A stretch of 64,000 nucleotides of DNA from Lachnospiraceae bacterium (GTDB lineage: Bacteria; Bacillota; Clostridia; Lachnospirales; Lachnospiraceae): NCBI GenBank assembly GCA_017474455.1, contig JAFVHP010000024.1:1-64000 (forward strand), in the 5' to 3' direction. Below the pieces are notes generated by a model. The model saw nothing but the letters and a program-made list of their open reading frames with translations. It was not told the DNA's origin and did not search any database. The position numbers and the translations under genes are program-made. Below, in pieces: positions 1 to 64,000 of the stretch; the first letter of the stretch is position 1, and each line of letters starts with the position of its first letter.

Positions 1-147
1 CCCGACGGCACGAAGTAAAGCAGGATCAAATGCGCCGGGAAAGCCTGTACCGGCCCGACGGCACGAAGTAAAGCAGGATCAAATGCGCCGGGAAAGCCTG
101 TACCGGCCCGCCGGCACGCAGCAGAACAGAATCACCGCATACTCTGT
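1..147. repeat. 53-bp tandem repeat, two perfect copies plus a decayed third
   Basis: Positions 1-53 and 54-106 are identical. A third copy starting at 107 keeps its first part with substitutions and fades by about 140. The array touches the window edge, so more copies may lie upstream. No reading frame of interest crosses it. It sits beyond the 3' end of the 5-oxoproline operon, just outside the long palindrome at 148-342. Confidence 0.9.
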
Positions 148-342
148 GGAACAGGAAGCAGGGGGCGCAGGCATATATCCGAGCCGGCAGAACTTCGTGA
201 TTCTTTTAAAATGTATTACGCGCAAAGATCAACCTGTCTGAGCGACAGCGAGTTTTGATCTTTGCGCGTGTTCAATACATTTTAAAAGAATTACAGAAGT
301 TCCCGACGAGGATATCCCGCCTGCGCCCCTGCTTCCTGTTCC
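148..342. repeat. Long imperfect palindrome (about 85-bp arms)
   Basis: The left arm 148-232 is the near-perfect reverse complement of the right arm 255-342, and both ends read GGAACAGGAAGCAG when followed inward. The loop 233-254 holds a small hairpin (CTGTC/GACAG). It starts four bases past the pxpA stop, so the operon transcript would fold into a very large hairpin there. It may end or protect that mRNA, or be a MITE-like mobile palindrome. No T-run of terminator type directly follows the stem. Confidence 0.85.
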
Positions 343-346
343 GCTT

Positions 347-1114
347 TTAAAAGAGCTCCCGCAGCGGTTTTATCCCGATCCCTTCCTCTTCGAGGCGGGC
401 GCGGATCGTCCTGACGAACTCGAGGGCTTTTACGCCGTCGCCGTGGACGCAGATGGAAGCGGCGTCGAGGGTGATATCCTGGCCGTCGTAGGTACGGACT
501 TTGTGTTCGCGGATCATGCGGATCGTACGGGCGATGGCTTCTCCTTCATCGGTGATCATGGCGCCGGGCAGGCGGCGGTTCCTGAGGGACCCGTCCGCCT
601 CATAGGCGCGGTCCGTGAAGTATTCCGCCGCGGCGGCAAGGCCGAGGTCTTTTGCCGCGCGTAAGAGTTCGCCGCCGGAGAGCGCGAGGACGATGAGCGA
701 ACTGTCAAAGTCGCGGATGGCGCAGCAGACGGCTTCCGCCATGGCATAGTCTTTCGCGGCCATGTTGTAGAAGGCACCATGCGGTTTTACGTGCTGCATC
801 TTAGTGCCTTCTGCCTTCAGGAAGGCGTCAAGGGCGCCGAGCTGGTACATTGTGTAGGCATAGGACTCGTCGGGGGAGACGGCCATATTGCGGCGGCCGA
901 AACCCATCAGGTCAGGAAAGCCCGGGTGGGCGCCGATGCCGATGCCGGCTTCTTTTGCCGTTTTCACAGTCTGTCTCATGACGACGGGATCGGACGCGTG
1001 GTACCCGCAGGCAACGTTGGCAGACGAGATGAGGGGTATGATCTCATTATCCAGGCCGAGTGTATATCTGCCGAAGCTTTCCCCGAGATCGCAGTTCAAA
1101 TCTATAGCAGGCAT
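347..1114 (-). CDS. pxpA: 5-oxoprolinase subunit A (LamB/YcsF family)
   Basis: This 255-residue protein is full length for the LamB/YcsF family. It shows the N-terminal DLNCDLGE block, the NVACGYHASDP and GAHPGFPD blocks, VKPHGA near the middle and ICVHGD near the C-terminus; the His and Asp residues of these blocks line the active site of this deacetylase-like fold. PxpA works with PxpB and PxpC to hydrolyse 5-oxoproline (pyroglutamate) to glutamate using ATP in the cytoplasm. It is the last gene of a six-gene minus-strand operon, 26 bases after accC, with a strong AAAGGAGG site before the ATG. Assignment is firm from motifs plus the adjacent pxpBC genes. Confidence 0.95.
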   Translation of the reverse strand: MPAIDLNCDLGESFGRYTLGLDNEIIPLISSANVACGYHASDPVVMRQTVKTAKEAGIGIGAHPGFPDLMGFGRRNMAVSPDESYAYTMYQLGALDAFLKAEGTKMQHVKPHGAFYNMAAKDYAMAEAVCCAIRDFDSSLIVLALSGGELLRAAKDLGLAAAAEYFTDRAYEADGSLRNRRLPGAMITDEGEAIARTIRMIREHKVRTYDGQDITLDAASICVHGDGVKALEFVRTIRARLEEEGIGIKPLRELF

Positions 1115-1140
1115 AGTCTTGCAGTCCTCCTTTTGCTGTG

Positions 1141-2490
1141 TCAGTTCCCGCCGCTCATGAATTTTGCGACGAAGCCCGTATCGGCCTCGCCGTTCCGGAA
1201 CGTTTCGGTGTCCAGGATACGGTATTGGAAGTCCAGGTTCGTATTGATGCCGGTGATGAGGGTCTCGTCCAGGGCTGCGCGCATCTTGGCGATGGCGGCG
1301 TCGCGGTCGGCGGCATGGACCAGGATCTTCGCGATCATGGAGTCGTATTCCGAGGGCACGGTGTAGCCCGTATAGAGGGCGCTGTCCACCCGGACGCCGT
1401 TGCCGGCCGGCAGGAGGAGGTTCGTGATCTTACCGGGGCTCGGCATGAAGTTCATTTCCGGTATTTCGGCATTGATGCGGCATTCGATCGCGTGGCCGCG
1501 CGGCTGGATGTCTTCCTGTTTAAAGCTCAGGGGCTCGCCCGCCGCGATACGGATCTGCTCGATCACCAGGTCGGTATCCGTGACCATCTCGGTGACGCCG
1601 TGTTCGACTTGGATACGGGTATTCATTTCCATGAAGTAGAAATTGCGGTCCCGGTCGACGATGAATTCGATCGTGCCGGCGTTGGTATAACCGGCGGTCC
1701 TGGCGGCGAGGATGGCAGCTTCGCACATCTTTTTGCGCATTTTGGACGAAACGACGGGGCTGGGCGACTCTTCGATGAGTTTCTGGTTGTTGCGCTGGAC
1801 GGAACAGTCGCGCTCACCGAGGGCGACGACGTTTCCTTCGTTATCCGCGATGATCTGCACCTCGACGTGGCGGGGATGCAGGATCAGTTTCTCGATATAC
1901 ATGGTGTCATCGCCGAACGCGTTGGCGGATTCATGCTGGGCGATGCTGAACATGCGTGTGAATTCTTCTTCGTCGAACGCTGCCCGCATACCTTTGCCGC
2001 CGCCGCCCGAAGAGGCTTTGATCATGACGGGGAAGCCGATCTTTTCGGCTTCTTCCAGAGCGGCAGCCGGATCGGTGACCGGTTCTTTCGTACCGGGCAC
2101 AACAGGGACGCCGGCTTCCATCATGGTCTTCCTGGCGGCGGATTTATTGCCCATACGGTCTATGACATCCGCGGAAGGGCCGATAAAGGTCAGGCCATTC
2201 TCTTCGCATTTGCGGGCGAATTCGCTGTTTTCGGACAAAAATCCGTATCCGGGATGCACCGCGTCACAGCCCATGTTGAGCGCGGCCTGGATGACCATGT
2301 CGATATTCAGGTAGTTTCCGCGGGCGGGGCCTTCACCGATACAGATCCGCTGGTCGGCCAGCTGCACATGCAGGCTTTTCGCGTCTTCCTTCGAGTAGAC
2401 CGCGACAGAGCGGACGCCCATACAGCGGCAGGCCCTGGCGATACGGACAGCGATCTCGCCGCGGTTCGCGATAAGTACTTTTCTAAACAC
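1141..2490 (-). CDS. accC: Biotin carboxylase subunit (AccC type)
   Basis: The 449 residues match a complete biotin carboxylase: N-terminal domain opening with KVLIANRGEIAVRI, central ATP-grasp domain with the glycine-rich GGGGKGMR loop, and the EMNTRIQVEH catalytic strand followed by a C-terminal domain. The enzyme carboxylates biotin on a carrier protein using ATP and bicarbonate. The usual QVEHPVTE reads QVEHGVTE here, a Pro-to-Gly change. Its partner carrier is encoded 16 bases upstream. No carboxyltransferase of the acetyl-CoA type is nearby; the only candidate partner is PxpC, so the pair probably serves 5-oxoproline metabolism rather than fatty acid synthesis. That role is inference from context. 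Confidence 0.92.
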   Translation of the reverse strand: MFRKVLIANRGEIAVRIARACRCMGVRSVAVYSKEDAKSLHVQLADQRICIGEGPARGNYLNIDMVIQAALNMGCDAVHPGYGFLSENSEFARKCEENGLTFIGPSADVIDRMGNKSAARKTMMEAGVPVVPGTKEPVTDPAAALEEAEKIGFPVMIKASSGGGGKGMRAAFDEEEFTRMFSIAQHESANAFGDDTMYIEKLILHPRHVEVQIIADNEGNVVALGERDCSVQRNNQKLIEESPSPVVSSKMRKKMCEAAILAARTAGYTNAGTIEFIVDRDRNFYFMEMNTRIQVEHGVTEMVTDTDLVIEQIRIAAGEPLSFKQEDIQPRGHAIECRINAEIPEMNFMPSPGKITNLLLPAGNGVRVDSALYTGYTVPSEYDSMIAKILVHAADRDAAIAKMRAALDETLITGINTNLDFQYRILDTETFRNGEADTGFVAKFMSGGN

Positions 2491-2506
2491 GACAGATCCT
2501 CCTGCT

Positions 2507-2980
2507 TCAGATTCTCTTTACGCGGAACAGCGGGTGGCCGTATTCGACCTTCTGCTCATTGGAAACGAGCACCGCTTCGATCTCGCAGTCGAATTCCGAC
2601 TGGATCTCGTTCATCAGTTTCATGGCTTCGAGGATACAGACGGTCTGTCCGGCCTTGACGTGGTCGCCTACGCGGACATAAGCGGGCGCATCGGGCGCGG
2701 GGGCGGAATAGAAAGTGCCGACGATGGGAGATACGATATATTCCTCATCGGGCGTATCTTCCGCGGCCGGTGCGGCGGCAGGCGCTTCTGCCTGTGCGAG
2801 TGGCGCAGCGGCAGGCTGGGCAGCAAACACGGGCGCAGCGGCTGCCGGAGCAGGTGCCACGACGGGCGGATGGTCCAGTTTGCTTAAATGTATTTTCGTC
2901 TCGCCTTCTTTGACCGTCAGTTCGGTCAGGGAAGAATCTTCCAGTATCTTTACAAGACCTGCGATTTTTTCAAGATCCAT
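2507..2980 (-). CDS. accB: Biotin carboxyl carrier protein
   Basis: The 157-residue protein has an N-terminal helical segment, a flexible Ala/Pro-rich linker at about residues 40-75, and a C-terminal biotinyl domain. The biotin attachment motif EAMKLM places the modified lysine at Lys121. It carries carboxybiotin between the AccC-type carboxylase encoded next and a carboxyltransferase. Gene order pxpC-accB-accC with 15-16 base gaps shows co-translation. In this operon it likely feeds the PxpBC subunits; a housekeeping acc cluster for fatty acid synthesis would normally carry accD and accA as well, which are absent here. Confidence 0.93.
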   Translation of the reverse strand: MDLEKIAGLVKILEDSSLTELTVKEGETKIHLSKLDHPPVVAPAPAAAAPVFAAQPAAAPLAQAEAPAAAPAAEDTPDEEYIVSPIVGTFYSAPAPDAPAYVRVGDHVKAGQTVCILEAMKLMNEIQSEFDCEIEAVLVSNEQKVEYGHPLFRVKRI

Positions 2981-2995
2981 AATGACTCCTTTCTG

Positions 2996-4006
2996 TTACT
3001 GCTCGTCGAACAGCTTGTTCAGGCGCTTGGCGGCAAGCCTGATCTCCAGTACTTCTTTACAGGGTACGTGGATCGCCTTGCGCATGGCTTCCAGTTCCAG
3101 GATCTCCTCGTGGTAGATCTTCTGCGCTTCTTCGATGGTGACCGCTTCAAAGCGGATCTTATGATCGGTCTTGCGCTGGACCAGTTTCGGGATATCGGCA
3201 TAGATGACCGCGCCGATCTTGGGGTAGCCGCCGGTCGTCTGCCGGTCGGACAAAAGGACGATCGGCTTGCCGTGGGACGGTACCTGGATGGCGCCGTAGG
3301 CGATGCCGTCGGATATGATATCGCTCGTACCGGCGGAGGCGATGAAGGGGCCTTCCAGCCGGCATCCCATGCGGTCGAAGTCGCCGGTCACGGTGTATTC
3401 CTCATTCAGGAAGGTATGGATGCCCTGCTTTGTGAACATCTTGTCCTGCGGTCCGAGGACGACCCTGAGCGTGGCGCTGTCCTGTTCGAAATTGTCGGGC
3501 GTGAGCTTCCTGGAAAGGAAGAAGGGGAGATAACGCCGTTTGATGCGGAAGTTGATATAATCGCCTTCCTTGAGCTTCCTGCCCTTGAATCCGCCGATGC
3601 CGCTCTTTAAGTTCGTACAGCGGCTGCCCATGACGGTCGGGATCTGCAGGTAGCTGGAGAAAGCGATATAGCCCCTGGTGCCGGTCCTGGCGCTGCCGAA
3701 TTTCAGGATGTCGCCCTTTTTCATATAAATGGCCGTGTACATATCGGCGGGTTTGCCGTTGATGGTGGCTGTAAAGTCACCGCCGGTGATCGCGATGATC
3801 GTATCGGAGGTAAATTCCAGCGTGGGACCGATCAGGGTGAACTCCAGCACCGCTTCATTTTCGGGATTGTCGATCAGAAGGTTGGCGATCTTAAAGGATC
3901 TTACGTCCATGACGCCGGCAACGGAAAATCCCTGGCTCTGGTAGCCGTAGCGCCCGAGATCCTGTACTGTCGTGAGCATGCCGCCCTTTAATATGCGAAT
4001 ACCCAT
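2996..4006 (-). CDS. pxpC: 5-oxoprolinase subunit C (biotin-dependent carboxyltransferase family)
   Basis: 336 residues, normal for PxpC/KipA. The N-terminus carries the family block around ILKGGMLTTVQDLGRYGYQ (residues 4-22), and the middle and C-terminal parts hold the Gly/Ser-rich AHS2 core (for example SDGIAYGAIQVPSHGKP). Family members are annotated as biotin-dependent carboxyltransferases because the AHS2 fold also occurs in urea carboxylase. With PxpB it forms the ATP-using half of the 5-oxoprolinase. It starts three bases after the pxpB stop, so the two are translationally coupled, and accB follows at once. Confidence 0.94.
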   Translation of the reverse strand: MGIRILKGGMLTTVQDLGRYGYQSQGFSVAGVMDVRSFKIANLLIDNPENEAVLEFTLIGPTLEFTSDTIIAITGGDFTATINGKPADMYTAIYMKKGDILKFGSARTGTRGYIAFSSYLQIPTVMGSRCTNLKSGIGGFKGRKLKEGDYINFRIKRRYLPFFLSRKLTPDNFEQDSATLRVVLGPQDKMFTKQGIHTFLNEEYTVTGDFDRMGCRLEGPFIASAGTSDIISDGIAYGAIQVPSHGKPIVLLSDRQTTGGYPKIGAVIYADIPKLVQRKTDHKIRFEAVTIEEAQKIYHEEILELEAMRKAIHVPCKEVLEIRLAAKRLNKLFDEQ

Positions 4007-4009
4007 GGA

Positions 4010-4780
4010 TCAGGCCTCCTTTCCGTTTTTTTCGCCGCCATCTGCGGTATCCGGCGCGCTGCCTTCGCGGATCGTGACTTCATAGGTGCCGTCGTCGACC
4101 GCGGCTTTGATGCGGTTGAATTCATCTTCATCCACAGGATAGAAATGGATGTATTCGCCGGCATAGACCAGGATCGGGACTTCCCTGTCCGGATCATAGG
4201 TCCTGACCGGTGTCTTGCCCATCAGCTGCCAGCCGCCGGGCGACTCCATGGGATAGATCCCGGTCTGGGAACCGCCGATGCCGACGGAACCGGCAGGAAT
4301 GGCTTTTCTGGGATTGGCCAGTCTCGGCGTATGGATGCGTTCGTCCAGGCCGCCTAGGTAACAGAAGCCCGGCAGGAAACCGAGCATATAGATCAGGTAC
4401 TCGGTCGAGGAATGGATGCGGATCACTTCTTCCTCGGACAGCCCGGCGTGTTCGGCGATCGTATGCAGGTCGGGACCGTATTCCCCGCCGTAGCATACCG
4501 GGATCTCGAATACGCGCCTTGCCGAGCTCTCCGTATCCAGATCCATTTTGAGCAGAGCGGTGAGGCGGCGCTTCAGCTGGCCGTAGGATATGACCTGCGG
4601 ATTATAGTTGATCAGGAGCGATGCGTAGGTAGGGATGACATCCACGATACCCGGTGTCTGCTGCTGCCGGATCAGCTTTACGGTCGCAGCGATCTTGGCG
4701 TTAACTTCCGGAGAGATCTCCTGTTTAAAGGCAATCAGTATGGAAGTGTCGCCTTCAGTCAGTATTTTTACGTCTTCCAT
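4010..4780 (-). CDS. pxpB: 5-oxoprolinase subunit B (KipI/AHS1 family)
   Basis: The 256-residue sequence has the AHS1/KipI hallmark: a GFLPGFCYLGGL loop, then TPR-NPRKAIPAGSVGIGG and a QTGIYPMESPGGW block near residues 150-210. PxpB pairs with PxpC; together with PxpA they convert 5-oxoproline to glutamate. In Bacillus subtilis the homologue KipI also inhibits sporulation kinase A, but nothing here suggests that role. The C-terminal tail after about residue 240 is charged and probably disordered. It is the second gene of the operon, 100 bases after the transporter gene, with a hairpin in that gap. Confidence 0.94.
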   Translation of the reverse strand: MEDVKILTEGDTSILIAFKQEISPEVNAKIAATVKLIRQQQTPGIVDVIPTYASLLINYNPQVISYGQLKRRLTALLKMDLDTESSARRVFEIPVCYGGEYGPDLHTIAEHAGLSEEEVIRIHSSTEYLIYMLGFLPGFCYLGGLDERIHTPRLANPRKAIPAGSVGIGGSQTGIYPMESPGGWQLMGKTPVRTYDPDREVPILVYAGEYIHFYPVDEDEFNRIKAAVDDGTYEVTIREGSAPDTADGGEKNGKEA

Positions 4781-4819
4781 ATAGTCGTTCCTTTTTCTGC
4801 AGACATTTTAAAATGACAG

Positions 4820-4848
4820 AAGGCGCAGTCCATGAGGGGCTGCGCCTT
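4820..4848 (-). other. Intercistronic hairpin between transporter gene and pxpB
   Basis: A perfect 9-bp stem (AAGGCGCAG/CTGCGCCTT, 11-base loop) lies in the 100-base gap after the NRAMP-like gene. No T-run follows immediately, so it is a poor terminator. It may set mRNA stability or partially separate transporter expression from the enzyme genes. Confidence 0.6.
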
Positions 4849-4880
4849 GAATCATACCGTTGACGCGTAGATTATACGGA

Positions 4881-6092
4881 TCAGGCGAAGAGCTTGACGA
4901 TATTGGAACCGAAGCCCTTGATGCCGAAATAGGCGGCGATGACAACGACGATGATGCCGATGATGAGCAGCCATGTGGGATGCTTGTAATCCTCGCCGAC
5001 GACCTTCTTGTTCTTCGAAGCAATAAGGCTGATGCCGAGGGAAATAGGAAGGATCAGGCCGTTGACAGCGCCTGCGATGATGAGGAGCTGGGCGGGTGTC
5101 GTGCCGACGATCAGCATGATCAGTGTTGAGACTGCGATGAAGCCGATGACCCATGCGTTCTCATGTGCGGCAATGGATTTGTGGAAGGTCTTCAGGAAAG
5201 ATACCGAAGTATAGGCCGCGCCGATGATGGAAGTGATCGCCGCGGAAAGGATGACCAGGCCGGCAAAACGATAGCCGATCTCGCCTGCGCCTTGACGGAA
5301 AGCGTCAGCAGCGGGGTTGCCCTGTGTGGAAAGGACAGCGCCCTTTGCGACTACGCCGAGGACAGCCAGGAACAGGAGGATACGGACGATCGTAGCGACC
5401 AGCATGCCGGTCAGGGAGCTCTTGCGGATCTGGCCGAGATTCTTCTCGCCGGTAACACCCGCGTCGATCAGACGGTGCGCGCCCGCGAAGGTGATGTAGC
5501 CGCCGACCGTACCGCCGAGCAGTGTCAGGATAGGGCTGGTCATGTCACCGAGAGCCGCGGAAGGCATGAAAGTATTCTTCAGCGCGTCGCCGACGGGCGG
5601 TTTGACGATAAAGATCATAACAAGGATAACAACGATCATGACGCCGCCGAGGATCTTCGCAACGGTATCCATAACGGACTTCGCGTTCCTGACGACGAAT
5701 ACGAGGATGGCAAGAATACCGGAGATCAGTACGCCGACCTTTGTGGGGATGCCGAGCAGGGCATTGAAGCCGAGCGCGCCGCCGCCTACGTTACCGATGT
5801 TGAATACGAGACCGCCGATAACGATCAGCGCCGAAAGCACATAGCCGAGACCGGGAAGGATGGTGTTGGCCACATCCTGTCCGCGCATGCCGGACACGCA
5901 GAGTACGCGCCAGATATTGACCTGCGCGAAGGCTGCCAGCAGGACGGAGACCAGGATGACAAAACCGAAACTGGAGCCGAGAGAGCTCGTAAAGGTAGCC
6001 GTCTGAGTCAGGAAACCGGGTCCGATCGCTGAAGTAGCCATCAGGAATGCCGCGCCGAGTATTGCACCGGTGCTCTTGTTTTTCTGGTTCAT
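4881..6092 (-). CDS. NRAMP-superfamily transporter without metal-site motifs (YcsG-like)
   Basis: 403 residues with about eleven predicted membrane helices and the overall NRAMP layout. The first helix reads AIGPGF (residues 22-27) where true metal transporters have the DPGN motif, and no MPH-type metal motif is seen in the sixth helix region, where LGGTVGGYITFAG stands instead. Thus the residues that bind Mn or Fe in NRAMP proteins are missing. B. subtilis ycsG, an NRAMP relative, also sits beside ycsF/pxpA. I infer uptake of 5-oxoproline or a related organic compound rather than a metal. It is the first gene of the operon, with a clear AAAGGAGG site and its own promoter. Confidence 0.85.
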   Translation of the reverse strand: MNQKNKSTGAILGAAFLMATSAIGPGFLTQTATFTSSLGSSFGFVILVSVLLAAFAQVNIWRVLCVSGMRGQDVANTILPGLGYVLSALIVIGGLVFNIGNVGGGALGFNALLGIPTKVGVLISGILAILVFVVRNAKSVMDTVAKILGGVMIVVILVMIFIVKPPVGDALKNTFMPSAALGDMTSPILTLLGGTVGGYITFAGAHRLIDAGVTGEKNLGQIRKSSLTGMLVATIVRILLFLAVLGVVAKGAVLSTQGNPAADAFRQGAGEIGYRFAGLVILSAAITSIIGAAYTSVSFLKTFHKSIAAHENAWVIGFIAVSTLIMLIVGTTPAQLLIIAGAVNGLILPISLGISLIASKNKKVVGEDYKHPTWLLIIGIIVVVIAAYFGIKGFGSNIVKLFA

Positions 6093-6166
6093 GGGTTGTT
6101 CCTCCTTTGAAGTGTGTTGCAGTACGTGATGCAGCCGGTTGAATAATTATCCGGCAGTTTCGGAAT

Positions 6167-6175
6167 ATTATAACA
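6167..6175 (-). promoter_or_regulatory. Extended -10 promoter of the 5-oxoproline operon
   Basis: On the minus strand this reads TGTTATAAT, a perfect -10 with the TGn extension. The -35 region (around 6189-6195, TTGCTT) is weak, as is common for extended -10 promoters. It lies 75 bases before the transporter start codon. Confidence 0.75.
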
Positions 6176-6199
6176 TATTATCCCAAGTAAGCAAAAATA

Positions 6200-6218
6200 T
6201 TTGGATATTCTATCCAAA
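6200..6218. promoter_or_regulatory. 19-bp palindromic operator upstream of the 5-oxoproline operon
   Basis: TTTGGATA-TTC-TATCCAAA is a perfect inverted repeat with 8-bp arms. It sits directly upstream of the -35 region. The inner TGGATA-N3-TATCCA layout resembles the TGGAAA-N3-TTTCCA form of IclR-family sites; the B. subtilis kip operon regulator KipR is an IclR protein. No regulator gene is adjacent, so the factor is unknown. Confidence 0.6.
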
Positions 6219-6248
6219 ATCCGGCAGGCAGGCCTGCTGGAAAAGAGG

Positions 6249-6280
6249 AAAAAAACAGCGCACCCGGTGCGGGTGCGCTG
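6249..6280 (-). terminator. Terminator of the deglycosidase-like operon
   Basis: A perfect 10-bp stem (CAGCGCACCC/GGGTGCGCTG, 5-base loop) is followed on the minus strand by seven T. It lies 30 bases past the stop of the isomerase gene. Confidence 0.92.
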
Positions 6281-6310
6281 CCCTGTGTCTCAAAAACTGC
6301 TGTATGCCGA

Positions 6311-7279
6311 TCACAGTTTTTCCAGGATCTTTTTATTCATGGCGACATAGTGGGCGAGCTGGTCCACGCAGTTGACGTCTGAATAGAAGTGATGACCTTC
6401 GAACTCGCTGGCGATGTAGCCCTTGTAGCCGTACTCGACGAATTTCGGGATCAGCTCTTCATACGGAATGCAGGGATCGTGGTCGTCGTTGTCCAGATAG
6501 TAGAATTTGCCGTGGACGTAGAAAACGCAGTCCATGACGTCCTTAAACTGCTCGATCCGGGCGGGATGGTTGAACTTGCCGAACATTTCCTCCGCGTAGT
6601 GCTTTTCGATCTCTGTGAAGTCGCCGGCCTCGACCTTTGCCATATCGCCGCCTTCGGCGTGGATCTTTACGATCTCGTCCAGCGCTTCCTTACGACAGCC
6701 GAACTCGACGGCCTGTCTTAAGTAAAGCTCGTGGGGCATATACTGGAAGATCGAGAAATCGGGCACAAATCCGAGATAGCCTTTGCCTTCGCCCTTCATG
6801 ATCTCGAAGTATTCTTTCCATACATCGACTTCCGGGTGATGCGGCCAGTGCATTTCGATCGTCAGTTTGATATCCAGCTCTTTGCAGTAAGGGATCATCT
6901 TCCGGAAGATGGCGGGAGAGATCGCGTGCTGGGTGCGGACCAGGGGGAAACCGGCCTTTTTGGCATAGATCATGTCATTCAGCGTGTACTGGATGATCTC
7001 GGCTTCGGTCAGGTCCCTGTCGGTCCTGGTGCCCATGTCGATATAGGCCGACCAGCAGACAGGATCCAGTTCATATTTTTCGAGGAGCCCCCTGAAATTG
7101 AAGAGCCATTCATCCGACGGGAAAGGGTATTCGGGGACCATCTGCGCGGCCACGATCTCAATACCTTTATATCCCATCTCATGGACAGCCTTGAGGCATC
7201 CTTCCAGATCCAGCTTTTCATGAATATATTCAGTGGAAAGGCTGTACAGTGAAACGCCAATCTTGATATCGTTATTCAT
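6311..7279 (-). CDS. TIM-barrel isomerase, likely C-glycoside deglycosidase alpha subunit
   Basis: 322 residues of the xylose-isomerase-like TIM-barrel (sugar phosphate isomerase/epimerase) family. Likely metal ligands, by order and spacing as in ketose epimerases, are Glu142 (TIEMHW), Asp174 (PDFS), His256 (VHGKFY) and Glu292 (SEFEG), with an insertion of roughly 50 residues between the second and third. The next gene upstream encodes a small protein like the beta subunit of bacterial C-glycoside deglycosidases (DgpBC, DfgAB); those enzymes pair exactly this barrel with that partner to cleave the C-C bond of 3-keto-C-glycosides such as 3-oxo-puerarin. I infer the same complex here. A plain epimerase is the alternative. 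It is the second gene of a two-gene operon with its own terminator. Confidence 0.8.
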   Translation of the reverse strand: MNNDIKIGVSLYSLSTEYIHEKLDLEGCLKAVHEMGYKGIEIVAAQMVPEYPFPSDEWLFNFRGLLEKYELDPVCWSAYIDMGTRTDRDLTEAEIIQYTLNDMIYAKKAGFPLVRTQHAISPAIFRKMIPYCKELDIKLTIEMHWPHHPEVDVWKEYFEIMKGEGKGYLGFVPDFSIFQYMPHELYLRQAVEFGCRKEALDEIVKIHAEGGDMAKVEAGDFTEIEKHYAEEMFGKFNHPARIEQFKDVMDCVFYVHGKFYYLDNDDHDPCIPYEELIPKFVEYGYKGYIASEFEGHHFYSDVNCVDQLAHYVAMNKKILEKL

Positions 7280-7300
7280 CGTCGTTCTCCTTTCCTCTTA

Positions 7301-7717
7301 TTATTCACAGACAAGCGCTGCCGTCCGGTCGCTCTCCAGTGTCAGGTACTGCCCGAAATAGCCGGTGTAGGGCACACGGTGCTTCATATAGACGCGAAGG
7401 CTGTGCTCTCCCTTTTCAAGGCCTCCGGGGCACATCACGCGGATAGTGGCAGGGGTGCGGACATCCCAGTATTCACGGAAGAGTTCCGGGATCTCATCCA
7501 TCGTGAACTGTTTCCCGTTCAGACCGAAATAGACATATGTATTGTCGAGCCGTTCCCCGTCCAGCTCGAAATACAGGTCTTCAATGCAGCTTAAAAAGCA
7601 TCCCCTGTAAGACGGATACTTGATCTGGAACTCATACCCCATTGTTACGCCCGCGACCACATAGTTGCGGATGGGCTTCTGACAGATCATGATCTCGTTG
7701 TAAGCAACAAAATCCAT
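7301..7717 (-). CDS. DUF6379-type protein, likely C-glycoside deglycosidase beta subunit
   Basis: A 138-residue soluble protein without signal peptide or membrane segment, rich in predicted beta strands and aromatic residues (for example DNTYVYFGLNGKQF and GYFGQYLTLE). Its length, the N-terminal NYVVAGVTMGYEFQIKYPSYRG segment split around residues 18-39, and its place directly before a TIM-barrel isomerase match the family first called DUF6379 and later recognised as the C-glycoside deglycosidase beta subunit. That beta-sandwich subunit closes over the barrel's active site. The start has a strong GAGGAGG site. The downstream isomerase begins 21 bases after its stop. Function is inferred from family and pairing; substrate is unknown. 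Confidence 0.75.
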   Translation of the reverse strand: MDFVAYNEIMICQKPIRNYVVAGVTMGYEFQIKYPSYRGCFLSCIEDLYFELDGERLDNTYVYFGLNGKQFTMDEIPELFREYWDVRTPATIRVMCPGGLEKGEHSLRVYMKHRVPYTGYFGQYLTLESDRTAALVCE

Positions 7718-7752
7718 AACTGTACCTCCTCATGGCAGTTAGCAATAATTAC

Positions 7753-7795
7753 GGGCAGTCAGCGGACTGCCCATGCAATCCCTGCCTCTATTATA
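7753..7795 (-). promoter_or_regulatory. Promoter and leader hairpin of the deglycosidase-like operon
   Basis: The minus strand has a perfect TATAAT at 7790-7795, about 73 bases before the start codon; the -35 is not recognisable. A perfect 8-bp hairpin (GGGCAGTC/GACTGCCC, 4-base loop) occupies 7753-7772 in the leader and could be an operator or an mRNA-stabilising element. Confidence 0.6.
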
Positions 7796-8531
7796 CAGGA
7801 CGGCCGGGGCGGGAGAGAAGAGATGAATCGGTTATTTTACGCAGGCGTGTATACATTGTGCCGTTTGCGGTGTACGGCTCCGGTATGCTGCAGGAGTGCC
7901 GGAACGATTGAGGCGTCCGGAGCGCCAGGAGCGCTGTACGCGGGCAGAGGTACATATTGATCTGTTGTTTGGCCCAATCCGGTCGGTACCGGTTTTGACT
8001 GTATAAGCGGAATACACATATGGTCATGAGATCTCCATAAGACCGGTCTGTACAGGATTTTCAACAAACCGGCGGAATACATATTGATATATATGTCAAA
8101 GCGTTTACATAGGTATTTAAAGAAAGCGGTGCACCGGTCATGTACAGATCATATTTTGAAAGATTTCTTTTAAGTATGTGTCCGCTGCATGCCGGATGAA
8201 AGAATCTCACCGATCAGATTTGAAAACCATATGAATCAGTATATATCAGCAGCGATGCGGGAGTTTTTGCTGTACATACGATCTGGAAATATTGCAGATA
8301 TTGGTATGTGATCATCAGTTTCGTGTAATGATGCATACGGACTGAACGGGACATCAGGCAAAAATAATATGCTTGTGCCTCAGAAGGGAATGGGAGAAAG
8401 AGGATCGGTCTTAAGGTTAACAGACAGTTCCGTAAAGCATCAAAAGTCCTTCTGCCGCCATCTCCTGAGTATACATATAGCGCCTTAAACAAGCATAAAG
8501 TAAAAAATAAAAATAATTATGTAAAAGATAC
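7796..8531. other. Gene-poor, AT-richer spacer with repeated TACATATTGA motif
   Basis: No convincing gene: short minus-strand frames lack ribosome sites and resemble nothing. Two exact copies of TACATATTGA lie at 7951-7960 and 8078-8087, the same motif seen in the spacers at 35.3-35.8 kb and 43.7-44.4 kb. Base composition is more AT-rich than the flanking genes. Confidence 0.6.
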
Positions 8532-8561
8532 TTGACATAATTCTATAATAGTGGCATTATA
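8532..8561 (+). promoter_or_regulatory. Promoter with overlapping inverted repeat before the membrane protein/XRE pair
   Basis: A perfect -35 TTGACA (8532-8537), 17-base spacer and -10 CATTAT (8555-8560). An inverted repeat TATAAT-N6-ATTATA (8544-8561) covers the spacer and -10, a good place for the XRE repressor encoded in the operon to bind. About 100 bases separate it from the start codon. Confidence 0.65.
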
Positions 8562-8658
8562 CACTCATGGAGATGATCAACTGTCAAAGCCGGCACAGCA
8601 AAATCATTAAGACAAAAGATACAGTATTCAGTATTTCAGAATATATGGGAGGTCAGTT

Positions 8659-9192
8659 ATGAACATTTTTGCATTATCAGGCGTCGCAGTCGGGATGATG
8701 GTCGGGGTGATCATTATCGTTGCATTATTCAAATTCGCGAATACGAACCGGGCGGTAAAGACAGAGTATGACGAGCGCCAGCTCGCGCTCCGCTACAAAG
8801 GATACAGGGTCGGTTTTTGGACCATGCTGGTCTATGAAGTGGTCATGATCGTTCTGGATATCGGCGGGATCCGGATCCCCGCGGAAGCGTTTGTCATCCA
8901 TTTCGGCGCAGTGGTCGCCGGCTGCCTGGGACTGAGCATCCACAGCATCTGGAATGATGTGTACTGGGGCCTAAACAACAACCGCAGGCGTTATCTGGTC
9001 GTCTTTGCCGTCCTGTTCCTGATCAACGCAGTGCCTGTCGTCAACGCGGTCTCGGAAGGGACAATGTTCAAAGACGGGAAGCTGTCGACAGCATCGATCA
9101 ATCTGATGGTCGCCATTCTGATCCTTGTGATCGGCGCAGTGCTCCTTATCAAGCAGTTGGCGGACAGAAAAGCAGAGGCAAATGAAGACTGA
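8659..9192 (+). CDS. Four-helix membrane protein of an XRE-paired family, function unknown
   Basis: 177 residues. I predict membrane helices at about residues 5-24, 52-71, 76-95, 113-133 and 148-165, with a cytosolic segment EYDERQLALRYKGYR after the first helix. The DERQ...RYKGY motif recurs in small Firmicutes membrane proteins that precede a tiny XRE regulator. A good GGAGG site lies before the ATG. The downstream XRE gene starts 36 bases after the stop. Biochemical role is unknown; the pairing suggests self-regulated expression or envelope sensing. Confidence 0.8.
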   Translation: MNIFALSGVAVGMMVGVIIIVALFKFANTNRAVKTEYDERQLALRYKGYRVGFWTMLVYEVVMIVLDIGGIRIPAEAFVIHFGAVVAGCLGLSIHSIWNDVYWGLNNNRRRYLVVFAVLFLINAVPVVNAVSEGTMFKDGKLSTASINLMVAILILVIGAVLLIKQLADRKAEANED

Positions 9193-9228
9193 AGACAGGG
9201 AAAAGATCCCGGAACGGAGGAGAAGATC

Positions 9229-9429
9229 ATGAAAAATCTGAGAATGAAATCAGCCCGTGCCGCAAAGGACCTGTCCCAGGATGACCTGGCCCGGATCTGC
9301 GGGGTATCGAGGCAGACGGTCAGCGCGATAGAAAAGGGCGACTACAATCCGACGATCAATCTGTGCATTGCGATCTGCAAGGCACTGGACAGAAAGCTGG
9401 ACGAACTGTTCTGGCCGGAAGACGAATGA
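9229..9429 (+). CDS. Small XRE-family transcriptional regulator
   Basis: 66 residues, essentially a single helix-turn-helix: KDLSQDDLARICGVSRQTVSAIEKG at residues 14-38 in two parts (helix 2 SQDDLARICG, recognition helix SRQTVSAIEKG), then a short tail ending LDELFWPEDE, as in the YgzD/Cro-like regulators that accompany small membrane proteins. A GGAGGAG site precedes the ATG. It probably represses its own operon through the inverted repeat at 8544-8561. The start and stop are unambiguous. Confidence 0.92.
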   Translation: MKNLRMKSARAAKDLSQDDLARICGVSRQTVSAIEKGDYNPTINLCIAICKALDRKLDELFWPEDE

Positions 9430-9447
9430 TCCCGCAGGAAACTGTGC

Positions 9448-9481
9448 GGCAGGGTCTGTGCCACGGGGCACGGGCCCTGCC
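9448..9481 (+). terminator. Hairpin after the XRE gene
   Basis: A 15-bp stem with G-T pairs (GGCAGGGTCTGTGCC/GGCACGGGCCCTGCC, 4-base loop), followed by GTTTCCC. The T-run is short, so termination may be partial and allow read-through into nagA. Confidence 0.6.
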
Positions 9482-9514
9482 GTTTCCCGGTAAAAGCTAA
9501 AAAAAGGAGCTGGT

Positions 9515-10675
9515 ATGAAGCTGGATGATATCGTTTATTACGGACATGACGGAAGATTTCACAGGGGCAGAATAGAAGCGGAAAAAGGCAGGTTCATGAA
9601 GGTGACGGATGAAGGAGAGGCCGGAGGGACCGGAGAAGGCCTGTTTGCCATTCCCGGCATGATCGACCTGCACCTTCACGGCGCGGCAGGCTGCGATGTC
9701 TGCGACGCCACACAGGACGCGCTCCGGAAGATCGCGGAATATGAGGCCGTGAACGGCGTCTGCGCGATGGCGCCTGCGACCATGACACTGCCTGTGCCCG
9801 AACTGGAAAAGATACTGGCCAATGCCGCGGACTTCAGGGACGCGCAGCTTTCGTTGGATCCCGGTGAAGGCGCCTTTATGGCGGATCTTGCCGGCATCAA
9901 TATGGAAGGCCCCTTCATCAGCCAGAAGAGAAAAGGCGCGCAGAACGGTGAATATATAATCAGTATCAACACGGAGACGGCAAAAAGACTGATCGAAGCC
10001 GGCAGGGGGATCGTGAAATTCCTCGGGATCGCTCCGGAAGAAAATCCGGGATTCGAAGATTTTATCCGTGAAATGAAGGGGGAAGTGCATATTTCCCTCG
10101 CGCATACAGATACAGATTATGATACAGCCCTTCAGGCGTTTAAAGCCGGCGCGGACCACGTGGTGCATATGTTCAATGCCATGGCGCCGTTTCTGCACCG
10201 CTCGCCCGGCCTCATCGGCGCTGCAGCTTCCATGGCAGGGCTGGACATCGAGATCATATGCGACGGGATACACGTCCACCCGGCTGCGGTAAGAGCTGCT
10301 TTCAATATGATGAAAGATAATCATATGATCCTGATCAGCGACAGCATGCGGGCAGCCGGCCTGCCGGACGGTGTATATACACTGGGCGGGACCAGAGTAA
10401 AGGTGACCGGAAAGAGGGCGGCGATGCTTTCGGATCCCTCCGTACTGGCCGGTTCGGTATCGAACCTGCACGATATGCTCCGGACAGCCGTCCTGGAAGC
10501 AGGCATCCCTGTCGCCGACGCGGTACGGGCCGTGACGGAGAATCCCGCGAAGAGCCTTGGGATCTACGCCGATCTCGGTTCGATCGAAGAAGGAAAGAAA
10601 GCGGACATTGTGATTTTGGACAAGAACCTGGAGATCCGCGGAGTGATGAAAGACGGTGTATGGATCCGCGAATAA
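9515..10675 (+). CDS. nagA: N-acetylglucosamine-6-phosphate deacetylase
   Basis: 386 residues, full length for NagA. The amidohydrolase barrel shows the metal motif DLHLHG (residues 51-56), the NMEGPFI block carrying the bridging glutamate, AHTDTDYD, HMFNAM and the catalytic aspartate in ISDSMRAAG. It removes acetate from GlcNAc-6-phosphate in the cytoplasm, giving glucosamine-6-phosphate for glycolysis or wall synthesis. AAAAGGAG precedes the ATG. No nagB or nagE is adjacent, so it stands as a single gene, possibly sharing read-through from the XRE operon. Confidence 0.96.
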   Translation: MKLDDIVYYGHDGRFHRGRIEAEKGRFMKVTDEGEAGGTGEGLFAIPGMIDLHLHGAAGCDVCDATQDALRKIAEYEAVNGVCAMAPATMTLPVPELEKILANAADFRDAQLSLDPGEGAFMADLAGINMEGPFISQKRKGAQNGEYIISINTETAKRLIEAGRGIVKFLGIAPEENPGFEDFIREMKGEVHISLAHTDTDYDTALQAFKAGADHVVHMFNAMAPFLHRSPGLIGAAASMAGLDIEIICDGIHVHPAAVRAAFNMMKDNHMILISDSMRAAGLPDGVYTLGGTRVKVTGKRAAMLSDPSVLAGSVSNLHDMLRTAVLEAGIPVADAVRAVTENPAKSLGIYADLGSIEEGKKADIVILDKNLEIRGVMKDGVWIRE

Positions 10676-10696
10676 TCATTCAATTCAAATGAATAA

Positions 10697-10705
10697 TGCT
10701 ATAAT
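10697..10705 (+). promoter_or_regulatory. Extended -10 promoter of the secreted esterase gene
   Basis: TGCTATAAT is a perfect extended -10; the -35 region is weak (TTCAAT-like). A hairpin with 6-bp arms (GCAGGC/GCCTGC, 10718-10738) follows in the leader before the ribosome site. Confidence 0.7.
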
Positions 10706-10770
10706 AATTCATATACAGCAGGCCTTTCCAGAGCCTGCCGGTACATTGGAGTATTCAGAAGGAGGCAGTT

Positions 10771-12477
10771 ATGAAACGAAAATTAGCAGCAGCAATTCTG
10801 GCCGGAATGTTTGCAGCATTTTCCGTGTCAGGCACAGTCCTCGCGGCTGAAGCGATCCCAACCAGTACTATCAATGTCGAGACACCTTCGGAGAGCGTCA
10901 GCGGGGAAGTGTATGTAGAGAAACTTTCGAACGGTGCAAAGGCCTATGTTTATGTACCGGACAATGAACTTTACGGTGTGCGCGCCACCGCGGCGCCCAT
11001 ACTGGTCGTATTCGGCAATGAAGCCTACACGTCCGAGACGGCAAAGCAGACCGCGGAGGAATCCGGCCTTGCCGCGATCGCGGACATGGAGCAAGGCGCG
11101 GTCGTATTCGTCAACCCGATAGGACAGGAATGGGCAGAGGAAGACGGGACGAGCCTTGAAGCGGCCAAGAACCTCTTCTCCGACAGCACGAACAACGCTG
11201 TCCATGCCAGCAATTTCCTGGTCAACGGAAAGAGTGAGGACGCCGCGTTCGCGGGTGTGTATCAGAGATTGTATGTCTTTGCGGAAGGCGCAGGCGCTGA
11301 TTTTGTATATTCTGTCCTGTCCAAGGGCGTTGACGGCAGCGGCCAGTTCTTCGGACCCGCGACCTTCAAGCCGCAGGCGGCATTTCTGATGAATCCCGCC
11401 AGCACGGAAGAGATCGACCTGACCGAGACACCCGAAGATAAAGAATACCGTGAGATCCCCGTTGTCATCGTAAACGGCACCGACGAGATCATCGCGGCCT
11501 ATACGGCACTGAACGCACATGCACCGACCGTCACCATGGAGAGTGAAACGGCGGAAGGATTTGACGCGGAAGTCCTGCTGAAAGCCTATGACGACGTGAT
11601 CGAGCACAACATCGCCCGCGTGCAGTCAAGCGTAGGCCTCGATTACTGCAAGACGACTGTCATGTACCTGCCCGGCAACGACGAACTGGGCCTGACAGAG
11701 GAAAAGAAAGAATATACCTATGACGACGGCGCGTCTCTTGTCTATTACCAGTGGACCTGCGGCGAAGAAGGCGCCCCGCTGTTTGCCCTGTTCCACGGCT
11801 CGGGAAGCTGCGCCGAGAACATCGCATGGACAAGCGGCCTGGTATCCCTGGCGGCAGAAAAGGGCTTTAACCTTATTTCCTTTGAGAACTATTCCAACGC
11901 GGACCTGGATGACGACAAGATCATGGAAGCGATCGACGCGGCCATCGAAGAGACCGGTTCCGACGCGGGACGTCTCTATGTCGGCGGTTTCTCCATGGGC
12001 AGCGTGAAGACCTGGGCGCTTGCCTCCAAGTATTCAGACAGGATCGCCGGCGCGCTGGGCATGAACGGCTTCAATTCCGGTATGGCCGAAGAAGGATTTG
12101 CCGGCCCGGTGCCGTTCTTCTGCTATGGCGGCAAGGAATCCTATCTTGCCGGATTCTTCGAATTCCCGAGCGCGGATAATTACACGCAGGAAGCTGCCCT
12201 GTTCAAGGCAAACGGCGTCGCAGAAGACTTTGAGTTCGATCCCGAATATCTCTGGGGCATGGAACCGGTCAACATCGACATTGAAGAGGCGGAAGAATAT
12301 CCGGATCTTGCGATCGAATTCAGCGAGTTCGCGAGCGAAGACGGAAATATCTACACCATGTTCGCATGCGCGTCCTCAGCCGGTCACGAACCTGTTCCGA
12401 CAGCGGTCAGGGCAGGCTGGAACTTCATCAGCATCTATGCTAGGGATGCCGAAGGCAATATCGTGAAGGCGGAATAA
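10771..12477 (+). CDS. Secreted alpha/beta hydrolase (esterase)
   Basis: 568 residues with a Sec signal peptide (KRK, hydrophobic core, VLAAEA; cleavage near residue 28). The last half is an alpha/beta-hydrolase domain: an oxyanion FHGSGS block, then the nucleophile elbow GGFSMGS with Ser408, and a late His in the SSAGHEP segment. The first half resembles a second, weaker hydrolase-like domain lacking an obvious nucleophile elbow. The protein is acidic and secreted, consistent with an extracellular esterase of the PHB-depolymerase/feruloyl-esterase type. Substrate is unknown. It is monocistronic, with its own extended -10 promoter and a strong terminator. Confidence 0.85.
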   Translation: MKRKLAAAILAGMFAAFSVSGTVLAAEAIPTSTINVETPSESVSGEVYVEKLSNGAKAYVYVPDNELYGVRATAAPILVVFGNEAYTSETAKQTAEESGLAAIADMEQGAVVFVNPIGQEWAEEDGTSLEAAKNLFSDSTNNAVHASNFLVNGKSEDAAFAGVYQRLYVFAEGAGADFVYSVLSKGVDGSGQFFGPATFKPQAAFLMNPASTEEIDLTETPEDKEYREIPVVIVNGTDEIIAAYTALNAHAPTVTMESETAEGFDAEVLLKAYDDVIEHNIARVQSSVGLDYCKTTVMYLPGNDELGLTEEKKEYTYDDGASLVYYQWTCGEEGAPLFALFHGSGSCAENIAWTSGLVSLAAEKGFNLISFENYSNADLDDDKIMEAIDAAIEETGSDAGRLYVGGFSMGSVKTWALASKYSDRIAGALGMNGFNSGMAEEGFAGPVPFFCYGGKESYLAGFFEFPSADNYTQEAALFKANGVAEDFEFDPEYLWGMEPVNIDIEEAEEYPDLAIEFSEFASEDGNIYTMFACASSAGHEPVPTAVRAGWNFISIYARDAEGNIVKAE

Positions 12478-12510
12478 GAACGGACAGCAGACAAACAGAC
12501 GGAATGACCA

Positions 12511-12543
12511 AACGGCCGCACCATTAAGGTGCGGCCGTTTTTT
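12511..12543 (+). terminator. Terminator of the secreted esterase gene
   Basis: A 12-bp perfect stem (AACGGCCGCACC/GGTGCGGCCGTT, 5-base loop) ending in six T. It lies between convergent genes and could also act weakly on the minus strand. Confidence 0.95.
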
Positions 12544-12590
12544 GTACGCAGAATATCAGGAAGCTCATGCAGCCGGAACAGGATCCGCGG

Positions 12591-13874
12591 TCACGGGTCC
12601 ATATCGACCCCCGCGCTTTCGTACAGCTCTTCCAGAGTACCGGACCATTTGCGGGAGGATGTACCCACAGGATCGTTTAAGAAGGTGAGAGCGTAGGAAA
12701 CAGTGGCGGCAGCTCCGCAGACGAAAGCTTCTTCGTCCAGGTCGAACTGCGCGCTGTGGTTTTCCGCGCCGCTCCCCAGTTCTTCATTCCGGATACCGAG
12801 AAGGGCAAAGACCCCGGGCCAGAGCTTCAGGGACATGCTGACAGTCTCCGAGACCATCCAGGGCTCGGTACCTGCAAGGGCATCGGGACCCAGTACGCCG
12901 GTGACGGCCTTCCTCGCCAGGTCCGCGCATTCGCCGTCGTTGATGACAGGGTAGCACGGGTCCGAGATATACACATCCGCGCGGCATCCGTAAGCCGCGG
13001 CTGTGCCGGCGATCATCTTCTCCATTTCCGCCTTGAAATGCATTGCGGTGTCCATGTCAAAATACCGGACGGTACCGGAAAATGTCAGATCGTCCGGTAT
13101 CACGTTGCCGGCAAAGCCGCTGTTGACGCTCCCCACGCTGAAAGTGACAGGCTCAAACGGGGAAGAACATTTCAGCCGCAGTTTTGACAGTCCGTCATAC
13201 AAAGCGGCGAAGCAGTCGACCGGGCTGTTGGCCAGATCCGGCCTTGCGCCGTGTCCGCCGCTGCCGGTCAGTGTGATCCTGAAACGGATCATGCCGGACA
13301 TGACCGCGCCGGAACGGATCAGGATCTGTCCGGTCTTCAGCGGGGCATAGGTATGCATCCCCCAGCAGGTATCCGGCTCGATCCGGTTGTCCCGCATATA
13401 TTTATGCAGGTAAGCCACGTTGAAATAGCCCTCTTCGCCCCGTTCGAACATCAGGATGATGCGGCCGCCGAACATGTCCCTGTGCGCCGACAGTATCCCG
13501 GCGGCGCCCAGCAGCATGGCCATATGGCCGTCGTGCCCGCACATGTGGGAAACGCCGCTGACAGAAGAGATGCAGGTCCGTTTCTGCTTAAGGTTGCACT
13601 CTGATTCGGGTATGGGCAGCGCATCGACGTCTGCCCGCAGAAGCACGACGGGAGATCCGGCAGGAGATCCGATGCTGTCCGCGGTGCCGTCGATAAAACC
13701 GAGGAGGCCGCCCTTTGGAACATCGACATGGCGGATCCCCATTTTGTCCAGTTCACCGGCAATATGCGCTATGGTATTGTCTTCCTTTCCGGACAGTTCA
13801 GGCCGGGTATGGAACCAGCGGCGCTGACTGACCATGTAGGGGAGCTGTTTACGGGCTTCCTGCAGAATTTCCAA
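12591..13874 (-). CDS. M20D-family amidohydrolase (N-acyl amino acid hydrolase-like)
   Basis: 427 residues. Motifs of M20D zinc amidohydrolases are present: an N-terminal HTRPELSGKE block, RADVDALPI, the metal loop MCGHDGHMAML, and MFERGEEGYFN carrying the catalytic Glu; the lid domain spans roughly residues 190-300 and a GSGAENHSAQFD block lies near the C-terminus. Such enzymes cleave N-acyl or N-acetyl amino acids and related amides in the cytoplasm. The start codon is TTG, chosen because AAAGGAG lies 7 bases upstream. No partner gene hints at the substrate. Confidence 0.88.
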   Translation of the reverse strand: MEILQEARKQLPYMVSQRRWFHTRPELSGKEDNTIAHIAGELDKMGIRHVDVPKGGLLGFIDGTADSIGSPAGSPVVLLRADVDALPIPESECNLKQKRTCISSVSGVSHMCGHDGHMAMLLGAAGILSAHRDMFGGRIILMFERGEEGYFNVAYLHKYMRDNRIEPDTCWGMHTYAPLKTGQILIRSGAVMSGMIRFRITLTGSGGHGARPDLANSPVDCFAALYDGLSKLRLKCSSPFEPVTFSVGSVNSGFAGNVIPDDLTFSGTVRYFDMDTAMHFKAEMEKMIAGTAAAYGCRADVYISDPCYPVINDGECADLARKAVTGVLGPDALAGTEPWMVSETVSMSLKLWPGVFALLGIRNEELGSGAENHSAQFDLDEEAFVCGAAATVSYALTFLNDPVGTSSRKWSGTLEELYESAGVDMDP

Positions 13875-13893
13875 GATCGTTCTCCTTTGTGAA

Positions 13894-13923
13894 AAGACCG
13901 CCGGCTTTAGACCAAGCCGGCGG
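13894..13923 (-). terminator. Terminator after the VOC-family gene
   Basis: A perfect 10-bp stem (CCGCCGGCTT/AAGCCGGCGG, 6-base loop) followed by TCTTTTC on the minus strand. It separates the VOC gene from the downstream amidohydrolase gene. Confidence 0.85.
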
Positions 13924-13956
13924 CCGCGTCAGTTCGTTAACGGAACAGGTCAGCTG

Positions 13957-14304
13957 TTACATGAACTGCACCTTTACGCCGGCAGGGTCTTTGATAAAGA
14001 AGAAGCTTACGCCGGGCCCGGGGCTGATCATGGGCGTGCAGTCATACCCGAGGGCAATGAGTTCTTCACGCTTCTTTTCAGGATCTTCGGATCTGAAGCC
14101 GACGGCAAGGTTTTCATTGCCCGCATCCTTGGCTTCGGTCTCGCCGATGATCTCGATCTCGGTCTCGCCTTCGCCGTTCGCGAGGAAGACCATCTGCCTT
14201 GCGGGTCTTCTGTCATTTACGATCTTAAGGCCGACGATTTCCTGATAAAACTTAAGCTCATCTTCAAAGCGGTCAGTGTGGATCGTTACATGCAGCATTT
14301 TCAT
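13957..14304 (-). CDS. VOC-family (glyoxalase/bleomycin-resistance fold) protein
   Basis: 115 residues spanning two beta-alpha-beta-beta-beta units, as in single-domain VOC proteins. His5 and the Glu cluster around GETEIEIIG (residues 46-54) could be metal ligands, while the last strand reads VKVQFM with Gln where many members have a metal-binding Glu. It may therefore bind metal incompletely. The start ATG has an AAGGAGG site. Function cannot be read from the fold; typical roles are lyase, dioxygenase or drug binding. It has its own terminator. Confidence 0.85.
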   Translation of the reverse strand: MKMLHVTIHTDRFEDELKFYQEIVGLKIVNDRRPARQMVFLANGEGETEIEIIGETEAKDAGNENLAVGFRSEDPEKKREELIALGYDCTPMISPGPGVSFFFIKDPAGVKVQFM

Positions 14305-14382
14305 AACCGTTTACCTCCTTGTGTTCAAACTTAGGATGCTTGACTTGTTATCAGTATACTTCATCGGGGCATATGCCGCCCG

Positions 14383-15258
14383 TTATTTCTCGATCCGGAT
14401 GGTATAGCTGTACTGCCGGCTTTCGCCCGGGATAAGGGCCTGGTCATATTCCCGTTCGGTTATATCGCCTGCAAATAAAGCTCTGTCCGCGCGGCCGAAC
14501 CACGGTTCGATGCAGACAAAGGGAGCGCCTTTCCCCGCGGGGGACCACAGGCCGTAGAGCGGCGCGTCGAACAGTACGGTCAGATAAGGCTTTTTGTCCG
14601 GCGTGCAGATGCTGACAGCCTTTGACTGCCCGTCTTCAATGATCAGTGCGTCTTTGTCGAACATATCCGCCGGGATCTTATAAAAGCCGTTTTCAGTTTC
14701 CAGGGTATAGACCTGGTCTTCCAGAAGGCCGCTGCCGTTCAGCAGGCGGTAGCGTACGGGCTCACCGCTGTCGAAAAGAAAGTAATGATCAGACTGCTCG
14801 CCGTCTGTCAGCGGGCAGTTGAAAGCCGGATGGCCGCCGATCTGGTAATGCAGGTCTTCAGAACCTGTATCCGTCACTTTCCAGATCGTCCTGATATCAC
14901 AGCCATCCAGTTCGTACCCGATCTCCAGCCTGAAATCATAAGGGTATTTCGCACGGGTCGCATCGTCCGAATCCAGCGTGAACCGGACAGAGGAATCTGT
15001 TTTTTCTGTCAGCACGAACTCCATGTCCCTCGCGAAACCATGCTGCCCCATGGGATAAGCCCTGCCCCCGATCAGCAGCTGTTTGTCCTTCAGGCTCCCT
15101 ACGATGGGGAAGAGGACCGGGGCGTGACGCTTCCAGTACTTTTCATCCGCCTGCCAGAGATATTCGGCGTCTGTCTGTTTTGAACGGATGCCGGTAAGCT
15201 CCGCGCCGGATGTACCGGCAGTGACAGTCAAATACTCATTTTCCAGTGTGTATTGCAT
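14383..15258 (-). CDS. Aldose 1-epimerase family protein (LacX-like)
   Basis: 291 residues of the galactose-mutarotase fold. The likely catalytic His sits in QIGGHPAFNCP near residue 148, and the base Glu in FVCIEPWFGRAD near residue 250. The shorter length and GHPAF motif fit the LacX/YihR-type subfamily rather than classical GalM. These proteins interconvert sugar anomers in the cytoplasm; the exact sugar is unknown. It follows the Nudix gene by 10 bases, forming a two-gene unit. Confidence 0.9.
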   Translation of the reverse strand: MQYTLENEYLTVTAGTSGAELTGIRSKQTDAEYLWQADEKYWKRHAPVLFPIVGSLKDKQLLIGGRAYPMGQHGFARDMEFVLTEKTDSSVRFTLDSDDATRAKYPYDFRLEIGYELDGCDIRTIWKVTDTGSEDLHYQIGGHPAFNCPLTDGEQSDHYFLFDSGEPVRYRLLNGSGLLEDQVYTLETENGFYKIPADMFDKDALIIEDGQSKAVSICTPDKKPYLTVLFDAPLYGLWSPAGKGAPFVCIEPWFGRADRALFAGDITEREYDQALIPGESRQYSYTIRIEK

Positions 15259-15268
15259 AATGACCTCC

Positions 15269-15823
15269 TTAATCCGGGATAAACCCTCTGTGCCTTAAGT
15301 AAAACGCCAGCGCGGTGCCCATGAAGGCATGGCTGAACCGGCTGTCGGCAAAAGAATCGATGACTTCACGGATCGGGATGAGCTGATAATTCAGAAGCTC
15401 GTCGTCGTCCAGGTGCTGCTCGCCGGTGGGGACAAGGTCTTCCGCCAGGAAACAGAAGAAATGGTTCTTGAACAGCGCCGGGTTCGAACTGACACGGCCG
15501 AGGCAGGTCAGCTTCCCCGCCTTGAAACCGGTCTCTTCGAACAGCTCCCTTGCCGCTGTTTCCGCCGGGTCTTCCCCTTCGTCGATGACCCCGCCCGGGA
15601 ATTCCGTCGTCAGGTTGTCCTCGCCGTGGCGCCATTGCCTGACCATGACGAAGGAACCCTTGTATTCGGCCACGATCACGACCCAGTCGGGGGCTTCCAC
15701 TGCCACATAATTTCCCGTTATGCCGGTGGCGGAGACTTCCTCCTGCTGCACGACGTCGAATACGGGAGTATGCAGGAGCTGTTCTTTTTTTATAGTCTTC
15801 CAGACGAGTTCCCTGTCGTTCAT
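15269..15823 (-). CDS. Nudix hydrolase (ADP-ribose pyrophosphatase-like)
   Basis: 184 residues with a complete Nudix box: Gly78, Glu84, Arg92-Glu93, Glu96-Glu97 and Gly99 match G-x5-E-x7-RE-U-xEE-x-GU. The EFPGGVID strand before the box and the MVRQWRHG segment are typical of ADP-sugar pyrophosphatases, which cleave ADP-ribose or similar nucleotide sugars. A few residues upstream of the box favour that subgroup, but substrate is not proven. It is first in a two-gene unit with the mutarotase-like gene. Confidence 0.92.
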   Translation of the reverse strand: MNDRELVWKTIKKEQLLHTPVFDVVQQEEVSATGITGNYVAVEAPDWVVIVAEYKGSFVMVRQWRHGEDNLTTEFPGGVIDEGEDPAETAARELFEETGFKAGKLTCLGRVSSNPALFKNHFFCFLAEDLVPTGEQHLDDDELLNYQLIPIREVIDSFADSRFSHAFMGTALAFYLRHRGFIPD

Positions 15824-15947
15824 TTGGTCACGGATTCCTTTCCCGGGAGAGGGGCAGACCTCAACCCGTCAGCAGGATCAGATATTTCTGTCCTGATTAT
15901 ACAACACGGGAGCGGGCAGGGGACTGTCCGGTCCTTTACAGGCGCAT

Positions 15948-15987
15948 AAAAAAGACCTGCCCCGGAATATCAACCGGAGCAGGCTCT
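15948..15987 (-). terminator. Terminator of the 63-codon lipoprotein gene
   Basis: An imperfect hairpin (AGACCTGC...CCGG/CCGG...GCAGGCTCT, 8-base loop) followed by six T on the minus strand, 38 bases past the small lipoprotein's stop. Confidence 0.8.
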
Positions 15988-16024
15988 TTCATTTTCAGAA
16001 TATATGCGGCGTGTCAGGACCGGA

Positions 16025-16216
16025 TCATTTGCCTTCAAGCCATGCGTTCAGCTGTTCTTCGGCGGCGCTAGCCTCGGCTTCAGCAGCTTCTTCCACAGCC
16101 GCGGGTGCAGGTGCAGCAGTCCCCGATGATGCTGTCCCCGCAGGCAGGCCGGCGCAGGCGCTGATGACCATGGCAAGCACTAAAAATAATGCAGTTAAGC
16201 GCAGTTTCTGTTTCAT
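16025..16216 (-). CDS. 63-residue lipoprotein, probable internally deleted solute-binding protein
   Basis: The first 21 residues form a lipoprotein signal (MKQKLR, hydrophobic core, lipobox ISAC with Cys21). A typical Ala/Pro/Glu linker follows, then the protein ends EEQLNAWLEGK. That tail closely matches the last residues of the large solute-binding protein encoded at 40778-42400 (QEQLNAYLGK). I infer that a substrate-binding protein lost its whole ligand-binding core by an in-frame deletion. Promoter, AAGGGGG site and terminator are intact, so a 40-residue lipopeptide may still be made. A genuine small lipoprotein is the alternative. Confidence 0.7.
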   Translation of the reverse strand: MKQKLRLTALFLVLAMVISACAGLPAGTASSGTAAPAPAAVEEAAEAEASAAEEQLNAWLEGK

Positions 16217-16277
16217 AAGTAACCCCCTTTTTCAGTTGCAGAAAAAACAGATAAAACCGGTAAATAAACATACAATA

Positions 16278-16283
16278 ATTATA
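16278..16283 (-). promoter_or_regulatory. -10 box of the small lipoprotein gene
   Basis: A perfect TATAAT on the minus strand 62 bases before the start codon; the -35 is poor. It lies in the divergent region shared with the GntR operon. Confidence 0.55.
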
Positions 16284-16349
16284 ATACTTACGGAGATTTT
16301 TGAAGAATAAAACAATAGCAAAACATGCAAAAACAGCGGGATCTTACTG

Positions 16350-16404
16350 TTGACAGACAGGAGTAACTACTGTATCCTGACTGTATCAATCGTGTTAATA
16401 CAGT
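16350..16404 (+). promoter_or_regulatory. Promoter and candidate GntR operator of the ABC operon
   Basis: -35 TTGACA (16350-16355), 17-base spacer, -10 TATCCT (16373-16378). Directly downstream is an inverted repeat ACTGTAT-N11-ATACAGT (16380-16404), and CTGTATC is repeated twice in line (16370-16376, 16381-16387). This layout suits autorepression by the YtrA-type GntR protein encoded first in the operon. Confidence 0.7.
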
Positions 16405-16451
16405 TGACCAATTTAACACTGACGGAAACTGCAGGAAAGGAGTGTACAGAT

Positions 16452-16841
16452 ATGATCCTGATCGATGGAAGGGATCACCGCTCGATCTACGAACAGATCG
16501 TCGAGAAGCTGTCAGAGCTGATGATCCTGGGCGGGCTGGAGAACGGGGCGCCGGTGCCTTCGGTGCGGCAGCTGGCTTCGGAACTGTCCGTTACGCCGAA
16601 TACGGTCCAGCGGGCGTATGCGGAGCTGGAACGGCTGGGCTATATCGTTTCCATACGGGGAAAAGGAAGCTTTGTTGCCGATACGGAGTCCATACGCCGC
16701 CTGCAGAAGGAAAAGATCCGGTCCGAACTGTCGGAACTTGCCGAAAAAGCGGCGAGGGCGGGCATAGACAGACAGGAACTTGCGGAACTTCTGAAAGAAC
16801 TGCCGCCGGACGGCCGGCAGACAGGAGGTAAAGATGATTAA
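16452..16841 (+). CDS. YtrA-type GntR-family regulator
   Basis: 129 residues from the ATG at 16452, chosen for its AAAGGAG site; an upstream in-frame ATG at 16350 would lie on the -35 box. The winged helix spans residues 10-75 (RSIYEQIVEKL, VPSVRQLASELSVTPNTVQRAYAELE, RGKGSFVAD in order), followed by a short helical tail without effector domain, as in the YtrA subfamily. Such regulators repress ABC exporter operons in Firmicutes and respond to wall-active antibiotics or similar stress. Its stop overlaps the ATPase start by 8 bases, so the two are coupled. Confidence 0.93.
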   Translation: MILIDGRDHRSIYEQIVEKLSELMILGGLENGAPVPSVRQLASELSVTPNTVQRAYAELERLGYIVSIRGKGSFVADTESIRRLQKEKIRSELSELAEKAARAGIDRQELAELLKELPPDGRQTGGKDD

Positions 16842-17778
16842 GACCATAGGCGTGACGAAACGCTTCGGCGATATCGTCGCGGTAGACCATATCAACGCTG
16901 AGATAAAGGAAGGCAGCGTCTTCGGCCTGATCGGGACGAACGGGGCCGGGAAGAGCACATTCCTGCGCCTCCTGTCGGGCATCCTGCGTCCGGACGAAGG
17001 GGAGATCCTGATCGACAATGAAAATGTTTATGAAAACACGGTAAGAAAAGAAGAGTTTTTCTATATTTCCGACGACCAGCATTATCTCTCCAACGCGGCG
17101 CCGTCGGATATGATCCGTTTTTACCGGCTGTTCTATCCGCAGTTCGATGAGAAAAGGGCCGGAGAGCTGCTTTCGGGGTTCGGGCTGGATGCGGACAGGA
17201 AGATCCGTACTTTTTCCAAAGGCATGAAAAAGCAGCTGTCCGTTATCCTCGGACTCTCGGCAAAGACCCGGTACCTTTTCTGTGACGAGACGTTCGACGG
17301 GCTGGATCCCGTCATGCGGCAGACTGTCAAGAGCCTGTTTGCGCAGGACATGGCCGACCGGGGACTGACGCCGGTCATCGCGTCGCACAACCTGCGGGAA
17401 CTGGAGGACATCTGCGACCATGTGGGCCTTTTGCATAAAGGCGGCATCCTGTTCTCGAAAGACCTGGAAGATATGAAAACAGGCATCCATAAGATCCAGT
17501 GCGTCCCTTCATCCATTCCTTCCGTCCTTACGGAAAAAGGGACGATCGCAAACGCGTCCGAGACCGCAAAGGTGCTTTTCCCTGCGATGGACATCCTGCT
17601 GTGCGAGAGGCACGGCAGCATCCTGACGATGACCGTCCGCGGGGCGGAAGACGAGATACGGCACAAAATGAACAGCTATGAGACCATCTTTTACGAGATC
17701 GTGCCGCTGACACTGGAGGAGATCTTTATCAGTGAAACGGAGGTTAAGGGTTATGACATCAAAAAACTCGTCCTTTAA
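16834..17778 (+). CDS. ABC transporter ATP-binding protein
   Basis: 314 residues. The Walker A loop GTNGAGKST lies at residues 34-42, the signature reads FSKGMKKQL (an LSGGQ variant usual in this exporter group), and Walker B RYLFCDETFDGLDP follows. The C-terminal 90 residues form the extra domain of YtrB-type ATPases. It energises the membrane protein encoded next, probably an exporter or lipid-stress transporter. The start overlaps the GntR gene, and the 3' end overlaps the permease start by 26 bases. Confidence 0.94.
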   Translation: MIKTIGVTKRFGDIVAVDHINAEIKEGSVFGLIGTNGAGKSTFLRLLSGILRPDEGEILIDNENVYENTVRKEEFFYISDDQHYLSNAAPSDMIRFYRLFYPQFDEKRAGELLSGFGLDADRKIRTFSKGMKKQLSVILGLSAKTRYLFCDETFDGLDPVMRQTVKSLFAQDMADRGLTPVIASHNLRELEDICDHVGLLHKGGILFSKDLEDMKTGIHKIQCVPSSIPSVLTEKGTIANASETAKVLFPAMDILLCERHGSILTMTVRGAEDEIRHKMNSYETIFYEIVPLTLEEIFISETEVKGYDIKKLVL

Positions 17779-20107
17779 GGAACTGACCGCATACTGTATG
17801 GAAGGACTGCGCAGACGGCTCTGGTCCTGCGCCCTTTCCGCCCTGGTCTTCTTCTTCGCGTATCCTGTGGCAGCTGCGGTGATCATCAGCAATACGAGGA
17901 AACAGATGCAGTACCGTGTACTGCCCGCAGAGCTGCTGGACCAGTATATCAAACGGGGGATCTTCAGCTCGTACAGGAACATGGTCTCTCCCGGGTGCAT
18001 AATACCGGTGCTAGTCCTGACCCTTATGGCCATCGTGCTGGCAGTCTCCGGGTTTTCCTGGCTGTTCTCGGCGAAGGAGACGGACTATTATCATTCCCTG
18101 CCGGTCAGGAGGGAAAAGCTCTTTGCCACTGTTACCGTCGACAGCATCCTGATCGCGGCCGTCCCCTACGTGCTGATGAGCGCCGTTTCCGGCCTGATCA
18201 TATTTATGGCGACAGGACGCAAACGGGCCCTGTGGATCTCGTTCACGGGCTTTGTGTACAACATGGCCATGTTCCTTCTTTGCTATACCGTTGCCGCCTT
18301 TGCCGTGATGCTGACCGGGCACAAACTGGTGAGCATACTGGGCGTATGCGCTTTCTATGCCACAGGACCGCTGATCGTCGCCGGGGTGCATATGCTTTAT
18401 ACCAATTATTTCAAAAGCTATTTTGATGAAACAGGCACATATATGAAAGTCATGCGCCATACCTCGCCCGTACTGTGGGCGCTGGACCTGGGATCGTCTG
18501 CGTCACATGTTTCCGGGGCCGTATGGGCGCTTGTCTGGTCCGTAGTGCTGACCGGACTGGGCATCCTTCTGTACAGGAAACGCCCTTCCGAAGCCGCGGG
18601 CCGTGCGATCGCCTTCCGGTGGGCCGAACCGCTGATCAAGGTCATACTTTCCTCTGCGATCGGTATCTTTGCCGGCGTGTTCATCCACGGACTGATGCAG
18701 AACACGCATGGCGCGGACGCATGGACTGTATTCGGGGCGGCCTGCGGGGTACTGCTGACAGCCTGCATACTGGAGATCATCTACCATGCGGATTTCAAAA
18801 AGCTGTTCTCCGGCAGGAGATCCCTGCTGATCTCAGCGTTGATCGTACTCGCGGCGTTCTGCATCTTCCGTTTCGATATCTTCGGCTATGACAGATGGCT
18901 CCCGGCCGAAGGAAAAGTGGCCTCTGCCGGACTGTACTGTGACGAGCTGGAAAGGGATTCCTGGCAGTATCAGCGGGTGATCACCCTTGAACAGAACGAG
19001 CTGGACGGCCGGTATTATGTAGAGACTGCCATGGCTGACGCTGACGGCCGGGGCATGGTACAGCGGCTGGCCGACGAGACCGATCTGCCGGATATGGGCA
19101 CAGTCCGTTTGATCGCCGCCCAGGGCATCCGCGATCTGAAATACAGCGGGACTGCCGGGGAGTATACTGCTCCGATGACGGAAAACACAGGCACAGGCGA
19201 GGAGCAGGACCATTTCGGTTCAGTGGTGATCTCCTGGCGCCTTAAGAACGGCCGTACGAAGTACCGTGAATACTACATGGATCTGACAGCGGTCAGGGAT
19301 GAACTGGACAGCATTCATGACTGTGATGCATGGAGAACAGTGATGTACCCCGCTTTATCCATGGAAGCGGAAGATCTTGCGGGGATCAATTACAATACTG
19401 CCGGAAGGTTTTACCATCTGCCGAAAGCGGGTAAAGAGGTCCTGGAAGCCTGGCAGGAGGATATGCGCGGGCTCAGAGCGGATACGCAGCGTGACGAAAT
19501 GCCGCTGATCTGCCTTCAGTTCAAGACGGCCCAGTTCCAGGCCATGGCGGATACCATTCGCGAACAGGATCCGTACATGCTCGATATATTCAATAACAGC
19601 GGCTACTATCCGGTGTATCCTTCCTTTGCGAAGACGCTGGCGCAGCTCGAAAAATGCGGGCTGTCCACAGATGATCTGCTGCATAAGGAAGAAGCCGTCA
19701 GCGCCGAGATCTGGGATTACAGATCTTTCTTCGGAGGAGAACCGGACTATACCGGGCAGAAGAACATGGGATCCGTCCTGATCGAAGACAAAGATGAACT
19801 GGAACAGATCCTGGAGGCTGCCGTGCCCACGGACCTGGTCTGCGGCAACGGTTACGGCAGCTGCTACACAGGGATCGAGATCTCGGTCCGTTATCCGGCC
19901 GGTACATTTCTCACAGGGGAAGATCCCGGAGGGATCAGTCCGGCAAAAGCATCCGGATACTATTCCGATACGGCTATGGCGGGAAGAGGCTACCAGGATA
20001 CCTGCACAGTCCGTTTCCCTTCCGATGACGTCCCGCAGTTCATCCGGGACAGACTCGGGATCACAGATGAAGATATCCGCCTGGAGAGTGGTCCGCGCGG
20101 GTATTGA
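17753..20107 (+). CDS. Large ABC permease with extracytoplasmic C-terminal domain (DUF6449-like)
   Basis: 784 residues from the ATG at 17753, selected for its GGAGG site; a start 21 bases earlier lacks one. The first 370 residues contain about seven to eight membrane helices, and another helix lies near residue 365. The remaining 400 residues are soluble, acidic and tyrosine-rich, without known motifs, and should face the outside or the cytosol next to the last helix. The size and order GntR-ATPase-permease match Clostridia exporters annotated with a DUF6449 C-terminal domain. Substrate is unknown. A terminator follows. Confidence 0.8.
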   Translation: MTSKNSSFKELTAYCMEGLRRRLWSCALSALVFFFAYPVAAAVIISNTRKQMQYRVLPAELLDQYIKRGIFSSYRNMVSPGCIIPVLVLTLMAIVLAVSGFSWLFSAKETDYYHSLPVRREKLFATVTVDSILIAAVPYVLMSAVSGLIIFMATGRKRALWISFTGFVYNMAMFLLCYTVAAFAVMLTGHKLVSILGVCAFYATGPLIVAGVHMLYTNYFKSYFDETGTYMKVMRHTSPVLWALDLGSSASHVSGAVWALVWSVVLTGLGILLYRKRPSEAAGRAIAFRWAEPLIKVILSSAIGIFAGVFIHGLMQNTHGADAWTVFGAACGVLLTACILEIIYHADFKKLFSGRRSLLISALIVLAAFCIFRFDIFGYDRWLPAEGKVASAGLYCDELERDSWQYQRVITLEQNELDGRYYVETAMADADGRGMVQRLADETDLPDMGTVRLIAAQGIRDLKYSGTAGEYTAPMTENTGTGEEQDHFGSVVISWRLKNGRTKYREYYMDLTAVRDELDSIHDCDAWRTVMYPALSMEAEDLAGINYNTAGRFYHLPKAGKEVLEAWQEDMRGLRADTQRDEMPLICLQFKTAQFQAMADTIREQDPYMLDIFNNSGYYPVYPSFAKTLAQLEKCGLSTDDLLHKEEAVSAEIWDYRSFFGGEPDYTGQKNMGSVLIEDKDELEQILEAAVPTDLVCGNGYGSCYTGIEISVRYPAGTFLTGEDPGGISPAKASGYYSDTAMAGRGYQDTCTVRFPSDDVPQFIRDRLGITDEDIRLESGPRGY

Positions 20108-20160
20108 TAAACCGTTCATACTTACAGCTCATACATAAAGCTCATAAAGTGTGAAACAGC

Positions 20161-20198
20161 AGAACTGCCGCACCGATCATAGCCGGTGCGGCAGTTCT
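20161..20198. terminator. Bidirectional terminator between convergent genes
   Basis: A perfect 15-bp stem (AGAACTGCCGCACCG/CGGTGCGGCAGTTCT, 8-base loop). Flanking T/A runs are short on both sides. It lies between the permease gene and the isomerase gene coming from the right. Confidence 0.8.
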
Positions 20199-20241
20199 GT
20201 ATTGTACTTTGCTCATATAGCAGTTGGCCGGGCTAAGTTCC

Positions 20242-21168
20242 TCAGTTGTCCCAGGAAATATTGTTGAACCGGCGGAAGGATTCCATGCTGGCAGCAACGG
20301 ATTCCAGCTGGGTCGGCATTCTGGTATAGTCCTGTTCCAGAAGAATGTATTCGGCGGCCGTATACTCGTTGGCGGCATCGATGATCTGCTGGATCGGCAT
20401 GATGCCGCAGCCTATTTCGGTAAAGGCCGAGTTGCTGACGCGCATGCCGTCTTCCCTGGACCGGACCCAGGCGGGAGCATTCCGCATCATCAGCGGGATA
20501 AAGGAAGCCAGCGGTTCCCCTTCTTTCTGTTCCCTATCTTCCGGCGTGATGCCGTTTAAGTTGATGGGGATCAGGGCGTCCCGGGCGAAGTCTTTCTGGT
20601 GCACCAGCTTGATGCGGTGCCCGAAATGCTTCAGCATCTCCACAGGGTCTTCGCCGCCGCGCATCGTCCAGAATGTATCCAGCTCCAGGCCGACGTAATC
20701 GGGATCGGTGTTCTCCACGATATAATCCAGGACCCTTTTTCCCTTAAACGTCCGGAATTCGTGGAAATGATTGTGGTAGATCAGCCGCATGCCGCTTTGT
20801 GCCAGCTGCCTGCCTGCCGCGTTGAACATTTCGATCTTCTGCATAAGGACATCGTAGCTGGGAAAATCGCCCATCGGATAGACTATGTTTTTGTTGCCGA
20901 GTACTTTTTCATATTCGATGACTGCGGGCAGATCGGCTTCTTCAAAGGGATCGATATGGGCGGAAATGACCCGTGATCCGTATTCGTCGAATTTGGCTTT
21001 CATGTCCGCTGCTTCGAGACCGAAGCCGCAGCCGTTGTCATTGGCGGCGTTATGGTTGCATACTTCGATATTCCTGTATCCGAGTTTTGCGACCGCTTCG
21101 ATCGTAGCCATCGGATCCTGTGCCATCATATCTCTTACTGAATAAAGGATAAGTCCTACTTTGATCAC
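20242..21168 (-). CDS. Sugar phosphate isomerase/epimerase family protein
   Basis: 308 residues of the xylose-isomerase-like TIM barrel. The family marks are visible in order: YHNHFHEF, a metal Asp in GLELDTFW, a metal His in KLVHQKDF and a metal Glu in ILLEQDY. Members act as sugar epimerases, isomerases or keto-sugar hydratases. It is the last gene behind an AfuABC/FbpABC-like importer (27-base gap), so its substrate is probably what that importer brings in. No small DUF6379-type partner is next to it, unlike the barrel protein at 6311-7279. Confidence 0.88.
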   Translation of the reverse strand: MIKVGLILYSVRDMMAQDPMATIEAVAKLGYRNIEVCNHNAANDNGCGFGLEAADMKAKFDEYGSRVISAHIDPFEEADLPAVIEYEKVLGNKNIVYPMGDFPSYDVLMQKIEMFNAAGRQLAQSGMRLIYHNHFHEFRTFKGKRVLDYIVENTDPDYVGLELDTFWTMRGGEDPVEMLKHFGHRIKLVHQKDFARDALIPINLNGITPEDREQKEGEPLASFIPLMMRNAPAWVRSREDGMRVSNSAFTEIGCGIMPIQQIIDAANEYTAAEYILLEQDYTRMPTQLESVAASMESFRRFNNISWDN

Positions 21169-21195
21169 GAAAACCTCCTTTCCTGCCTGTGAAGT

Positions 21196-22275
21196 TTACA
21201 GTACGTGCACGCTTTCAGGGTCGAATTTTACGAAGGCTTCGTCGCCGACTTCATAGATCTTTTTGTTCTTGGGATTGAAGTCGGTCACTTTCACCTGGGT
21301 GTCGCCGACCATAACATGGTAGTTCTGATAGCTGCCCATGAAGCAGGAGAGAATGACTTTGCAGGGGAGCTGTCCCTCGTCGGCAACGACGGCGGCTTCG
21401 GGCCTTAAGACCAGCGTGCAGTCATCGCCCGCCTTTTGCGGACCGGTAAGCCCGCTGAGCTCGACTTTGCTGCCGTTCACGTCCGCGACACCTTCGGAAC
21501 CGTTCCGGGAGACCATCTTCCCGCGGAGGAAATTCGCTTCACCGATGAAGTCGGCAACGAATTCGCTGGTCGGATGGTAATAGATCTCCTGGGGCGTGCC
21601 CATCTGGGCTACGACGCCTTTTTCCATGATGATGATCTTGTCGGAAATGGCCATCGCTTCACTCTGGTCATGGGTGACATAAACAGCGGTGATGCCGGCT
21701 TCCTGCTGGATGCGGCGGATCTCGGTACGCATCGAGACACGGAGCTTGGCATCCAGGTTGGAGAGCGGTTCGTCAAAGAGCAGGACGCCCGGTTCGAGGA
21801 CGAGAGCCCTGGCCAGGGCGACACGCTGCTGCTGGCCGCCGGAGAGCTGGTTGGTCATTCTGGCTTCCATGCCTTCGAGGCCGACGAGCTTTAAGATGTT
21901 CGTGACCTTTTCCTTTATCTCGGCCTTGTCCAGCTTGCGGAGCTTTAAGCCGTAGGCGACGTTGTCGAAAATATTGTAGTGCGGCAGGAGGGCGTAGCTC
22001 TGGAAGACCATTGCCGTATCCCTCTTGTTGGGCGTAAGCGCGTTGATCGGTTCGCCGCCCAGGTAGATCTCGCCTTCATCCGGGCTTTCAAAGCCGGCGA
22101 TCATACGGAGCGTCGTGGTCTTGCCGCAGCCGGAAGGGCCGAGCAGGGTCACGAAACTGCCGGGCTCGATATCCAGGGAAGTATCTTTGACCGCGTAGAA
22201 ATCCTTTTTGGTCTTCGGATCCTGGTAGATCTTGGAAATATGTTCAAGGCGAACGCCTTTTTTCTCTTTTGCCAT
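21196..22275 (-). CDS. ABC importer ATPase (PotA/FbpC/AfuC type)
   Basis: 359 residues from the ATG at 22275, preferred because GGAAAGAGG precedes it; an upstream TTG 24 bases earlier lacks a site. Walker A GPSGCGKTT is at residues 46-54, signature LSGGQQQRV, Walker B VLLFDEPLSNLD, switch His in VTHDQSEAM, and a C-terminal TOBE regulatory domain from about residue 275. It drives the fused permease encoded just upstream. Typical substrates of the subgroup are ferric iron, hexose phosphates, phosphonates or polyamines. Confidence 0.95.
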   Translation of the reverse strand: MAKEKKGVRLEHISKIYQDPKTKKDFYAVKDTSLDIEPGSFVTLLGPSGCGKTTTLRMIAGFESPDEGEIYLGGEPINALTPNKRDTAMVFQSYALLPHYNIFDNVAYGLKLRKLDKAEIKEKVTNILKLVGLEGMEARMTNQLSGGQQQRVALARALVLEPGVLLFDEPLSNLDAKLRVSMRTEIRRIQQEAGITAVYVTHDQSEAMAISDKIIIMEKGVVAQMGTPQEIYYHPTSEFVADFIGEANFLRGKMVSRNGSEGVADVNGSKVELSGLTGPQKAGDDCTLVLRPEAAVVADEGQLPCKVILSCFMGSYQNYHVMVGDTQVKVTDFNPKNKKIYEVGDEAFVKFDPESVHVL

Positions 22276-22300
22276 GTCTAATCCTCTTTCCTTATTCAAT

Positions 22301-24010
22301 TCAGCTTTCCTGATAGTTCCGGCTGGTCCCGAAGTACCGGATGACCAGGTTCATCAGAAGTACCGCGCTGTACGTGATCGCGATCAGGATCGTCGCGAAG
22401 GCACAGGCAATGCCGTAGGCGCCCTTTTCAGCGAATTCGTTGATCTGCACGGTGATGAGCAGGTACTGCGGCGTGACCAGCAGGATGATGGCGCTGATGG
22501 CGGTGATGCTTCGTACGAATGCCGTGACCAGGCCGGACAGGAAGCTGTCCTTGATCAGCGGGAGCGTGACCGTCATGAAGACCCGGAAGCTGTCGGCGCC
22601 CATGTCATAGGCGGATTCCTCGATGCTCTTGTCGATCTGGCGCAGCGCGGAGATACCGCTCCTGGTGCCGGTCGGCAGGCTTCGGACGATAAAGACGATG
22701 ATCAGGATCGCGCCGGTACCGTAGAGGCCCTGCAGGAAGCCGGTCCGGAATACGCCCGCGGAGAAACCGCGGATATACCCGATACCGAGAACGGTCCCGG
22801 GAACGGCCATCGCCAGCATGGAGACGGCTTCAATAAAGCCTTTGGCCTTGAATTTGCGCTTGACCACCAGATAGGAGATGATCATGGACAGCAGCGCCGT
22901 GATTGGCGAAGCGATCAGGGACAGTATGAAGGAGTCCTTGAATGCCTTCAGACCTTTATACCGCTTGAATACCTGCACGAACCATTTGGTGGTCAGGTGG
23001 AAATCGTAGCCCCAGGTCCTGAACAGCGCTCCGAAAGGAACACAGATGTACATGAGGATGACGAACAGGGCCAGCAGGCTGCAGAGGATGGAGAGAGGTC
23101 TTGTGACGCTCTTGTCCTCGATCAGCATACGTGCACGGCTGGCTTTGCCGGACAGGGTAGCCGTGCTTTTGGCTTCCAGCCAGTATTTCTGCAGGATGAA
23201 CATGAACAGCGTGATGCACAGGAGGACGACGGCCATCGCCGATGCGCCTTCCTTGTCATAGGCTCCGGTTATCTGCAGATAGATCGTGGTCGCCAGAGTA
23301 TCGTAGGAACCGCCGATGATCATGGGATTCGCGAAATCGGCGATGGATTCGATGAAGGTGACGAGGAACGCGTTGCCAAGTCCCGGAAGGACCAGGGGAA
23401 GCGTGACCGTCATGAAGACTTTCCAGCGGGAAGCGCCCATGTCCCGGGCGGCTTCCTCCAGGGAGGGATCGATGTTCTTTAACAGGCCTTTCATCATCAT
23501 GTAGCAGACCGGGAAGAAAGTCAGGGTCTGTACGATGGCGATGCCCCAGAAACCGTATACGCTGTTGTCATAGATGTGCAGCAGGTAACGGGTGATGATG
23601 CCGGATTTGCCGAACAGCATGATCATGGACAGGGACAGCACGAAAGGCGGGGAAACTACGGGCAGCATGGAAACGACCTTGAAGAGGCCGCCCATGAATT
23701 TTGTCCGCAGTCTGACGTAGACTTCCACATACGCGAACAGAAGGCCGATCAGCGCGGAAGCGATACCGACCAGGAAGCCTACCTTCAGTGTATTGGTGAT
23801 AGCCCTGCGGAAATTGCTCATGCCCATGACCCGCCTGAAGACGGACAGCGTCGGTCCCTGGTCGGTCACAAAGCTGTCGACCAGCAGGATCGCCAGCGGG
23901 TAAAGGATGAACAATGTCAGAAACGCGATCAGCACTGCGATCGTTGTGACCATGATCGGGTCGGCAAAGAATTTTTTCCGGTCAAGGTCTGCACTTTGCG
24001 TTCTTGCCAT
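22301..24010 (-). CDS. Fused two-domain ABC importer permease (FbpB/AfuB type)
   Basis: 569 residues from the ATG at 24010 with an AAAGAGG site; an upstream in-frame start would run through the terminator hairpin at 24033-24063. There are about twelve membrane helices in two equal halves, each with an EAA loop for ATPase docking (EEAARDMGASRWKVF and EESAYDMGADSFRVF). Such fused permeases occur in FbpABC iron and AfuABC hexose-phosphate importers. It lies between its binding-protein and ATPase genes. Confidence 0.94.
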   Translation of the reverse strand: MARTQSADLDRKKFFADPIMVTTIAVLIAFLTLFILYPLAILLVDSFVTDQGPTLSVFRRVMGMSNFRRAITNTLKVGFLVGIASALIGLLFAYVEVYVRLRTKFMGGLFKVVSMLPVVSPPFVLSLSMIMLFGKSGIITRYLLHIYDNSVYGFWGIAIVQTLTFFPVCYMMMKGLLKNIDPSLEEAARDMGASRWKVFMTVTLPLVLPGLGNAFLVTFIESIADFANPMIIGGSYDTLATTIYLQITGAYDKEGASAMAVVLLCITLFMFILQKYWLEAKSTATLSGKASRARMLIEDKSVTRPLSILCSLLALFVILMYICVPFGALFRTWGYDFHLTTKWFVQVFKRYKGLKAFKDSFILSLIASPITALLSMIISYLVVKRKFKAKGFIEAVSMLAMAVPGTVLGIGYIRGFSAGVFRTGFLQGLYGTGAILIIVFIVRSLPTGTRSGISALRQIDKSIEESAYDMGADSFRVFMTVTLPLIKDSFLSGLVTAFVRSITAISAIILLVTPQYLLITVQINEFAEKGAYGIACAFATILIAITYSAVLLMNLVIRYFGTSRNYQES

Positions 24011-24025
24011 AATTTTCCTCTTTTC

Positions 24026-24063
24026 AAAAAAAGACGGGTGGATGGCACCACCATCCACCCGTC
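24026..24063 (-). terminator. Terminator between solute-binding protein and permease genes
   Basis: A perfect 12-bp stem (GACGGGTGGATG/CATCCACCCGTC, 7-base loop) followed by seven T on the minus strand. Its place directly after the binding-protein gene suggests partial termination giving excess binding protein over permease. Confidence 0.93.
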
Positions 24064-24097
24064 ATCAGCAAGTCCTTTGAAGCAAAAAAATCAGTTT

Positions 24098-25243
24098 TTA
24101 TTCTGTCTTGAAACGGTCGTCAGCTGCGCTGCCGAGTGCGTTCATGACGTCTTCCACATACTGAGTGGTGTTTTCCTTGGCATCCGCGAAGTCATAATCC
24201 ATGACGTTGTTGGGATCAAGTCCGAACTCAGCTGCGATAGCGGGCTGCTGCGCGTTGTCGAGAACGAGGAACTGATAGGAACCGTTCTGGGCTGCAAGCT
24301 CGACGCAGTCAGGGCTGAGGGCATATTCGATCCAGAGCTTCGCGGCATTGGGGTGCTTAGCTCCCTTGAAGATAGCTGTCGCGCCGATCTCGAAGGATGT
24401 GCCGCTGGAAGGGATGATCAGCTCGATGTTGCCGTAGCCGTTGTCTTCGATCTGGGTAATGCCGTCATGCAGGAAACCGATGCCGATGACGCATTCGCCG
24501 GTGCCGACGTTCTTGGACGGGCCGGAACCTGACTTCGTGTAAACTTCGATGTTCTTGTCGAGGTCGACCAGATACTGGATACCTTCGTCATGGCCGTATT
24601 TCTGGATCATGGTGTTGACAACAAGCTTCGCCGTGCCGGCTGTGTTGTAGTTGGACAGCCAGATAAGGCCCTTATAATCTTCCTTCAGCAGATCCTGCCA
24701 GTCCTGGGGAGCCTCGAGGCCCATACGGTCAAGCTCGTCTTTGTTGACCATGAAGCCGAGGATACCTTTGTAGATACCGTACCAGCAGCCGTCGGCATCA
24801 CGGTACATATCGCCGATCAGATGGCTGGCGTTGATCGCCTCATAGGGCTCCAGAAGGCCTTCCGCAGCGGATACGTTGTAGGGATCGGTCGTGCCGCCGA
24901 ACCATACGTCGCCGGAAGGATTGCCGTTTTCTTCTTCGATCTTGGACTGGACTTCACCGGTGGACAGTCTCTGATACTGGACATCGATGCCGTAGAGTTC
25001 CTTGAAGTGATCGCAGGCGGCTGCGAGATAGTCTTCTTCGCAGGACCCGTAAACGACCAGGGTGCCTTCTTCTTTGGCGGCTGCGATGAGTGCCTCCATT
25101 CCGCCTGCGGGAGCGGCTTCTTCAGCAGCGGCTTCCGCTTCGGCAGCAGGTGCTTCGGCAGCGGGAGCGGCAGCAGGAGCCGTGCAGGCTGCCAGACCAA
25201 GCACCATGGTGCCTGTCAGGACAAGTGCAAGTAACTTTTTCAT
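24098..25243 (-). CDS. Extracellular solute-binding lipoprotein (AfuA/FbpA type)
   Basis: 381 residues from the ATG at 25243, preferred over an upstream frame extension because MKKLLALVLTG begins a lipoprotein signal with lipobox LAAC and Cys20. After an Ala/Glu linker (about residues 21-45) a class 1/6 periplasmic-binding fold follows (TLVVYGSCEEDYL, YQRLSTGEV, DVWFGGTTDPY). Ferric-binding members use a Tyr pair; here the segment near NVMDYDFADAK does not show a clear Tyr-Tyr. With the isomerase gene in the same operon, a sugar phosphate or sugar acid is more likely than iron, but this is inference. Confidence 0.88.
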   Translation of the reverse strand: MKKLLALVLTGTMVLGLAACTAPAAAPAAEAPAAEAEAAAEEAAPAGGMEALIAAAKEEGTLVVYGSCEEDYLAAACDHFKELYGIDVQYQRLSTGEVQSKIEEENGNPSGDVWFGGTTDPYNVSAAEGLLEPYEAINASHLIGDMYRDADGCWYGIYKGILGFMVNKDELDRMGLEAPQDWQDLLKEDYKGLIWLSNYNTAGTAKLVVNTMIQKYGHDEGIQYLVDLDKNIEVYTKSGSGPSKNVGTGECVIGIGFLHDGITQIEDNGYGNIELIIPSSGTSFEIGATAIFKGAKHPNAAKLWIEYALSPDCVELAAQNGSYQFLVLDNAQQPAIAAEFGLDPNNVMDYDFADAKENTTQYVEDVMNALGSAADDRFKTE

Positions 25244-25295
25244 AATTCTACCCCCATAAAACAGTATAGATTGACGGTGCATGTGCTGTGCTGCA

Positions 25296-25391
25296 CAGAC
25301 ACAAATGAGTGCCGGACAAAAGCCGTCCGCGCATGCATTTGTGTCTGAACGGCACTACATAAATACTACACCTCAGAGGCTGCAAAATCAA
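25296..25391 (-). promoter_or_regulatory. Promoter and structured leader of the AfuABC-like operon
   Basis: On the minus strand -35 TTGATT (25386-25391), 17-base spacer, -10 TAGTAT (25363-25368). The leader then holds a perfect 12-bp inverted repeat, CAGACACAAATG/CATTTGTGTCTG (25296-25307 and 25336-25347), with a smaller GC-rich hairpin inside. It may be an operator or an RNA switch; no known riboswitch consensus is recognised. Confidence 0.55.
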
Positions 25392-25478
25392 TGAAATATA
25401 GGGCAAAAACCATAGGCGGATACACAAAAACAGGCCGCGGTTTGTGCAAAACAGACAAAATTGCAACAGCTTAATTGT

Positions 25479-25570
25479 TGATCAGGGCAGAGCGGCCGCA
25501 GCAGAAGCCTGATTCGGGCAGAGCGATCGCAGCAGAAGCCTGATCCGGGACAATACAGCGGTCGCAAACC
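25479..25570. repeat. 31-bp tandem repeat
   Basis: Units 25479-25509 and 25510-25540 match at all but a few positions (shared core GGGCAGAGCG-x2-CGCAGCAGAAGCC). A third, decayed unit begins at 25541 with TGATCCGGG. It lies in the divergent spacer and has no coding potential. Confidence 0.8.
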
Positions 25571-25892
25571 GGGATGATCCCAATTGCAGCCGCTTCATGA
25601 TCCCGTTTTTCTTACCTGTGAAGTATAATTTTCATAGCGGAGCGGCCATATGGGTAAGATCGTATGGTTTCATCCGCTCTCATAGTCCGGAAATTGGTGT
25701 GCGGAAGCCGGAAAGTCCGGGTTTCGGGGTTGTTACAGCGGACACATTATATCCGGGAACGATTATAGTCCGCTTACTCCTCAAACCAAGATGGAAAAGG
25801 TGGCACAAAATGGACAATAACAGCGGACACAGTGTATGCTTTCGCAGGTTTGTAACCGCTGAGTATCCCAGACAAGAAGGCAGGTTGGAACC
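25571..25892. other. Spacer before the deoxyinosine glycosylase gene
   Basis: No gene recognised. The 12-mer ACAGCGGACACA-like segment occurs twice (near 25735 and 25820). An open plus-strand frame here overlaps the glycosylase start in another frame and has no ribosome site or homology that I recognise. A promoter for the next gene could not be fixed. Confidence 0.4.
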
Positions 25893-26417
25893 ATGGCTTC
25901 CGGCAATAAGGTCATTCATAAAGAACTCACCCATATCATCCATCCGATCCCGCCGTTTTACCGGCCGGACTCCAGAATACTTATCCTGGGCAGCTTTCCG
26001 TCGGTAAAGTCGAGGGAGAGCCGGTTCTTCTACGGGCATCCGCAGAACCGGTTCTGGAAGCTGATAGTCCTGCTCTTTCAGGAGGAAAAGCTGCCGGAAA
26101 CAATAGAAGAAAAGGCGGCGCTCCTTGACCGGCATCATATCGCGGCGTGGGATTCGATCCATGAGTGCGATATTTACGGGTCGAGCGACAGTTCGATCCG
26201 TAACGTGGTCCCGAATGATTTTTCCGGGATCCTGGGCGGGACACGTATTGAACGGATCTATACCAACGGGAAAAAATCCCATGAAATATACGTGAAATAC
26301 TGTCTTCCGCAGACCGGCAGGGAAGACATCTGCCTGCCTTCGACGTCGCCGGCCAACGCGGCCTGGAGCCTTGAGAGGCTCGCGGAGGAATGGAAGCAGA
26401 TACTGGAATTTACTTAA
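25893..26417 (+). CDS. DNA-deoxyinosine glycosylase (UDG superfamily)
   Basis: 174 residues. The N-terminal block ILILGSFPSVKSRE followed by FFYGHPQNRFWKL is the hallmark of the hypoxanthine-DNA glycosylase branch of the uracil-DNA glycosylase superfamily; the C-terminal STSPANAAW block supplies the second catalytic loop. The enzyme excises deaminated adenine (deoxyinosine) from DNA, starting base-excision repair. GAAGGCAGG precedes the ATG. The hydrolase gene follows 15 bases later, giving a two-gene unit. Confidence 0.9.
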   Translation: MASGNKVIHKELTHIIHPIPPFYRPDSRILILGSFPSVKSRESRFFYGHPQNRFWKLIVLLFQEEKLPETIEEKAALLDRHHIAAWDSIHECDIYGSSDSSIRNVVPNDFSGILGGTRIERIYTNGKKSHEIYVKYCLPQTGREDICLPSTSPANAAWSLERLAEEWKQILEFT

Positions 26418-26432
26418 AGAGGAGACATCACG

Positions 26433-27227
26433 ATGGCCGTACAGATCGAAACAGTAAAGACAGCAGAATCTGAAATGCGGTATTTCCGCTTCGGCGAAGG
26501 CACAAAAAACATGGTCATCCTGCCGGGTTTAAGCCTTCAGGACCTGATGCCGATGGCGGATACGATCGCGGATGCATACAGCCTTTTTACGGAGGATTTC
26601 ACGGTCTGGTTCTTTGACCGGCGGACGGATATACCCGAAGGATATACGATCGAAGCCATGGCGGAGGATACCGCCAGAGCCATGAAAAAGCTGGGACTTA
26701 AGGATATTTATCTGTTCGGCGTATCCCAGGGGGGAATGATAGCCCAGTGCATAGCCGCGGCTTATACCGGGCTGGTCTGCAGGATGGTGCTGGCTTCGAC
26801 AGCTTCCCGGACGGATGAAGGCAGTATCAGCACAGTCTGCGGACGGTGGAAGGAACTGGCCGGAGAGTGCAGCGGGGCTGAATTGTTCTGTGCCTTTGCG
26901 AAGGATATATACACCCCGTCGTTTTACGAGGCCTATAAAGACGCCATAATGTCTGCGGGAGAAAAGATCACGGAAGAAGAACTGGACAGGTTCAGGAAAC
27001 TGCTGGCAGCAGTCGGCGGGTTCAATATATCCGGGAAACTTACTTTGATCAACTGTCCCGTACTGGTCCTTGGCGCGGCGCAGGATACGGTCACCGATGC
27101 GGGGAGGATGGCGGAAACAGCGCAGGAACTGGGCTGGGAGAGCTTTATCTATGAAGGGTACGGGCATGCGGTATATGACGAAGCCCCGGATTTTAAAGAG
27201 AGGATACTGGGGTTTTTTCAATCATAG
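26433..27227 (+). CDS. Alpha/beta-fold hydrolase
   Basis: 264 residues of the alpha/beta-hydrolase fold. The nucleophile elbow GVSQGG places Ser98; the acid is probably the Asp in GAAQDTVTD, and the base His in GYGHAVYDEAP near residue 245. The oxyanion region ILPGLS lies at residues 29-34. It resembles small intracellular esterases or C-C bond hydrolases; substrate cannot be told. AAAGAGGAG precedes the ATG. Its last 10 bases overlap the 3' end of the convergent mazF-like gene. Confidence 0.88.
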   Translation: MAVQIETVKTAESEMRYFRFGEGTKNMVILPGLSLQDLMPMADTIADAYSLFTEDFTVWFFDRRTDIPEGYTIEAMAEDTARAMKKLGLKDIYLFGVSQGGMIAQCIAAAYTGLVCRMVLASTASRTDEGSISTVCGRWKELAGECSGAELFCAFAKDIYTPSFYEAYKDAIMSAGEKITEEELDRFRKLLAAVGGFNISGKLTLINCPVLVLGAAQDTVTDAGRMAETAQELGWESFIYEGYGHAVYDEAPDFKERILGFFQS

Positions 27228-27526
27228 TCAAAGATGCCCTGAACAGCATCCGAAATATCCATAATGGAGTGATACGGTATCCGATCCAGCTTCATACACA
27301 CTCTTGCCTCCGGATCGATCAGTTTCAACTGTTCGCAGATCGCCGTTCCGGCGATCCCGTTCTGTCCGGTTATCCGGATATGAAGGGGACCGTCAGGATA
27401 ATCATTCAGTACCGGACATACATGGAATGCGCCAACAGCTTTTATAAACGCGTTGCTGCTTATTATCAGAAACATGTTCCTGAAACCGTTTATATGGATC
27501 AGATCTCCCTGAAAGAAAGAATTCAA
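27218..27526 (-). CDS. mazF: MazF/PemK-family toxin, shortened N-terminus
   Basis: 102 residues. The fold marks of MazF RNases are visible: first strand GDLIHIN, second strand MFLIISSNAF, HVCPVLN, then GIAGTAICEQLKLIDPEAR typical of the AICDQ-SLD region. Compared with usual 110-120 residue toxins the loop between the first two strands lacks about eight residues, including the usual GREPAGRRP context of the catalytic Arg; Arg16 may replace it. The start codon is TTG overlapping the mazE stop (TTGA), with AAAGGA inside mazE, so translation is coupled. Whether it is active is uncertain. Confidence 0.75.
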   Translation of the reverse strand: MNSFFQGDLIHINGFRNMFLIISSNAFIKAVGAFHVCPVLNDYPDGPLHIRITGQNGIAGTAICEQLKLIDPEARVCMKLDRIPYHSIMDISDAVQGIFDYD

Positions 27527-27765
27527 ATCATTTCCTTTCCGGCCGGATCACCCCAGTCAAAATCGCATAAAGAGATCTTTCCGTTATAAGCCGACAACCT
27601 TTCTTCAAAACTCTTATGACGGAAAGCTTTTTTGAGTATGATCATGTCATTTTCGACTGTAATATCCAGTACATCGTTTACATTGAGGGACATAGACTCC
27701 ATTATCGTTTTCGGAATACGTATCCCCTGACTGTTTCCCCAGGCTCTGACTGCAGTCTGTTCCAT
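27523..27765 (-). CDS. mazE: MazE/AbrB-type antitoxin
   Basis: 80 residues. The N-terminal SpoVT-AbrB swapped-hairpin domain is clear (VRAWGNSQGIRIPKTIMESM, residues 6-25), and the C-terminal tail ends FDWGDPAGKEMI, the toxin-binding type seen in MazE proteins paired with MazF. The antitoxin would bind the palindrome CGTATA-N6-TATACG in the promoter and block the toxin. A GCGGAG site precedes the ATG. Directly coupled to the toxin gene. Confidence 0.9.
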   Translation of the reverse strand: MEQTAVRAWGNSQGIRIPKTIMESMSLNVNDVLDITVENDMIILKKAFRHKSFEERLSAYNGKISLCDFDWGDPAGKEMI

Positions 27766-27843
27766 GGTTATTCTCCGCTATTTGTAAAAATTAAACGTCT
27801 GAGAACAGATCCGGCTCACTGAAAATGAAGAAACGAACCAGAT

Positions 27844-27882
27844 CGTATATACAATTATACGGGATAATTTTCTAACGAACAA
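27844..27882 (-). promoter_or_regulatory. mazEF promoter with palindromic operator
   Basis: Minus-strand -10 TATAAT (27854-27859), 17-base spacer and -35 TTGTTC (27877-27882). The inverted repeat CGTATA-N6-TATACG (27844-27861) covers the -10, the usual position for MazE autorepression. Confidence 0.7.
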
Positions 27883-27907
27883 TCCGATGGTTTTTCCGAC
27901 AGGATAT

Positions 27908-28486
27908 TCAGATCGCAGTTCCGGAACCTGAACCGAACTGCCTGGACAGCCGGAACACGTCTTCACCGTACGCTGTGATGTGGTCTGTGTCCGCGTTATA
28001 GCGCGTCAGGACAAGTTTCAGTTCATCATCGGAAAAACTGCCGAAGTCGGTCCGCCCTGTCATTTCCTGCGCGCAGGAAAGAAGGTTCATTGCCGCGGCT
28101 TCTATATTTGCATTTCTGTTTTTCCGAAGGTATTTCCACATTAAGCGGATGTCTTCTGCTTTGCCGGGATCCAGGGACCGGCCGGCAGGCAGGCCGAGGG
28201 AGGCATAATCCGCCAGGCCTTTGCCGATCGCGAAATTGACGGCGCTGATCGCCGTCCGGCCAAAGATCTGGGCATAGCCGACGGAACTGTCCCTCTTATG
28301 GAAAAGACCGGTAAGGACAGCCAGGTCCGCCAGCGGGTCCAGGATATCAATATTTATCATTTCTTTATACAGGATGGCCTTGATGACAGCGGAAGGAACA
28401 GCATATCTGCCGGATACCGTATCGATCCAGGCACTGTAACGCCGGAGTATTCTTATGGCATGGCGGTGACTGATGAGCTTTAACAT
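27908..28486 (-). CDS. Lysozyme-superfamily-like protein, function uncertain
   Basis: 192 residues from the ATG at 28486; a longer frame upstream would overlap the preceding lipoprotein gene. The segment YAVPSAVIKAILYKEM (residues 28-43) resembles the catalytic-Glu helix of lytic transglycosylases (AVIKAILYKE), and SVGYAQIFGRTAI resembles the following SxGxxQ block. There is no signal peptide or membrane segment, which is odd for a wall enzyme; it may act after lysis, be exported otherwise or have another role. It follows the lipoprotein gene by 26 bases, on the same transcript. Confidence 0.65.
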   Translation of the reverse strand: MLKLISHRHAIRILRRYSAWIDTVSGRYAVPSAVIKAILYKEMINIDILDPLADLAVLTGLFHKRDSSVGYAQIFGRTAISAVNFAIGKGLADYASLGLPAGRSLDPGKAEDIRLMWKYLRKNRNANIEAAAMNLLSCAQEMTGRTDFGSFSDDELKLVLTRYNADTDHITAYGEDVFRLSRQFGSGSGTAI

Positions 28487-28512
28487 ATCGGATCCTGGTG
28501 CATAGTATCCGT

Positions 28513-29997
28513 TCAGCGCGTGCTGACGGCAATTTCCGTTTCGTTGTCCGGGATAAAGGGGAAAGATCCGCGGCCTTCCAAAGAGCGCCACCTAATGGCT
28601 TCGTTTTCCCATACGATCTCGATACTGCCGGTATAGGCAGTTTCCCCGTATCCCAGCCGGGTTAGATAAAAATCAAGGATCTTCTCCTCATATCTGTATC
28701 CGCAGACCCCGCGGTATATTTCCGGAGGGGCATCGGTATCTTCCGGAAGGACGATCACTTCCGCAGTCAGATCGGCGTTCAGTTTCACCACAGAGGGGCC
28801 TGCCGTGACCGGGAATGCCGGCAGCCACGCATAACCGGGCCGGTAGTGCATGACCTTTGCACCGGATGCATCCTCATCTGACCGGAAGACGGACTCAAGA
28901 CGCCCGGTGTCATACGGGAAAAAGGACGGCAGGCCCCTGTCCCGGACAAGGAGAAGCGGTTCGCCCGAAGCGTCTTCAGCGCTGATGAGCGTATTGCCCC
29001 CGGCTTCAATGCAGGCCAGCTCCAGATGATCTTCTTCGAACGCGGAGACGGCATACAGGGAGGGCTTTTCATCCCGGTACTGTTCTGCTCCGGTGTCGGA
29101 GGAGAAACAGCGGACTTCATAAAGCCCGGCGGTCTCAGGGTCCATATTGATGTATGAGACTTCTGTATTGGCCGGGGTCAGGATGGCGGCACCGTATCCG
29201 GACAGGCTCCCGTCCGTATACAGACCGGTGCTGACATATACCGCATCTCGCAAAGCTTCCGGAAGAAAACTGCTCTCTGCGCTTTTTAGCCGGAAGAATT
29301 CCAGTACGGCGTATTCTTCTTCGCTGATGTCATACCTGTATCTGCCGCACATTCTGTCGGAAAGGGAAAGTTCGGAAAAAACAGGGCCGGAAGGGATCGG
29401 TTCCTGTGCGCTTTCCGCCTCTTTAACAGGCGAGCTGTCCTGTCTGTAGCAGAGCATACCGCCGATATCCGTGAAAACACCGTTTTCCGGATCGCATTCG
29501 AAACGAAGGCGCGGTCTGTAAAAACTGATCGTACCGTCTTCCCCGCGGATGCCGGCATAGCCGGTACTGACCGGGAGAGAGATCTTTTCAACATACCGGC
29601 CAAGATGTACAGTGACCTCTTCATCCTGCCAGGTGATCTCCGTGCCCAGGTCTAAAGGATCGGGAGGCAGCGTGACATACCGGCCGGTATCTGTCTCCGG
29701 GTCTGATGACGGGACAACGGAAAAGGCACAGGGAACACCTGTGCCTGTATAGCCGCCGAGGGCAGTGACGGGCGCGCCGTCAGCAGTATCGGCAATATAA
29801 ATATCGCAGGGGCCTTCTCCGGGCACCCAGAAGGCGGTGTGCGCGAAAGCGCCGCTTTTTGCGCTGTTTATTTCATAAGCGGTACCGTCCGTGACGACCC
29901 GGTTCCCGCCGTAGCCCGTCACCGTATAAGTGCAGCCTCCGATGCACAGCCAGAAGGCGCATAGGAAAACACATACGGGGATAGATCGTTTCAGCAT
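28513..29997 (-). CDS. Lipoprotein of unknown function
   Basis: 494 residues with a lipoprotein signal: MLKRS, hydrophobic core, lipobox IGGC with Cys22. The rest is a soluble, beta-rich, acidic protein exposed at the cell surface, without motifs I recognise. Residues 95-250 and 330-480 each contain many short strands, suggesting two beta domains. It precedes the lysozyme-like gene in one unit, and alanine dehydrogenase lies 39 bases upstream on the same strand, so all three may be co-transcribed. Confidence 0.75.
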   Translation of the reverse strand: MLKRSIPVCVFLCAFWLCIGGCTYTVTGYGGNRVVTDGTAYEINSAKSGAFAHTAFWVPGEGPCDIYIADTADGAPVTALGGYTGTGVPCAFSVVPSSDPETDTGRYVTLPPDPLDLGTEITWQDEEVTVHLGRYVEKISLPVSTGYAGIRGEDGTISFYRPRLRFECDPENGVFTDIGGMLCYRQDSSPVKEAESAQEPIPSGPVFSELSLSDRMCGRYRYDISEEEYAVLEFFRLKSAESSFLPEALRDAVYVSTGLYTDGSLSGYGAAILTPANTEVSYINMDPETAGLYEVRCFSSDTGAEQYRDEKPSLYAVSAFEEDHLELACIEAGGNTLISAEDASGEPLLLVRDRGLPSFFPYDTGRLESVFRSDEDASGAKVMHYRPGYAWLPAFPVTAGPSVVKLNADLTAEVIVLPEDTDAPPEIYRGVCGYRYEEKILDFYLTRLGYGETAYTGSIEIVWENEAIRWRSLEGRGSFPFIPDNETEIAVSTR

Positions 29998-30036
29998 CGC
30001 GCAGCCTCCGTATTCAGGTCCCGGCCGGACAAAGGA

Positions 30037-31155
30037 TCAGTCTGTCAGTACGTCTTCCAGCGGGGTATATGTATACCCGTGGGCGGCAGCTACGTTCTTA
30101 TTGGTGAGGCTGCCGAGATAAGTGTTGACGCCGGAAGCGATGGCCGCGCTGTTCCTGCAGGCGGCTTCCAGGCCCTCCGCGGCGATCTGCAGGCCGTATT
30201 TCAGTGTCGCGTTGGTCAGGGCGATGGTACTGGTGCGCGGAACGGCGCCGGGCATATTGCCGACACAGTAATGGACCACGCCGTCCTCGATGAAGACGGG
30301 ATCGTCATGGGTCGTGACATGGCTGCTTTCGCCGCAGCCGCCCTGGTCGATTGCGACGTCGACGAAGACCGCGCCGTCCTTCATTTCGGGCAGATATTTC
30401 TTCTTGAAAAGCTTGGGCGTGGAACCGCCGGGGATCAGGACGGAGCCGATGACAAGATCGGCGTCCTTTACCACGCGTTCAACGTTGCTGTCGTTGGAGA
30501 CCAGTGTCTGGATGTGCGCGCCGAACATGTTGTCGAGCTCTTCCAGGCGTTTAAGGTTGACGTCGAGGATCGTGACGTTGGCGCCCATGCCTACGGCGAT
30601 CTTGCAGGCGTTCATGCCGACCGTGCCGCCGCCGAGGATGACGACGTTGGCCTTGGGCGTACCGGGAACACCGGCCAGGAGGATGCCTTCACCGCCGAAG
30701 CGCTTTTCCAGGTACTTGGCGCCTTCCTGGATCGAAAGACGGCCCGCGATCTGGGACATGGGGGAAAGGAGCGGCAGGGACCTGTCAGACTCCTGCAATG
30801 TTTCGTATGCCACCGTCTTTACCCTGCCGGCCAGCAGCGCATCGGTCTGCTGCCTGTCCGCGGCGAGGTGCAGGTAGGTGTAGAGGATCAGCCCTTCGTG
30901 GAAAAGAGGATATTCGCACTCAAGGGGTTCCTTGACCTTGACCATCATGTCGGCCAGATGCCAGATATCCGCGGCATTGTCGATCAGGGAAGCGCCCGCT
31001 TCCACATATTCGGTATCGGCAAAACCGCTGCCGACGCCGGCGCCTTTTTCTATATAGACATGATGTCCTGCCGAAACATAGGCCCTTACATTGTCCGGCG
31101 TAAGGCCTACACGGTATTCATTGTTCTTGATCTCTTTGACACAGCCAATCTTCAT
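30037..31155 (-). CDS. ald: Alanine dehydrogenase
   Basis: 372 residues, full length. N-terminal block KIGCVKEIKNNEYRVGLTP, active-site Lys and His in the MVKVKEP and LYTYLHLAADR segments, Rossmann loop VILGGGTVGMNAC (NAD binding, about residues 170-182), and the signature around HYCVGNMPGAVPRTS. It interconverts alanine and pyruvate plus ammonia with NAD in the cytoplasm. AAAGGAAGG precedes the ATG. No partner genes clarify regulation. Confidence 0.97.
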   Translation of the reverse strand: MKIGCVKEIKNNEYRVGLTPDNVRAYVSAGHHVYIEKGAGVGSGFADTEYVEAGASLIDNAADIWHLADMMVKVKEPLECEYPLFHEGLILYTYLHLAADRQQTDALLAGRVKTVAYETLQESDRSLPLLSPMSQIAGRLSIQEGAKYLEKRFGGEGILLAGVPGTPKANVVILGGGTVGMNACKIAVGMGANVTILDVNLKRLEELDNMFGAHIQTLVSNDSNVERVVKDADLVIGSVLIPGGSTPKLFKKKYLPEMKDGAVFVDVAIDQGGCGESSHVTTHDDPVFIEDGVVHYCVGNMPGAVPRTSTIALTNATLKYGLQIAAEGLEAACRNSAAIASGVNTYLGSLTNKNVAAAHGYTYTPLEDVLTD

Positions 31156-31201
31156 CAGTAACCTTCCTTTCAGTATGTGTACTTTCAGTATGTCAGGAAA
31201 T

Positions 31202-32584
31202 TCAAGTATCCTGTGTTACTGGTATTTTAACCTTTTCCAGCACTTTTTTATACGGCATGAGCATACCTTCCGTCATATTTGCACCGAGTTTCTGCTGCAG
31301 TTTTTTATTGTGCATCAGTGCGCCGACGGCATACATGCCAAGGACAGTGCCTTTTTTCTTCTGCGGGAAGTCATAGAAGCCGTGGGCTTTATAGAACCGG
31401 TGGTCCTCCCGCATCAGGCCCTGCATCTGCCAGATCAGGTCGCGGAAGATCTTGAGCCCGCCGACGCCGTAGAAGTTGGCCGGCTGGCTGTAGTTATGGC
31501 GGATGGCGTAGGAAAGCTCGTCGGACATCTGGTCGATCTCCTGGTCGGCCCTGGTCTCGTTGGCCGCGATCCCGGCGAGGAGGTTGCCGCCGACCTGGGC
31601 GCGCGCTTCGATCAGCGTCCTGAGGTTCGGCTCCGCGGAAAGCACACCATTGATGATATACCCCACGGGCTTGCCCATGGTGACGGTGCGGTGCCCGTTG
31701 CAGAATTGTCTGTCGTCAAACAGTTTGAAGCGGTACCCCATGGAATGGTCTTTGATGGTGAAGGCGTAAACAGTGGCGTCCGCTGTCTGGATCTGGTCTC
31801 TCAGAAGGTCTTCGAAGCCGTCTCTGTAAACGCATTTGCCGTCTGCGGCGCAATGGAAGCATCCGAGGCATCCTCCGGCGAACGGAAACTCGTGGATATT
31901 GATAAGCGAGCACTTGTAATCGCAGACCGCCATGAAGCGGAAGATCATGTCGCGAAGATCCTTATCGCCTTCAGCCAGATCCGCTACGATCGCGACGCGG
32001 GCCTTGTCGGACGGCGCCTTGGAGCGCTCCGGGACATAGGCGCAGGAGAGAGGCGATCTTGCATGGGAAAGCGCCCTTGTAAAGACGACGGCAGAGTCCT
32101 TTGCGTAGCCCCGTCTTACAGACCAGAGTACATGGCGGAAAAAGGAGAGAGCCTCTTTCCGGCCTTTTTTATGCAGCAGGTCCTCCATGTCGGCGGAGAG
32201 CCCGTTGATGTACTTAAGGCCCAGGTCGGCGCAGTTGTCGTCGATGAACTGGTGGGCCGTCGTGTCATAGAAATGCTTGGAGGTCGTGATCTGCGTGGCG
32301 TACTATTCCGACAGGTCCATTCCGGCTTCCTTCATCAGCTCGATGAAGCGGTGGAGCTGCGCCGGCACGAGGAAAGTGTAGACCGGATAGCAGAAGATCA
32401 GGAGATCCGCCTTTTCGATCGCCTTACGGGATTCGGAAAAATCCTTTTCGATCTGCCGGATCGAGCGGCCGGCGTTTATAAATGAAAAAGAATGCTTTTG
32501 AAAATACTTTTGAATGTACAATGCTGTCTGCAGCGTAATGCTGTTGTCCCCTGCGGGAGACCCGTTGATAACGAGAATGTTCAT
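31202..32584 (-). pseudogene. NAD(P)H-dependent FMN reductase-like flavoprotein with an in-frame amber stop
   Basis: One open frame of 461 codons is cut only by a TAG at 32303-32305. Before it are 93 residues of a flavodoxin-like domain (MNILVINGSPAGDNS, FCYPVYTFLVPAQ); right after it the frame continues YATQITTSKHFYD without loss of register and runs 366 codons further, including Cys-rich segments (CLGCFHCAADGKC). Related proteins have a Lys or Gly at the stop position, so AAG to TAG is the simplest change. The start has a good context. The second part could restart at the ATG at 32188. Either a recent pseudogene or a sequence error. Confidence 0.85.
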
Positions 32585-32721
32585 GAATCGGACCGTCCAT
32601 TTGAAATGAGTGCGGGTTTGAGGCTTCCTTTATATCGTAAAACTTTACGCGTTATGCGTCAAAGGAAGGGACTTGATGTACAATGAAAGAGACAAAAGCA
32701 GCACACAGCGGGGGATAATAC

Positions 32722-33339
32722 ATGATCTATATAATGCGGCACGGCCAGACTGTAAAGAATAAATCGAACCTCCTGCAGGGAAGGGCGGATGATCCTTTGA
32801 ACGAGACCGGCATACAGCAGGCGTCGGACGCCGGCAGGTGGTTCGCAGAGCAGGGCATACATTTTGACAGGATCTATTCCAGCCCGCTGCAGAGGGCCGT
32901 GGATTCGGCGAGGCTTGCGGCCGGCGGGGATCCGGAGATCATCATTAACGACCGGCTCATCGAGATGGAATACGGGCCTTATGAGGGCATGGATATGCGC
33001 AGCGCGCCGCCGGAGCTCCTTTTCTTTTTTAAGGATTTTGTGAACAATCCGGCGCCGGCAGGGATGGAGCAGCTTTCCGACGTGGTCAGAAGGCTCGGCG
33101 CATTCCTGGAACAGATCAGGAATGACATCATCGGGAAGAATGTCCTGATCTCCACACACGCCATCGCCATGAAGGGAGCGCTGGAATACCTGACACCCGA
33201 GTCAAAGGGAAGCTACTGGACCAGATACATCGGCAACTGCGCGGTCTATGCGGCGGAGCTTTCGGACGACGGCATATTCTCCGTGCCTTACGAAGTCTAT
33301 ACGATGGACACGGCAGGGCCCGGCAGCAGGGAATCCTGA
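32722..33339 (+). CDS. Histidine phosphatase family protein
   Basis: 205 residues. The catalytic RHG triad lies at residues 6-8 (YIMRHGQT), followed by LLQGRADDPLNETG, and the second histidine occurs in ISTHAIAMKG; the acid is in LIEMEYGPYEG. The family ranges from phosphoglycerate mutase-like enzymes to general phosphatases acting on sugar or nucleotide phosphates. The ATG lies near a GGGGG site. Its stop overlaps the next start codon by one base (TGATG), so the two proteins are made together. Confidence 0.93.
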   Translation: MIYIMRHGQTVKNKSNLLQGRADDPLNETGIQQASDAGRWFAEQGIHFDRIYSSPLQRAVDSARLAAGGDPEIIINDRLIEMEYGPYEGMDMRSAPPELLFFFKDFVNNPAPAGMEQLSDVVRRLGAFLEQIRNDIIGKNVLISTHAIAMKGALEYLTPESKGSYWTRYIGNCAVYAAELSDDGIFSVPYEVYTMDTAGPGSRES

Positions 33340-33878
33340 TGCATCCCCTGGCGCATTTCATAACGATCACCAGACACAGGCACCTGGTCTGCCGCTACTG
33401 CTTCCGGCTGGGACTCTACGGGCAGGGCCTTCTGCACGACCTGTCGAAGTATTCGCCGACGGAGTTCTTAAGCGGTGCGAAATACTACCAGGGAGACAGG
33501 AGCCCGAACGACGCGGAGCGCAAGGCTGAAGGCGTCTCCCGCGCGTGGCTCCATCATAAAGGGCGGAACAGGCATCATTTTGAATACTGGATCGATTACT
33601 GCATCCAGCCTGACGGCTCCGTCACGATGGGCGGGAACGAGATGCCGATAAAGTATGTCGCCGAAATGTTCTGCGACAGAGTAGCCGCCTGCCGCGTCTA
33701 TATGAAGGACAAATACACAGACGCGTCCGCCTATGAATACTTTGCCAGGTCCAGGCACAGGATCATGATGCATGAAAAGACCAAGGCGGAACTGGAAAAA
33801 ATGCTGACCGTACTGAAGGACGAAGGAGAGGAAGCGGCGTTCGCGTATGTCAGGCGGCGCCTTAGGTCCGGGAAATAA
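33339..33878 (+). CDS. DUF5662-family protein (HD-like metal motif)
   Basis: 179 residues. The N-terminal stretch is rich in His (HPLAHFITITRHRHLVC) and is followed by LLHDLSKYSPTEF, an HD-type metal-binding signature; later WLHHKGRNRHHFEYWIDY adds more His and aromatic residues. This pattern fits the DUF5662 family found in Firmicutes. A hydrolase acting on phosphorylated metabolites is plausible because it is translationally coupled to a histidine phosphatase, but there is no direct evidence. Confidence 0.85.
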   Translation: MHPLAHFITITRHRHLVCRYCFRLGLYGQGLLHDLSKYSPTEFLSGAKYYQGDRSPNDAERKAEGVSRAWLHHKGRNRHHFEYWIDYCIQPDGSVTMGGNEMPIKYVAEMFCDRVAACRVYMKDKYTDASAYEYFARSRHRIMMHEKTKAELEKMLTVLKDEGEEAAFAYVRRRLRSGK

Positions 33879-33927
33879 TGCTTACGCAGCAGCAACGATA
33901 GTTGAATAACTGTATTGGGAGGGAAAT

Positions 33928-35250
33928 ATGGCAAAACAGATAAAAACCGCTTGCGGCCTGATCGAAGGTGTCGAATGCGGTAATTACACTGTGTACAGAG
34001 GCGTGCCTTTCGCGAAGCCACCGGTCGGGGAGCGGAGGTGGAAAGCGCCGGAGAGGCCGGACGCATGGGACGGCGTGTTCAAAGCGGATACATTCTCCGC
34101 AAAGTGCATGCAGTCGGTCCCGGGGCCGGGCAACCCGTATCTGAAGGAGTTCTACACGGACCCTGAATTCTTAAGACCTTCGGATGAAGACTGCCTGTAC
34201 CTGAATATCTGGACACCTGCAGGCGCTTCCGCAGACGATAAGCTCCCGGTCGCCTTCTGGATCCATGGAGGCGGTTTCGGCGGCGGGTACAGTTCCGAGA
34301 TCGAATTCGACGGAGAAGCCTTTGCAGGGCAGGGCATCATCCTGGTCACCATCAATTACCGCTGCGGCGCGGCGGGCTTTTTAGCCCATCCCTGGCTGGA
34401 TGCGGAAAATGAAAAAGGCATCTCCGGCAACTACGGCATCCTGGATCAGATCGCGGCCCTGACCTTTGTCTATGAAAACATCGGCGCCTTCGGAGGCGAT
34501 CCGTCCAACATAACCGTCTTCGGCCAGTCGGCAGGCTGCATGAGCACCCAGGTGCTCGTGTCTTCCGGACTGACTAAAGGCATGATCGCGAAGGCCATCC
34601 TGCAGAGCGGCGTCTGCTGCAAAGTTCCGGCCTTCGACACTCTGTCCCTGAAAGATATGGAAAAGTGGGGAGAGAAATTCGTGGAGATCACCGGGGCAAA
34701 GGACCTCTGCGAGCTGCGCGCTATCCCGCAGGAAAAGCTGCTGCGGTACTGGGAGATCTACCAGGCGGAGACTTTCGGCAGGGGCATGGGACTGACCTTC
34801 GGGCCGAATGTCGACGGACATGTCCTTGAGGAAAGCGTCGGCAGCGCATACAGGAACGGTACGTTCCATCAGATCCCTTATATGGTGGGCTGCACCGGCA
34901 ACGATCTGCTCCGGACGAAGGAAGACGAAGCGGCCGGCGTCCCCGGTGCGATCCTGGACGAATGCGGCGCATGGGGAGAAAAGTGCGCGGAGCTTGGGCT
35001 TCCCGCTTATGTCTATTTCTTTGACAGACAGCTCCCCGGTGACGACTGGGGCGCGTTCCATTCCGCGGAACTCTGGTATACCTTCGGAACGCTCGGAAGG
35101 TGCTGGAGACCGATGGAAGAGCATGATCACGAACTGAGCAGTCAGATGAACACGGCCTGGGCGGATTTTATGAAGACAGGAGATCCTGCAGGCGCTGTGG
35201 AATGGCCGCCGTATACCGGGGAAGACGGGTTCGTAAAGGAATTTGCATAA
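33928..35250 (+). CDS. Type-B carboxylesterase family protein
   Basis: 440 residues. The oxyanion block WIHGGGFGGGYSS and the nucleophile elbow GQSAG (Ser201) define a type-B carboxylesterase; the catalytic Glu would lie in the DGHVLEE region and the His in DDWGAFHSAELWY. No signal peptide, so it is cytoplasmic. It is somewhat shorter than the classical 490-550 residues. A closely similar paralogue lies at 38411-39739. GGGAGGG precedes the ATG. Likely substrates are acyl or acetyl esters of sugars or aromatic compounds. Confidence 0.92.
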   Translation: MAKQIKTACGLIEGVECGNYTVYRGVPFAKPPVGERRWKAPERPDAWDGVFKADTFSAKCMQSVPGPGNPYLKEFYTDPEFLRPSDEDCLYLNIWTPAGASADDKLPVAFWIHGGGFGGGYSSEIEFDGEAFAGQGIILVTINYRCGAAGFLAHPWLDAENEKGISGNYGILDQIAALTFVYENIGAFGGDPSNITVFGQSAGCMSTQVLVSSGLTKGMIAKAILQSGVCCKVPAFDTLSLKDMEKWGEKFVEITGAKDLCELRAIPQEKLLRYWEIYQAETFGRGMGLTFGPNVDGHVLEESVGSAYRNGTFHQIPYMVGCTGNDLLRTKEDEAAGVPGAILDECGAWGEKCAELGLPAYVYFFDRQLPGDDWGAFHSAELWYTFGTLGRCWRPMEEHDHELSSQMNTAWADFMKTGDPAGAVEWPPYTGEDGFVKEFA

Positions 35251-35282
35251 GCATAAGAGACGGGCTTACACCGGACGAAGAT

Positions 35283-35333
35283 AAAAAAAGAGGAGCTGCC
35301 GCATCAGACGATAATACGGCAGCTCCTGTTTTT
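35283..35333. terminator. Terminator of the first type-B esterase gene
   Basis: An 11-bp perfect stem (AGGAGCTGCCG/CGGCAGCTCCT, 15-base loop) followed by GTTTTTA and preceded by seven A, so it can work in both directions. Confidence 0.92.
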
Positions 35334-35768
35334 ATGCTGCTTTAATCAAAGATCCTGTTCTTCCGGCGGAACTTCCGGGGAATAATGTTCCGGAGGTACT
35401 TATGCAGGCAACACCTGCTCTAACTTTATCGGTACACAAGAACAACCGCATTGGGAAAAACATATATTGAAACCTCTCATTTTCCTTGTCAATACGTATC
35501 CCGTGTGCGTTATCCGCGCAGAAAATACAGATGGCAGAGCTTGTTATTAATTCTTAATCGGTATCACATAGAACCTTTGAAGGAATCTCAGTACATATTG
35601 AGACCTGGCTTTTTTCGGTTTATGGGTATTCTCGAAAAATGGGGATATGGGATGAACATATTAAGGCAGATGAAATCAAAACACAATATGTACTCTGCCC
35701 TGAAAGCGGAATAAATAGGTACAGATAAAAACTCTCCAAAACAGCTTTTATGCCGTAACATGCAGACT
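35334..35768. other. AT-richer spacer with TACATATTGA motif, no convincing gene
   Basis: One exact TACATATTGA (35592-35601) and two near copies (35461-35470 and, reversed, around 35684-35693). A plus-strand frame of 87 codons here lacks a ribosome site and has no recognisable motif; it looks accidental, though its end (EKWGYGMNILRQMKS) faintly recalls ATP-dependent transcription factor-like fragments and might be a relic. Confidence 0.45.
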
Positions 35769-35769
35769 G

Positions 35770-35804
35770 AAAAAGGCTGCCGCATTATTGAATGCGACAG
35801 CCTT
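35770..35804 (-). terminator. Terminator downstream of the Gfo/Idh/MocA gene
   Basis: A 14-bp stem with one mismatch (AAGGCTGCCGCATT/AATGCGACAGCCTT, 4-base loop) followed by TTTTT on the minus strand, beyond the tandem repeats at the gene's 3' end. Confidence 0.85.
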
Positions 35805-35854
35805 CTGCATATATACGAATTTGTTGATCCTGTTCAGGGGCTGATACAGCGGCC

Positions 35855-35927
35855 GAATCATTTGCAGCGTTCAGATCATCTGCAGCCGGCCAGATCATCT
35901 GTAGCGGTTGGATCATCTGTCGCCGTC
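35855..35927. repeat. Tandem 18-19 bp repeats at the 3' end of the oxidoreductase gene
   Basis: Four units begin at 35855, 35874, 35893 and 35911, each carrying GATCATCTG (GAATCATTTG in the first). The last unit contains the gene's own stop codon, so the others look like repeated copies of the coding end displaced past the stop, as by replication slippage. Confidence 0.75.
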
Positions 35928-37083
35928 AAATATCAGTCCGGCGTCTTTCCTGCTTTCTTCCATTACTTCGACCGTATCCAGCGTTGCCTGCAGGCGGTCC
36001 CTGAGGGCTTCTCTTTCATCCGCCAGCAGCATTTTTGTCAGCGTCTTGACTTCATAATACCAGCGGTTGGTGAATGGATGCGGGTGCGTCATTTCGTTGA
36101 AGGTCTCGTCGGTATCCCGCGTCTTCACATGGATGTCGGAGAAACCGTTGGGGCCGTTGCCTATGGTGATGAATCCGTTTTCACCTTCGATCTGGAAGAA
36201 GTTGTCGCCGAAGGTATCCTTCGCGCCGAAGGACATACTGACGAAGTCGGGATACTGCATATAGAGGACGCCTGAAGTATCGATAATGTCGGACTTGCCG
36301 GCAAGATCACCGAGGCCTTCCTGCTGTTTGGGCGATGTGAGAGGGAACATGTTGGCAAAGTATGTGGCGCTGTCCGGCTTTCCGAACAGGACGACGTTCA
36401 GGTATACATTGTAATAATTCAGATCCATCAGGCTGCCGCCCGCGAACCTGGGATTGAAGTAAGTAGGCAGTTCACCTGCCTTCAGATCGTTGTAGAGAGG
36501 TGTGAACTGGCTGTAATTGCCCATGACCAGGCGCACGCGGCCAATCTTCGGCAGTTCCCTTTTCAGGATCTCGAAATTCGGCAGGAAGGAAGTCGGGTTC
36601 ATCTCCACCAGGATCAGGTCCTTTTCGGCGGCGATGTCGATGAGTTCCTTCGCGTGATCGGCGCGGGTCGTGAAGGGCTTTTCCAGGAGCACGTTCTTAC
36701 CGGCCAGCAATGCCTTCTTTGCCTGCTCATAATGAAGCAGATTGGGCGTCGCGATATAAACAAAGTCAAAATCAGGATCCGCAAGGAATGCGTCCATGTC
36801 CGTGTACATTGTTATGGGGCCATCCCTTCGCAGCCAGTTCTTCTTCCGTTACTTCCAGGGCGTCTATTTCCGGCGCGATGCCGAGCGGCGGCCAGGCATA
36901 CTGAAAATCCGGATCGACGGAAACCGTGCCGCAGTCCGCGAATTTGGAAGCCAGCCAGTTTGCTTTGCCCTGTGAGCGGGAATAAACGGCAGAAAGCCGG
37001 ATGCCTTCGACCTGAGGAAACGCTTCAAGGATCCGGGGAACGATCATGCCGGAGCCGATGGTGCCTATGCTGATCTCTTTCAT
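35913..37083 (-). pseudogene. Gfo/Idh/MocA-family oxidoreductase, frameshifted
   Basis: The N-terminal NAD-binding part starts at the ATG 37083 (ISIGTIGSGMIVPRIL, GxGxxxxR-like loop) with an AGGAGG site. The rest, from YTDMDAFLADPDFDFVYIATPN through KPFTTRADH (the conserved EKP block, reading LLEKPFTT), continues in another frame to 35913. Total length is not a multiple of three; the shift must lie between about 36809 and 36846, where the second frame has a TAA just upstream. Roughly 33 residues before the shift (DPDFQYAWPPLGI onward) have no clear counterpart in the family. Such NAD-dependent enzymes oxidise or reduce sugars, including 3-keto-glycoside formation. Confidence 0.85.
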
Positions 37084-37230
37084 GTGATACCTCCTGATGA
37101 ATGATTGCCAAAACCTGTTCCTGCCTGAACGGAGCGTTCTTATCTGTCTTCATTGTAGGACTGGCGGCAGTATCAGTAAAGGGAGTACAATGCAGTTACA
37201 AAGTATACAGCTGTTATCGGAGGAGAGAAA

Positions 37231-38406
37231 ATGATTAAACGCAGACTGGGAAAGACCGGCCTTATGGTCAGTGAAGTTGGTTTTGGCGGAGAATGGCTGG
37301 AACGCCATGAAGAGGCCGAATCCATTGAACTTATAAAATACGCGGGAGAAAAGGGCATCAACATTATCGACTGCTGGATGCCGGATCCCAAATCGAGAGA
37401 TATCATCGGCAAGGCGATCAAAGAGAACAGGGAGAACTGGTATGTGCAGGGCCACATCGGTTCCACGTACCAGAACGGCCAGTACGTGCGGACCAGGGAC
37501 ATGCAGCATGTCAGACCCGCCTTTGAAGACTTGTTGGCGAGGATAAACCGTATCGATCCGGCCTCCGTCATGGATGACGACAGGGCGTATATCGATCTGG
37601 GCATGATCCATTACATAGATTCAAAGGAAGAATGGGAGACAAGCATGCACTCGGAGTATATCGAGTACGTGCATATGCTGTATGAGAGTGGGAAGATCCG
37701 GCATATCGGACTGTCCAACCATAATCCGAGGATCGCGAAACTGGCAGTGGAGACGGGCTTTATCGAAATGATCCTGTTCAGCATCAACCCGGCTTTCGAT
37801 ATGAAGCCGGCCAGCGAGGACCTGGACACGATGTTCGCCGGATACGACGGGGAATTTTCCGGAATCGATCCGGAACGGGCAGAGCTGTACAGGCTCTGTG
37901 AAGAAAAAGACGTGGGGATCACGGTCATGAAGGGATTCTTCGGAGGCCGCCTTTTCAAGGCGGAGACTTCACCCTTCGGGGCGGCCTTTACGCCGGTGCA
38001 GTGCATCCATTACAGCCTGACGCGTCCCGGCGTCGCCTCCATCATGTGCGGATATGATACCAAAGAACAGGTGGACCAGGCTGTCGCCTACGAGGACGCT
38101 TCTGCAGACGAAAGGGACTACGCCTCCGTCATCGCCGGGGCTCCTCTCCATGCTTATGCAGGCCAGTGCACCTATTGCGGGCATTGCCGCCCCTGTCCGA
38201 TGGATATCGATATCGCCCTGGTCAACAAATTCTATGACCTGGCGGTGGAACAGCCCGAAGTGCCGCAGAGTGTAAGAGAACACTACGGGGCACTCCCGCA
38301 GACAGCCGCTGCCTGCATAGGCTGCAGAAGCTGTGAGGAGAGATGCCCCTTTGGTGTTAAGATCGCGGACAGAATGGAGAAGACCGCGCAGTTGTTCGGA
38401 TGCTGA
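37231..38406 (+). CDS. Aldo/keto reductase with C-terminal ferredoxin-like Fe-S domain
   Basis: 391 residues. An N-terminal aldo/keto-reductase barrel (RRLGKTGLMVSEVGFGG) is followed by two cysteine clusters for 4Fe-4S centres, CTYCGHCRPCP near residue 312 and CIGCRSCEERCP near residue 358. In the barrel Asp47 and the later His (MIHYID) are kept, but the catalytic Tyr and Lys positions read Asp52 and Gln/His (VQGH), so classical NADPH-carbonyl chemistry is doubtful. GGAGGAG precedes the ATG. It diverges from the oxidoreductase gene and belongs to the same sugar locus by position. Confidence 0.9.
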   Translation: MIKRRLGKTGLMVSEVGFGGEWLERHEEAESIELIKYAGEKGINIIDCWMPDPKSRDIIGKAIKENRENWYVQGHIGSTYQNGQYVRTRDMQHVRPAFEDLLARINRIDPASVMDDDRAYIDLGMIHYIDSKEEWETSMHSEYIEYVHMLYESGKIRHIGLSNHNPRIAKLAVETGFIEMILFSINPAFDMKPASEDLDTMFAGYDGEFSGIDPERAELYRLCEEKDVGITVMKGFFGGRLFKAETSPFGAAFTPVQCIHYSLTRPGVASIMCGYDTKEQVDQAVAYEDASADERDYASVIAGAPLHAYAGQCTYCGHCRPCPMDIDIALVNKFYDLAVEQPEVPQSVREHYGALPQTAAACIGCRSCEERCPFGVKIADRMEKTAQLFGC

Positions 38407-38410
38407 AAGA

Positions 38411-39739
38411 TCAGAAGATCTCCGTGTAAGGATCCTCTTCGGTGTACTTTCTCCAGGCTCCGGAGGCATCCGGCCGTCCTGTTTTCATGAAGCAGAACCA
38501 GTTGGCCAGCATCCTTTCAGAGATAGCATGGTCTTCATCCTGCATAGGACGCCAGCAGCGGCCAAGAGTACCGAACATATACCAGGTCTCGCAGGTATGG
38601 AAAGCGCCCCAGTCGTCGCCGGGAAGTTTGTGCATGAAGGCATAGACATAGGAACCGGGGGCGCCGGGCGCTTCGTTCGTGCGCCGGGCAAAAGCTTTGC
38701 ATTCGCGCAGCAGCATGCCGGGATCGTCCGCCGCAAGGTCTTCCGGCGTAGTGCCCAGGTCATTGCCGGTACAGCCCGCAATGTAGGGGATCACAGGCAG
38801 ATGGCCGTTCTTCCAGCAGTCCTTCACAGTCTCTTCGAGTACATAGCCGTCTACGTTGGGAACGACGACCAGGCCTTTGCCGGCCGCCATCATTTCGCCG
38901 TTGAACCGGCCGTAGGCTTCCAGCAGCTTTTCTGCCGGGAGGGACCGGAGCTCATCCAGGCTTGCAGCGCCCGTATACTCGACCATCTTCATACCGAATT
39001 CTTCCTCTTCGGCATGCGTAGGCGTAAGCAGGAAGTCTTCTTCGCAGGCCACACCGCTCTGGAGGATAGCCTTCGCGATCAGGCCTTTCGTAAGCGGGGA
39101 GCTTAACAGGACCTGACAGCTCATGCAGCCTGCGGACTGGCCGAAAATCGTTATATTATCGGGATCGCCGCCGAAAGCGGCGATGTTTTCATGAACGAAG
39201 CGCAGGGCCGCGATCTGGTCCAGGATGCCGTAATTGCCTGATATGCCCCTTTCGTTCTCCGCGTCCAGCCAGGGATGGGTCAGGAATCCGAAGATGTTGA
39301 CCCGGTAGTTGATCGTAACGAGGATAATGCCGGCCTTCGCGTTGGCTGCCCCGTCGAATTCGATCTCCGAGCTGTAACCGCCGCCGAAGCCGCCGCCGTG
39401 GATCCAGAAAGCGACCGGGCACCGGCTGCCGGCAGGATCGGCGAGCGCCTCATCCGGTGCCCAGATATTCAGGTACAGGCAGTCTTCGGAAAAGTCCGGT
39501 AAAAACTCCGGATCAGAATAGAACTCCTTCAGGAACGGATTACCTTCGCCGGGCGCGTACTGCGTGCAGCGGCAGGGGAAAGTATCCGCTTTCCGGGTGC
39601 CGGACCAGGCTTCGGGCTCTTCGGGCGGCATGAAACGGAGCGCGCCGACGGGCGGCTTTGCATAGGGCACACCCTTGAATACCGTATAACCGTTTTCCTG
39701 TACGCCTTCGATCAGGCCATATTTTGTCTGTATTGTCAT
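38411..39739 (-). CDS. Type-B carboxylesterase family protein (paralogue)
   Basis: 442 residues from the ATG at 39739, chosen because GGAGGAACAG lies just before it, inside a longer frame that would start with TTG. Ser202 lies in GQSAG, and the oxyanion block WIHGGGFGGGYSSEIEFDG is shared word for word with the esterase at 33928-35250. Asp/Glu and His (GDDWGAFHTCETWY) complete the triad. Cytoplasmic. Two such paralogues flanking an oxidoreductase and reductase suggest stepwise removal of ester groups from a plant or dietary glycoconjugate; substrate unknown. Confidence 0.92.
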   Translation of the reverse strand: MTIQTKYGLIEGVQENGYTVFKGVPYAKPPVGALRFMPPEEPEAWSGTRKADTFPCRCTQYAPGEGNPFLKEFYSDPEFLPDFSEDCLYLNIWAPDEALADPAGSRCPVAFWIHGGGFGGGYSSEIEFDGAANAKAGIILVTINYRVNIFGFLTHPWLDAENERGISGNYGILDQIAALRFVHENIAAFGGDPDNITIFGQSAGCMSCQVLLSSPLTKGLIAKAILQSGVACEEDFLLTPTHAEEEEFGMKMVEYTGAASLDELRSLPAEKLLEAYGRFNGEMMAAGKGLVVVPNVDGYVLEETVKDCWKNGHLPVIPYIAGCTGNDLGTTPEDLAADDPGMLLRECKAFARRTNEAPGAPGSYVYAFMHKLPGDDWGAFHTCETWYMFGTLGRCWRPMQDEDHAISERMLANWFCFMKTGRPDASGAWRKYTEEDPYTEIF

Positions 39740-39826
39740 GTCCTGTTCCTCCGTCAAAAATCCATTATTATTCCACAGTTTGGCGGCGTTATGCCGCAGA
39801 CTTCCCGTGGCCTTTCCGTGACCTTC

Positions 39827-40759
39827 TCAGTCGACGGCCAGAGGGCTACCTGTCTTACGCAGATGATTCTGATACGTTCTCGTGCCATAGATCGCGTCGA
39901 CCATACTGACCAGTTCCACCTTGTTGGCTATGATCCAGTCCTTCATGCGCTGGTCGCATAAAGCCATGGCGTCGACAGGTCTGAGCAGCAGAAAATTCTT
40001 TGCGAAAACACCGCGGTCTCCTTCAAACATAACATACTCGTCCAGATATCCGGGATGCCAGGCCGTAAAGAAAGTCTCGCCGGCTGTCCTTTCCAGCAGA
40101 ATATGCGCGTTGGCAAGGAAATGCCCGACTGGATCATAGGCCATGGCAGCTGTCAGAGAATCCTCCATCGGCACCGTATTGACGATATTGGCGGCAACGA
40201 TCTTTCTGTCCAGCCATTTGTCAGCCGCCATGCGGACCGGCAGGCCAGACGCGCCTTCCGCGCCTTTCGGGATCAGCTTCCGGATACTCTCCGGCATCAT
40301 GGTCCCGTCGTCAGTGATAAAGTGATGTACGATACCGTATTCTTCCAGCACAGTATAGATCGCACTGCCGAAGGGAGTGGAAGGGTCAAAGGACATTTCG
40401 ATGTATCCGGGCGCCTTCCCGTAGATATCGATACAGCGGTCAAGCTCGGCTCGAAACTCCTTTAAAGCTTCCGCTTCCGAGATATCCTGCGCATCCAGAT
40501 CCCGGCGGAAATGCCCTCTTTCCGGATCGATCAGTGTAGGCACTTCATTTTCGGGAAGTACCGGGCTCCCCCAGAAGTGCGCGTGCCAGCCAACGGAGAT
40601 CCAGGGATATTCCCGCAGATGCTCTAAAGCATCTGCGGTTCCCGGTGTGTCCAGCATGACATCCGCGCAGGTGGCGATTCCGTCATCCAGGACTTTCCAT
40701 GTTCCCAGGTTATGGGTCTTTGTATAGCCGACGTCGTCGGCTCTGATGATCAGTTTCAT
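39827..40759 (-). CDS. ChbG/HpnK (YdjC) family carbohydrate deacetylase
   Basis: 310 residues. The family start IIRADDVGYT places metal ligands Asp8-Asp9, followed by VGWHAHFWGSP with His59 and His61, and a late WHPGY block carrying another His. These enzymes remove N-acetyl groups from chitooligosaccharides or related sugars in the cytoplasm. It lies 18 bases after the solute-binding protein gene on the same strand, so it probably acts on the imported sugar. Assignment to family is firm; substrate is not. Confidence 0.9.
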   Translation of the reverse strand: MKLIIRADDVGYTKTHNLGTWKVLDDGIATCADVMLDTPGTADALEHLREYPWISVGWHAHFWGSPVLPENEVPTLIDPERGHFRRDLDAQDISEAEALKEFRAELDRCIDIYGKAPGYIEMSFDPSTPFGSAIYTVLEEYGIVHHFITDDGTMMPESIRKLIPKGAEGASGLPVRMAADKWLDRKIVAANIVNTVPMEDSLTAAMAYDPVGHFLANAHILLERTAGETFFTAWHPGYLDEYVMFEGDRGVFAKNFLLLRPVDAMALCDQRMKDWIIANKVELVSMVDAIYGTRTYQNHLRKTGSPLAVD

Positions 40760-40777
40760 CTTAGTCCGCTCCGGTCA

Positions 40778-42400
40778 TTATTTGCCAAGGTAAGCGTTCA
40801 GCTGTTCCTGATAGGTGGCGATCAGTTCTTCCACACCTGCTGTCTTCAGATCGGAAACATAGCTGTCATATTCCTCGTCCGTAAATGCACCGCAGAAGAT
40901 ATCGCCCTTATACTTGGAGATGGTCGTCGTCAGGGCCGCGATCAGGTTGTTCTGTTCAGACAGATCGGCATTGAAAGAGGAATAAGGGGATACTTCGAAT
41001 TCATTCGAATACTCCATAGCGATCTCGCGGAAGTTTGCCGGTGTGCCGTCCCAGGGAAGCAGGTTGAAGTAGTTGCCATATGCAAACTCGGTCTTGTGGT
41101 AGCGGGCAGTAGTGGCGTCTGTTCCTTCAGGATAAGCGGCGACGCCATCGTTAACGGTATAATCTTCACCTTCAATACCCCAGACAAGAATATTCTCCAG
41201 ATCCGGGTTTGTATAAAGCTCGTTCAGCCATCTGACAGCCGCTTCGGGTTCGTCTGCTGTTACGGGAACAGCCATGCCCCAACTATTGATACTGCTGGCA
41301 CGAAGCAGGTTCCTGTTGAGTTCAATTCCTACGACGGGAGTGCCAAGCCTGTCAGACCAGGATTCTTCAGCGCCGATCTCTCCGGAAATACCCATGGTCA
41401 TGATCGCGCCGTTGGAGATAAGGACGGTAGGGTCTGTGGAATCCAGGATGGAATCTTTATAAACGTAACCGTTGTTATACCAGTTCCTGACCCTGTCCTG
41501 CTGTGTGCGAAATGATTCTTTTTCGGGAAGCAGTGAAAGTTCACCGTTATTGTTATAAATCAGATAATTGGTGTCTCCGAGGGTATCGAACACGATCGCG
41601 TCGCTGAAAGCATCTTCACCGTAGATGGAACCGCCGTTGACGCCGACGATCTGGCCGCCGCCGATAGGGGAGACGTCTGTCTTCTCTGCAACAGCAGCGA
41701 AGATCTCTTCGATATCGGTCCAGGTAGAAGCGCTGCGTGCCTTGTCGACCATACCGACTTCTTCCAGTACGTCTTCACGCATGATCAGCATGCTGCTGCT
41801 GCCGTAACTGCGGTATGTGGGTACGCCGTAGATGCTGTCGTCCATGGAGGTAGCACCGAGATAATCGCCCATCAGGGAGGAAATACCGGTGCCGTATTCA
41901 TCCATATATTCCGTGATATCCATCAGCTGGCCATTTGCCATCAGAGTGCTGAAGTTCGCTCCGGGAAGAGCAGTAAAGTTGATAATATCAACAGGCTCGC
42001 TGCTGGTAAGGATCAGGTTCAGCTGTGTGATGTAATCGCCGAACGGGATATAGTTGATGCTGGCGCGTACGCCGATCGTCTTCTCTGTGATGGCATTCGC
42101 GGCAGCTACGATCGGCTCTGTGCCTTCATTGCCGTTCGCGATATCAAAGAGCACGATCTCGATCTCGTCGATGTCGCCTTCCCATTCGCCGGAGGCTCCT
42201 TCGGATTCCGCAGGTGCTTCGGCTGTTTCTGCCATTTCCGCAGCAGGTGCTTCTGCTTCTACCGCGGGAGCTTCTGCCGCGTCAGCAGAGGTTTCAGGCG
42301 CCGCGGTGCCTGCGGCGGTGTTTCCGGCGGCACAGGCTGAAAGCAGCATGGCGGCTGCGAGTAAGGCACCGGTTACTTTTGCAGATAAATTCTTTTTCAT
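40778..42400 (-). CDS. Extracellular solute-binding lipoprotein (oligosaccharide type)
   Basis: 540 residues. Lipoprotein signal with lipobox LSAC and Cys23, an Ala/Glu/Pro linker to about residue 75, then a large two-lobed binding fold (IEIVLFDIANGNEG, LMDITEYMDEYG, IYGVPTYRS) as in carbohydrate-binding proteins of about 500-550 residues. No permease or ATPase gene is nearby on either side, so it must use permeases encoded elsewhere. It is directly followed by the ChbG-like gene and is divergent from the lacI-type gene, whose operators flank both promoters. Confidence 0.92.
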   Translation of the reverse strand: MKKNLSAKVTGALLAAAMLLSACAAGNTAAGTAAPETSADAAEAPAVEAEAPAAEMAETAEAPAESEGASGEWEGDIDEIEIVLFDIANGNEGTEPIVAAANAITEKTIGVRASINYIPFGDYITQLNLILTSSEPVDIINFTALPGANFSTLMANGQLMDITEYMDEYGTGISSLMGDYLGATSMDDSIYGVPTYRSYGSSSMLIMREDVLEEVGMVDKARSASTWTDIEEIFAAVAEKTDVSPIGGGQIVGVNGGSIYGEDAFSDAIVFDTLGDTNYLIYNNNGELSLLPEKESFRTQQDRVRNWYNNGYVYKDSILDSTDPTVLISNGAIMTMGISGEIGAEESWSDRLGTPVVGIELNRNLLRASSINSWGMAVPVTADEPEAAVRWLNELYTNPDLENILVWGIEGEDYTVNDGVAAYPEGTDATTARYHKTEFAYGNYFNLLPWDGTPANFREIAMEYSNEFEVSPYSSFNADLSEQNNLIAALTTTISKYKGDIFCGAFTDEEYDSYVSDLKTAGVEELIATYQEQLNAYLGK

Positions 42401-42465
42401 GTCCGTTCCTTTCTGCCGCTTTCCCGCATCCGGGCTGCGGCACAGTGTGTTTGATACAGCAGGAA

Positions 42466-42490
42466 ATGTAAATACATTATGTAATTACAT
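42466..42490. promoter_or_regulatory. Tandem operators ATGTA-WW-TACAT (two sites)
   Basis: ATGTAAATACAT (42466-42477) and ATGTAATTACAT (42479-42490), 13 bp apart, lie 66-90 bases upstream of the solute-binding protein gene. The palindromic arms are identical in both. Confidence 0.75.
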
Positions 42491-42555
42491 GTGCTTTTAC
42501 AAGCATAATAACAATGTACGGATCGGATTTCTATGGTAATAATGTAACAATTTAT

Positions 42556-42567
42556 ATGTAAATACAT
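42556..42567. promoter_or_regulatory. Operator ATGTAAATACAT (third site)
   Basis: An exact copy of the first site lies mid-way in the divergent spacer, about 80 bp from the tandem pair. It may allow looping by a tetrameric LacI-family protein. Confidence 0.7.
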
Positions 42568-42612
42568 GTAAACAATTAACAAATATGGAGCGGTACAGAG
42601 GAACGATAATTG

Positions 42613-42646
42613 CTGTAAATACATCTGAAGTGTTACACTGTACAAT
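42613..42646 (+). promoter_or_regulatory. lacI-type gene promoter with fourth operator
   Basis: CTGTAAATACAT (42613-42624) overlaps a candidate -35 (AATACA, 42618-42623), with -10 TACAAT at 42641-42646 after a 17-base spacer. This placement suits autorepression. Confidence 0.65.
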
Positions 42647-42686
42647 ACAAGGACCATATGTAATATTTGCTTAAAGGAGAACATCT

Positions 42687-43676
42687 ATGGCAACGATCAT
42701 AGACGTGGCACGGGAAGCGGGTGTTTCGACAGCGACGGTATCCCGTGTTATGAACGGCAGCAGCATGGTTTCCGATACCGCCAGGACAGCGGTTGAGAAG
42801 GCAGCCGCCCGGCTCGGGTATGCACTGACGCCGAAAGCACATAAAGAGAATTTAGATAAGGTGATCCTGGTCATCGGATCGATCCAGATGCCAGATCTGG
42901 AGGAAGCCATCATCGACGCAGCGGTTGCGGAAAATGTTTCTCCGTTATTCGTTTACGCGCAGAATACATCTGCCGACGATCTCTATCTGAACGGCACGAT
43001 CAGGCTCCTGGAGAAGAACCTGGCCGGGGTCATCATGACAGGGGATCCGGCATGGTTTTCCAAAGTGAACATTCATGTTCCAGACGGTATACCGCTTGTT
43101 CTGACGACCGAAGAAACGGCATGGGAAAAGGCGTATTTTGTCGGCAGCGACAGCCTGCAGATGGGGTATGACGCCACGAAATACCTGATCGGACAAGGCT
43201 GCAGACGGATCGCTTCCGTAGCAGCGGTCAACGACAGGATCTATGCGAAAAAGATGATCCAGGGATATCAGCTTGCACTTCTGGAAAATGGCTATGCGCC
43301 GGATCCTTCCCTATGCTATCAGGAGGATTTTGTCAGGCGCCTGTCGGGAGAAGATCCGGTAAGCCTGCTGCTGCCGCAGATCGACCGCAGCGCTCCGCCG
43401 GACGGCATTTTCTGTGTGATCGATCTGATGGCGGAAGATGTGTACGATACGCTGACGGAGCTTTCGCTTAAGGTGCCCGATGACGTGAAGATCGTCAGCG
43501 TTGGCCGCGGGAGCTTTTATTCGGATATCCGGCGCAGATATCCGCTTACAATGATCGAAAATGATTATGAAGCGATCGGCAGGGAAGCGGTGCACAAGAT
43601 CCTGGCAGCCGCTTCCGGCAGCGGAAACGAAAGCAGCGGGCTCCGGACACTGGTACCGCATATTTTTGCGGAATAG
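42687..43676 (+). CDS. LacI-family transcriptional regulator
   Basis: 329 residues. The N-terminal helix-turn-helix TIIDVAREAGVSTATVSRVM (residues 3-22) is typical LacI, followed by the hinge region and a periplasmic-binding-like effector domain (residues 60-329; RRIASVAAVND block). It should bind a sugar released from the imported compound and control the divergent solute-binding protein/ChbG operon through the four ATGTA-WW-TACAT sites. AAAGGAG precedes the ATG. Confidence 0.94.
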   Translation: MATIIDVAREAGVSTATVSRVMNGSSMVSDTARTAVEKAAARLGYALTPKAHKENLDKVILVIGSIQMPDLEEAIIDAAVAENVSPLFVYAQNTSADDLYLNGTIRLLEKNLAGVIMTGDPAWFSKVNIHVPDGIPLVLTTEETAWEKAYFVGSDSLQMGYDATKYLIGQGCRRIASVAAVNDRIYAKKMIQGYQLALLENGYAPDPSLCYQEDFVRRLSGEDPVSLLLPQIDRSAPPDGIFCVIDLMAEDVYDTLTELSLKVPDDVKIVSVGRGSFYSDIRRRYPLTMIENDYEAIGREAVHKILAAASGSGNESSGLRTLVPHIFAE

Positions 43677-44364
43677 AGCACAGGAAAGTGCAGGCACGAG
43701 AATTCAGCTGCTGTTCTTTTTCAGCGGTACAGAGGTTTTTCCCTGAATAAAGATCGGCAGAGCCGTATAGCTCTGGATCGTGGTTTTCGGATTCTCCATC
43801 CTGCGCAGCAGGGTCAGCGCGGCCTATGGTCCGGGATGGAACCTGACAGGGAACGGTAAAGCAAAAAACATGGAGTTGTTCCAGGAACAGGATCGGATCG
43901 AATGGGCGTTTTTACATACCATTTTCTCTTTCTTGCCTGTTCGATACGTACCTGTTTTACAGTCTCGATGGCAGATTACATATTGAACCTGTTATCCTGG
44001 TACATTAATATACTCATTTTTGTTTCTTTGGTTTCAGAAGTACCTCTTATTTCCTGCATTGCAAAACTTCAATATGTACTCCTTACTTGCAGCGGTACCG
44101 CCTGAAACCAGGAAATCGGATAAGCCATCTGTACCTGCTGCAGAAAAAGCTTTGAAAGATACCTATTGCCTGAGAAGAAAAGGCACTTCAATATGTAATT
44201 CCTGAAACCCGGCTTTTAAACTGTACCGATAAAACATAAGCATCTGCAATCCGCATCTGTAGTATTGCAGAATCAACGGCAAAATGACTGCAAAATCGAC
44301 TGCATGACCGCTGCAAAATCGCTGCGGATCATATGTCAGGACCTGCTGTATACATGCTGAATAT
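43677..44364. other. AT-richer spacer with three TACATATTGA copies
   Basis: Nothing gene-like: short frames lack ribosome sites. Exact motif copies lie at 43977-43986 (plus) and 44069-44078 and 44188-44197 (reversed), spaced roughly 90-120 bases. The stretch also holds several short GGTAC/GTACC words near each copy. Confidence 0.6.
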
Positions 44365-44402
44365 AAAAGTGCTGCCGCACTGTGATGCGGCAGCACTTTT
44401 TT
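44365..44402. terminator. Bidirectional terminator after the large lipoprotein gene
   Basis: A perfect 15-bp stem (AAAAGTGCTGCCGCA/TGCGGCAGCACTTTT, 6-base loop); six T on the plus side, TTTTATA on the minus side, 19 bases past the minus-strand stop. Confidence 0.9.
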
Positions 44403-44420
44403 GTGATCCTATCGGGAGAT

Positions 44421-46157
44421 TTACTGTCTGATAAAAGTCAGTTCCCTATCGCCGTACTGATCTGTCCAGAGGATGGTATTGTCTTCGTTCAGTTCCAGTG
44501 TGCCTTCGGCTTCGGTACTCAGGTCTTCGCTGTCGCCGCCGGCTTCGCTGCTGACAAAGCCCTGCCAGTAGTAGAGAGTATTGGTGCTCATCTCGTACCT
44601 GACATAAAGATCGTAGACGAGCGTACTGCCGTCATCCTTCGGCTCGCTGACTACAGTATGGAAAACGCTTCCTTCGCCCGGGTCTTCGATCTCCATGGTC
44701 ACGTCGCCGTCTTCCGTGGCCCAGGTGCCGCCAAGGTCGGGGTATTCAGGGAAAAAGTCGTCGGGATCCTTTACGGCGACCGGATCCCAGCCATATTCTT
44801 CATAGGCCATGATCTCGATGCCGGTATCTTCACTGTACCAGACGGCAGCTTCGGCCAGCAGGTCTGTACGGTCTTCGCCGGCAGCCTCAAAGGCGGTAAG
44901 GAGTTCGTCGTCCGTACCGAATATCTCTTTTACGGATCTGTCATAATCCGAGCCGTCTTCCAGAACGTCCATGGAAGTGACTTCGTAACCGTCCCCGGCC
45001 TTTTTCAGATGGACGAGGCCGTGATGGGCGCCGCCGCTCATGGACATCAGGGTCGTGCCGCGCAGATTGAAGTTTTCGATCCAGAACAGGCCCCAGGCTT
45101 TAATATCTTCGGGATCGCTGTCGTCGATGCGGAGAATGTCCGCCAGCGGGAGCGTGATCTCGGCGGGGGCGTATCCGGGCGCGCACTCATCGATCAGATA
45201 ATCGCAGATGGCGCCTGTATAGGGATCTTCAAATGCATGGTCAAATCGGGGATAAGCTGCGCCGTCCTGCGCTTCACTGCTGTCTTTTGAAAATTCCACC
45301 CAGTCTTCGTCCAGATGCAGATAGAGGCTGGATCCCTCTATATCGAACTCATAGTAGATGCCGGCCGCGTCCGCGCCGATGAACTGCTGGCTGCCCCAGA
45401 AGACATTGATGTCTTCGTCCAGGCTGATAATGCCGGTATGGTCTTCCCGCAGAGTCACGGTCCAGTCTTCCTTTCCTTCTTCCGTGCAGGTATAGGTGCC
45501 GGGATAGTAGCTGTACATTTCCTGCGGCTCGAAGTTCTCATATGTGATGGAAGCAATGACTTCGGAGAGTGTATCGCTCACGGCCATATCCATCTCGTCG
45601 TCGCCGGAGATATGGGAAGTGATCTCAAACAGCAGTACGCCGCCGTTATATTCGCCGGCGATAGCGGCTTCGGAAAGGCCGGATCCCTCTTCGGCAGGGG
45701 GCAGTATGCGCCAATAGCCCCACTGATCGTCCGTGCCGGGGAAAATACCTTCGTTCCTGGTAATATCCTCCTGATCGGCACCCCATTCAGAGGTCACTTC
45801 ATACAGTACTTCTTCGGGCTGCTTATCGGCTATGCAGCGGATGGTCACCATACTGGTGCCGGCGGACTCGCCTAAATAGACGAACTGCGCAGCGTGTTCA
45901 TCGATCTTGGCCGCTTCCACAAGGGCGGGGTCATACCGGACGGACCATCCGTCCTCACTGGTATAAACTGACCTTTCGACAGGCACAGGGGTCTCATCGG
46001 ATGCGGGTGCCGTTTCGCTTTCCGCTGCAGGCTGTCCGGCAGCTGCGGGATCTGCGGCGGGCGCTGCGGGGAGCGGTACCGCGCAGGCTGTCAGCGACAG
46101 GACCGCTGTCATGGCCAGCAGTTCTTTCATCCGGTCAAATCTTCTGATCTTTTTCAT
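44421..46157 (-). CDS. Large surface lipoprotein of unknown function
   Basis: 578 residues. Lipoprotein signal with lipobox LTAC and Cys25, then an Ala/Pro/Glu linker to about residue 60. The body is strongly acidic and beta-rich with repeated Trp/Tyr/Gly strands (for example YYPGTYTCTEEGKEDW and GTWATEDGDVTMEIED), which look like two or three lipocalin-like or copper-amine-oxidase-like small barrels. I recognise no enzyme motif. The protein would be anchored outside. It is a single gene with a GGAGGA site. Confidence 0.8.
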   Translation of the reverse strand: MKKIRRFDRMKELLAMTAVLSLTACAVPLPAAPAADPAAAGQPAAESETAPASDETPVPVERSVYTSEDGWSVRYDPALVEAAKIDEHAAQFVYLGESAGTSMVTIRCIADKQPEEVLYEVTSEWGADQEDITRNEGIFPGTDDQWGYWRILPPAEEGSGLSEAAIAGEYNGGVLLFEITSHISGDDEMDMAVSDTLSEVIASITYENFEPQEMYSYYPGTYTCTEEGKEDWTVTLREDHTGIISLDEDINVFWGSQQFIGADAAGIYYEFDIEGSSLYLHLDEDWVEFSKDSSEAQDGAAYPRFDHAFEDPYTGAICDYLIDECAPGYAPAEITLPLADILRIDDSDPEDIKAWGLFWIENFNLRGTTLMSMSGGAHHGLVHLKKAGDGYEVTSMDVLEDGSDYDRSVKEIFGTDDELLTAFEAAGEDRTDLLAEAAVWYSEDTGIEIMAYEEYGWDPVAVKDPDDFFPEYPDLGGTWATEDGDVTMEIEDPGEGSVFHTVVSEPKDDGSTLVYDLYVRYEMSTNTLYYWQGFVSSEAGGDSEDLSTEAEGTLELNEDNTILWTDQYGDRELTFIRQ

Positions 46158-46401
46158 TGTTCCTCCTTCCGGGCTGCTTCGCCCGCAGGGCGGGAGCCCA
46201 AACTGATATGAACTGATTATAAACTTCTTCTGCCGGCGTTACATATATGCGAAGCATTAATTTTGTATAAACCGTATCCGGTTCGTTGCAATACCCTGTG
46301 TGCAGCGTGTAAACTAAAATATAGTTTTGCGCAACTCAATAGAGCGCAATACCTGGAACCGACGGCATTAGGTTGTCAGCTTGAAAAGGAGGTGATCCAT
46401 A

Positions 46402-46803
46402 GTGAGTGATATAGAAAGAGTATTCCAGTTCCTGGATGAAGCAAAGACATATTATCTGGCTACGGTGGAGGGCGATCAGCCCAGGGTAAGGCCCTTCGGT
46501 ACGATCCTGCTCTATAATGGAAAGTTATATATCCAGACCGGCAAGATCAAGGAAGTTTCCAAACAGCTTGCGGCCAATCCCAAGGCCGAGATCTGCGCCT
46601 TCAACGGCGGCAAATGGATCCGCGTGGCGGGTGAACTCATAAACGACGACGACCGCGAAGCCAAGCAGGCCATGCTGGACAAGAATCCGGGTCTGAAAGC
46701 GATGTACAGCGCGGACGACGATAATACGCAGGTCCTGTATTTCAAAAATGCCACCGCTACGTTCAGCTCCTTTACGGACGCGCCGGAGACGGTCGAATTC
46801 TGA
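46402..46803 (+). CDS. Pyridoxamine 5'-phosphate oxidase-fold protein
   Basis: 133 residues with a GTG start and an excellent AAAGGAGGTGAT site. The split-barrel FMN-binding fold is indicated by YYLATVEGDQPRVRPFG, LYIQTGKIKEVSKQL and WIRVAGELI. Such small proteins are flavin-dependent or heme-handling reductases; they are not vitamin B6 oxidases. Monocistronic with its own terminator. Confidence 0.9.
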   Translation: MSDIERVFQFLDEAKTYYLATVEGDQPRVRPFGTILLYNGKLYIQTGKIKEVSKQLAANPKAEICAFNGGKWIRVAGELINDDDREAKQAMLDKNPGLKAMYSADDDNTQVLYFKNATATFSSFTDAPETVEF

Positions 46804-46860
46804 AGAACGGAATACAGACGGTTCGAAATTAATTACAGCTGACTTAAGCAAGAACTGATA

Positions 46861-46898
46861 CAGCTGCCGCGACGGGAGGCCGTGCGGCAGCTGTTTTA
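46861..46898 (+). terminator. Terminator of the PNPOx-like gene
   Basis: A perfect 10-bp stem (CAGCTGCCGC/GCGGCAGCTG, 13-base loop) followed by TTTTAT. It lies between convergent genes. Confidence 0.88.
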
Positions 46899-46937
46899 TG
46901 TCAGGAATAATGTATGGCGCCGGAACTACTGCCCGGT

Positions 46938-48455
46938 CTACAGAAATACCGTGCCGGTCGCTGTGTTCTCAAGAAACCGGGCATCGTGTTCGACCAGCAG
47001 CATGGTAGGGCGGTACTGAAGGATCAGCTTTTCTATCTGCTCACGGGAGAATACATCGATGTAATTGAGCGGTTCATCCCAGATATAAAGATGCGCGGGC
47101 GTCAGCAGGCTGGCGGCGATCAGGACTTTTTTCTTCTGCCCTTCCGAATAGTCCTCCATATTTTTGTCAAACTGCCCGCGTCCAAGATCCAGCTGCCGCA
47201 GAATGGCAAGGAACAGACTTTCATCCAGGGAGCGCTGCCGGCAGAAAGCCTTTACGGAACCACGCAGGAAGGATGTATCCTGGCTGACATAGGAGATGAC
47301 GAGCCCGGAAGCGGTTTCCAGAGTGCCGGATATTATGAGGCCGGGAGTTTGTTCAAAGCCGGCCCTGGCCAGTACGGCCCGGATGACGGATGACTTGCCG
47401 GAACCGTTCCTGCCGGAAAAGAAGAGCCTGTCGCCCTGCCGGATCTGAAAACAAAGACCTTCGAACAGGGCATGGTCTGCGGACGCATAGCGAAGGGAGA
47501 GGTCAGAAGCATTGACCAGGATCTCTTTATGATGGGACAGCGGCCGGATCTTAAGGTCGACAGTCTTTTCCAGATCCTGCAGAAGGCCTTCCTTTTCTTC
47601 GATCTCACGGCGGATCCTTTTTTCATAAGCGCTGACCCGGGCATTGAGCTTTTTGGTCTTTGCCCCGATATAGGCTCTTGTGGAAATGTTCCGGTCATGA
47701 TCTTTGACCGGGTCGAAACCGATCTTGGTGCTTTCGCTCTTTGCCGCCCAGCGGCTGTTTCTGTCCGCGGCGGCCTTCAGCTTTCCGATCTCCTTTTTAT
47801 GTTTTTCGTTTTCCGATACGGCAAAGGCGTCCTGCCTTTCCCTGTTTGTCCGCCAGGAAGAGAAATTCCCGGCCTGGACCTCAACAGTGCTGCGGTTCAG
47901 CACCAGTACATGGTCGGCCACGGCATCCAGAAGATCCCTGTCATGAGAGACAAGGATAAATCCTTTCTTGGACGCAAGATACTCTTTGACGATTCCGCGC
48001 GCCTGTGTATCCAGGTGGTTCGTAGGTTCGTCGATCAGAAGGAATTCATTGTCGGCTGAAAAAAGGACGGCCAGCATGATCCTTGTCCTTTCGCCGTGGC
48101 TGAGGGAAGAGAACGGCCTGTACAGGCATTCGGGGTCCATGCCGATCTGTGACAGCTGGGCGAGGACCTGCCAGCTCTTCACCTGCGGTTTCCATTCTTC
48201 CGACAGCTCTGCCGCGGTCTTTCCGGGATCGGACACAGTATAGGGAAAATAGTCGAAGCGGGTACTGCCCGTAATGCTTCCCTGATAAGGGTATTTGCCT
48301 ATAAAAAGTTGAAGGAGCGTCGTTTTGCCTTTGCCGTTCCTGCCGATCAGTCCAAGTTTCCAGTCGGTGTCGATATGAAAGGATACATTTTCGAGAACAT
48401 TATCCGCACTGCTTTCGTAGGCGAAGGTGAGATCAGTTACGCGTATCTGGGCCAT
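46938..48455 (-). CDS. ABC-F ATPase, Lsa-type ribosomal protection family
   Basis: 505 residues with two ABC domains and no membrane part. Walker A motifs GRNGKGKTT and GRNGSGKSS, signatures LSHGERTRI and YSEGQKKKV, Walker B with EPTNHLD and EPLNYID. The interdomain linker (about residues 200-300, charged and coiled) has the Lsa/Vga layout. Lsa-type proteins remove lincosamides, streptogramins A and pleuromutilins from the ribosome, so resistance is possible; a house-keeping translation role is the alternative. The leader has an extended -10 and a three-codon ORF, fitting drug-dependent attenuation. Confidence 0.85.
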   Translation of the reverse strand: MAQIRVTDLTFAYESSADNVLENVSFHIDTDWKLGLIGRNGKGKTTLLQLFIGKYPYQGSITGSTRFDYFPYTVSDPGKTAAELSEEWKPQVKSWQVLAQLSQIGMDPECLYRPFSSLSHGERTRIMLAVLFSADNEFLLIDEPTNHLDTQARGIVKEYLASKKGFILVSHDRDLLDAVADHVLVLNRSTVEVQAGNFSSWRTNRERQDAFAVSENEKHKKEIGKLKAAADRNSRWAAKSESTKIGFDPVKDHDRNISTRAYIGAKTKKLNARVSAYEKRIRREIEEKEGLLQDLEKTVDLKIRPLSHHKEILVNASDLSLRYASADHALFEGLCFQIRQGDRLFFSGRNGSGKSSVIRAVLARAGFEQTPGLIISGTLETASGLVISYVSQDTSFLRGSVKAFCRQRSLDESLFLAILRQLDLGRGQFDKNMEDYSEGQKKKVLIAASLLTPAHLYIWDEPLNYIDVFSREQIEKLILQYRPTMLLVEHDARFLENTATGTVFL

Positions 48456-48534
48456 GTTTTACCTCACATGTGTGCGCACAGGCACATGAAAAGATCCGTC
48501 CGTGACCGGAACAGACCATATCAGCGGCAGCGTA

Positions 48535-48546
48535 TCAGATCCTCAT
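48535..48546 (-). CDS. Three-codon leader ORF (Met-Arg-Ile) before the ABC-F gene
   Basis: A very strong AAAGGAGGAG site precedes ATG AGG ATC TGA, 80 bases upstream of the ABC-F start. Leader peptides of this kind stall drug-bound ribosomes ahead of several ABC-F genes and so open the main gene. Downstream, GTCTGT...ACGGAC can form a hairpin followed by a T-rich stretch. Confidence 0.6.
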   Translation of the reverse strand: MRI

Positions 48547-48597
48547 TTCTCCTCCTTTATCCAGTGCTGATGCCTGATATCTGAAATGACTGCTGTA

Positions 48598-48632
48598 ATT
48601 ATAGCACGTAAGCTGTGGCGCTGGTGTATACT
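48598..48632. promoter_or_regulatory. Overlapping divergent promoters of the ABC-F and pepT genes
   Basis: Minus strand: extended -10 TGCTATAAT (48598-48606). Plus strand: -10 TATACT (48627-48632), whose predicted start site is within a base or two of the pepT ATG. Each -10 falls in the other promoter's -35 zone, so the two should compete for polymerase. Confidence 0.65.
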
Positions 48633-48639
48633 TTGGTGT

Positions 48640-49902
48640 ATGGGCTTATTTTATGAAAAAGTAAAAGAGCGGCTGATCCGTTACGCTAAGATCGATACAC
48701 AGTCGGCCAATGGCACTTCCCGCGTCCCGACGACGGACTGCCAGTTTGACCTGGCAAGGGTCCTGTATGAAGAACTGATACAGATCGGTGTACCCGACGT
48801 ATATCTGGACGAGGAAAAATGCGTCGTCTACGGCAAGATACCGGCATCACCGGATGAGCATGCGGGCACATGTCCTGTGACGCCCCGGCCTCTGGGCTTT
48901 GTCACGCACATGGATACGGCGCCGGATGCTTCAGGTAAAGACGTAAAGCCGTGGGTGCTGGAAAACTATGACGGCGGCGATATTGTGCTGAACGAAGAGC
49001 GGGGCATAGTCATGCGTTCTGCCGATTATGATAATCTGCGGAAGTACGTCGGACAGGACCTGGTGCTGACAGACGGGACGACGCTCCTTGGCGGAGACGA
49101 CAAAGCCGGGATCGCTGCGGTCATGACGATGGCAGAGCATTTATGCGTGCACAGGGAGATCCGGCACGGCGTGATCGCGCTGGCTTTTACGCCGGACGAA
49201 GAGGTCGGCGGTCTGGCAAGGGACCTGGATCTTGAAAGATTCGCGTCTCCGACCGCCTATACGCTGGACGGAGACCATCTGGGATGGTATATGGACGAGA
49301 CTTTCAATGCCTCGGCGGCAGAAGTCAGGATCCATGGCCTGTCGGTCCATACCGGCACTGCCAGGGGCATCATGAAGAATGCCGCGGATATCGCGAATGC
49401 GTTCATGTCGGCCCTGCCGGCCATGGAGAAGCCGCAGTATACGGAAGGCCGGGAAGGCTTTTTCCATATCGTTTCCTGTCAGGCCGGGTGTGAGCTGGCT
49501 GTCGTGAAGCTGATCGTACGGGATCATGACGCCGGAAAGTTTGCCGCCAGGGAAAAGCTCTTGTATAAGATCGTGGATCACATCAATGCGGAATACGGTG
49601 AAGGCACGGCGGAAATAACCATAACAGAACAGTACCGGTCCATGAAAGAGGTCATCGACAGGGTGCCATACCTGATCGACGACCTGAAACAGGCTATCCG
49701 GGCCTGCGGGATCGAACCGCAGACGGAACCTTTCCGCGGCGGAACGGACGGCTCGGCGCTCTCGCACAGAGGTCTTCCGGCACCGAATCTGTCGGCCGGA
49801 TATGAAAACGCGCATGGCCGATTTGAATATGTTCCGATCCAGTCGATGGAGAAAAACGTGGAGATCCTGCTGGAGCTGGTAAAGATATTTGCGGAAGGAT
49901 GA
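48640..49902 (+). CDS. pepT: Peptidase T (tripeptide aminopeptidase)
   Basis: 420 residues from the ATG at 48640, aligned with the usual N-terminus (LIRYAKIDTQS); an upstream in-frame start at 48586 has no homologous sequence. Zinc ligands and catalytic residues are visible: FVTHMDTAP, GGDDKAGIAAV, PDEEVGGLA and RGGTDGSALSHRG. PepT removes N-terminal residues from tripeptides in the cytoplasm. No ribosome site is seen and the -10 lies only 8 bases upstream, so the mRNA may be leaderless. It faces the M17 aminopeptidase and Opp genes, forming a peptide-use group. Confidence 0.93.
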   Translation: MGLFYEKVKERLIRYAKIDTQSANGTSRVPTTDCQFDLARVLYEELIQIGVPDVYLDEEKCVVYGKIPASPDEHAGTCPVTPRPLGFVTHMDTAPDASGKDVKPWVLENYDGGDIVLNEERGIVMRSADYDNLRKYVGQDLVLTDGTTLLGGDDKAGIAAVMTMAEHLCVHREIRHGVIALAFTPDEEVGGLARDLDLERFASPTAYTLDGDHLGWYMDETFNASAAEVRIHGLSVHTGTARGIMKNAADIANAFMSALPAMEKPQYTEGREGFFHIVSCQAGCELAVVKLIVRDHDAGKFAAREKLLYKIVDHINAEYGEGTAEITITEQYRSMKEVIDRVPYLIDDLKQAIRACGIEPQTEPFRGGTDGSALSHRGLPAPNLSAGYENAHGRFEYVPIQSMEKNVEILLELVKIFAEG

Positions 49903-49920
49903 TCAGTCCTTCCGCTTTTT
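49891..49920 (+). terminator. Terminator built from the ends of two convergent genes
   Basis: GCGGAAGGA-TGATCAG-TCCTTCCGC then TTTTT. The left arm is the last three codons of pepT and its stop; the right arm is the end of the opposite aminopeptidase gene. The two stop codons abut with no spacer. Confidence 0.85.
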
Positions 49921-51410
49921 CGCGTACCAGTACAGTGTCTGCACGCCGAAGCCCGTGGCGCCGGCAGGATGTCCGTCGTAAACGCGGCTGTTGAAAGGCA
50001 TCCGGCCTGTATCGATGCTGATCATGGGCACGTCTTCGGCAAACGAGCAGAGGAACTGCGCGGCACCGATCCCGGGTGAGGACTGGGGCGCGTTCGTCAC
50101 GTCCGCATAAGGCGATTTCAGCAGCTCCTTGTACTCGGGAAATTCCGGCATGCAGGCATATAATTCTCCGGTAATGTCTGCCAGGGAGGAGATGCGGTCG
50201 TACAGCCAGTGATGTGTGGGCAGGGCGGCGGCGCAGGTATCGCCGTAGAAGCTGCAGACACTGCCGGTCAGGCCGGCCATTTCTATGATCTCCGACGGAT
50301 CTTCATTTCGGACCAGGTAAGTGATGGCGTCAGCCATGGTCAGCCGCCCTTCTGCATCCGTATTCTGAACATAGACGGTCTTTCCGTTCATGGACCTTAA
50401 CACGTCGCCGTTCCTGTAAGCGGCAGAATCCACCATATTCTCGCAGGCGGCCACGACAGCTGTGACATTGACCGGAAGCGGCTTCCCGCGATGGCGCACA
50501 TGGCGCCGATCACGCCGGCACCGCCGTTCATGTCCATATACATGGATTCCATTCCCGAAGTCTTGATATGATATCCACCGCTGTCGTAGGTGATCCCCTT
50601 ACCGACAAAGCCGATCGTTTCCACGGTGTCCGGTGCGCCTTTATAGCGCATGATGATGAAAGCCGGTTCCAGGGAACTGCCTCTGGCTACGGCAAGGAAG
50701 AGGCCCATGCCCAGTTCTTCGCAGCGGGCCCTGTCCAGGATCTCGGTCTCAAATCCGTATTTTTCTCCCAGTTCAGATGACTTGCGCGCCATTTCCGCAG
50801 GGGTAAGGGAAGCGGCCTGGTCGTTGACCAGGTCCCTGGCGATGCAGACACTTTCCGCAAGGAGGCTGCCTTCTTTCAAAGCCTTTTCCGCCAGTATTCT
50901 CCGGATGTCTGCCCCGGCCAGACCCGGCAACGGCATGCCGGCGTAAACCTGTACATCCCGGTATTCCGCTTTTTTTGAGTAGTACTTGTCAAAAGAATAT
51001 TCACAGAGAGGGAGCGTCGAAGCGATGACATACAGCATGGTCTCCAGATCTTCTTCAGAGGCTTCTGTGAACACTTCCGAATGATCGAGATATATACTGC
51101 GCAGAGCCGTCTCTTTCATTATCGTCCCGGCACGGCCCGAAAGCTTACGGAACTGCGCTGCCGGGGACGGCGCGGACGGATCATCGTCAGTCCCTGCGGT
51201 CAGGACAGTTATAAAGCGCCCGTCTACAGGCAGGCGGAACAGTTTGATCCTGCCGGCCTCAGCCGTATAGTCGTCGCTTCCAAAGACCGCGTCGTAGGCC
51301 GCCTGCAGCACGGTATCGCCGAAACGGATCCGGCTGCCTGCCTTCAGGAACAGGAGGACTGCCGTACAGTTATCTGCTTCATTCCATCCGTTCGTCAGTA
51401 AAAATCTCAT
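49903..51410 (-). pseudogene. Leucyl aminopeptidase (M17), frameshifted
   Basis: The N-terminal domain and the first metal motifs (VGKGITYDSGGYHIK, MYMDMNGGAGVIGAM) lie in one frame from the ATG at 51410; the second part with the M17 signature NTDAEGRL lies in another frame ending at 49903. The total of 1508 bases is not a multiple of three, and the frames meet at about 50476-50490 (AIAGS then KPLPVNVTAVVA). One indel would restore a 502-residue enzyme, the usual length. It follows the Opp genes on the same strand, so it would cleave imported peptides. Either a recent mutation or a sequence error. Confidence 0.9.
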
Positions 51411-51453
51411 CGTTATTCTCCGTTCTGATAAATGATATAAATGGCCGCGGCTG

Positions 51454-51861
51454 TTACCGGAGGCTCATCAGGATGTAGTCCGGGACGGCGCTGACAAGAA
51501 TGATCCCCGCTCCCACGGCGACCAGGGAAACTCTCCGGGAAAGGACTCTGAAGATGGGCAGCGCCCCGCGGGGAGTAAGGTCTGTATCGTCATTGTGTTT
51601 TTTGAAAAAGGGAAGGCTGAAAGTATCTTCGGGGAGATTTCCGCCTTTTAAGAACTGCAGCGCGCCTGTTATGAGCACCAGCGCCCCGGCGATCATCAGA
51701 GCGCTCCTCATCAGGGACAGACCCTTAAGGATGCCGCCGGCAAGCGCGCCCAGGGTAAGGAAAACGACGCCGAGGACAAGGCCTGCGGCCAGCCCGACAA
51801 GCAGGGCCAGCAGGATATCGCGAAGATACAGCAGGATCTTGTTATTGTGTGGCTTCTTCAT
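51454..51861 (-). CDS. Small membrane protein in the Opp operon, unknown function
   Basis: 135 residues with three predicted membrane helices (about residues 11-35, 52-70 and 112-132) and a charged cytosolic loop between the second and third (FKKHNDDTDLTPRG). No motif is recognised. It is placed between oppF (12-base gap) and the aminopeptidase gene and so is made with the importer; it could be an accessory or unrelated passenger. Confidence 0.75.
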   Translation of the reverse strand: MKKPHNNKILLYLRDILLALLVGLAAGLVLGVVFLTLGALAGGILKGLSLMRSALMIAGALVLITGALQFLKGGNLPEDTFSLPFFKKHNDDTDLTPRGALPIFRVLSRRVSLVAVGAGIILVSAVPDYILMSLR

Positions 51862-51873
51862 TTCTCGCAGCAG

Positions 51874-52839
51874 TTATACCAGATGGCAGGCGGCAAAATG
51901 ACCGGGCTCGATCTCCCGCAGGGCGGGCGTTTCAGTCCTGCATTTATCGCATGCCTTCGAACAGCGGCCGGCAAAGCGGCAGCCCGGCGGCGGATCGATG
52001 GGGCTGGTAACCTCGCCCTTCAGTTCGATCCTTGTCCTTGAGAGTTCGACATCCGGATCCGGGATCGGGATCGCGGAGAGCAGGGCCCGTGTATAGGGAT
52101 GCACGGGATTCTCATAAAGTCTTGTCGATTCCGTGAGCTCGACAAGGGAGCCCAGATACATGACCGCGATGCGGTCCGAAATATGCTTGACCATGGCCAG
52201 GTCGTGGGCTATGAAGAGATAAGTGAGCCCGCGTTCCTTCTGCAGGCGGATCAGGAGGTTGACGATCTGGGCCTGGATGGAAACGTCGAGGGCAGATATC
52301 GGTTCGTCGCACATGATGAATTCGGGGTCCACGGCAAGGGCCCTGGCAATGCCGATACGCTGGCGCTGGCCGCCGGAGAACTCATGGGCGAAGCGGTTGG
52401 CGTGTTCCGTATTTAACCCGACCTGGTCCAGCAGTTCATAGACACGTTTTGTGCGGTCGTTCCTGCCGGAGGCCAGCCCGTGGATATCGATGCCTTCGGC
52501 TATGATGTCGGCAACGGTCATGCGGGGGTCGAGGGACGCGTAGGGATCCTGGTAGATGATCTGGGCCCGGCTGGTGAACTTCAGCCTTGCAGCCCGGTCC
52601 ATGGCATGCACGTCTTCCCCGTCGAACAGGGAGAGACCGCCGGTCTTCGGATATACGCCCATGGCGGTGCGCCCGCAGGTCGTTTTGCCGCAGCCGGATT
52701 CGCCGACCATGCCCAGTGTCTCGCCTTTGTAGATGGTGAAGGAGACGCCGTCCACGGCTTTGAGTGTGCCGCCCGCCGACTTAAAGTATTTTTTCAGATC
52801 ACGGACCTCAAGAAGAGGCTGTCTGTCCTGTGTATTCAA
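51874..52839 (-). CDS. oppF: Oligopeptide ABC importer ATPase OppF
   Basis: 321 residues. Walker A GESGCGKTT, signature FSGGQRQRIGIARAL, Walker B FIMCDEPISALD, and the C-terminal Opp/Dpp extension with cysteines CRFAGRCSKACDKC, a feature linked with an Fe-S cluster in some OppD/MppD proteins. It pairs with OppD to drive peptide import. Its start overlaps the oppD stop by four bases. Part of oppABCDF. Confidence 0.95.
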   Translation of the reverse strand: MNTQDRQPLLEVRDLKKYFKSAGGTLKAVDGVSFTIYKGETLGMVGESGCGKTTCGRTAMGVYPKTGGLSLFDGEDVHAMDRAARLKFTSRAQIIYQDPYASLDPRMTVADIIAEGIDIHGLASGRNDRTKRVYELLDQVGLNTEHANRFAHEFSGGQRQRIGIARALAVDPEFIMCDEPISALDVSIQAQIVNLLIRLQKERGLTYLFIAHDLAMVKHISDRIAVMYLGSLVELTESTRLYENPVHPYTRALLSAIPIPDPDVELSRTRIELKGEVTSPIDPPPGCRFAGRCSKACDKCRTETPALREIEPGHFAACHLV

Positions 52840-53870
52840 TCTTTATTCTCCTGTTTTTTCAGGTTGTGCATAAATTCCGCGTCTGTCCGGGGCGCCCGTT
52901 CATCCTGCAGCCAGCAGCTGGCTTCATGACCGTCGCCGAAATCCGTTACAGGCGGTTCTTCCTCGCGGCATACGGGCATACAGTAGCGGCACCTGGTGCA
53001 GAAGGGACAGCCCTTCGGCGGGTCGAGCAGGTCCGGCGGCGTGCCTTCGATCGTCATCAGTGACTGTTTGTTCTCAAGATCGAGCCTGGGTACGGCGTTC
53101 AGGAGCGACCAGGTATACGGATGGTGCGGATGGTAGAAGATGTCGGCGGAGTTGCCGCGTTCCACGATCTTCCCGGAATACATGACACAGATCCTTTTGA
53201 CAATGCCGGCCACGACGCCCAGGTCGTGAGTGATCAGGATAATGGCGGCGCCGGTATCCTTCTGCAGCTCTTTCATCAGGTCCATGATCTGGGCCTGGAT
53301 GGTGACGTCGAGCGCGGTCGTGGGTTCATCCGCGATCAGGAGCTTCGGCCCGCAGACCAGCGCCGTCGCGATCATCGCGCGCTGGCGCATGCCGCCCGAG
53401 AACTGGTGGGGATACTCCCTGACGCGGATCTCGGGATTCGGGATGCCGACCCGGCGCAGGATCTCGACCGCTTTCCCGGCGGCTTCCGCCCTGGATGCCT
53501 TGCCGTGGACCAGCAGCACTTCTTCGATCTGTTTGCCTACCCGCATGGTGGGATCCAGGCTGGTCAGGGCATCCTGGAAGATCATGGCACACTCGTTGCC
53601 GCGGTAATCCCGCCACTGTTTCTTAGTGTTCTGAGTCAGGTCTTTTCCTTCGAACCAGATGTGGGAGCCTTCCTTCACCTCGCCGGGATCCATGATCAGT
53701 CCCATGATGGATTTGGCCGTGACGGACTTGCCGCAGCCGGATTCGCCGACGATGGCGACGGTCTCGCCGCGCTTTACGTCGAAGCTGACGCCGCGGACGG
53801 ACTGCACTTCACCGGCATATGTGTGATAGGAGACTCTCAGGTCTTCGACCTTTAAAAGCAGATCGTCCAT
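52836..53870 (-). CDS. oppD: Oligopeptide ABC importer ATPase OppD
   Basis: 344 residues. Walker A GESGCGKSV, signature FSGGMRQRAMIATAL, Walker B LLIADEPTTALD, switch ITHDLGVVA and C-terminal cysteine group CPFCTRCRYCMPVC. Forms the heterodimeric motor with OppF. It lies 26 bases after oppC. Confidence 0.95.
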   Translation of the reverse strand: MDDLLLKVEDLRVSYHTYAGEVQSVRGVSFDVKRGETVAIVGESGCGKSVTAKSIMGLIMDPGEVKEGSHIWFEGKDLTQNTKKQWRDYRGNECAMIFQDALTSLDPTMRVGKQIEEVLLVHGKASRAEAAGKAVEILRRVGIPNPEIRVREYPHQFSGGMRQRAMIATALVCGPKLLIADEPTTALDVTIQAQIMDLMKELQKDTGAAIILITHDLGVVAGIVKRICVMYSGKIVERGNSADIFYHPHHPYTWSLLNAVPRLDLENKQSLMTIEGTPPDLLDPPKGCPFCTRCRYCMPVCREEEPPVTDFGDGHEASCWLQDERAPRTDAEFMHNLKKQENKD

Positions 53871-53896
53871 ACTGCCTGTATCCTTTCAGATAACGG

Positions 53897-54859
53897 TTAT
53901 TTGCGGAGCCTGGGATCGAGCGCGTCGCGCAGGCCGTCGCCCAGGAGATTAAACGAAAGAACGATAAGGACCAGCACCAGCGCGGGGAAGAGGAGCTGGA
54001 GCGGGTAGAATTCCATGGAAGCCTGTCCGAGGGAGATCAGTACGCCCAGGGAAGTATTGGGGCTCTCGAGGCCGATCCCGAGAAAGCCCAGGGTGGATTC
54101 CTGGAAGATATAATTCGGCAGCGAGGTCGCTATGTTCAGGATCAGGATGCCGATCGTATTCGGTATGAGGTGCCGGGAGATGATCCTGCCGGGCGAGGCG
54201 CCCAGTGTCCTGGCGGCCATGATATACTCGGCATTTTTCAGCTGCAGCACGACGCCGCGGATGGCCCTGGCCGTATTGCACCAGGAGGTGACGCACAGGG
54301 CGATCAGGAGGCTGGGGATATTGTTGCCTAGGACCATCATGACCAGGATGACGACGAGCAGGTAAGGGAGGGAGCGCATGATCTCGATGATGCGCATCAT
54401 GATGTCGTCGACCCAGCCGCCGAAGAACGCCATGATGCCGCCGTAGGCGCTTCCGACGACGATCTGGACCAGCGTACAGACCACGGCGATCAGGAGGGAG
54501 ACCCTGGCGCCGTAGCAGACCCTGGCGAACAGGTCCCTGCCCAGAAGGTCCGTGCCGAACCAGTGCTCCGCGCTGGGGGGCTGGTTCTTGTTGACGGGAT
54601 CCATGGCGATGTAGTCCTGGCCGCAGAGCACGGGCCCCAGAAGGGCCATCAGCACCATCAGGACAAGGACAGCGAGGGAGATCATGGCGACAGGATTCTT
54701 TTTCAGCCTCCGCCAGGCATCCTGCGCATAGGTTATGGTGGGGCGCGCGATGGCTTCCTTATCGGAATCCAGGCAGCCTTCTATGGTAAAGCGCGGATCA
54801 GCAGCCGCGGCGTTTGTATTTATATTCATATCCGTATCCGGAGTTTTTATCTTTTCCAT
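53897..54859 (-). CDS. oppC: Oligopeptide ABC importer permease OppC
   Basis: 320 residues with an N-terminal cytosolic tail, a first helix near residue 57, and five further helices. The ATPase-docking EAA loop reads MAARTLGASPGRIISRHLIPN. The helix arrangement and GTDLLGRDLFARVCYGAR segment are standard for OppC/DppC. It follows oppB by five bases. Confidence 0.95.
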   Translation of the reverse strand: MEKIKTPDTDMNINTNAAAADPRFTIEGCLDSDKEAIARPTITYAQDAWRRLKKNPVAMISLAVLVLMVLMALLGPVLCGQDYIAMDPVNKNQPPSAEHWFGTDLLGRDLFARVCYGARVSLLIAVVCTLVQIVVGSAYGGIMAFFGGWVDDIMMRIIEIMRSLPYLLVVILVMMVLGNNIPSLLIALCVTSWCNTARAIRGVVLQLKNAEYIMAARTLGASPGRIISRHLIPNTIGILILNIATSLPNYIFQESTLGFLGIGLESPNTSLGVLISLGQASMEFYPLQLLFPALVLVLIVLSFNLLGDGLRDALDPRLRK

Positions 54860-54864
54860 ACTGC

Positions 54865-55818
54865 TTATTTGTGCAGGCGGATCCGGGGATCCACGAGGGT
54901 ATAGAGAATATCGACAAGAAAGACGACCACTACATAAAGGGCGGCCATCAGGACCGTCTGCCCCAGGACGATGGAAAGGTCGCGGGACTGCACGGATTCA
55001 ACATAATAACGGCCGAAACCGGGTATCGAGATGATCTTTTCGATGAAGAACGAACCGGTCAGGGCGAAGGCGACGCTCATGGGGAGCGAAGTGATGATCG
55101 GGATAAAGCTGTTGCGGAGCACGTGCCGCCGGATGACCTGGGCTTCGGACAGGCCCTTCGCCCTTGCCGCCAGGACGTAATCCTGGCCCACGACGTCCAG
55201 CATGGATGTCTTTAAAAGGCGCGAATAGGTGGCGATATAGGAGAAACAGCCGGTCAGCGTAGGCAGGACCGTGTACTTCCATCCGCCCAGCCACAGGTCT
55301 TTCCCCTTCGGCCAGCCGATGATGGGGAACAGATGCAGCCTCCCGGCTACATATTTCTGCAGCAGGAGGCCGAAGATCAGCGTGGGTACGGAGATCATGA
55401 GTACCGAGAAAAAGATGACGAGATAGTCTATCCAGGTGCCGCGGAACATCGCGGCCAGAACGCCCAGCAGGAGCCCGACGGTGATGCCGATGATGACTGT
55501 CTGGAGCCCGAGCCTTGCGGACGGGGCCAGCGTTTCCTTCAGCAGGCGGCTGATATCGTAGCCGGGCATGGTGACGGATTCGCCGAAATCTCCCTTCAGC
55601 ATGCCTTTCATCGTAATGACGTACCGTTCGAGGACAGGCTTGTCCAGCCCGTATTTGAGATACAGGTTATTGCGTACGGATTCGGGCAGGCGGTCAGCCC
55701 TGGATTCCAGGGGATCGCCGGGAACTGCGGCCAGGAGGAAAAACGTCGCGGTGGCTATGATGAACAGGGTGATGAACATCTCGACCAGCCGTTTCAGGAT
55801 ATACTTCAGCGTCTGCAT
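54865..55818 (-). CDS. oppB: Oligopeptide ABC importer permease OppB
   Basis: 317 residues, six predicted helices. The N-terminal ILKRLVEMFITLFIIATATF helix, the PGDP motif and the EAA loop LAARAKGLSEAQVIRRHVLRN identify OppB/DppB. It forms the membrane pore with OppC. It is separated from oppA by a 99-base gap with a hairpin. Confidence 0.95.
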   Translation of the reverse strand: MQTLKYILKRLVEMFITLFIIATATFFLLAAVPGDPLESRADRLPESVRNNLYLKYGLDKPVLERYVITMKGMLKGDFGESVTMPGYDISRLLKETLAPSARLGLQTVIIGITVGLLLGVLAAMFRGTWIDYLVIFFSVLMISVPTLIFGLLLQKYVAGRLHLFPIIGWPKGKDLWLGGWKYTVLPTLTGCFSYIATYSRLLKTSMLDVVGQDYVLAARAKGLSEAQVIRRHVLRNSFIPIITSLPMSVAFALTGSFFIEKIISIPGFGRYYVESVQSRDLSIVLGQTVLMAALYVVVVFLVDILYTLVDPRIRLHK

Positions 55819-55867
55819 GGATTTTGCCCGTCGCTCCTTTGCTTGGATTGATAGATGGATGCAAACA

Positions 55868-55897
55868 CAGAGCCTGCAGCATGTGCCGCAGGCTCTG
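55868..55897 (-). terminator. Hairpin between oppA and oppB
   Basis: A perfect 10-bp stem (CAGAGCCTGC/GCAGGCTCTG, 10-base loop), followed on the minus strand by TGTTTGC. Probably a partial terminator or RNA-stabilising hairpin that keeps oppA mRNA in excess. Confidence 0.75.
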
Positions 55898-55917
55898 CAT
55901 GGTCATCTGTTAAAAGA

Positions 55918-57702
55918 TCATTCGATCACGTAAGCGCGTGAGAAGTCAAGCCTCGGGCCGACGAAAGGACATTCGATACCCTTGACCTTGTTGCTGATGC
56001 AGATGATGGTATCTGTGTACATATAAGGGATAGCGGCAACTTCATCCAGGACGACCCACTTCTCGGCGGCCGCGAAGATCTCTTCACGGGCCTTGTCGTC
56101 AGTGGTCGTTGCCAGGTCAGCCGTGATCTCATCGAATACGGCTGCCAGTTCCTGTGTCCATCCGGAATAACGGATAGAAGTGCCGTGGCTGCTCCACATC
56201 TCAAGGAACGCGATGGGATCGTTGTAGTCGCCGTTCCAGCCGGCCTGTCCGATATCATATTCGCCGGCGTTCCTGGCTTCGCGGAACAGGGAGCTGTCGC
56301 CCTTGACATCAACATTGACAGTGATGCCGAACGTGGTCTCCCATACGTTCTTCCAGTAATCCTGCTGCTGCTTTTTGATGACAGAGTCGCCTGTGCAGAG
56401 ATAGGTCAGAGTTACTTCGGAAAGATCCCTTGTATCGCCGAGCTCTTCCATGCCTTCCTTGAAGAGGGCCTGAAGCTTTTCGGTATCCAGCGCGTACTCA
56501 TCGAAAACGGGCTTTAAGGGTTCGGCCACGTCATCGCGGAAGTTCAGGCTGCCGCCCATAACGCCGTAAGGAACGAAACCGTAAGCCGGATTGTTGCGGT
56601 CAAAGATGACCTTTGTGAACTCTTCACGGTTGCAGGCAAGCGAGAGGGCAAGACGGATCTTCTGGGATTCCATAAGGCCGGAAGTGGAGTTGCCCTGGCG
56701 GTTGAAGTAGAAATAAGTGACGTTCGGGAAGTATCCGTTGACGGTGGTGTAATCGCCCGCGATCGTGCCGTCGCGGTAAGGAGCCACATAGTCGCCTGAA
56801 GGCTGGAGTGCAGCCAGCTCATTGTTCTGGAACATGGTGTTCTGTGTGGAGACTTCCTCTATGTTGATGAGGGTGACCTCGGTAAGCTTTACGTTCTCAG
56901 CATCCCAGAAGCTCTCGTTCTTTGTCAGGACGACCTGGTTGTCCTTGATGAATTCGGACACGACGAAAGGTCCGCACCAGACATGGGTGGAAGGATCCGT
57001 GTCATACATGTCGCCGGCGGCTTCGATCACGTCCAGACGGACGGGATCCATGTAAGTCGTGCTGATCATGGACATGAACTGGGGAGCCGCGCTCTTTAAT
57101 GTGACCTGGAGGGTAGTGTCGTCAAGCGCTTCTACGGCAAGCGCGTCCATGGCCGCTTCGATGTCGGCATCGGTCGCTTCTTCGGCATCCATTGTGTAGA
57201 GTTCGGTCCCTCCGACGATATCGCCGATGAAGGAAGCGAAGTCAAAAGCGTTCCTGGGATCGCCGATCCTCTTCCAGGAATCGACAAAGTTCTGGGCAGT
57301 GACCTGTACGCCGTCACTCCAGTAATACTCCCTCAGATGGAAGGTATAAACAGTTCCGTCATCGCTGATATCCCAGCTTTCGGCACCCGCGGGACGAAGG
57401 ACGTCATTACCGTTCTCGTCGACTCCGGGACGGACGAGGCCTTCCAGGACCATGGACTGGAGCTGGATCTCCTGCTCGGAATAGTTCGCGTTGTTGTCGA
57501 AAGAATAGAAGTTGGTGGCTGTCCAGGGGATCTGGATCGTCTGGTCGGCAGCCAGGACTTCTTCACCGGAAGCCTCCGCAGCGGCTTCACCTGCTTCTGC
57601 TGCCGGGGCCTCGGCGGTTCCCGCACCGGCGGCAGCGCAGCCGGCCAGCATGGAAACAGCAAGGACAGAGGACAGCAGGATCGTCATCAGTCTCTTTTTC
57701 AT
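55918..57702 (-). CDS. oppA: Oligopeptide-binding lipoprotein OppA
   Basis: 594 residues. Lipoprotein signal with lipobox LAGC and Cys22, Ala/Glu linker to about residue 50, then the family 5 peptide-binding fold (LVRPGVDENGNDVLRPAGAESW region with PAGAESWDISDDG, FHLREYYWSDG, NREEFTKVIFD). It captures peptides outside the cell and delivers them to OppBC. A strong GGAGG site and extended -10 promoter precede it. Confidence 0.95.
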   Translation of the reverse strand: MKKRLMTILLSSVLAVSMLAGCAAAGAGTAEAPAAEAGEAAAEASGEEVLAADQTIQIPWTATNFYSFDNNANYSEQEIQLQSMVLEGLVRPGVDENGNDVLRPAGAESWDISDDGTVYTFHLREYYWSDGVQVTAQNFVDSWKRIGDPRNAFDFASFIGDIVGGTELYTMDAEEATDADIEAAMDALAVEALDDTTLQVTLKSAAPQFMSMISTTYMDPVRLDVIEAAGDMYDTDPSTHVWCGPFVVSEFIKDNQVVLTKNESFWDAENVKLTEVTLINIEEVSTQNTMFQNNELAALQPSGDYVAPYRDGTIAGDYTTVNGYFPNVTYFYFNRQGNSTSGLMESQKIRLALSLACNREEFTKVIFDRNNPAYGFVPYGVMGGSLNFRDDVAEPLKPVFDEYALDTEKLQALFKEGMEELGDTRDLSEVTLTYLCTGDSVIKKQQQDYWKNVWETTFGITVNVDVKGDSSLFREARNAGEYDIGQAGWNGDYNDPIAFLEMWSSHGTSIRYSGWTQELAAVFDEITADLATTTDDKAREEIFAAAEKWVVLDEVAAIPYMYTDTIICISNKVKGIECPFVGPRLDFSRAYVIE

Positions 57703-57741
57703 TACATTTCCTCCGTGAAATTTAGAGTGTTAACTGCATAT

Positions 57742-58951
57742 TTAAACATTATAACAGCTTCCCAGTGCATCCAACAGCTTTTTCACGTCAGCAGCGGTCG
57801 TAAAGGGAGAAACAGATATCCGGATAAAGCCTTCTTTCCCCTGGCTGACGAATACTTTCCGTTCGGCAAGCGCTCTGGTCAGGGCAGCGCAGCCGCCTTC
57901 ACAGCTGCCGGTACAAAGAAGCAGGCTGTGGCAGCGGTGAGCCGGATCCGTGCAGCCGGCGGTCTTTATCCCGAGCCGGTCCAGCCCGGCCAGGATCTCG
58001 TCACAGCATTCGCCGATATGCGCAGAGATCTCATCCATACCGATCGAGAGCAGGCGTTTCAGTCCGGATCTTAAAACATATATCCCTTCGAAGGGGAGCG
58101 TACCGGCTTCCAGCATCCGGGCATCTGTCCTGTCGATCGTAAGCTCGCACTTATCCCTGTCGAAACGGGAAGCCTCATTGGGGCCCGCAAAGACCGGGTG
58201 CAGAGCCGGCAGCAGCCTGTCGCTGCAGTAAACGAAACCCGCGCCTTCGGTGGCGAGAAGACCTTTATAGCAGCAGGTGCAAAGACCGTCGACGCCAAGG
58301 TCCTGCACGTCTACCGGAATGAAGCCCAGGGCCTGGATCGCGTCGGTGATCACGAAGATGCCGCGCCTGTGCGCTTCTTCGCAGAGATACTTTAAGTCGG
58401 TCCTGTAACCGCTGGAAGACTGCACATAGCTTAAGGCAATGACCTTTGTATCCTCATCCGCGGCGTTAAGGAGGTCTTCAGCCGTGACATACAGACCGTT
58501 TTCGGCTTTTACGACGCGGACCTCGAAGCCTTTTTCGCGAAGGTGCAGGCAGGGCAGCAGGACAGCGACATGTTCTATATCGCAGACGACGATGTTTTCG
58601 GGCTTTTGACCGTCCGGGCCCCGGCCCCGCCATTCAAGGGACTGGAGCAGCAGGTTCATGCCCTGCGTGGTATTCAGTGTGAAAGCGAGATTTTTAACGG
58701 AAGGCGCGTTCAGGAACGAGACGGCCAGTGACCTGGTCTCGTTTGATCACGTCGATCGTACGGCCCTTGCCGGAACCTCCGGCTTTAACAATGCCGGGAT
58801 AGATGTCGGATTTGTCCCTGAAGTATTCAGCGGCGGCCTCCTCCTGGAAGCGGGCCCCGCAGTTCTCATAGGCAATATCAAAAAAAGCATATTCGTTCGC
58901 GGCCGGGAACTGGCTGCGGAGTTCACCGACCCATGGTCTTTCCTTAATCAT
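57742..58951 (-). pseudogene. Class V aminotransferase/cysteine desulfurase-like protein, frameshifted
   Basis: The first 80 or so residues (from 58951) and the remaining 300 (to 57742) are in different frames; the total of 1210 bases is not a multiple of three. The frames join at about 58735-58745, where VIKR in the first frame should continue ETRSLAVSFLNAPS in the second. The later part shows the class V marks DIEHVA, DAIQALGFIPVD and the PLP-lysine loop CCYKGLLATEGAG. It overlaps the ornithine cyclodeaminase-like gene by 8 bases and would act with it on an amino acid. Confidence 0.85.
57748..57756 (-). promoter_or_regulatory. Extended -10 promoter of the opp operon
   Basis: TGTTATAAT on the minus strand, 45 bases before oppA and inside the last codons of the upstream aminotransferase gene. 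The -35 is weak. Confidence 0.7.
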
Positions 58952-59897
58952 TTTCCGTTACCCTGTCGTATAGATATTTGGCTGCGGCGATGTCTTCCAC
59001 CGCCAGTCCCAGCGCTTCGAATACAGTGATCTGGTCATCGCTTTCGCGGCCGGGGATCTTCTTCAGAAGGATATCCCCGATGGTGCCGCGCAGGTGTTCC
59101 CTGGTGATAACGCCTTCCTTAAGCGGGAAGAGATAATCCCCGCTTTCATGTTCAACGGAATCGATACTGTCACCGAAAAATGCCGCCCTCCTGACCGCTT
59201 CGGAATCCAGTTCCCTTGCGTTCGGGGCGCACGCGCCGACAGCGTTTATGTGCGCGCCGCTCTTGAGCCAGCTTCCGCACAGGACGGGCAAGGCGGAGGG
59301 GGTCACGGTGCAGATGATATCCGCGTCCCTGACGGCTTCTTCGGCGGTATCGCAGACACGGATGTCGATGCCTCTGGCGGCACCTTCACCTGCCTTTGCG
59401 GCAAGTGCCCCTGCCGCCTCAGGGAAAGCATCCCATAAAGTGATCGTTTTTATGTCAAAGAAAGGGACGATGGCATCGATATGGCTTTCGCCCTGGGTGC
59501 CGCAGCCGAGGATGCAGAGCCGGGAACTGTCCGGCCTTGCCAGAAGGCGTGTGGCTACGGCCGAGACGGCTCCGGTACGGATCTTTGTAACGCTGGTGGC
59601 ATCAATACCCGCAAGAAGGGAACCGTGCTCCGATTCGAACAGGAGGATCTGTCCCTGGTGGGAAGGGTAGCCGCTCCCGCGGTTGGTGTGGTAAACGCTG
59701 ATGGTCTTTACTCCGAAATATCCGTCGAACCAGCCCGGCATAAGGCCGAGTACATTGGTATTGGGCAGGTTGATGGCCGTCCGCAGATACTGGACACAGG
59801 AACCTTCGGCCAGTTCATACAGTGTCTTTTCCATCAGTTCGACGCAGTCGGTACTTTTTAAGTGTTCTTCCACACAGGCGCTGTCAAGAATGATCAT
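58944..59897 (-). CDS. Ornithine cyclodeaminase/mu-crystallin family protein
   Basis: 317 residues from the ATG at 59897, chosen for GAAAGGA just upstream; an ATG seven codons earlier lacks a site. The NAD-binding block CILGCGTQGESHI (about residues 129-141), ATSVTKIRTGAVSAVAT and a late ADIICTVTPS segment are family marks. Members deaminate ornithine to proline or reduce ketimines/imino acids. Its partner downstream is a PLP enzyme of class V, so a two-step amino acid conversion is likely, substrate unknown. Confidence 0.9.
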   Translation of the reverse strand: MIILDSACVEEHLKSTDCVELMEKTLYELAEGSCVQYLRTAINLPNTNVLGLMPGWFDGYFGVKTISVYHTNRGSGYPSHQGQILLFESEHGSLLAGIDATSVTKIRTGAVSAVATRLLARPDSSRLCILGCGTQGESHIDAIVPFFDIKTITLWDAFPEAAGALAAKAGEGAARGIDIRVCDTAEEAVRDADIICTVTPSALPVLCGSWLKSGAHINAVGACAPNARELDSEAVRRAAFFGDSIDSVEHESGDYLFPLKEGVITREHLRGTIGDILLKKIPGRESDDQITVFEALGLAVEDIAAAKYLYDRVTEND

Positions 59898-59945
59898 AGT
59901 CTGCTGTCCTTTCTTCATTTATAATGAATGATGACTTACATGCAG

Positions 59946-59973
59946 ATTTTATCAGAATGCCGTGCTTATTCAA
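59946..59973 (-). promoter_or_regulatory. Promoter of the cyclodeaminase/aminotransferase operon
   Basis: Minus-strand -35 TTGAAT (59968-59973), 16-base spacer, extended -10 TGATAAAAT (TAAAAT at 59946-59951). Confidence 0.7.
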
Positions 59974-60065
59974 AGCAACTGCAGGCATCGGCTGCACATC
60001 AGGAAACCGGATATAACGGCAGCCGGCAGGTAGGCTAAGGACGGCTGAAAAGGAAGGACAGTTCA

Positions 60066-60569
60066 ATGAAAGAAAAGATCAGGATCACAGAGTATGCGCA
60101 GCTGATAACGGAAAAGCTCTCCAAAGGGATACTGCTCAATACGAAGGCGGATAAGTTCAACAGTATGGTGATCGGCTGGGGCCATCTGGGCACGGTCTGG
60201 GGCAGGCAGACATTCATTGTCTATGTCCGGCAGAGCAGGTATACCAAAAAGCAGCTGGATGCCGCCGGTGAATTCACCGTCAGCGTCCCGCTTGGCGACA
60301 CTGACATGCATATATGGGAAGTCTGCGGCAGGATGAGCGGCAGTGATACCGATAAGGTAAAAGAGGCAGGACTTACTCTTGAAGAACCTGAAGTGATCAG
60401 TACGCCCGGTGTAAAGGAATACCCGCTGACGATCGAATGCCGGGTCCTCTATTCACAGGACCAGGTCCTTGAGAAACTGCCGGAGGACATCCGGACCAGG
60501 ACCTATGCCGACGGGGATTTCCACACCATGTACGTCGGCGAGATCCTCGACGCGTATATCATCAAATAA
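60066..60569 (+). CDS. Flavin reductase-family (flavoredoxin-like) protein
   Basis: 167 residues of the FMN-binding split-barrel flavin reductase family: the NSMVIGWGHLGTVWGRQTF block binds FMN, and QSRYTKKQLDAAGEFTVSVP and the C-terminal DGDFHTMYVGEILD strand are typical of flavoredoxins. Such proteins transfer electrons or reduce flavins and disulfides in anaerobes. AAGGAAGGA precedes the ATG. Monocistronic, followed by a terminator inside a long palindrome. Confidence 0.92.
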   Translation: MKEKIRITEYAQLITEKLSKGILLNTKADKFNSMVIGWGHLGTVWGRQTFIVYVRQSRYTKKQLDAAGEFTVSVPLGDTDMHIWEVCGRMSGSDTDKVKEAGLTLEEPEVISTPGVKEYPLTIECRVLYSQDQVLEKLPEDIRTRTYADGDFHTMYVGEILDAYIIK

Positions 60570-60587
60570 TACTTTTTTCTGGTCCTT

Positions 60588-60780
60588 GCCGGCGCTGACC
60601 GGCAGACACTGTGGTCTTACAAAGCATTCCGAAGGCGCTTTCGCTTGGATGTGCTTGCTCGCGTTACATAGGACACCAAAAAAGAGAAGCCGGTCAGCGC
60701 CGGCTTCTCTTTTTTATACGGTGTCCAAGTAACGAGCAGCACATACACTTCGGAATTGCTTCATATGACCACAGTGTCTG
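60588..60780. repeat. Long imperfect palindrome around a terminator
   Basis: The outer arms 60603-60677 and 60720-60780 are imperfect inverted copies, both ending CAGACACTGTGGTC. The centre is the terminator hairpin at 60678-60715. In addition 60588-60603 is an exact reverse complement of 60688-60703, so an alternative fold could break the terminator. It lies between convergent genes. Confidence 0.85.
60678..60715. terminator. Bidirectional terminator at the palindrome centre
   Basis: A perfect 16-bp stem (AAAAAAGAGAAGCCGG/CCGGCTTCTCTTTTTT, 6-base loop), with T-runs on both strands, between the flavin reductase and MATE genes. Confidence 0.95.
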
Positions 60781-60791
60781 TTGTTTTTTCG

Positions 60792-62186
60792 TCATACCTT
60801 CGCCGCAGCCCCGTCAGGCATCTTCTTCAGCTTCATAAGGAGCGGGATCAGCATGGGCAGTGCGATCCCGACGCTGAGTACATCGGCGGCAGCCTGGGAA
60901 ACGGCCAGGCCGGTGACACCGAACAGGGAAGAGAGAATGATGACGCAGGGGATCAGGCAGATGACCTGCCTGGAAAGGCCCAGCAGGCCGGCAGGTATCG
61001 CTTTGCCGAGGGCCTGGAAGATACCGTTGATGATCATGACCCAGACGTACAGGCCCATGGTCAGGCACTGCGAACGGAGCATGAGGCCGCCGATGGCCAG
61101 GATGTCGGCATCATCGGAAGCGAATATCGCGATCAGTTTGTCGCTGAAGATGAACATGGCGATGGCAAGGACGATACAGACGGAGATGCCTTCGACCGTG
61201 CAGGTCCAGAAAGCGTCCCGTACTCTTTTATACTTCTTGGCGCCGTAGCAGTAGCCGGCGACCGGCTGGAAGCCCTGGCCGAAGCCCATGATGGCGCCGC
61301 CCACCAGACGGCTGCATTTGTTCGCGACGGAAACGGCGGCCAGCGCGGAGTCGGAGAAGGAACCGGCTACATTGTTGGTCACCACGGAGGCAACGGTCAT
61401 CATGCTCGAGCGCAGGAAAGTGGGGATACCCATTTTGGCAACTTCCTTGTAGATCGAAGCCTTCGGCGTAAAGTAGCGGAATTTGATCTCCAGCAGTGTT
61501 TTGCTGCGCAAAAACGGAGTCAGCAGGACGATAAAACTGATGGCTTTTGAGATCGTGGTCGCGATCGCGGCGCCGGCGACCTGAAGGCCCAGTACATGGA
61601 TAAAGATGGGGTCCAGGATGATGTTGATGCCGCAGCCGCAGAGCATGCCGATCATGGAATAGCGGGTGCTGCCTTCGGAACGAAGGAGCTGGCTGAGGGC
61701 GACCTCGCCTGCCGTAAACGGCGCGGAAAGCAGGATGAAGCGGCCGTAATCCATACTGTAGGGTTTTGCCGTTGCGGTAGCCCCCAGGAGCGTCATCAGG
61801 GGACTTAAGAAGATAAAGGCCAAAAGCGCGACAGAAGAAAGGACGATCATGGAGGTGAACATGGTCGTGGTGCCCACGCGGCAGGCCTCTTCTTCTTCCT
61901 TAGCGCCCATCAGGCGGGAGATATAACTGGATGCGCCCATGCCGAAACCCAGCGCGATGGAACGCATGAAATGCAGCAGCGAATCGTTAACGCCCACCGC
62001 GGCCGTTGCGGCACGGCCCAGCTGGCTGACGAAATAGGTGTCGGCGATATTGTAGATGGAGTCGACGAGCATCGAGATGATCATCGGCAGGGCAATGACG
62101 GGAATGACTTTGTATAGAGGGTCTTCCAGCATCATCTTACGGCGTTTTGCCCTGTTTTCGGCAACGGCTGAATTGGTAGAAGCCAT
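60792..62186 (-). CDS. MATE-family efflux transporter
   Basis: 464 residues with twelve predicted membrane helices in two halves, normal for MATE. The N-terminal region PVIALPMIISMLVDSIYNIAD and the later NKCSRLVGGAIMGFGQGFQP are characteristic. These use Na+ or H+ gradients to export drugs or metabolites. It is 97 bases downstream of the YfcC-like gene on the same strand. The gap has an inverted pair CTAAAGTATCTT (62211-62222) and AAGATACCTTAG (62276-62287). Substrate unknown. Confidence 0.94.
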   Translation of the reverse strand: MASTNSAVAENRAKRRKMMLEDPLYKVIPVIALPMIISMLVDSIYNIADTYFVSQLGRAATAAVGVNDSLLHFMRSIALGFGMGASSYISRLMGAKEEEEACRVGTTTMFTSMIVLSSVALLAFIFLSPLMTLLGATATAKPYSMDYGRFILLSAPFTAGEVALSQLLRSEGSTRYSMIGMLCGCGINIILDPIFIHVLGLQVAGAAIATTISKAISFIVLLTPFLRSKTLLEIKFRYFTPKASIYKEVAKMGIPTFLRSSMMTVASVVTNNVAGSFSDSALAAVSVANKCSRLVGGAIMGFGQGFQPVAGYCYGAKKYKRVRDAFWTCTVEGISVCIVLAIAMFIFSDKLIAIFASDDADILAIGGLMLRSQCLTMGLYVWVMIINGIFQALGKAIPAGLLGLSRQVICLIPCVIILSSLFGVTGLAVSQAAADVLSVGIALPMLIPLLMKLKKMPDGAAAKV

Positions 62187-62283
62187 GGTGTTTCTCCTGT
62201 GGATAAAAAGCTAAAGTATCTTATTATTTCAAGGTTAGGATACCAGTTTTTGATGAAGAGTTCCAGTATTAAAAAAAGATACC

Positions 62284-63717
62284 TTAGTAATTGACCGCGA
62301 TGCCGAGGAAGATGAACGAAAGGACCAGCACGAAATTGACGATGAACAGCGGCAGGCTTTTCTTTACCCATTTCAGGTAATCCACTTCGATCATGGAGAG
62401 CGCGATCAGAAGGACGGGGGACGTCGGGAATACGATGTTCGTATAACCGTCGGCAAATGTATAGATCAGTACGGACATGCTCTTCGAAAGACCGATATCG
62501 GCAACGGAGAGGATCCCCATGATAAAGATGGCCTTTGCGGTCGAGGAAGAAATGAAGAATTCCAGGACGAGGACGATCAGATAGACGATGAGGGCGACCG
62601 CGTAAATGCTCCTTTCCCGCGCCAGGCCGTTGATCCTGTGTACGATGGTCGGCATGATGGAGCCTTCGTCGAAAATGTATCGGATCGACGCGGCCATGCA
62701 GATGAACACCAGCGTCGGAAGGGCGCCTGTAAAGCCTTTGGCGAAGCTGGAAAAGACTGTCCGGGGCGATCCGGTGCTGATCATGCCGGCGGCAAGGCCG
62801 AAGAAAAGAAAATAGGCCAGCAGGATGACGACCGTATAGCCGCGCAGTGAGGGCAGCGCCGAGCTTATGATGATCAGGGCAAGGGCGGCAAGGAGAAAGA
62901 CGGCATAGGTGATCCTTGTCCTTTTCGGTGCGGGCTGGCCGGCAGGATCATGGAGGGAGGCACTCTCCTTCAGTTTCCTGTCATGTTCCGCGGTCAGGCC
63001 GGAAGCAGGATCTTTATGCAGCTTCCTGATATACAGGAAGATAAACCCGAGAAGGAGCAGGTACATGACGGCGAAGATGATGATGCGGTACCAGATATGG
63101 TGCATGGGGTTCACACCGATGATCCCGGAAGCCAGAAGGACCGTGAACGGGTTGGTAATGGCACTGGCAAAGCCGAATCCGCAGGATACGATGCTGATCA
63201 GGAAGCCGGTGAAAGAGTCAAAGCCGGTCAGAACGCAGAGGGCGCAGACGATGGGCAGCATGGTCAGCATCTCTTCGAAAAGGCCGAGGAAGGCGCCGAA
63301 GCACATAAAGGTAAAGGAGATCACGATGATAAGGAGGCCTGCCCGGTCCCTGAACCGTTCGGACAGGCTGCCGATGAGAGCCCTGACGCCTCCGGCGTCG
63401 TTCATGACCTGGAAAGAGGCGGAGATCACGAGCAGGAAGAGCGAGAGCATGATCAGGGAAAGCCCGTCGGCGGAAGTAAAGACGAGCAGCGGCGCGAAAA
63501 TGCCCTTTGGCAGCGGAATCCCGCCGATATCGTTCCTGACGGTGTAAGAAGCGTAATCGGTGCTGCCGTCCGGAAGCGTCCCGAAAGAACCCTTCGGTAC
63601 GATATAGGTCATGATGATGGCAGCCGCCATCAGGATTACCAGCAGCAAAGTGACCTGGATGAAGGTCTTTACCGAAATGTTGATCAGTGCCTTTTCGTTT
63701 TTCGTACCGTTATTCAT
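62284..63717 (-). CDS. YfcC-family carrier (C4-dicarboxylate/basic amino acid antiporter-like)
   Basis: 477 residues with about twelve membrane helices. The start IVPKGSFGTLPDG after the first helix, GLFEEMLTMLPIVCALC and GFGFASAITNPFTVLLA are typical of the YfcC/ArcD2-like anaerobic C4-dicarboxylate carrier superfamily. Possible substrates are amino acids, ornithine or dicarboxylates; the nearby ornithine cyclodeaminase-like gene makes an amino acid conceivable. It overlaps the upstream gene's stop by 8 bases, so it is co-translated with that gene. Confidence 0.9.
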   Translation of the reverse strand: MNNGTKNEKALINISVKTFIQVTLLLVILMAAAIIMTYIVPKGSFGTLPDGSTDYASYTVRNDIGGIPLPKGIFAPLLVFTSADGLSLIMLSLFLLVISASFQVMNDAGGVRALIGSLSERFRDRAGLLIIVISFTFMCFGAFLGLFEEMLTMLPIVCALCVLTGFDSFTGFLISIVSCGFGFASAITNPFTVLLASGIIGVNPMHHIWYRIIIFAVMYLLLLGFIFLYIRKLHKDPASGLTAEHDRKLKESASLHDPAGQPAPKRTRITYAVFLLAALALIIISSALPSLRGYTVVILLAYFLFFGLAAGMISTGSPRTVFSSFAKGFTGALPTLVFICMAASIRYIFDEGSIMPTIVHRINGLARERSIYAVALIVYLIVLVLEFFISSSTAKAIFIMGILSVADIGLSKSMSVLIYTFADGYTNIVFPTSPVLLIALSMIEVDYLKWVKKSLPLFIVNFVLVLSFIFLGIAVNY

Positions 63718-64000
63718 CGTCTTTGCCCGTTCCTGCCCTTCTTTCCCTTAAAAGGTCCGCAGCCAGCGCCCAGCGCGCCGCCTGGATCCTGTCGGTGTCC
63801 GGATAAAAGTAATACAGTTCATTTTTGTAATACAGTTCAAACTCCTCCCCGCAGGAGAACGGGATGGCGGTGATCCTGTCCATATCGATCGAAAAGCCGT
63901 CCCCCGTGTCCGGTGTATAGGTAAAGACTTCAGGTGTCATCGCGCACGTGCCGTGTTCTCTTGCCCTTAAGGCGCCTTTTTCATCGAATATCTTTACGGA
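63710..64000 (-). CDS. 3' part of an unidentified gene, cut by the window edge
   Basis: The frame is open from the right edge to the stop at 63710 (96 codons). The readable C-terminus includes SVKIFDEKGALRARE at the edge, then TYTPDTGDGFSIDMDRITAIPF, FELYYKNELYYFYP (a hydrophobic-aromatic strand pair) and a charged tail. It resembles the C-terminal ligand or PH-like domain seen in some Firmicutes enzymes, but I cannot name the family. An internal ATG at 63940 is not the start. It overlaps the YfcC gene, so the two are coupled. Confidence 0.6.
   Translation of the reverse strand, partial: SVKIFDEKGALRAREHGTCAMTPEVFTYTPDTGDGFSIDMDRITAIPFSCGEEFELYYKNELYYFYPDTDRIQAARWALAADLLRERRAGTGKDDE

Follow-up and report, generated by a model that had tools for sequence, protein, structure and literature searches.

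Described C-glycoside deglycosidases

C-glycoside deglycosidases (CGDs) are bacterial enzymes that detach sugars from plant compounds by breaking a carbon-carbon bond which is otherwise very stable. Among those described, DgpBC (PuCGD/PuCGE) from the gut strain PUE (7bvr, 7exz) also cleaves 3-keto-O-glucosides, and exchange of its Tyr39 for Phe costs the enzyme about 10^4-fold of its C-C cleavage and 2.4-fold of its C-O cleavage (PMC10628242). DfgAB (EuCGD) from Eubacterium cellulosolvens (7bvs) accepted C6-glucosides, while AgCGD2 (7dnm) accepted a single tested compound, a C8-glucoside (PMC8563793), and the metal and base residues compared below are those that were mutated in that study. Catenibacillus decagia carries six dgpBC clusters, a DfgAB homologue and what is called an 'exceptional number' of 11 dgpA genes, and in sister species dgpA is located elsewhere and is unlinked (PMC11170127). 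The O-glycoside eliminase AtOGE performs analogous chemistry on 3-keto-glycosides at a Mn site and is described as being without sequence similarity to the CGEs (PMC10628242); the pair reported here includes a beta subunit, and CGDs are its best matches in the PDB.

The gene pair and its flanking elements

The window, by which we mean the whole stretch of 64,000 nucleotides that was analysed, carries on its minus strand a two-gene unit in which the beta gene (138 aa) comes first and the alpha gene (322 aa) follows after a gap of 21 bases. The features of this unit are as follows.

7790..7795, minus strand: TATAAT, candidate -10 box, a perfect match, from the sequence
7751..7774, minus strand: leader hairpin or inverted repeat with a 10-pair stem, separating the -10 box from the beta start
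7725..7730, minus strand: AGGAGG, candidate ribosome-binding site of beta, from the sequence
7301..7717, minus strand: beta subunit gene, CGDB/DUF6379 (DgpB-like), 138 aa, with Tyr37 as the equivalent of DgpB Tyr39
7287..7293, minus strand: AAAGGAG, candidate ribosome-binding site of alpha, inside the 21-base gap
6311..7279, minus strand: alpha subunit gene, DgpC-like xylose-isomerase-like TIM barrel, 322 aa, from PF01261, phmmer and residues
6252..6284, minus strand: intrinsic terminator 3' of alpha, 15-pair stem, loop of 3, T run

Both open reading frames, the leader hairpin and the strong terminator had been proposed in a preliminary description of this DNA and are all present. The promoter that it also assigned to the unit is borne out as far as the perfect TATAAT goes and no further, because a scan of 6050..8700 gave no -35/-10 promoter pair on the minus strand and no -35 consensus for the TATAAT. 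The 8-base core of the inverted repeat in the leader hairpin has a single occurrence in the window and the 33 host loci scanned. The sole Rfam match around the pair was to a miRNA family at 9434-9490, below the gathering score of that family. Compared with near relatives both proteins are under purifying selection, dN being 0.077 and dS about 3 (near saturation) for alpha against locus L065, and 0.20 and 1.8 for beta against L066.

Family assignment and active-site residues

The beta protein matches the Pfam family CGDB (PF19906) with 117.7 bits (E 2.8e-34, cut-off 27.6), and the Pfam match of alpha is to the general TIM-barrel fold AP_endonuc_2 (PF01261) only; no NCBIfam model was at or above its cut-off for either protein. 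When the PDB was searched with phmmer, alpha matched 9m3a_A at 4e-55 and 7bvr_A (DgpC) at 1.8e-53 over residues 4-321, and beta matched 9m3a_B at 4.5e-23 and DgpB at 1.1e-18. With both chains 9m3a came first, 7bvr (DgpBC) second and the rest after, and the top eight matches of alpha and beta alike were CGD complexes or the fused 8qrz; included among the matches are 9m3a, 7bvr (in which DgpB is named), 7bvs (in which DfgB is named), 7dnm (AgCGD2), 8qvc and 9m3b. By alignment all seven metal and catalytic residues of AgCGD2 are kept in alpha, the metal ligands E142, D174, H256, K258 and E292 corresponding to E147, D179, H269, K271 and E305 and the catalytic residues H144 and E294 to H149 and E307. 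Tyr37 of beta is the equivalent of DgpB Tyr39, the residue needed for C-C cleavage in PuCGE, and at the position of PuCGE Tyr303(alpha) the window alpha has His296.

Since the CGDB match, the PDB matches, the catalytic residues and the Tyr39 equivalent all point to the CGDs, we file the pair with that family; judged by sequence, it is a previously undescribed member of the C-glycoside deglycosidase (3-keto-glycoside lyase) family and thus of a known enzyme kind. Support for this assignment comes from the profile match, from the sequence matches in the PDB and from every catalytic residue tested, the features found being a CGDB beta, an alpha that is DgpC-like by sequence, and adjoining genes on one strand; complex formation, activity and substrate are what we infer for the pair. 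The preliminary description had likewise placed it with the two-subunit C-deglycosidases DgpBC and DfgAB, on account of a small protein of the DUF6379 type and a Glu-Asp-His-Glu metal set, and this is supported in each respect, as the profile search against the CGD beta family returned PF19906 and the metal set is E142, D174, H256 and E292, to which K258, H144 and E294 are added here. The term DUF6379 was absent from the literature searched.

The likeness to DgpBC, with 31.4% identity in alpha and 31.5% in beta, extends to the metal set, the catalytic His and Glu, Tyr39(beta) and the side-by-side genes. The window pair, however, stands alone without an adjoining dgpA or transporter, has His296 in place of Tyr303(alpha), and DgpC sits in a different alpha clade. 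The closest PDB match of both chains, 9m3a (33% identity in alpha, 38% in beta), has E301 where the window alpha has H296 and groups with DgpC, outside the window clade. AgCGD2, whose residue numbers in 7dnm agree with those of PMC8563793, shares the seven metal and catalytic residues with the window alpha and also has His at the PuCGE Tyr303 position, but alpha identity to it is 28.8%. With DfgAB the beta aligns over 87 residues at 34.5% identity and retains the tyrosine, and the window alpha matches at 4.7e-34.

Orthologous loci

Genome contigs were scanned with the alpha protein; since such a scan detects close relatives only, the 24 related loci that were found, 23 of them with 64-87% alpha identity and one (L087) with 43%, are a non-exhaustive set. 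Their sources include Parasporobacterium MAGs (ruminant jejunum), Candidatus Scybalocola, Blautia parvula, Anaerobium, Herbinix, Clostridium caldaquaticum and rabbit-gut MAGs, and Eubacterium ramulus has an orthologue that is 84% identical over the first 116 residues, which are all that precede the contig end. A quick tree of 93 alphas places the window alpha in a five-row clade with L065, L066, L067 and L086 (SH-aLRT 100), which is nested in a 23-row group (support 99).

Several of the contigs are short and the counts of neighbouring genes are therefore lower bounds. Gfo/Idh/MocA oxidoreductases, the family of DgpA, lie near the pair in at least 15 of the 24 loci, and a 16th, in L083, is cut by the contig end; a hydratase-like TIM-barrel protein is found in 9/24, an S15-type hydrolase also in 9/24 (in three of these on the opposite strand), and same-strand genes for ribose-type importers in 7/24 (L065, L066, L067, L079, L086, L087 and L088). 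Genes of the DAPG/phloretin-hydrolase family are present in eight loci, one of which, L086, belongs to the five-row clade of the window, and were not seen in the other 16 of 24; they were recognised by BLAST in L068, L069, L073, L077, L079 and L084 and as DAPG_hydrolase by Pfam in L086 (1e-39) and L071 (1e-42), and the nearest solved structures to the L079 hydrolase are, weakly (6e-5), phloretin hydrolases. The E. ramulus oxidoreductase, encoded directly upstream of beta and the one locus oxidoreductase that was compared with the PDB, matches 9m37 (titled P581a DgpA2-isoorientin complex) at 6e-127. This orthologue context suggests C-glucosides of polyphenols with a phloroglucinol ring as substrates. 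Six loci (L068, L070, L073, L076, L078 and L084) also have an FAD_binding_2 protein, mostly together with NuoG/NuoF-like subunits, and for the one in L070 the nearest model is that of vinyl phenol reductase, with a score below its cut-off; these genes suggest further reduction of the aglycone.

The preliminary description had argued that there is no transporter next to the pair and that the substrate may for this reason be new. The first part is correct for sugar transporters; the next gene downstream (4881..6092) is of the NRAMP family. The second part is not supported, because importer genes and oxidoreductases do occur in related loci, in the numbers given above, and the host has about 33 CGDs, this pair among them, many with solute-binding proteins nearby, so that an absent transporter is no argument for a new substrate. 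A functional link of the pair with the NRAMP gene was considered and rejected, as that gene lies beyond the strong terminator in a cluster with LamB_YcsF, biotin carboxylase, CT_A_B and CT_C_D genes. The cluster, directly downstream of the pair at 347-6092 and on one strand, consists of LamB_YcsF, biotin carboxylase, biotin carrier, CT_A_B, CT_C_D and the NRAMP-family gene, and we take it to be of the 5-oxoprolinase type. Elsewhere in the window, 33928-43676 holds two carboxylesterase-family genes, a YdjC-like protein, a DUF3502 solute-binding protein, a LacI regulator and a Gfo/Idh/MocA protein whose profile match starts only at position 51; perhaps this is another locus for the utilisation of acylated glycosides.

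The CGD repertoire of the host genome

The host genome (2,624,103 bases, 96.55% complete, 1.3% contamination) gave 34 CGDB matches at E 0.01, of which 33 are over the cut-off. In the loci fetched from it, 27 clusters spread over 14 contigs (for example C6:69821-72842, C26:120753-127705 and C30:17957-20655) comprise 34 alpha-like and 33 beta-like ORFs, and the seven metal and catalytic residues are kept in 34/34 alphas and the tyrosine in 33/33 betas. The 34th CGDB match comes right after the beta at C19:99251-99442 and is out of frame with it, so this beta (L050, C19:99137-99555), whose last stretch lies in another frame, may be frame-disrupted or mis-sequenced. An alpha on C30 has an ATG and an open frame of 342 aa. 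Four CGDs of the host are fusions in one chain.

C6:71427-72842, C19:141571-143028 and C26:193016-194461: alpha-beta fusions
C19:133439-134851: beta-alpha fusion

Both possible fusion orders are thus found in one genome, and the three alpha-beta fusions form a long-branched clade of their own. In the tree the host alphas are scattered, at least 14 changes being forced by well-supported branches, and in this set 14 of the 34 are closer to a protein of another genome than to any host paralogue; the other 20 are nearest to a host paralogue and therefore duplication contributed too. AraC-type regulators with a GH39-like domain are found beside CGD genes in the host and relatives (L023:9481-11931, L041:5598-7301 and L066:5053-7500), the helix-turn-helix match of the L041 regulator being below cut-off; these regulators are possibly sugar-sensing.

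The comparison of copy number covered some 1,100 other genomes, every one from the phylum of the host. Searching the genus with alpha gave matches in 7 of 62 genomes, own genome included, and the others had 9, 5, 2, 2, 1 and 1. At least one CGDB match was found in 16 of 392 genomes of the order sample, 4 of 398 of the phylum sample and 35 of 397 of the family sample, and over the cut-off in 15, 4 and 34 genomes, respectively; these samples overlap partly and each includes the own genome. Because at most 11 candidates per genome were scored in these large samples, seven genomes were recounted, which gave 33 for the own genome and 14, 9, 8, 6, 6 and 5 for the others. Thus, the host carries more CGD copies than any other sampled genome, the next highest having 14. 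In the literature searched, no report was found that exceeds the six dgpBC clusters of C. decagia (PMC11170127). The host resembles that bacterium in having several dgpBC clusters and differs from it in having 33 beta genes and, counting every kind, 13 Gfo/Idh/MocA proteins. A congener (G025, L089-L091, C8:59463-105269) has eight CGDB genes in about 46 kb, a CGD island, whereas the host copies are dispersed.

DUF3502 solute-binding proteins lie near host CGDs above chance, with 9 of the 21 within 3 kb, 13 within 5 kb (2.4 expected, P 5e-8) and the same 13/21 within 8 kb. Gfo/Idh/MocA genes are not clearly enriched, with 0/13 within 3 kb, 3/13 within 5 kb (P 0.18) and 5/13 within 8 kb (P 0.047); all these P values assume independently placed genes, an assumption that local duplication breaks. 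Neither kind of gene adjoins the window pair. Away from the pair, the host has a DgpA-type protein (C30:82016-83083) that matches DgpA 7xr9 at 1.9e-85 and a DgpA2-like protein (C17:61051-62187) whose best match is 3e18, and in the fetched host loci a close copy of the E. ramulus DgpA2-like gene is absent, the best being 27% identical. The E. ramulus hydratase-like gene does have an 85%-identical host copy (C19:100775-101755), which as a hydratase is a weak match (8ro4, E 4e-6, behind 2zds and 3cny). A DAPG hydrolase was not found in the host by a search whose controls were equally silent, nor was a GMC-type glycoside oxidase by one whose controls rang in 6/14. There are six GH3 matches in the host as against 0-24 in 61 other genomes of its genus; this is an ordinary number, and the idea of CGDs replacing hydrolases such as the GH3 enzymes is therefore without support here.

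Proposed reaction and alternatives

Based on these comparisons, we propose that the pair is probably a heteromeric, divalent-metal-dependent 3-keto-glycoside lyase of the CGD family that acts as follows. C3 of the glucose would first be oxidised by a Gfo/Idh/MocA oxidoreductase encoded elsewhere, for which the DgpA-type protein of C30:82016-83083 is the best candidate. The metal would be held by E142, D174, H256, K258 and E292 of alpha, the C2 proton would be taken by H144 of alpha with E294 assisting, and the ionised phenol of the aglycone would be steadied by Y37 of beta, upon which the C-C bond would break by beta-elimination. The predicted products are the aglycone and 2-hydroxy-3-keto-glucal, and the latter, for whose hydration C19:100775-101755 is the candidate, would yield glucose after hydration and reduction. 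As natural substrate, a polyphenol C-glucoside that contains a phloroglucinol-type ring (C-glucosyl flavone or dihydrochalcone) would be likeliest. The oxidoreductase and the hydratase that serve the window pair would act in trans. Several of the findings above weigh against this explanation: next to the pair the host has neither an oxidoreductase nor a sugar transporter, its Gfo/Idh/MocA genes lack clear enrichment near CGDs, a DAPG hydrolase (in the search with silent controls) and a close copy of the E. ramulus DgpA2-like gene (in the fetched loci) were missing, PuCGE Tyr303(alpha) is replaced by His296, and the hydratase candidate is a weak match.

The physiological substrates of a lyase of this same kind could instead be 3-keto O-glycosides, with C-C cleavage as a side ability. 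PuCGE handles both, so that C- versus O-glycoside use is not fixable from sequence, O-glycosides are far commoner in plants (PMC10628242), and the number of beta genes, 33, seems higher than the known range of C-glycosides calls for. Yet the tyrosine equivalent to Tyr39(beta), which is little needed for C-O cleavage (PMC10628242), is kept in the window and in 33/33 host betas, and we consider this alternative unlikely. That alpha is a plain sugar isomerase, an epimerase or a keto-glucal hydratase with beta as an accessory would fit its Pfam match to a general fold only, but its top eight PDB chains are the fused 8qrz or CGD alphas from structures that also contain a CGDB-type chain, its 16 PDB matches do not include the hydratase 8ro4, and the hydratase-like neighbours are a separate family that scores 22-25 bits on the CGD alpha profile where the others score at least 272; this alternative is very improbable. 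Least credible of all is that a transferred operon left the pair behind as an orphaned remnant with little function in the host. In favour of this are that the orthologous pair is often within a larger operon in relatives and is alone here, that the nearest alpha found is in a roe-deer MAG (L065, 87%) and that 51% is the best alpha match from the 61 other genomes of the genus; against it are the intact ORFs, the ribosome-binding sites, the terminator, the presence of all catalytic residues and a low dN/dS.

Significance

The fate of plant C-glycosides in the gut is decided by CGDs, few of which have been assayed so far. The pair represents an orthologous group in Lachnospiraceae, Oscillospiraceae and Clostridiaceae (going by record names) whose neighbourhoods hint at the substrate. 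The pair itself is ordinary-looking and it is the host repertoire that deserves follow-up. This genome holds over 30 natural variants of a single enzyme whose catalytic residues are constant, a ready panel on which to study what determines aglycone specificity. Since PuCGE has been run in reverse (PMC13273386), this panel may also be useful for enzymatic C-glycosylation.

As a broader and tentative reading, which taken as a whole we hold to be possible rather than probable, the host may be a lyase specialist that uses many plant glycosides through a shared C3 oxidation by few oxidoreductases and some 33 aglycone-tuned lyases, that is supplied by matching DUF3502 solute-binding proteins and sensors of the AraC type with a GH39 domain, and that obtained its repertoire from many separate acquisitions and local duplication. 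If this is the case, then what this bacterium multiplied to diversify glycoside breakdown would be the eliminating enzyme, in the way that glycoside hydrolases are multiplied in other gut bacteria.
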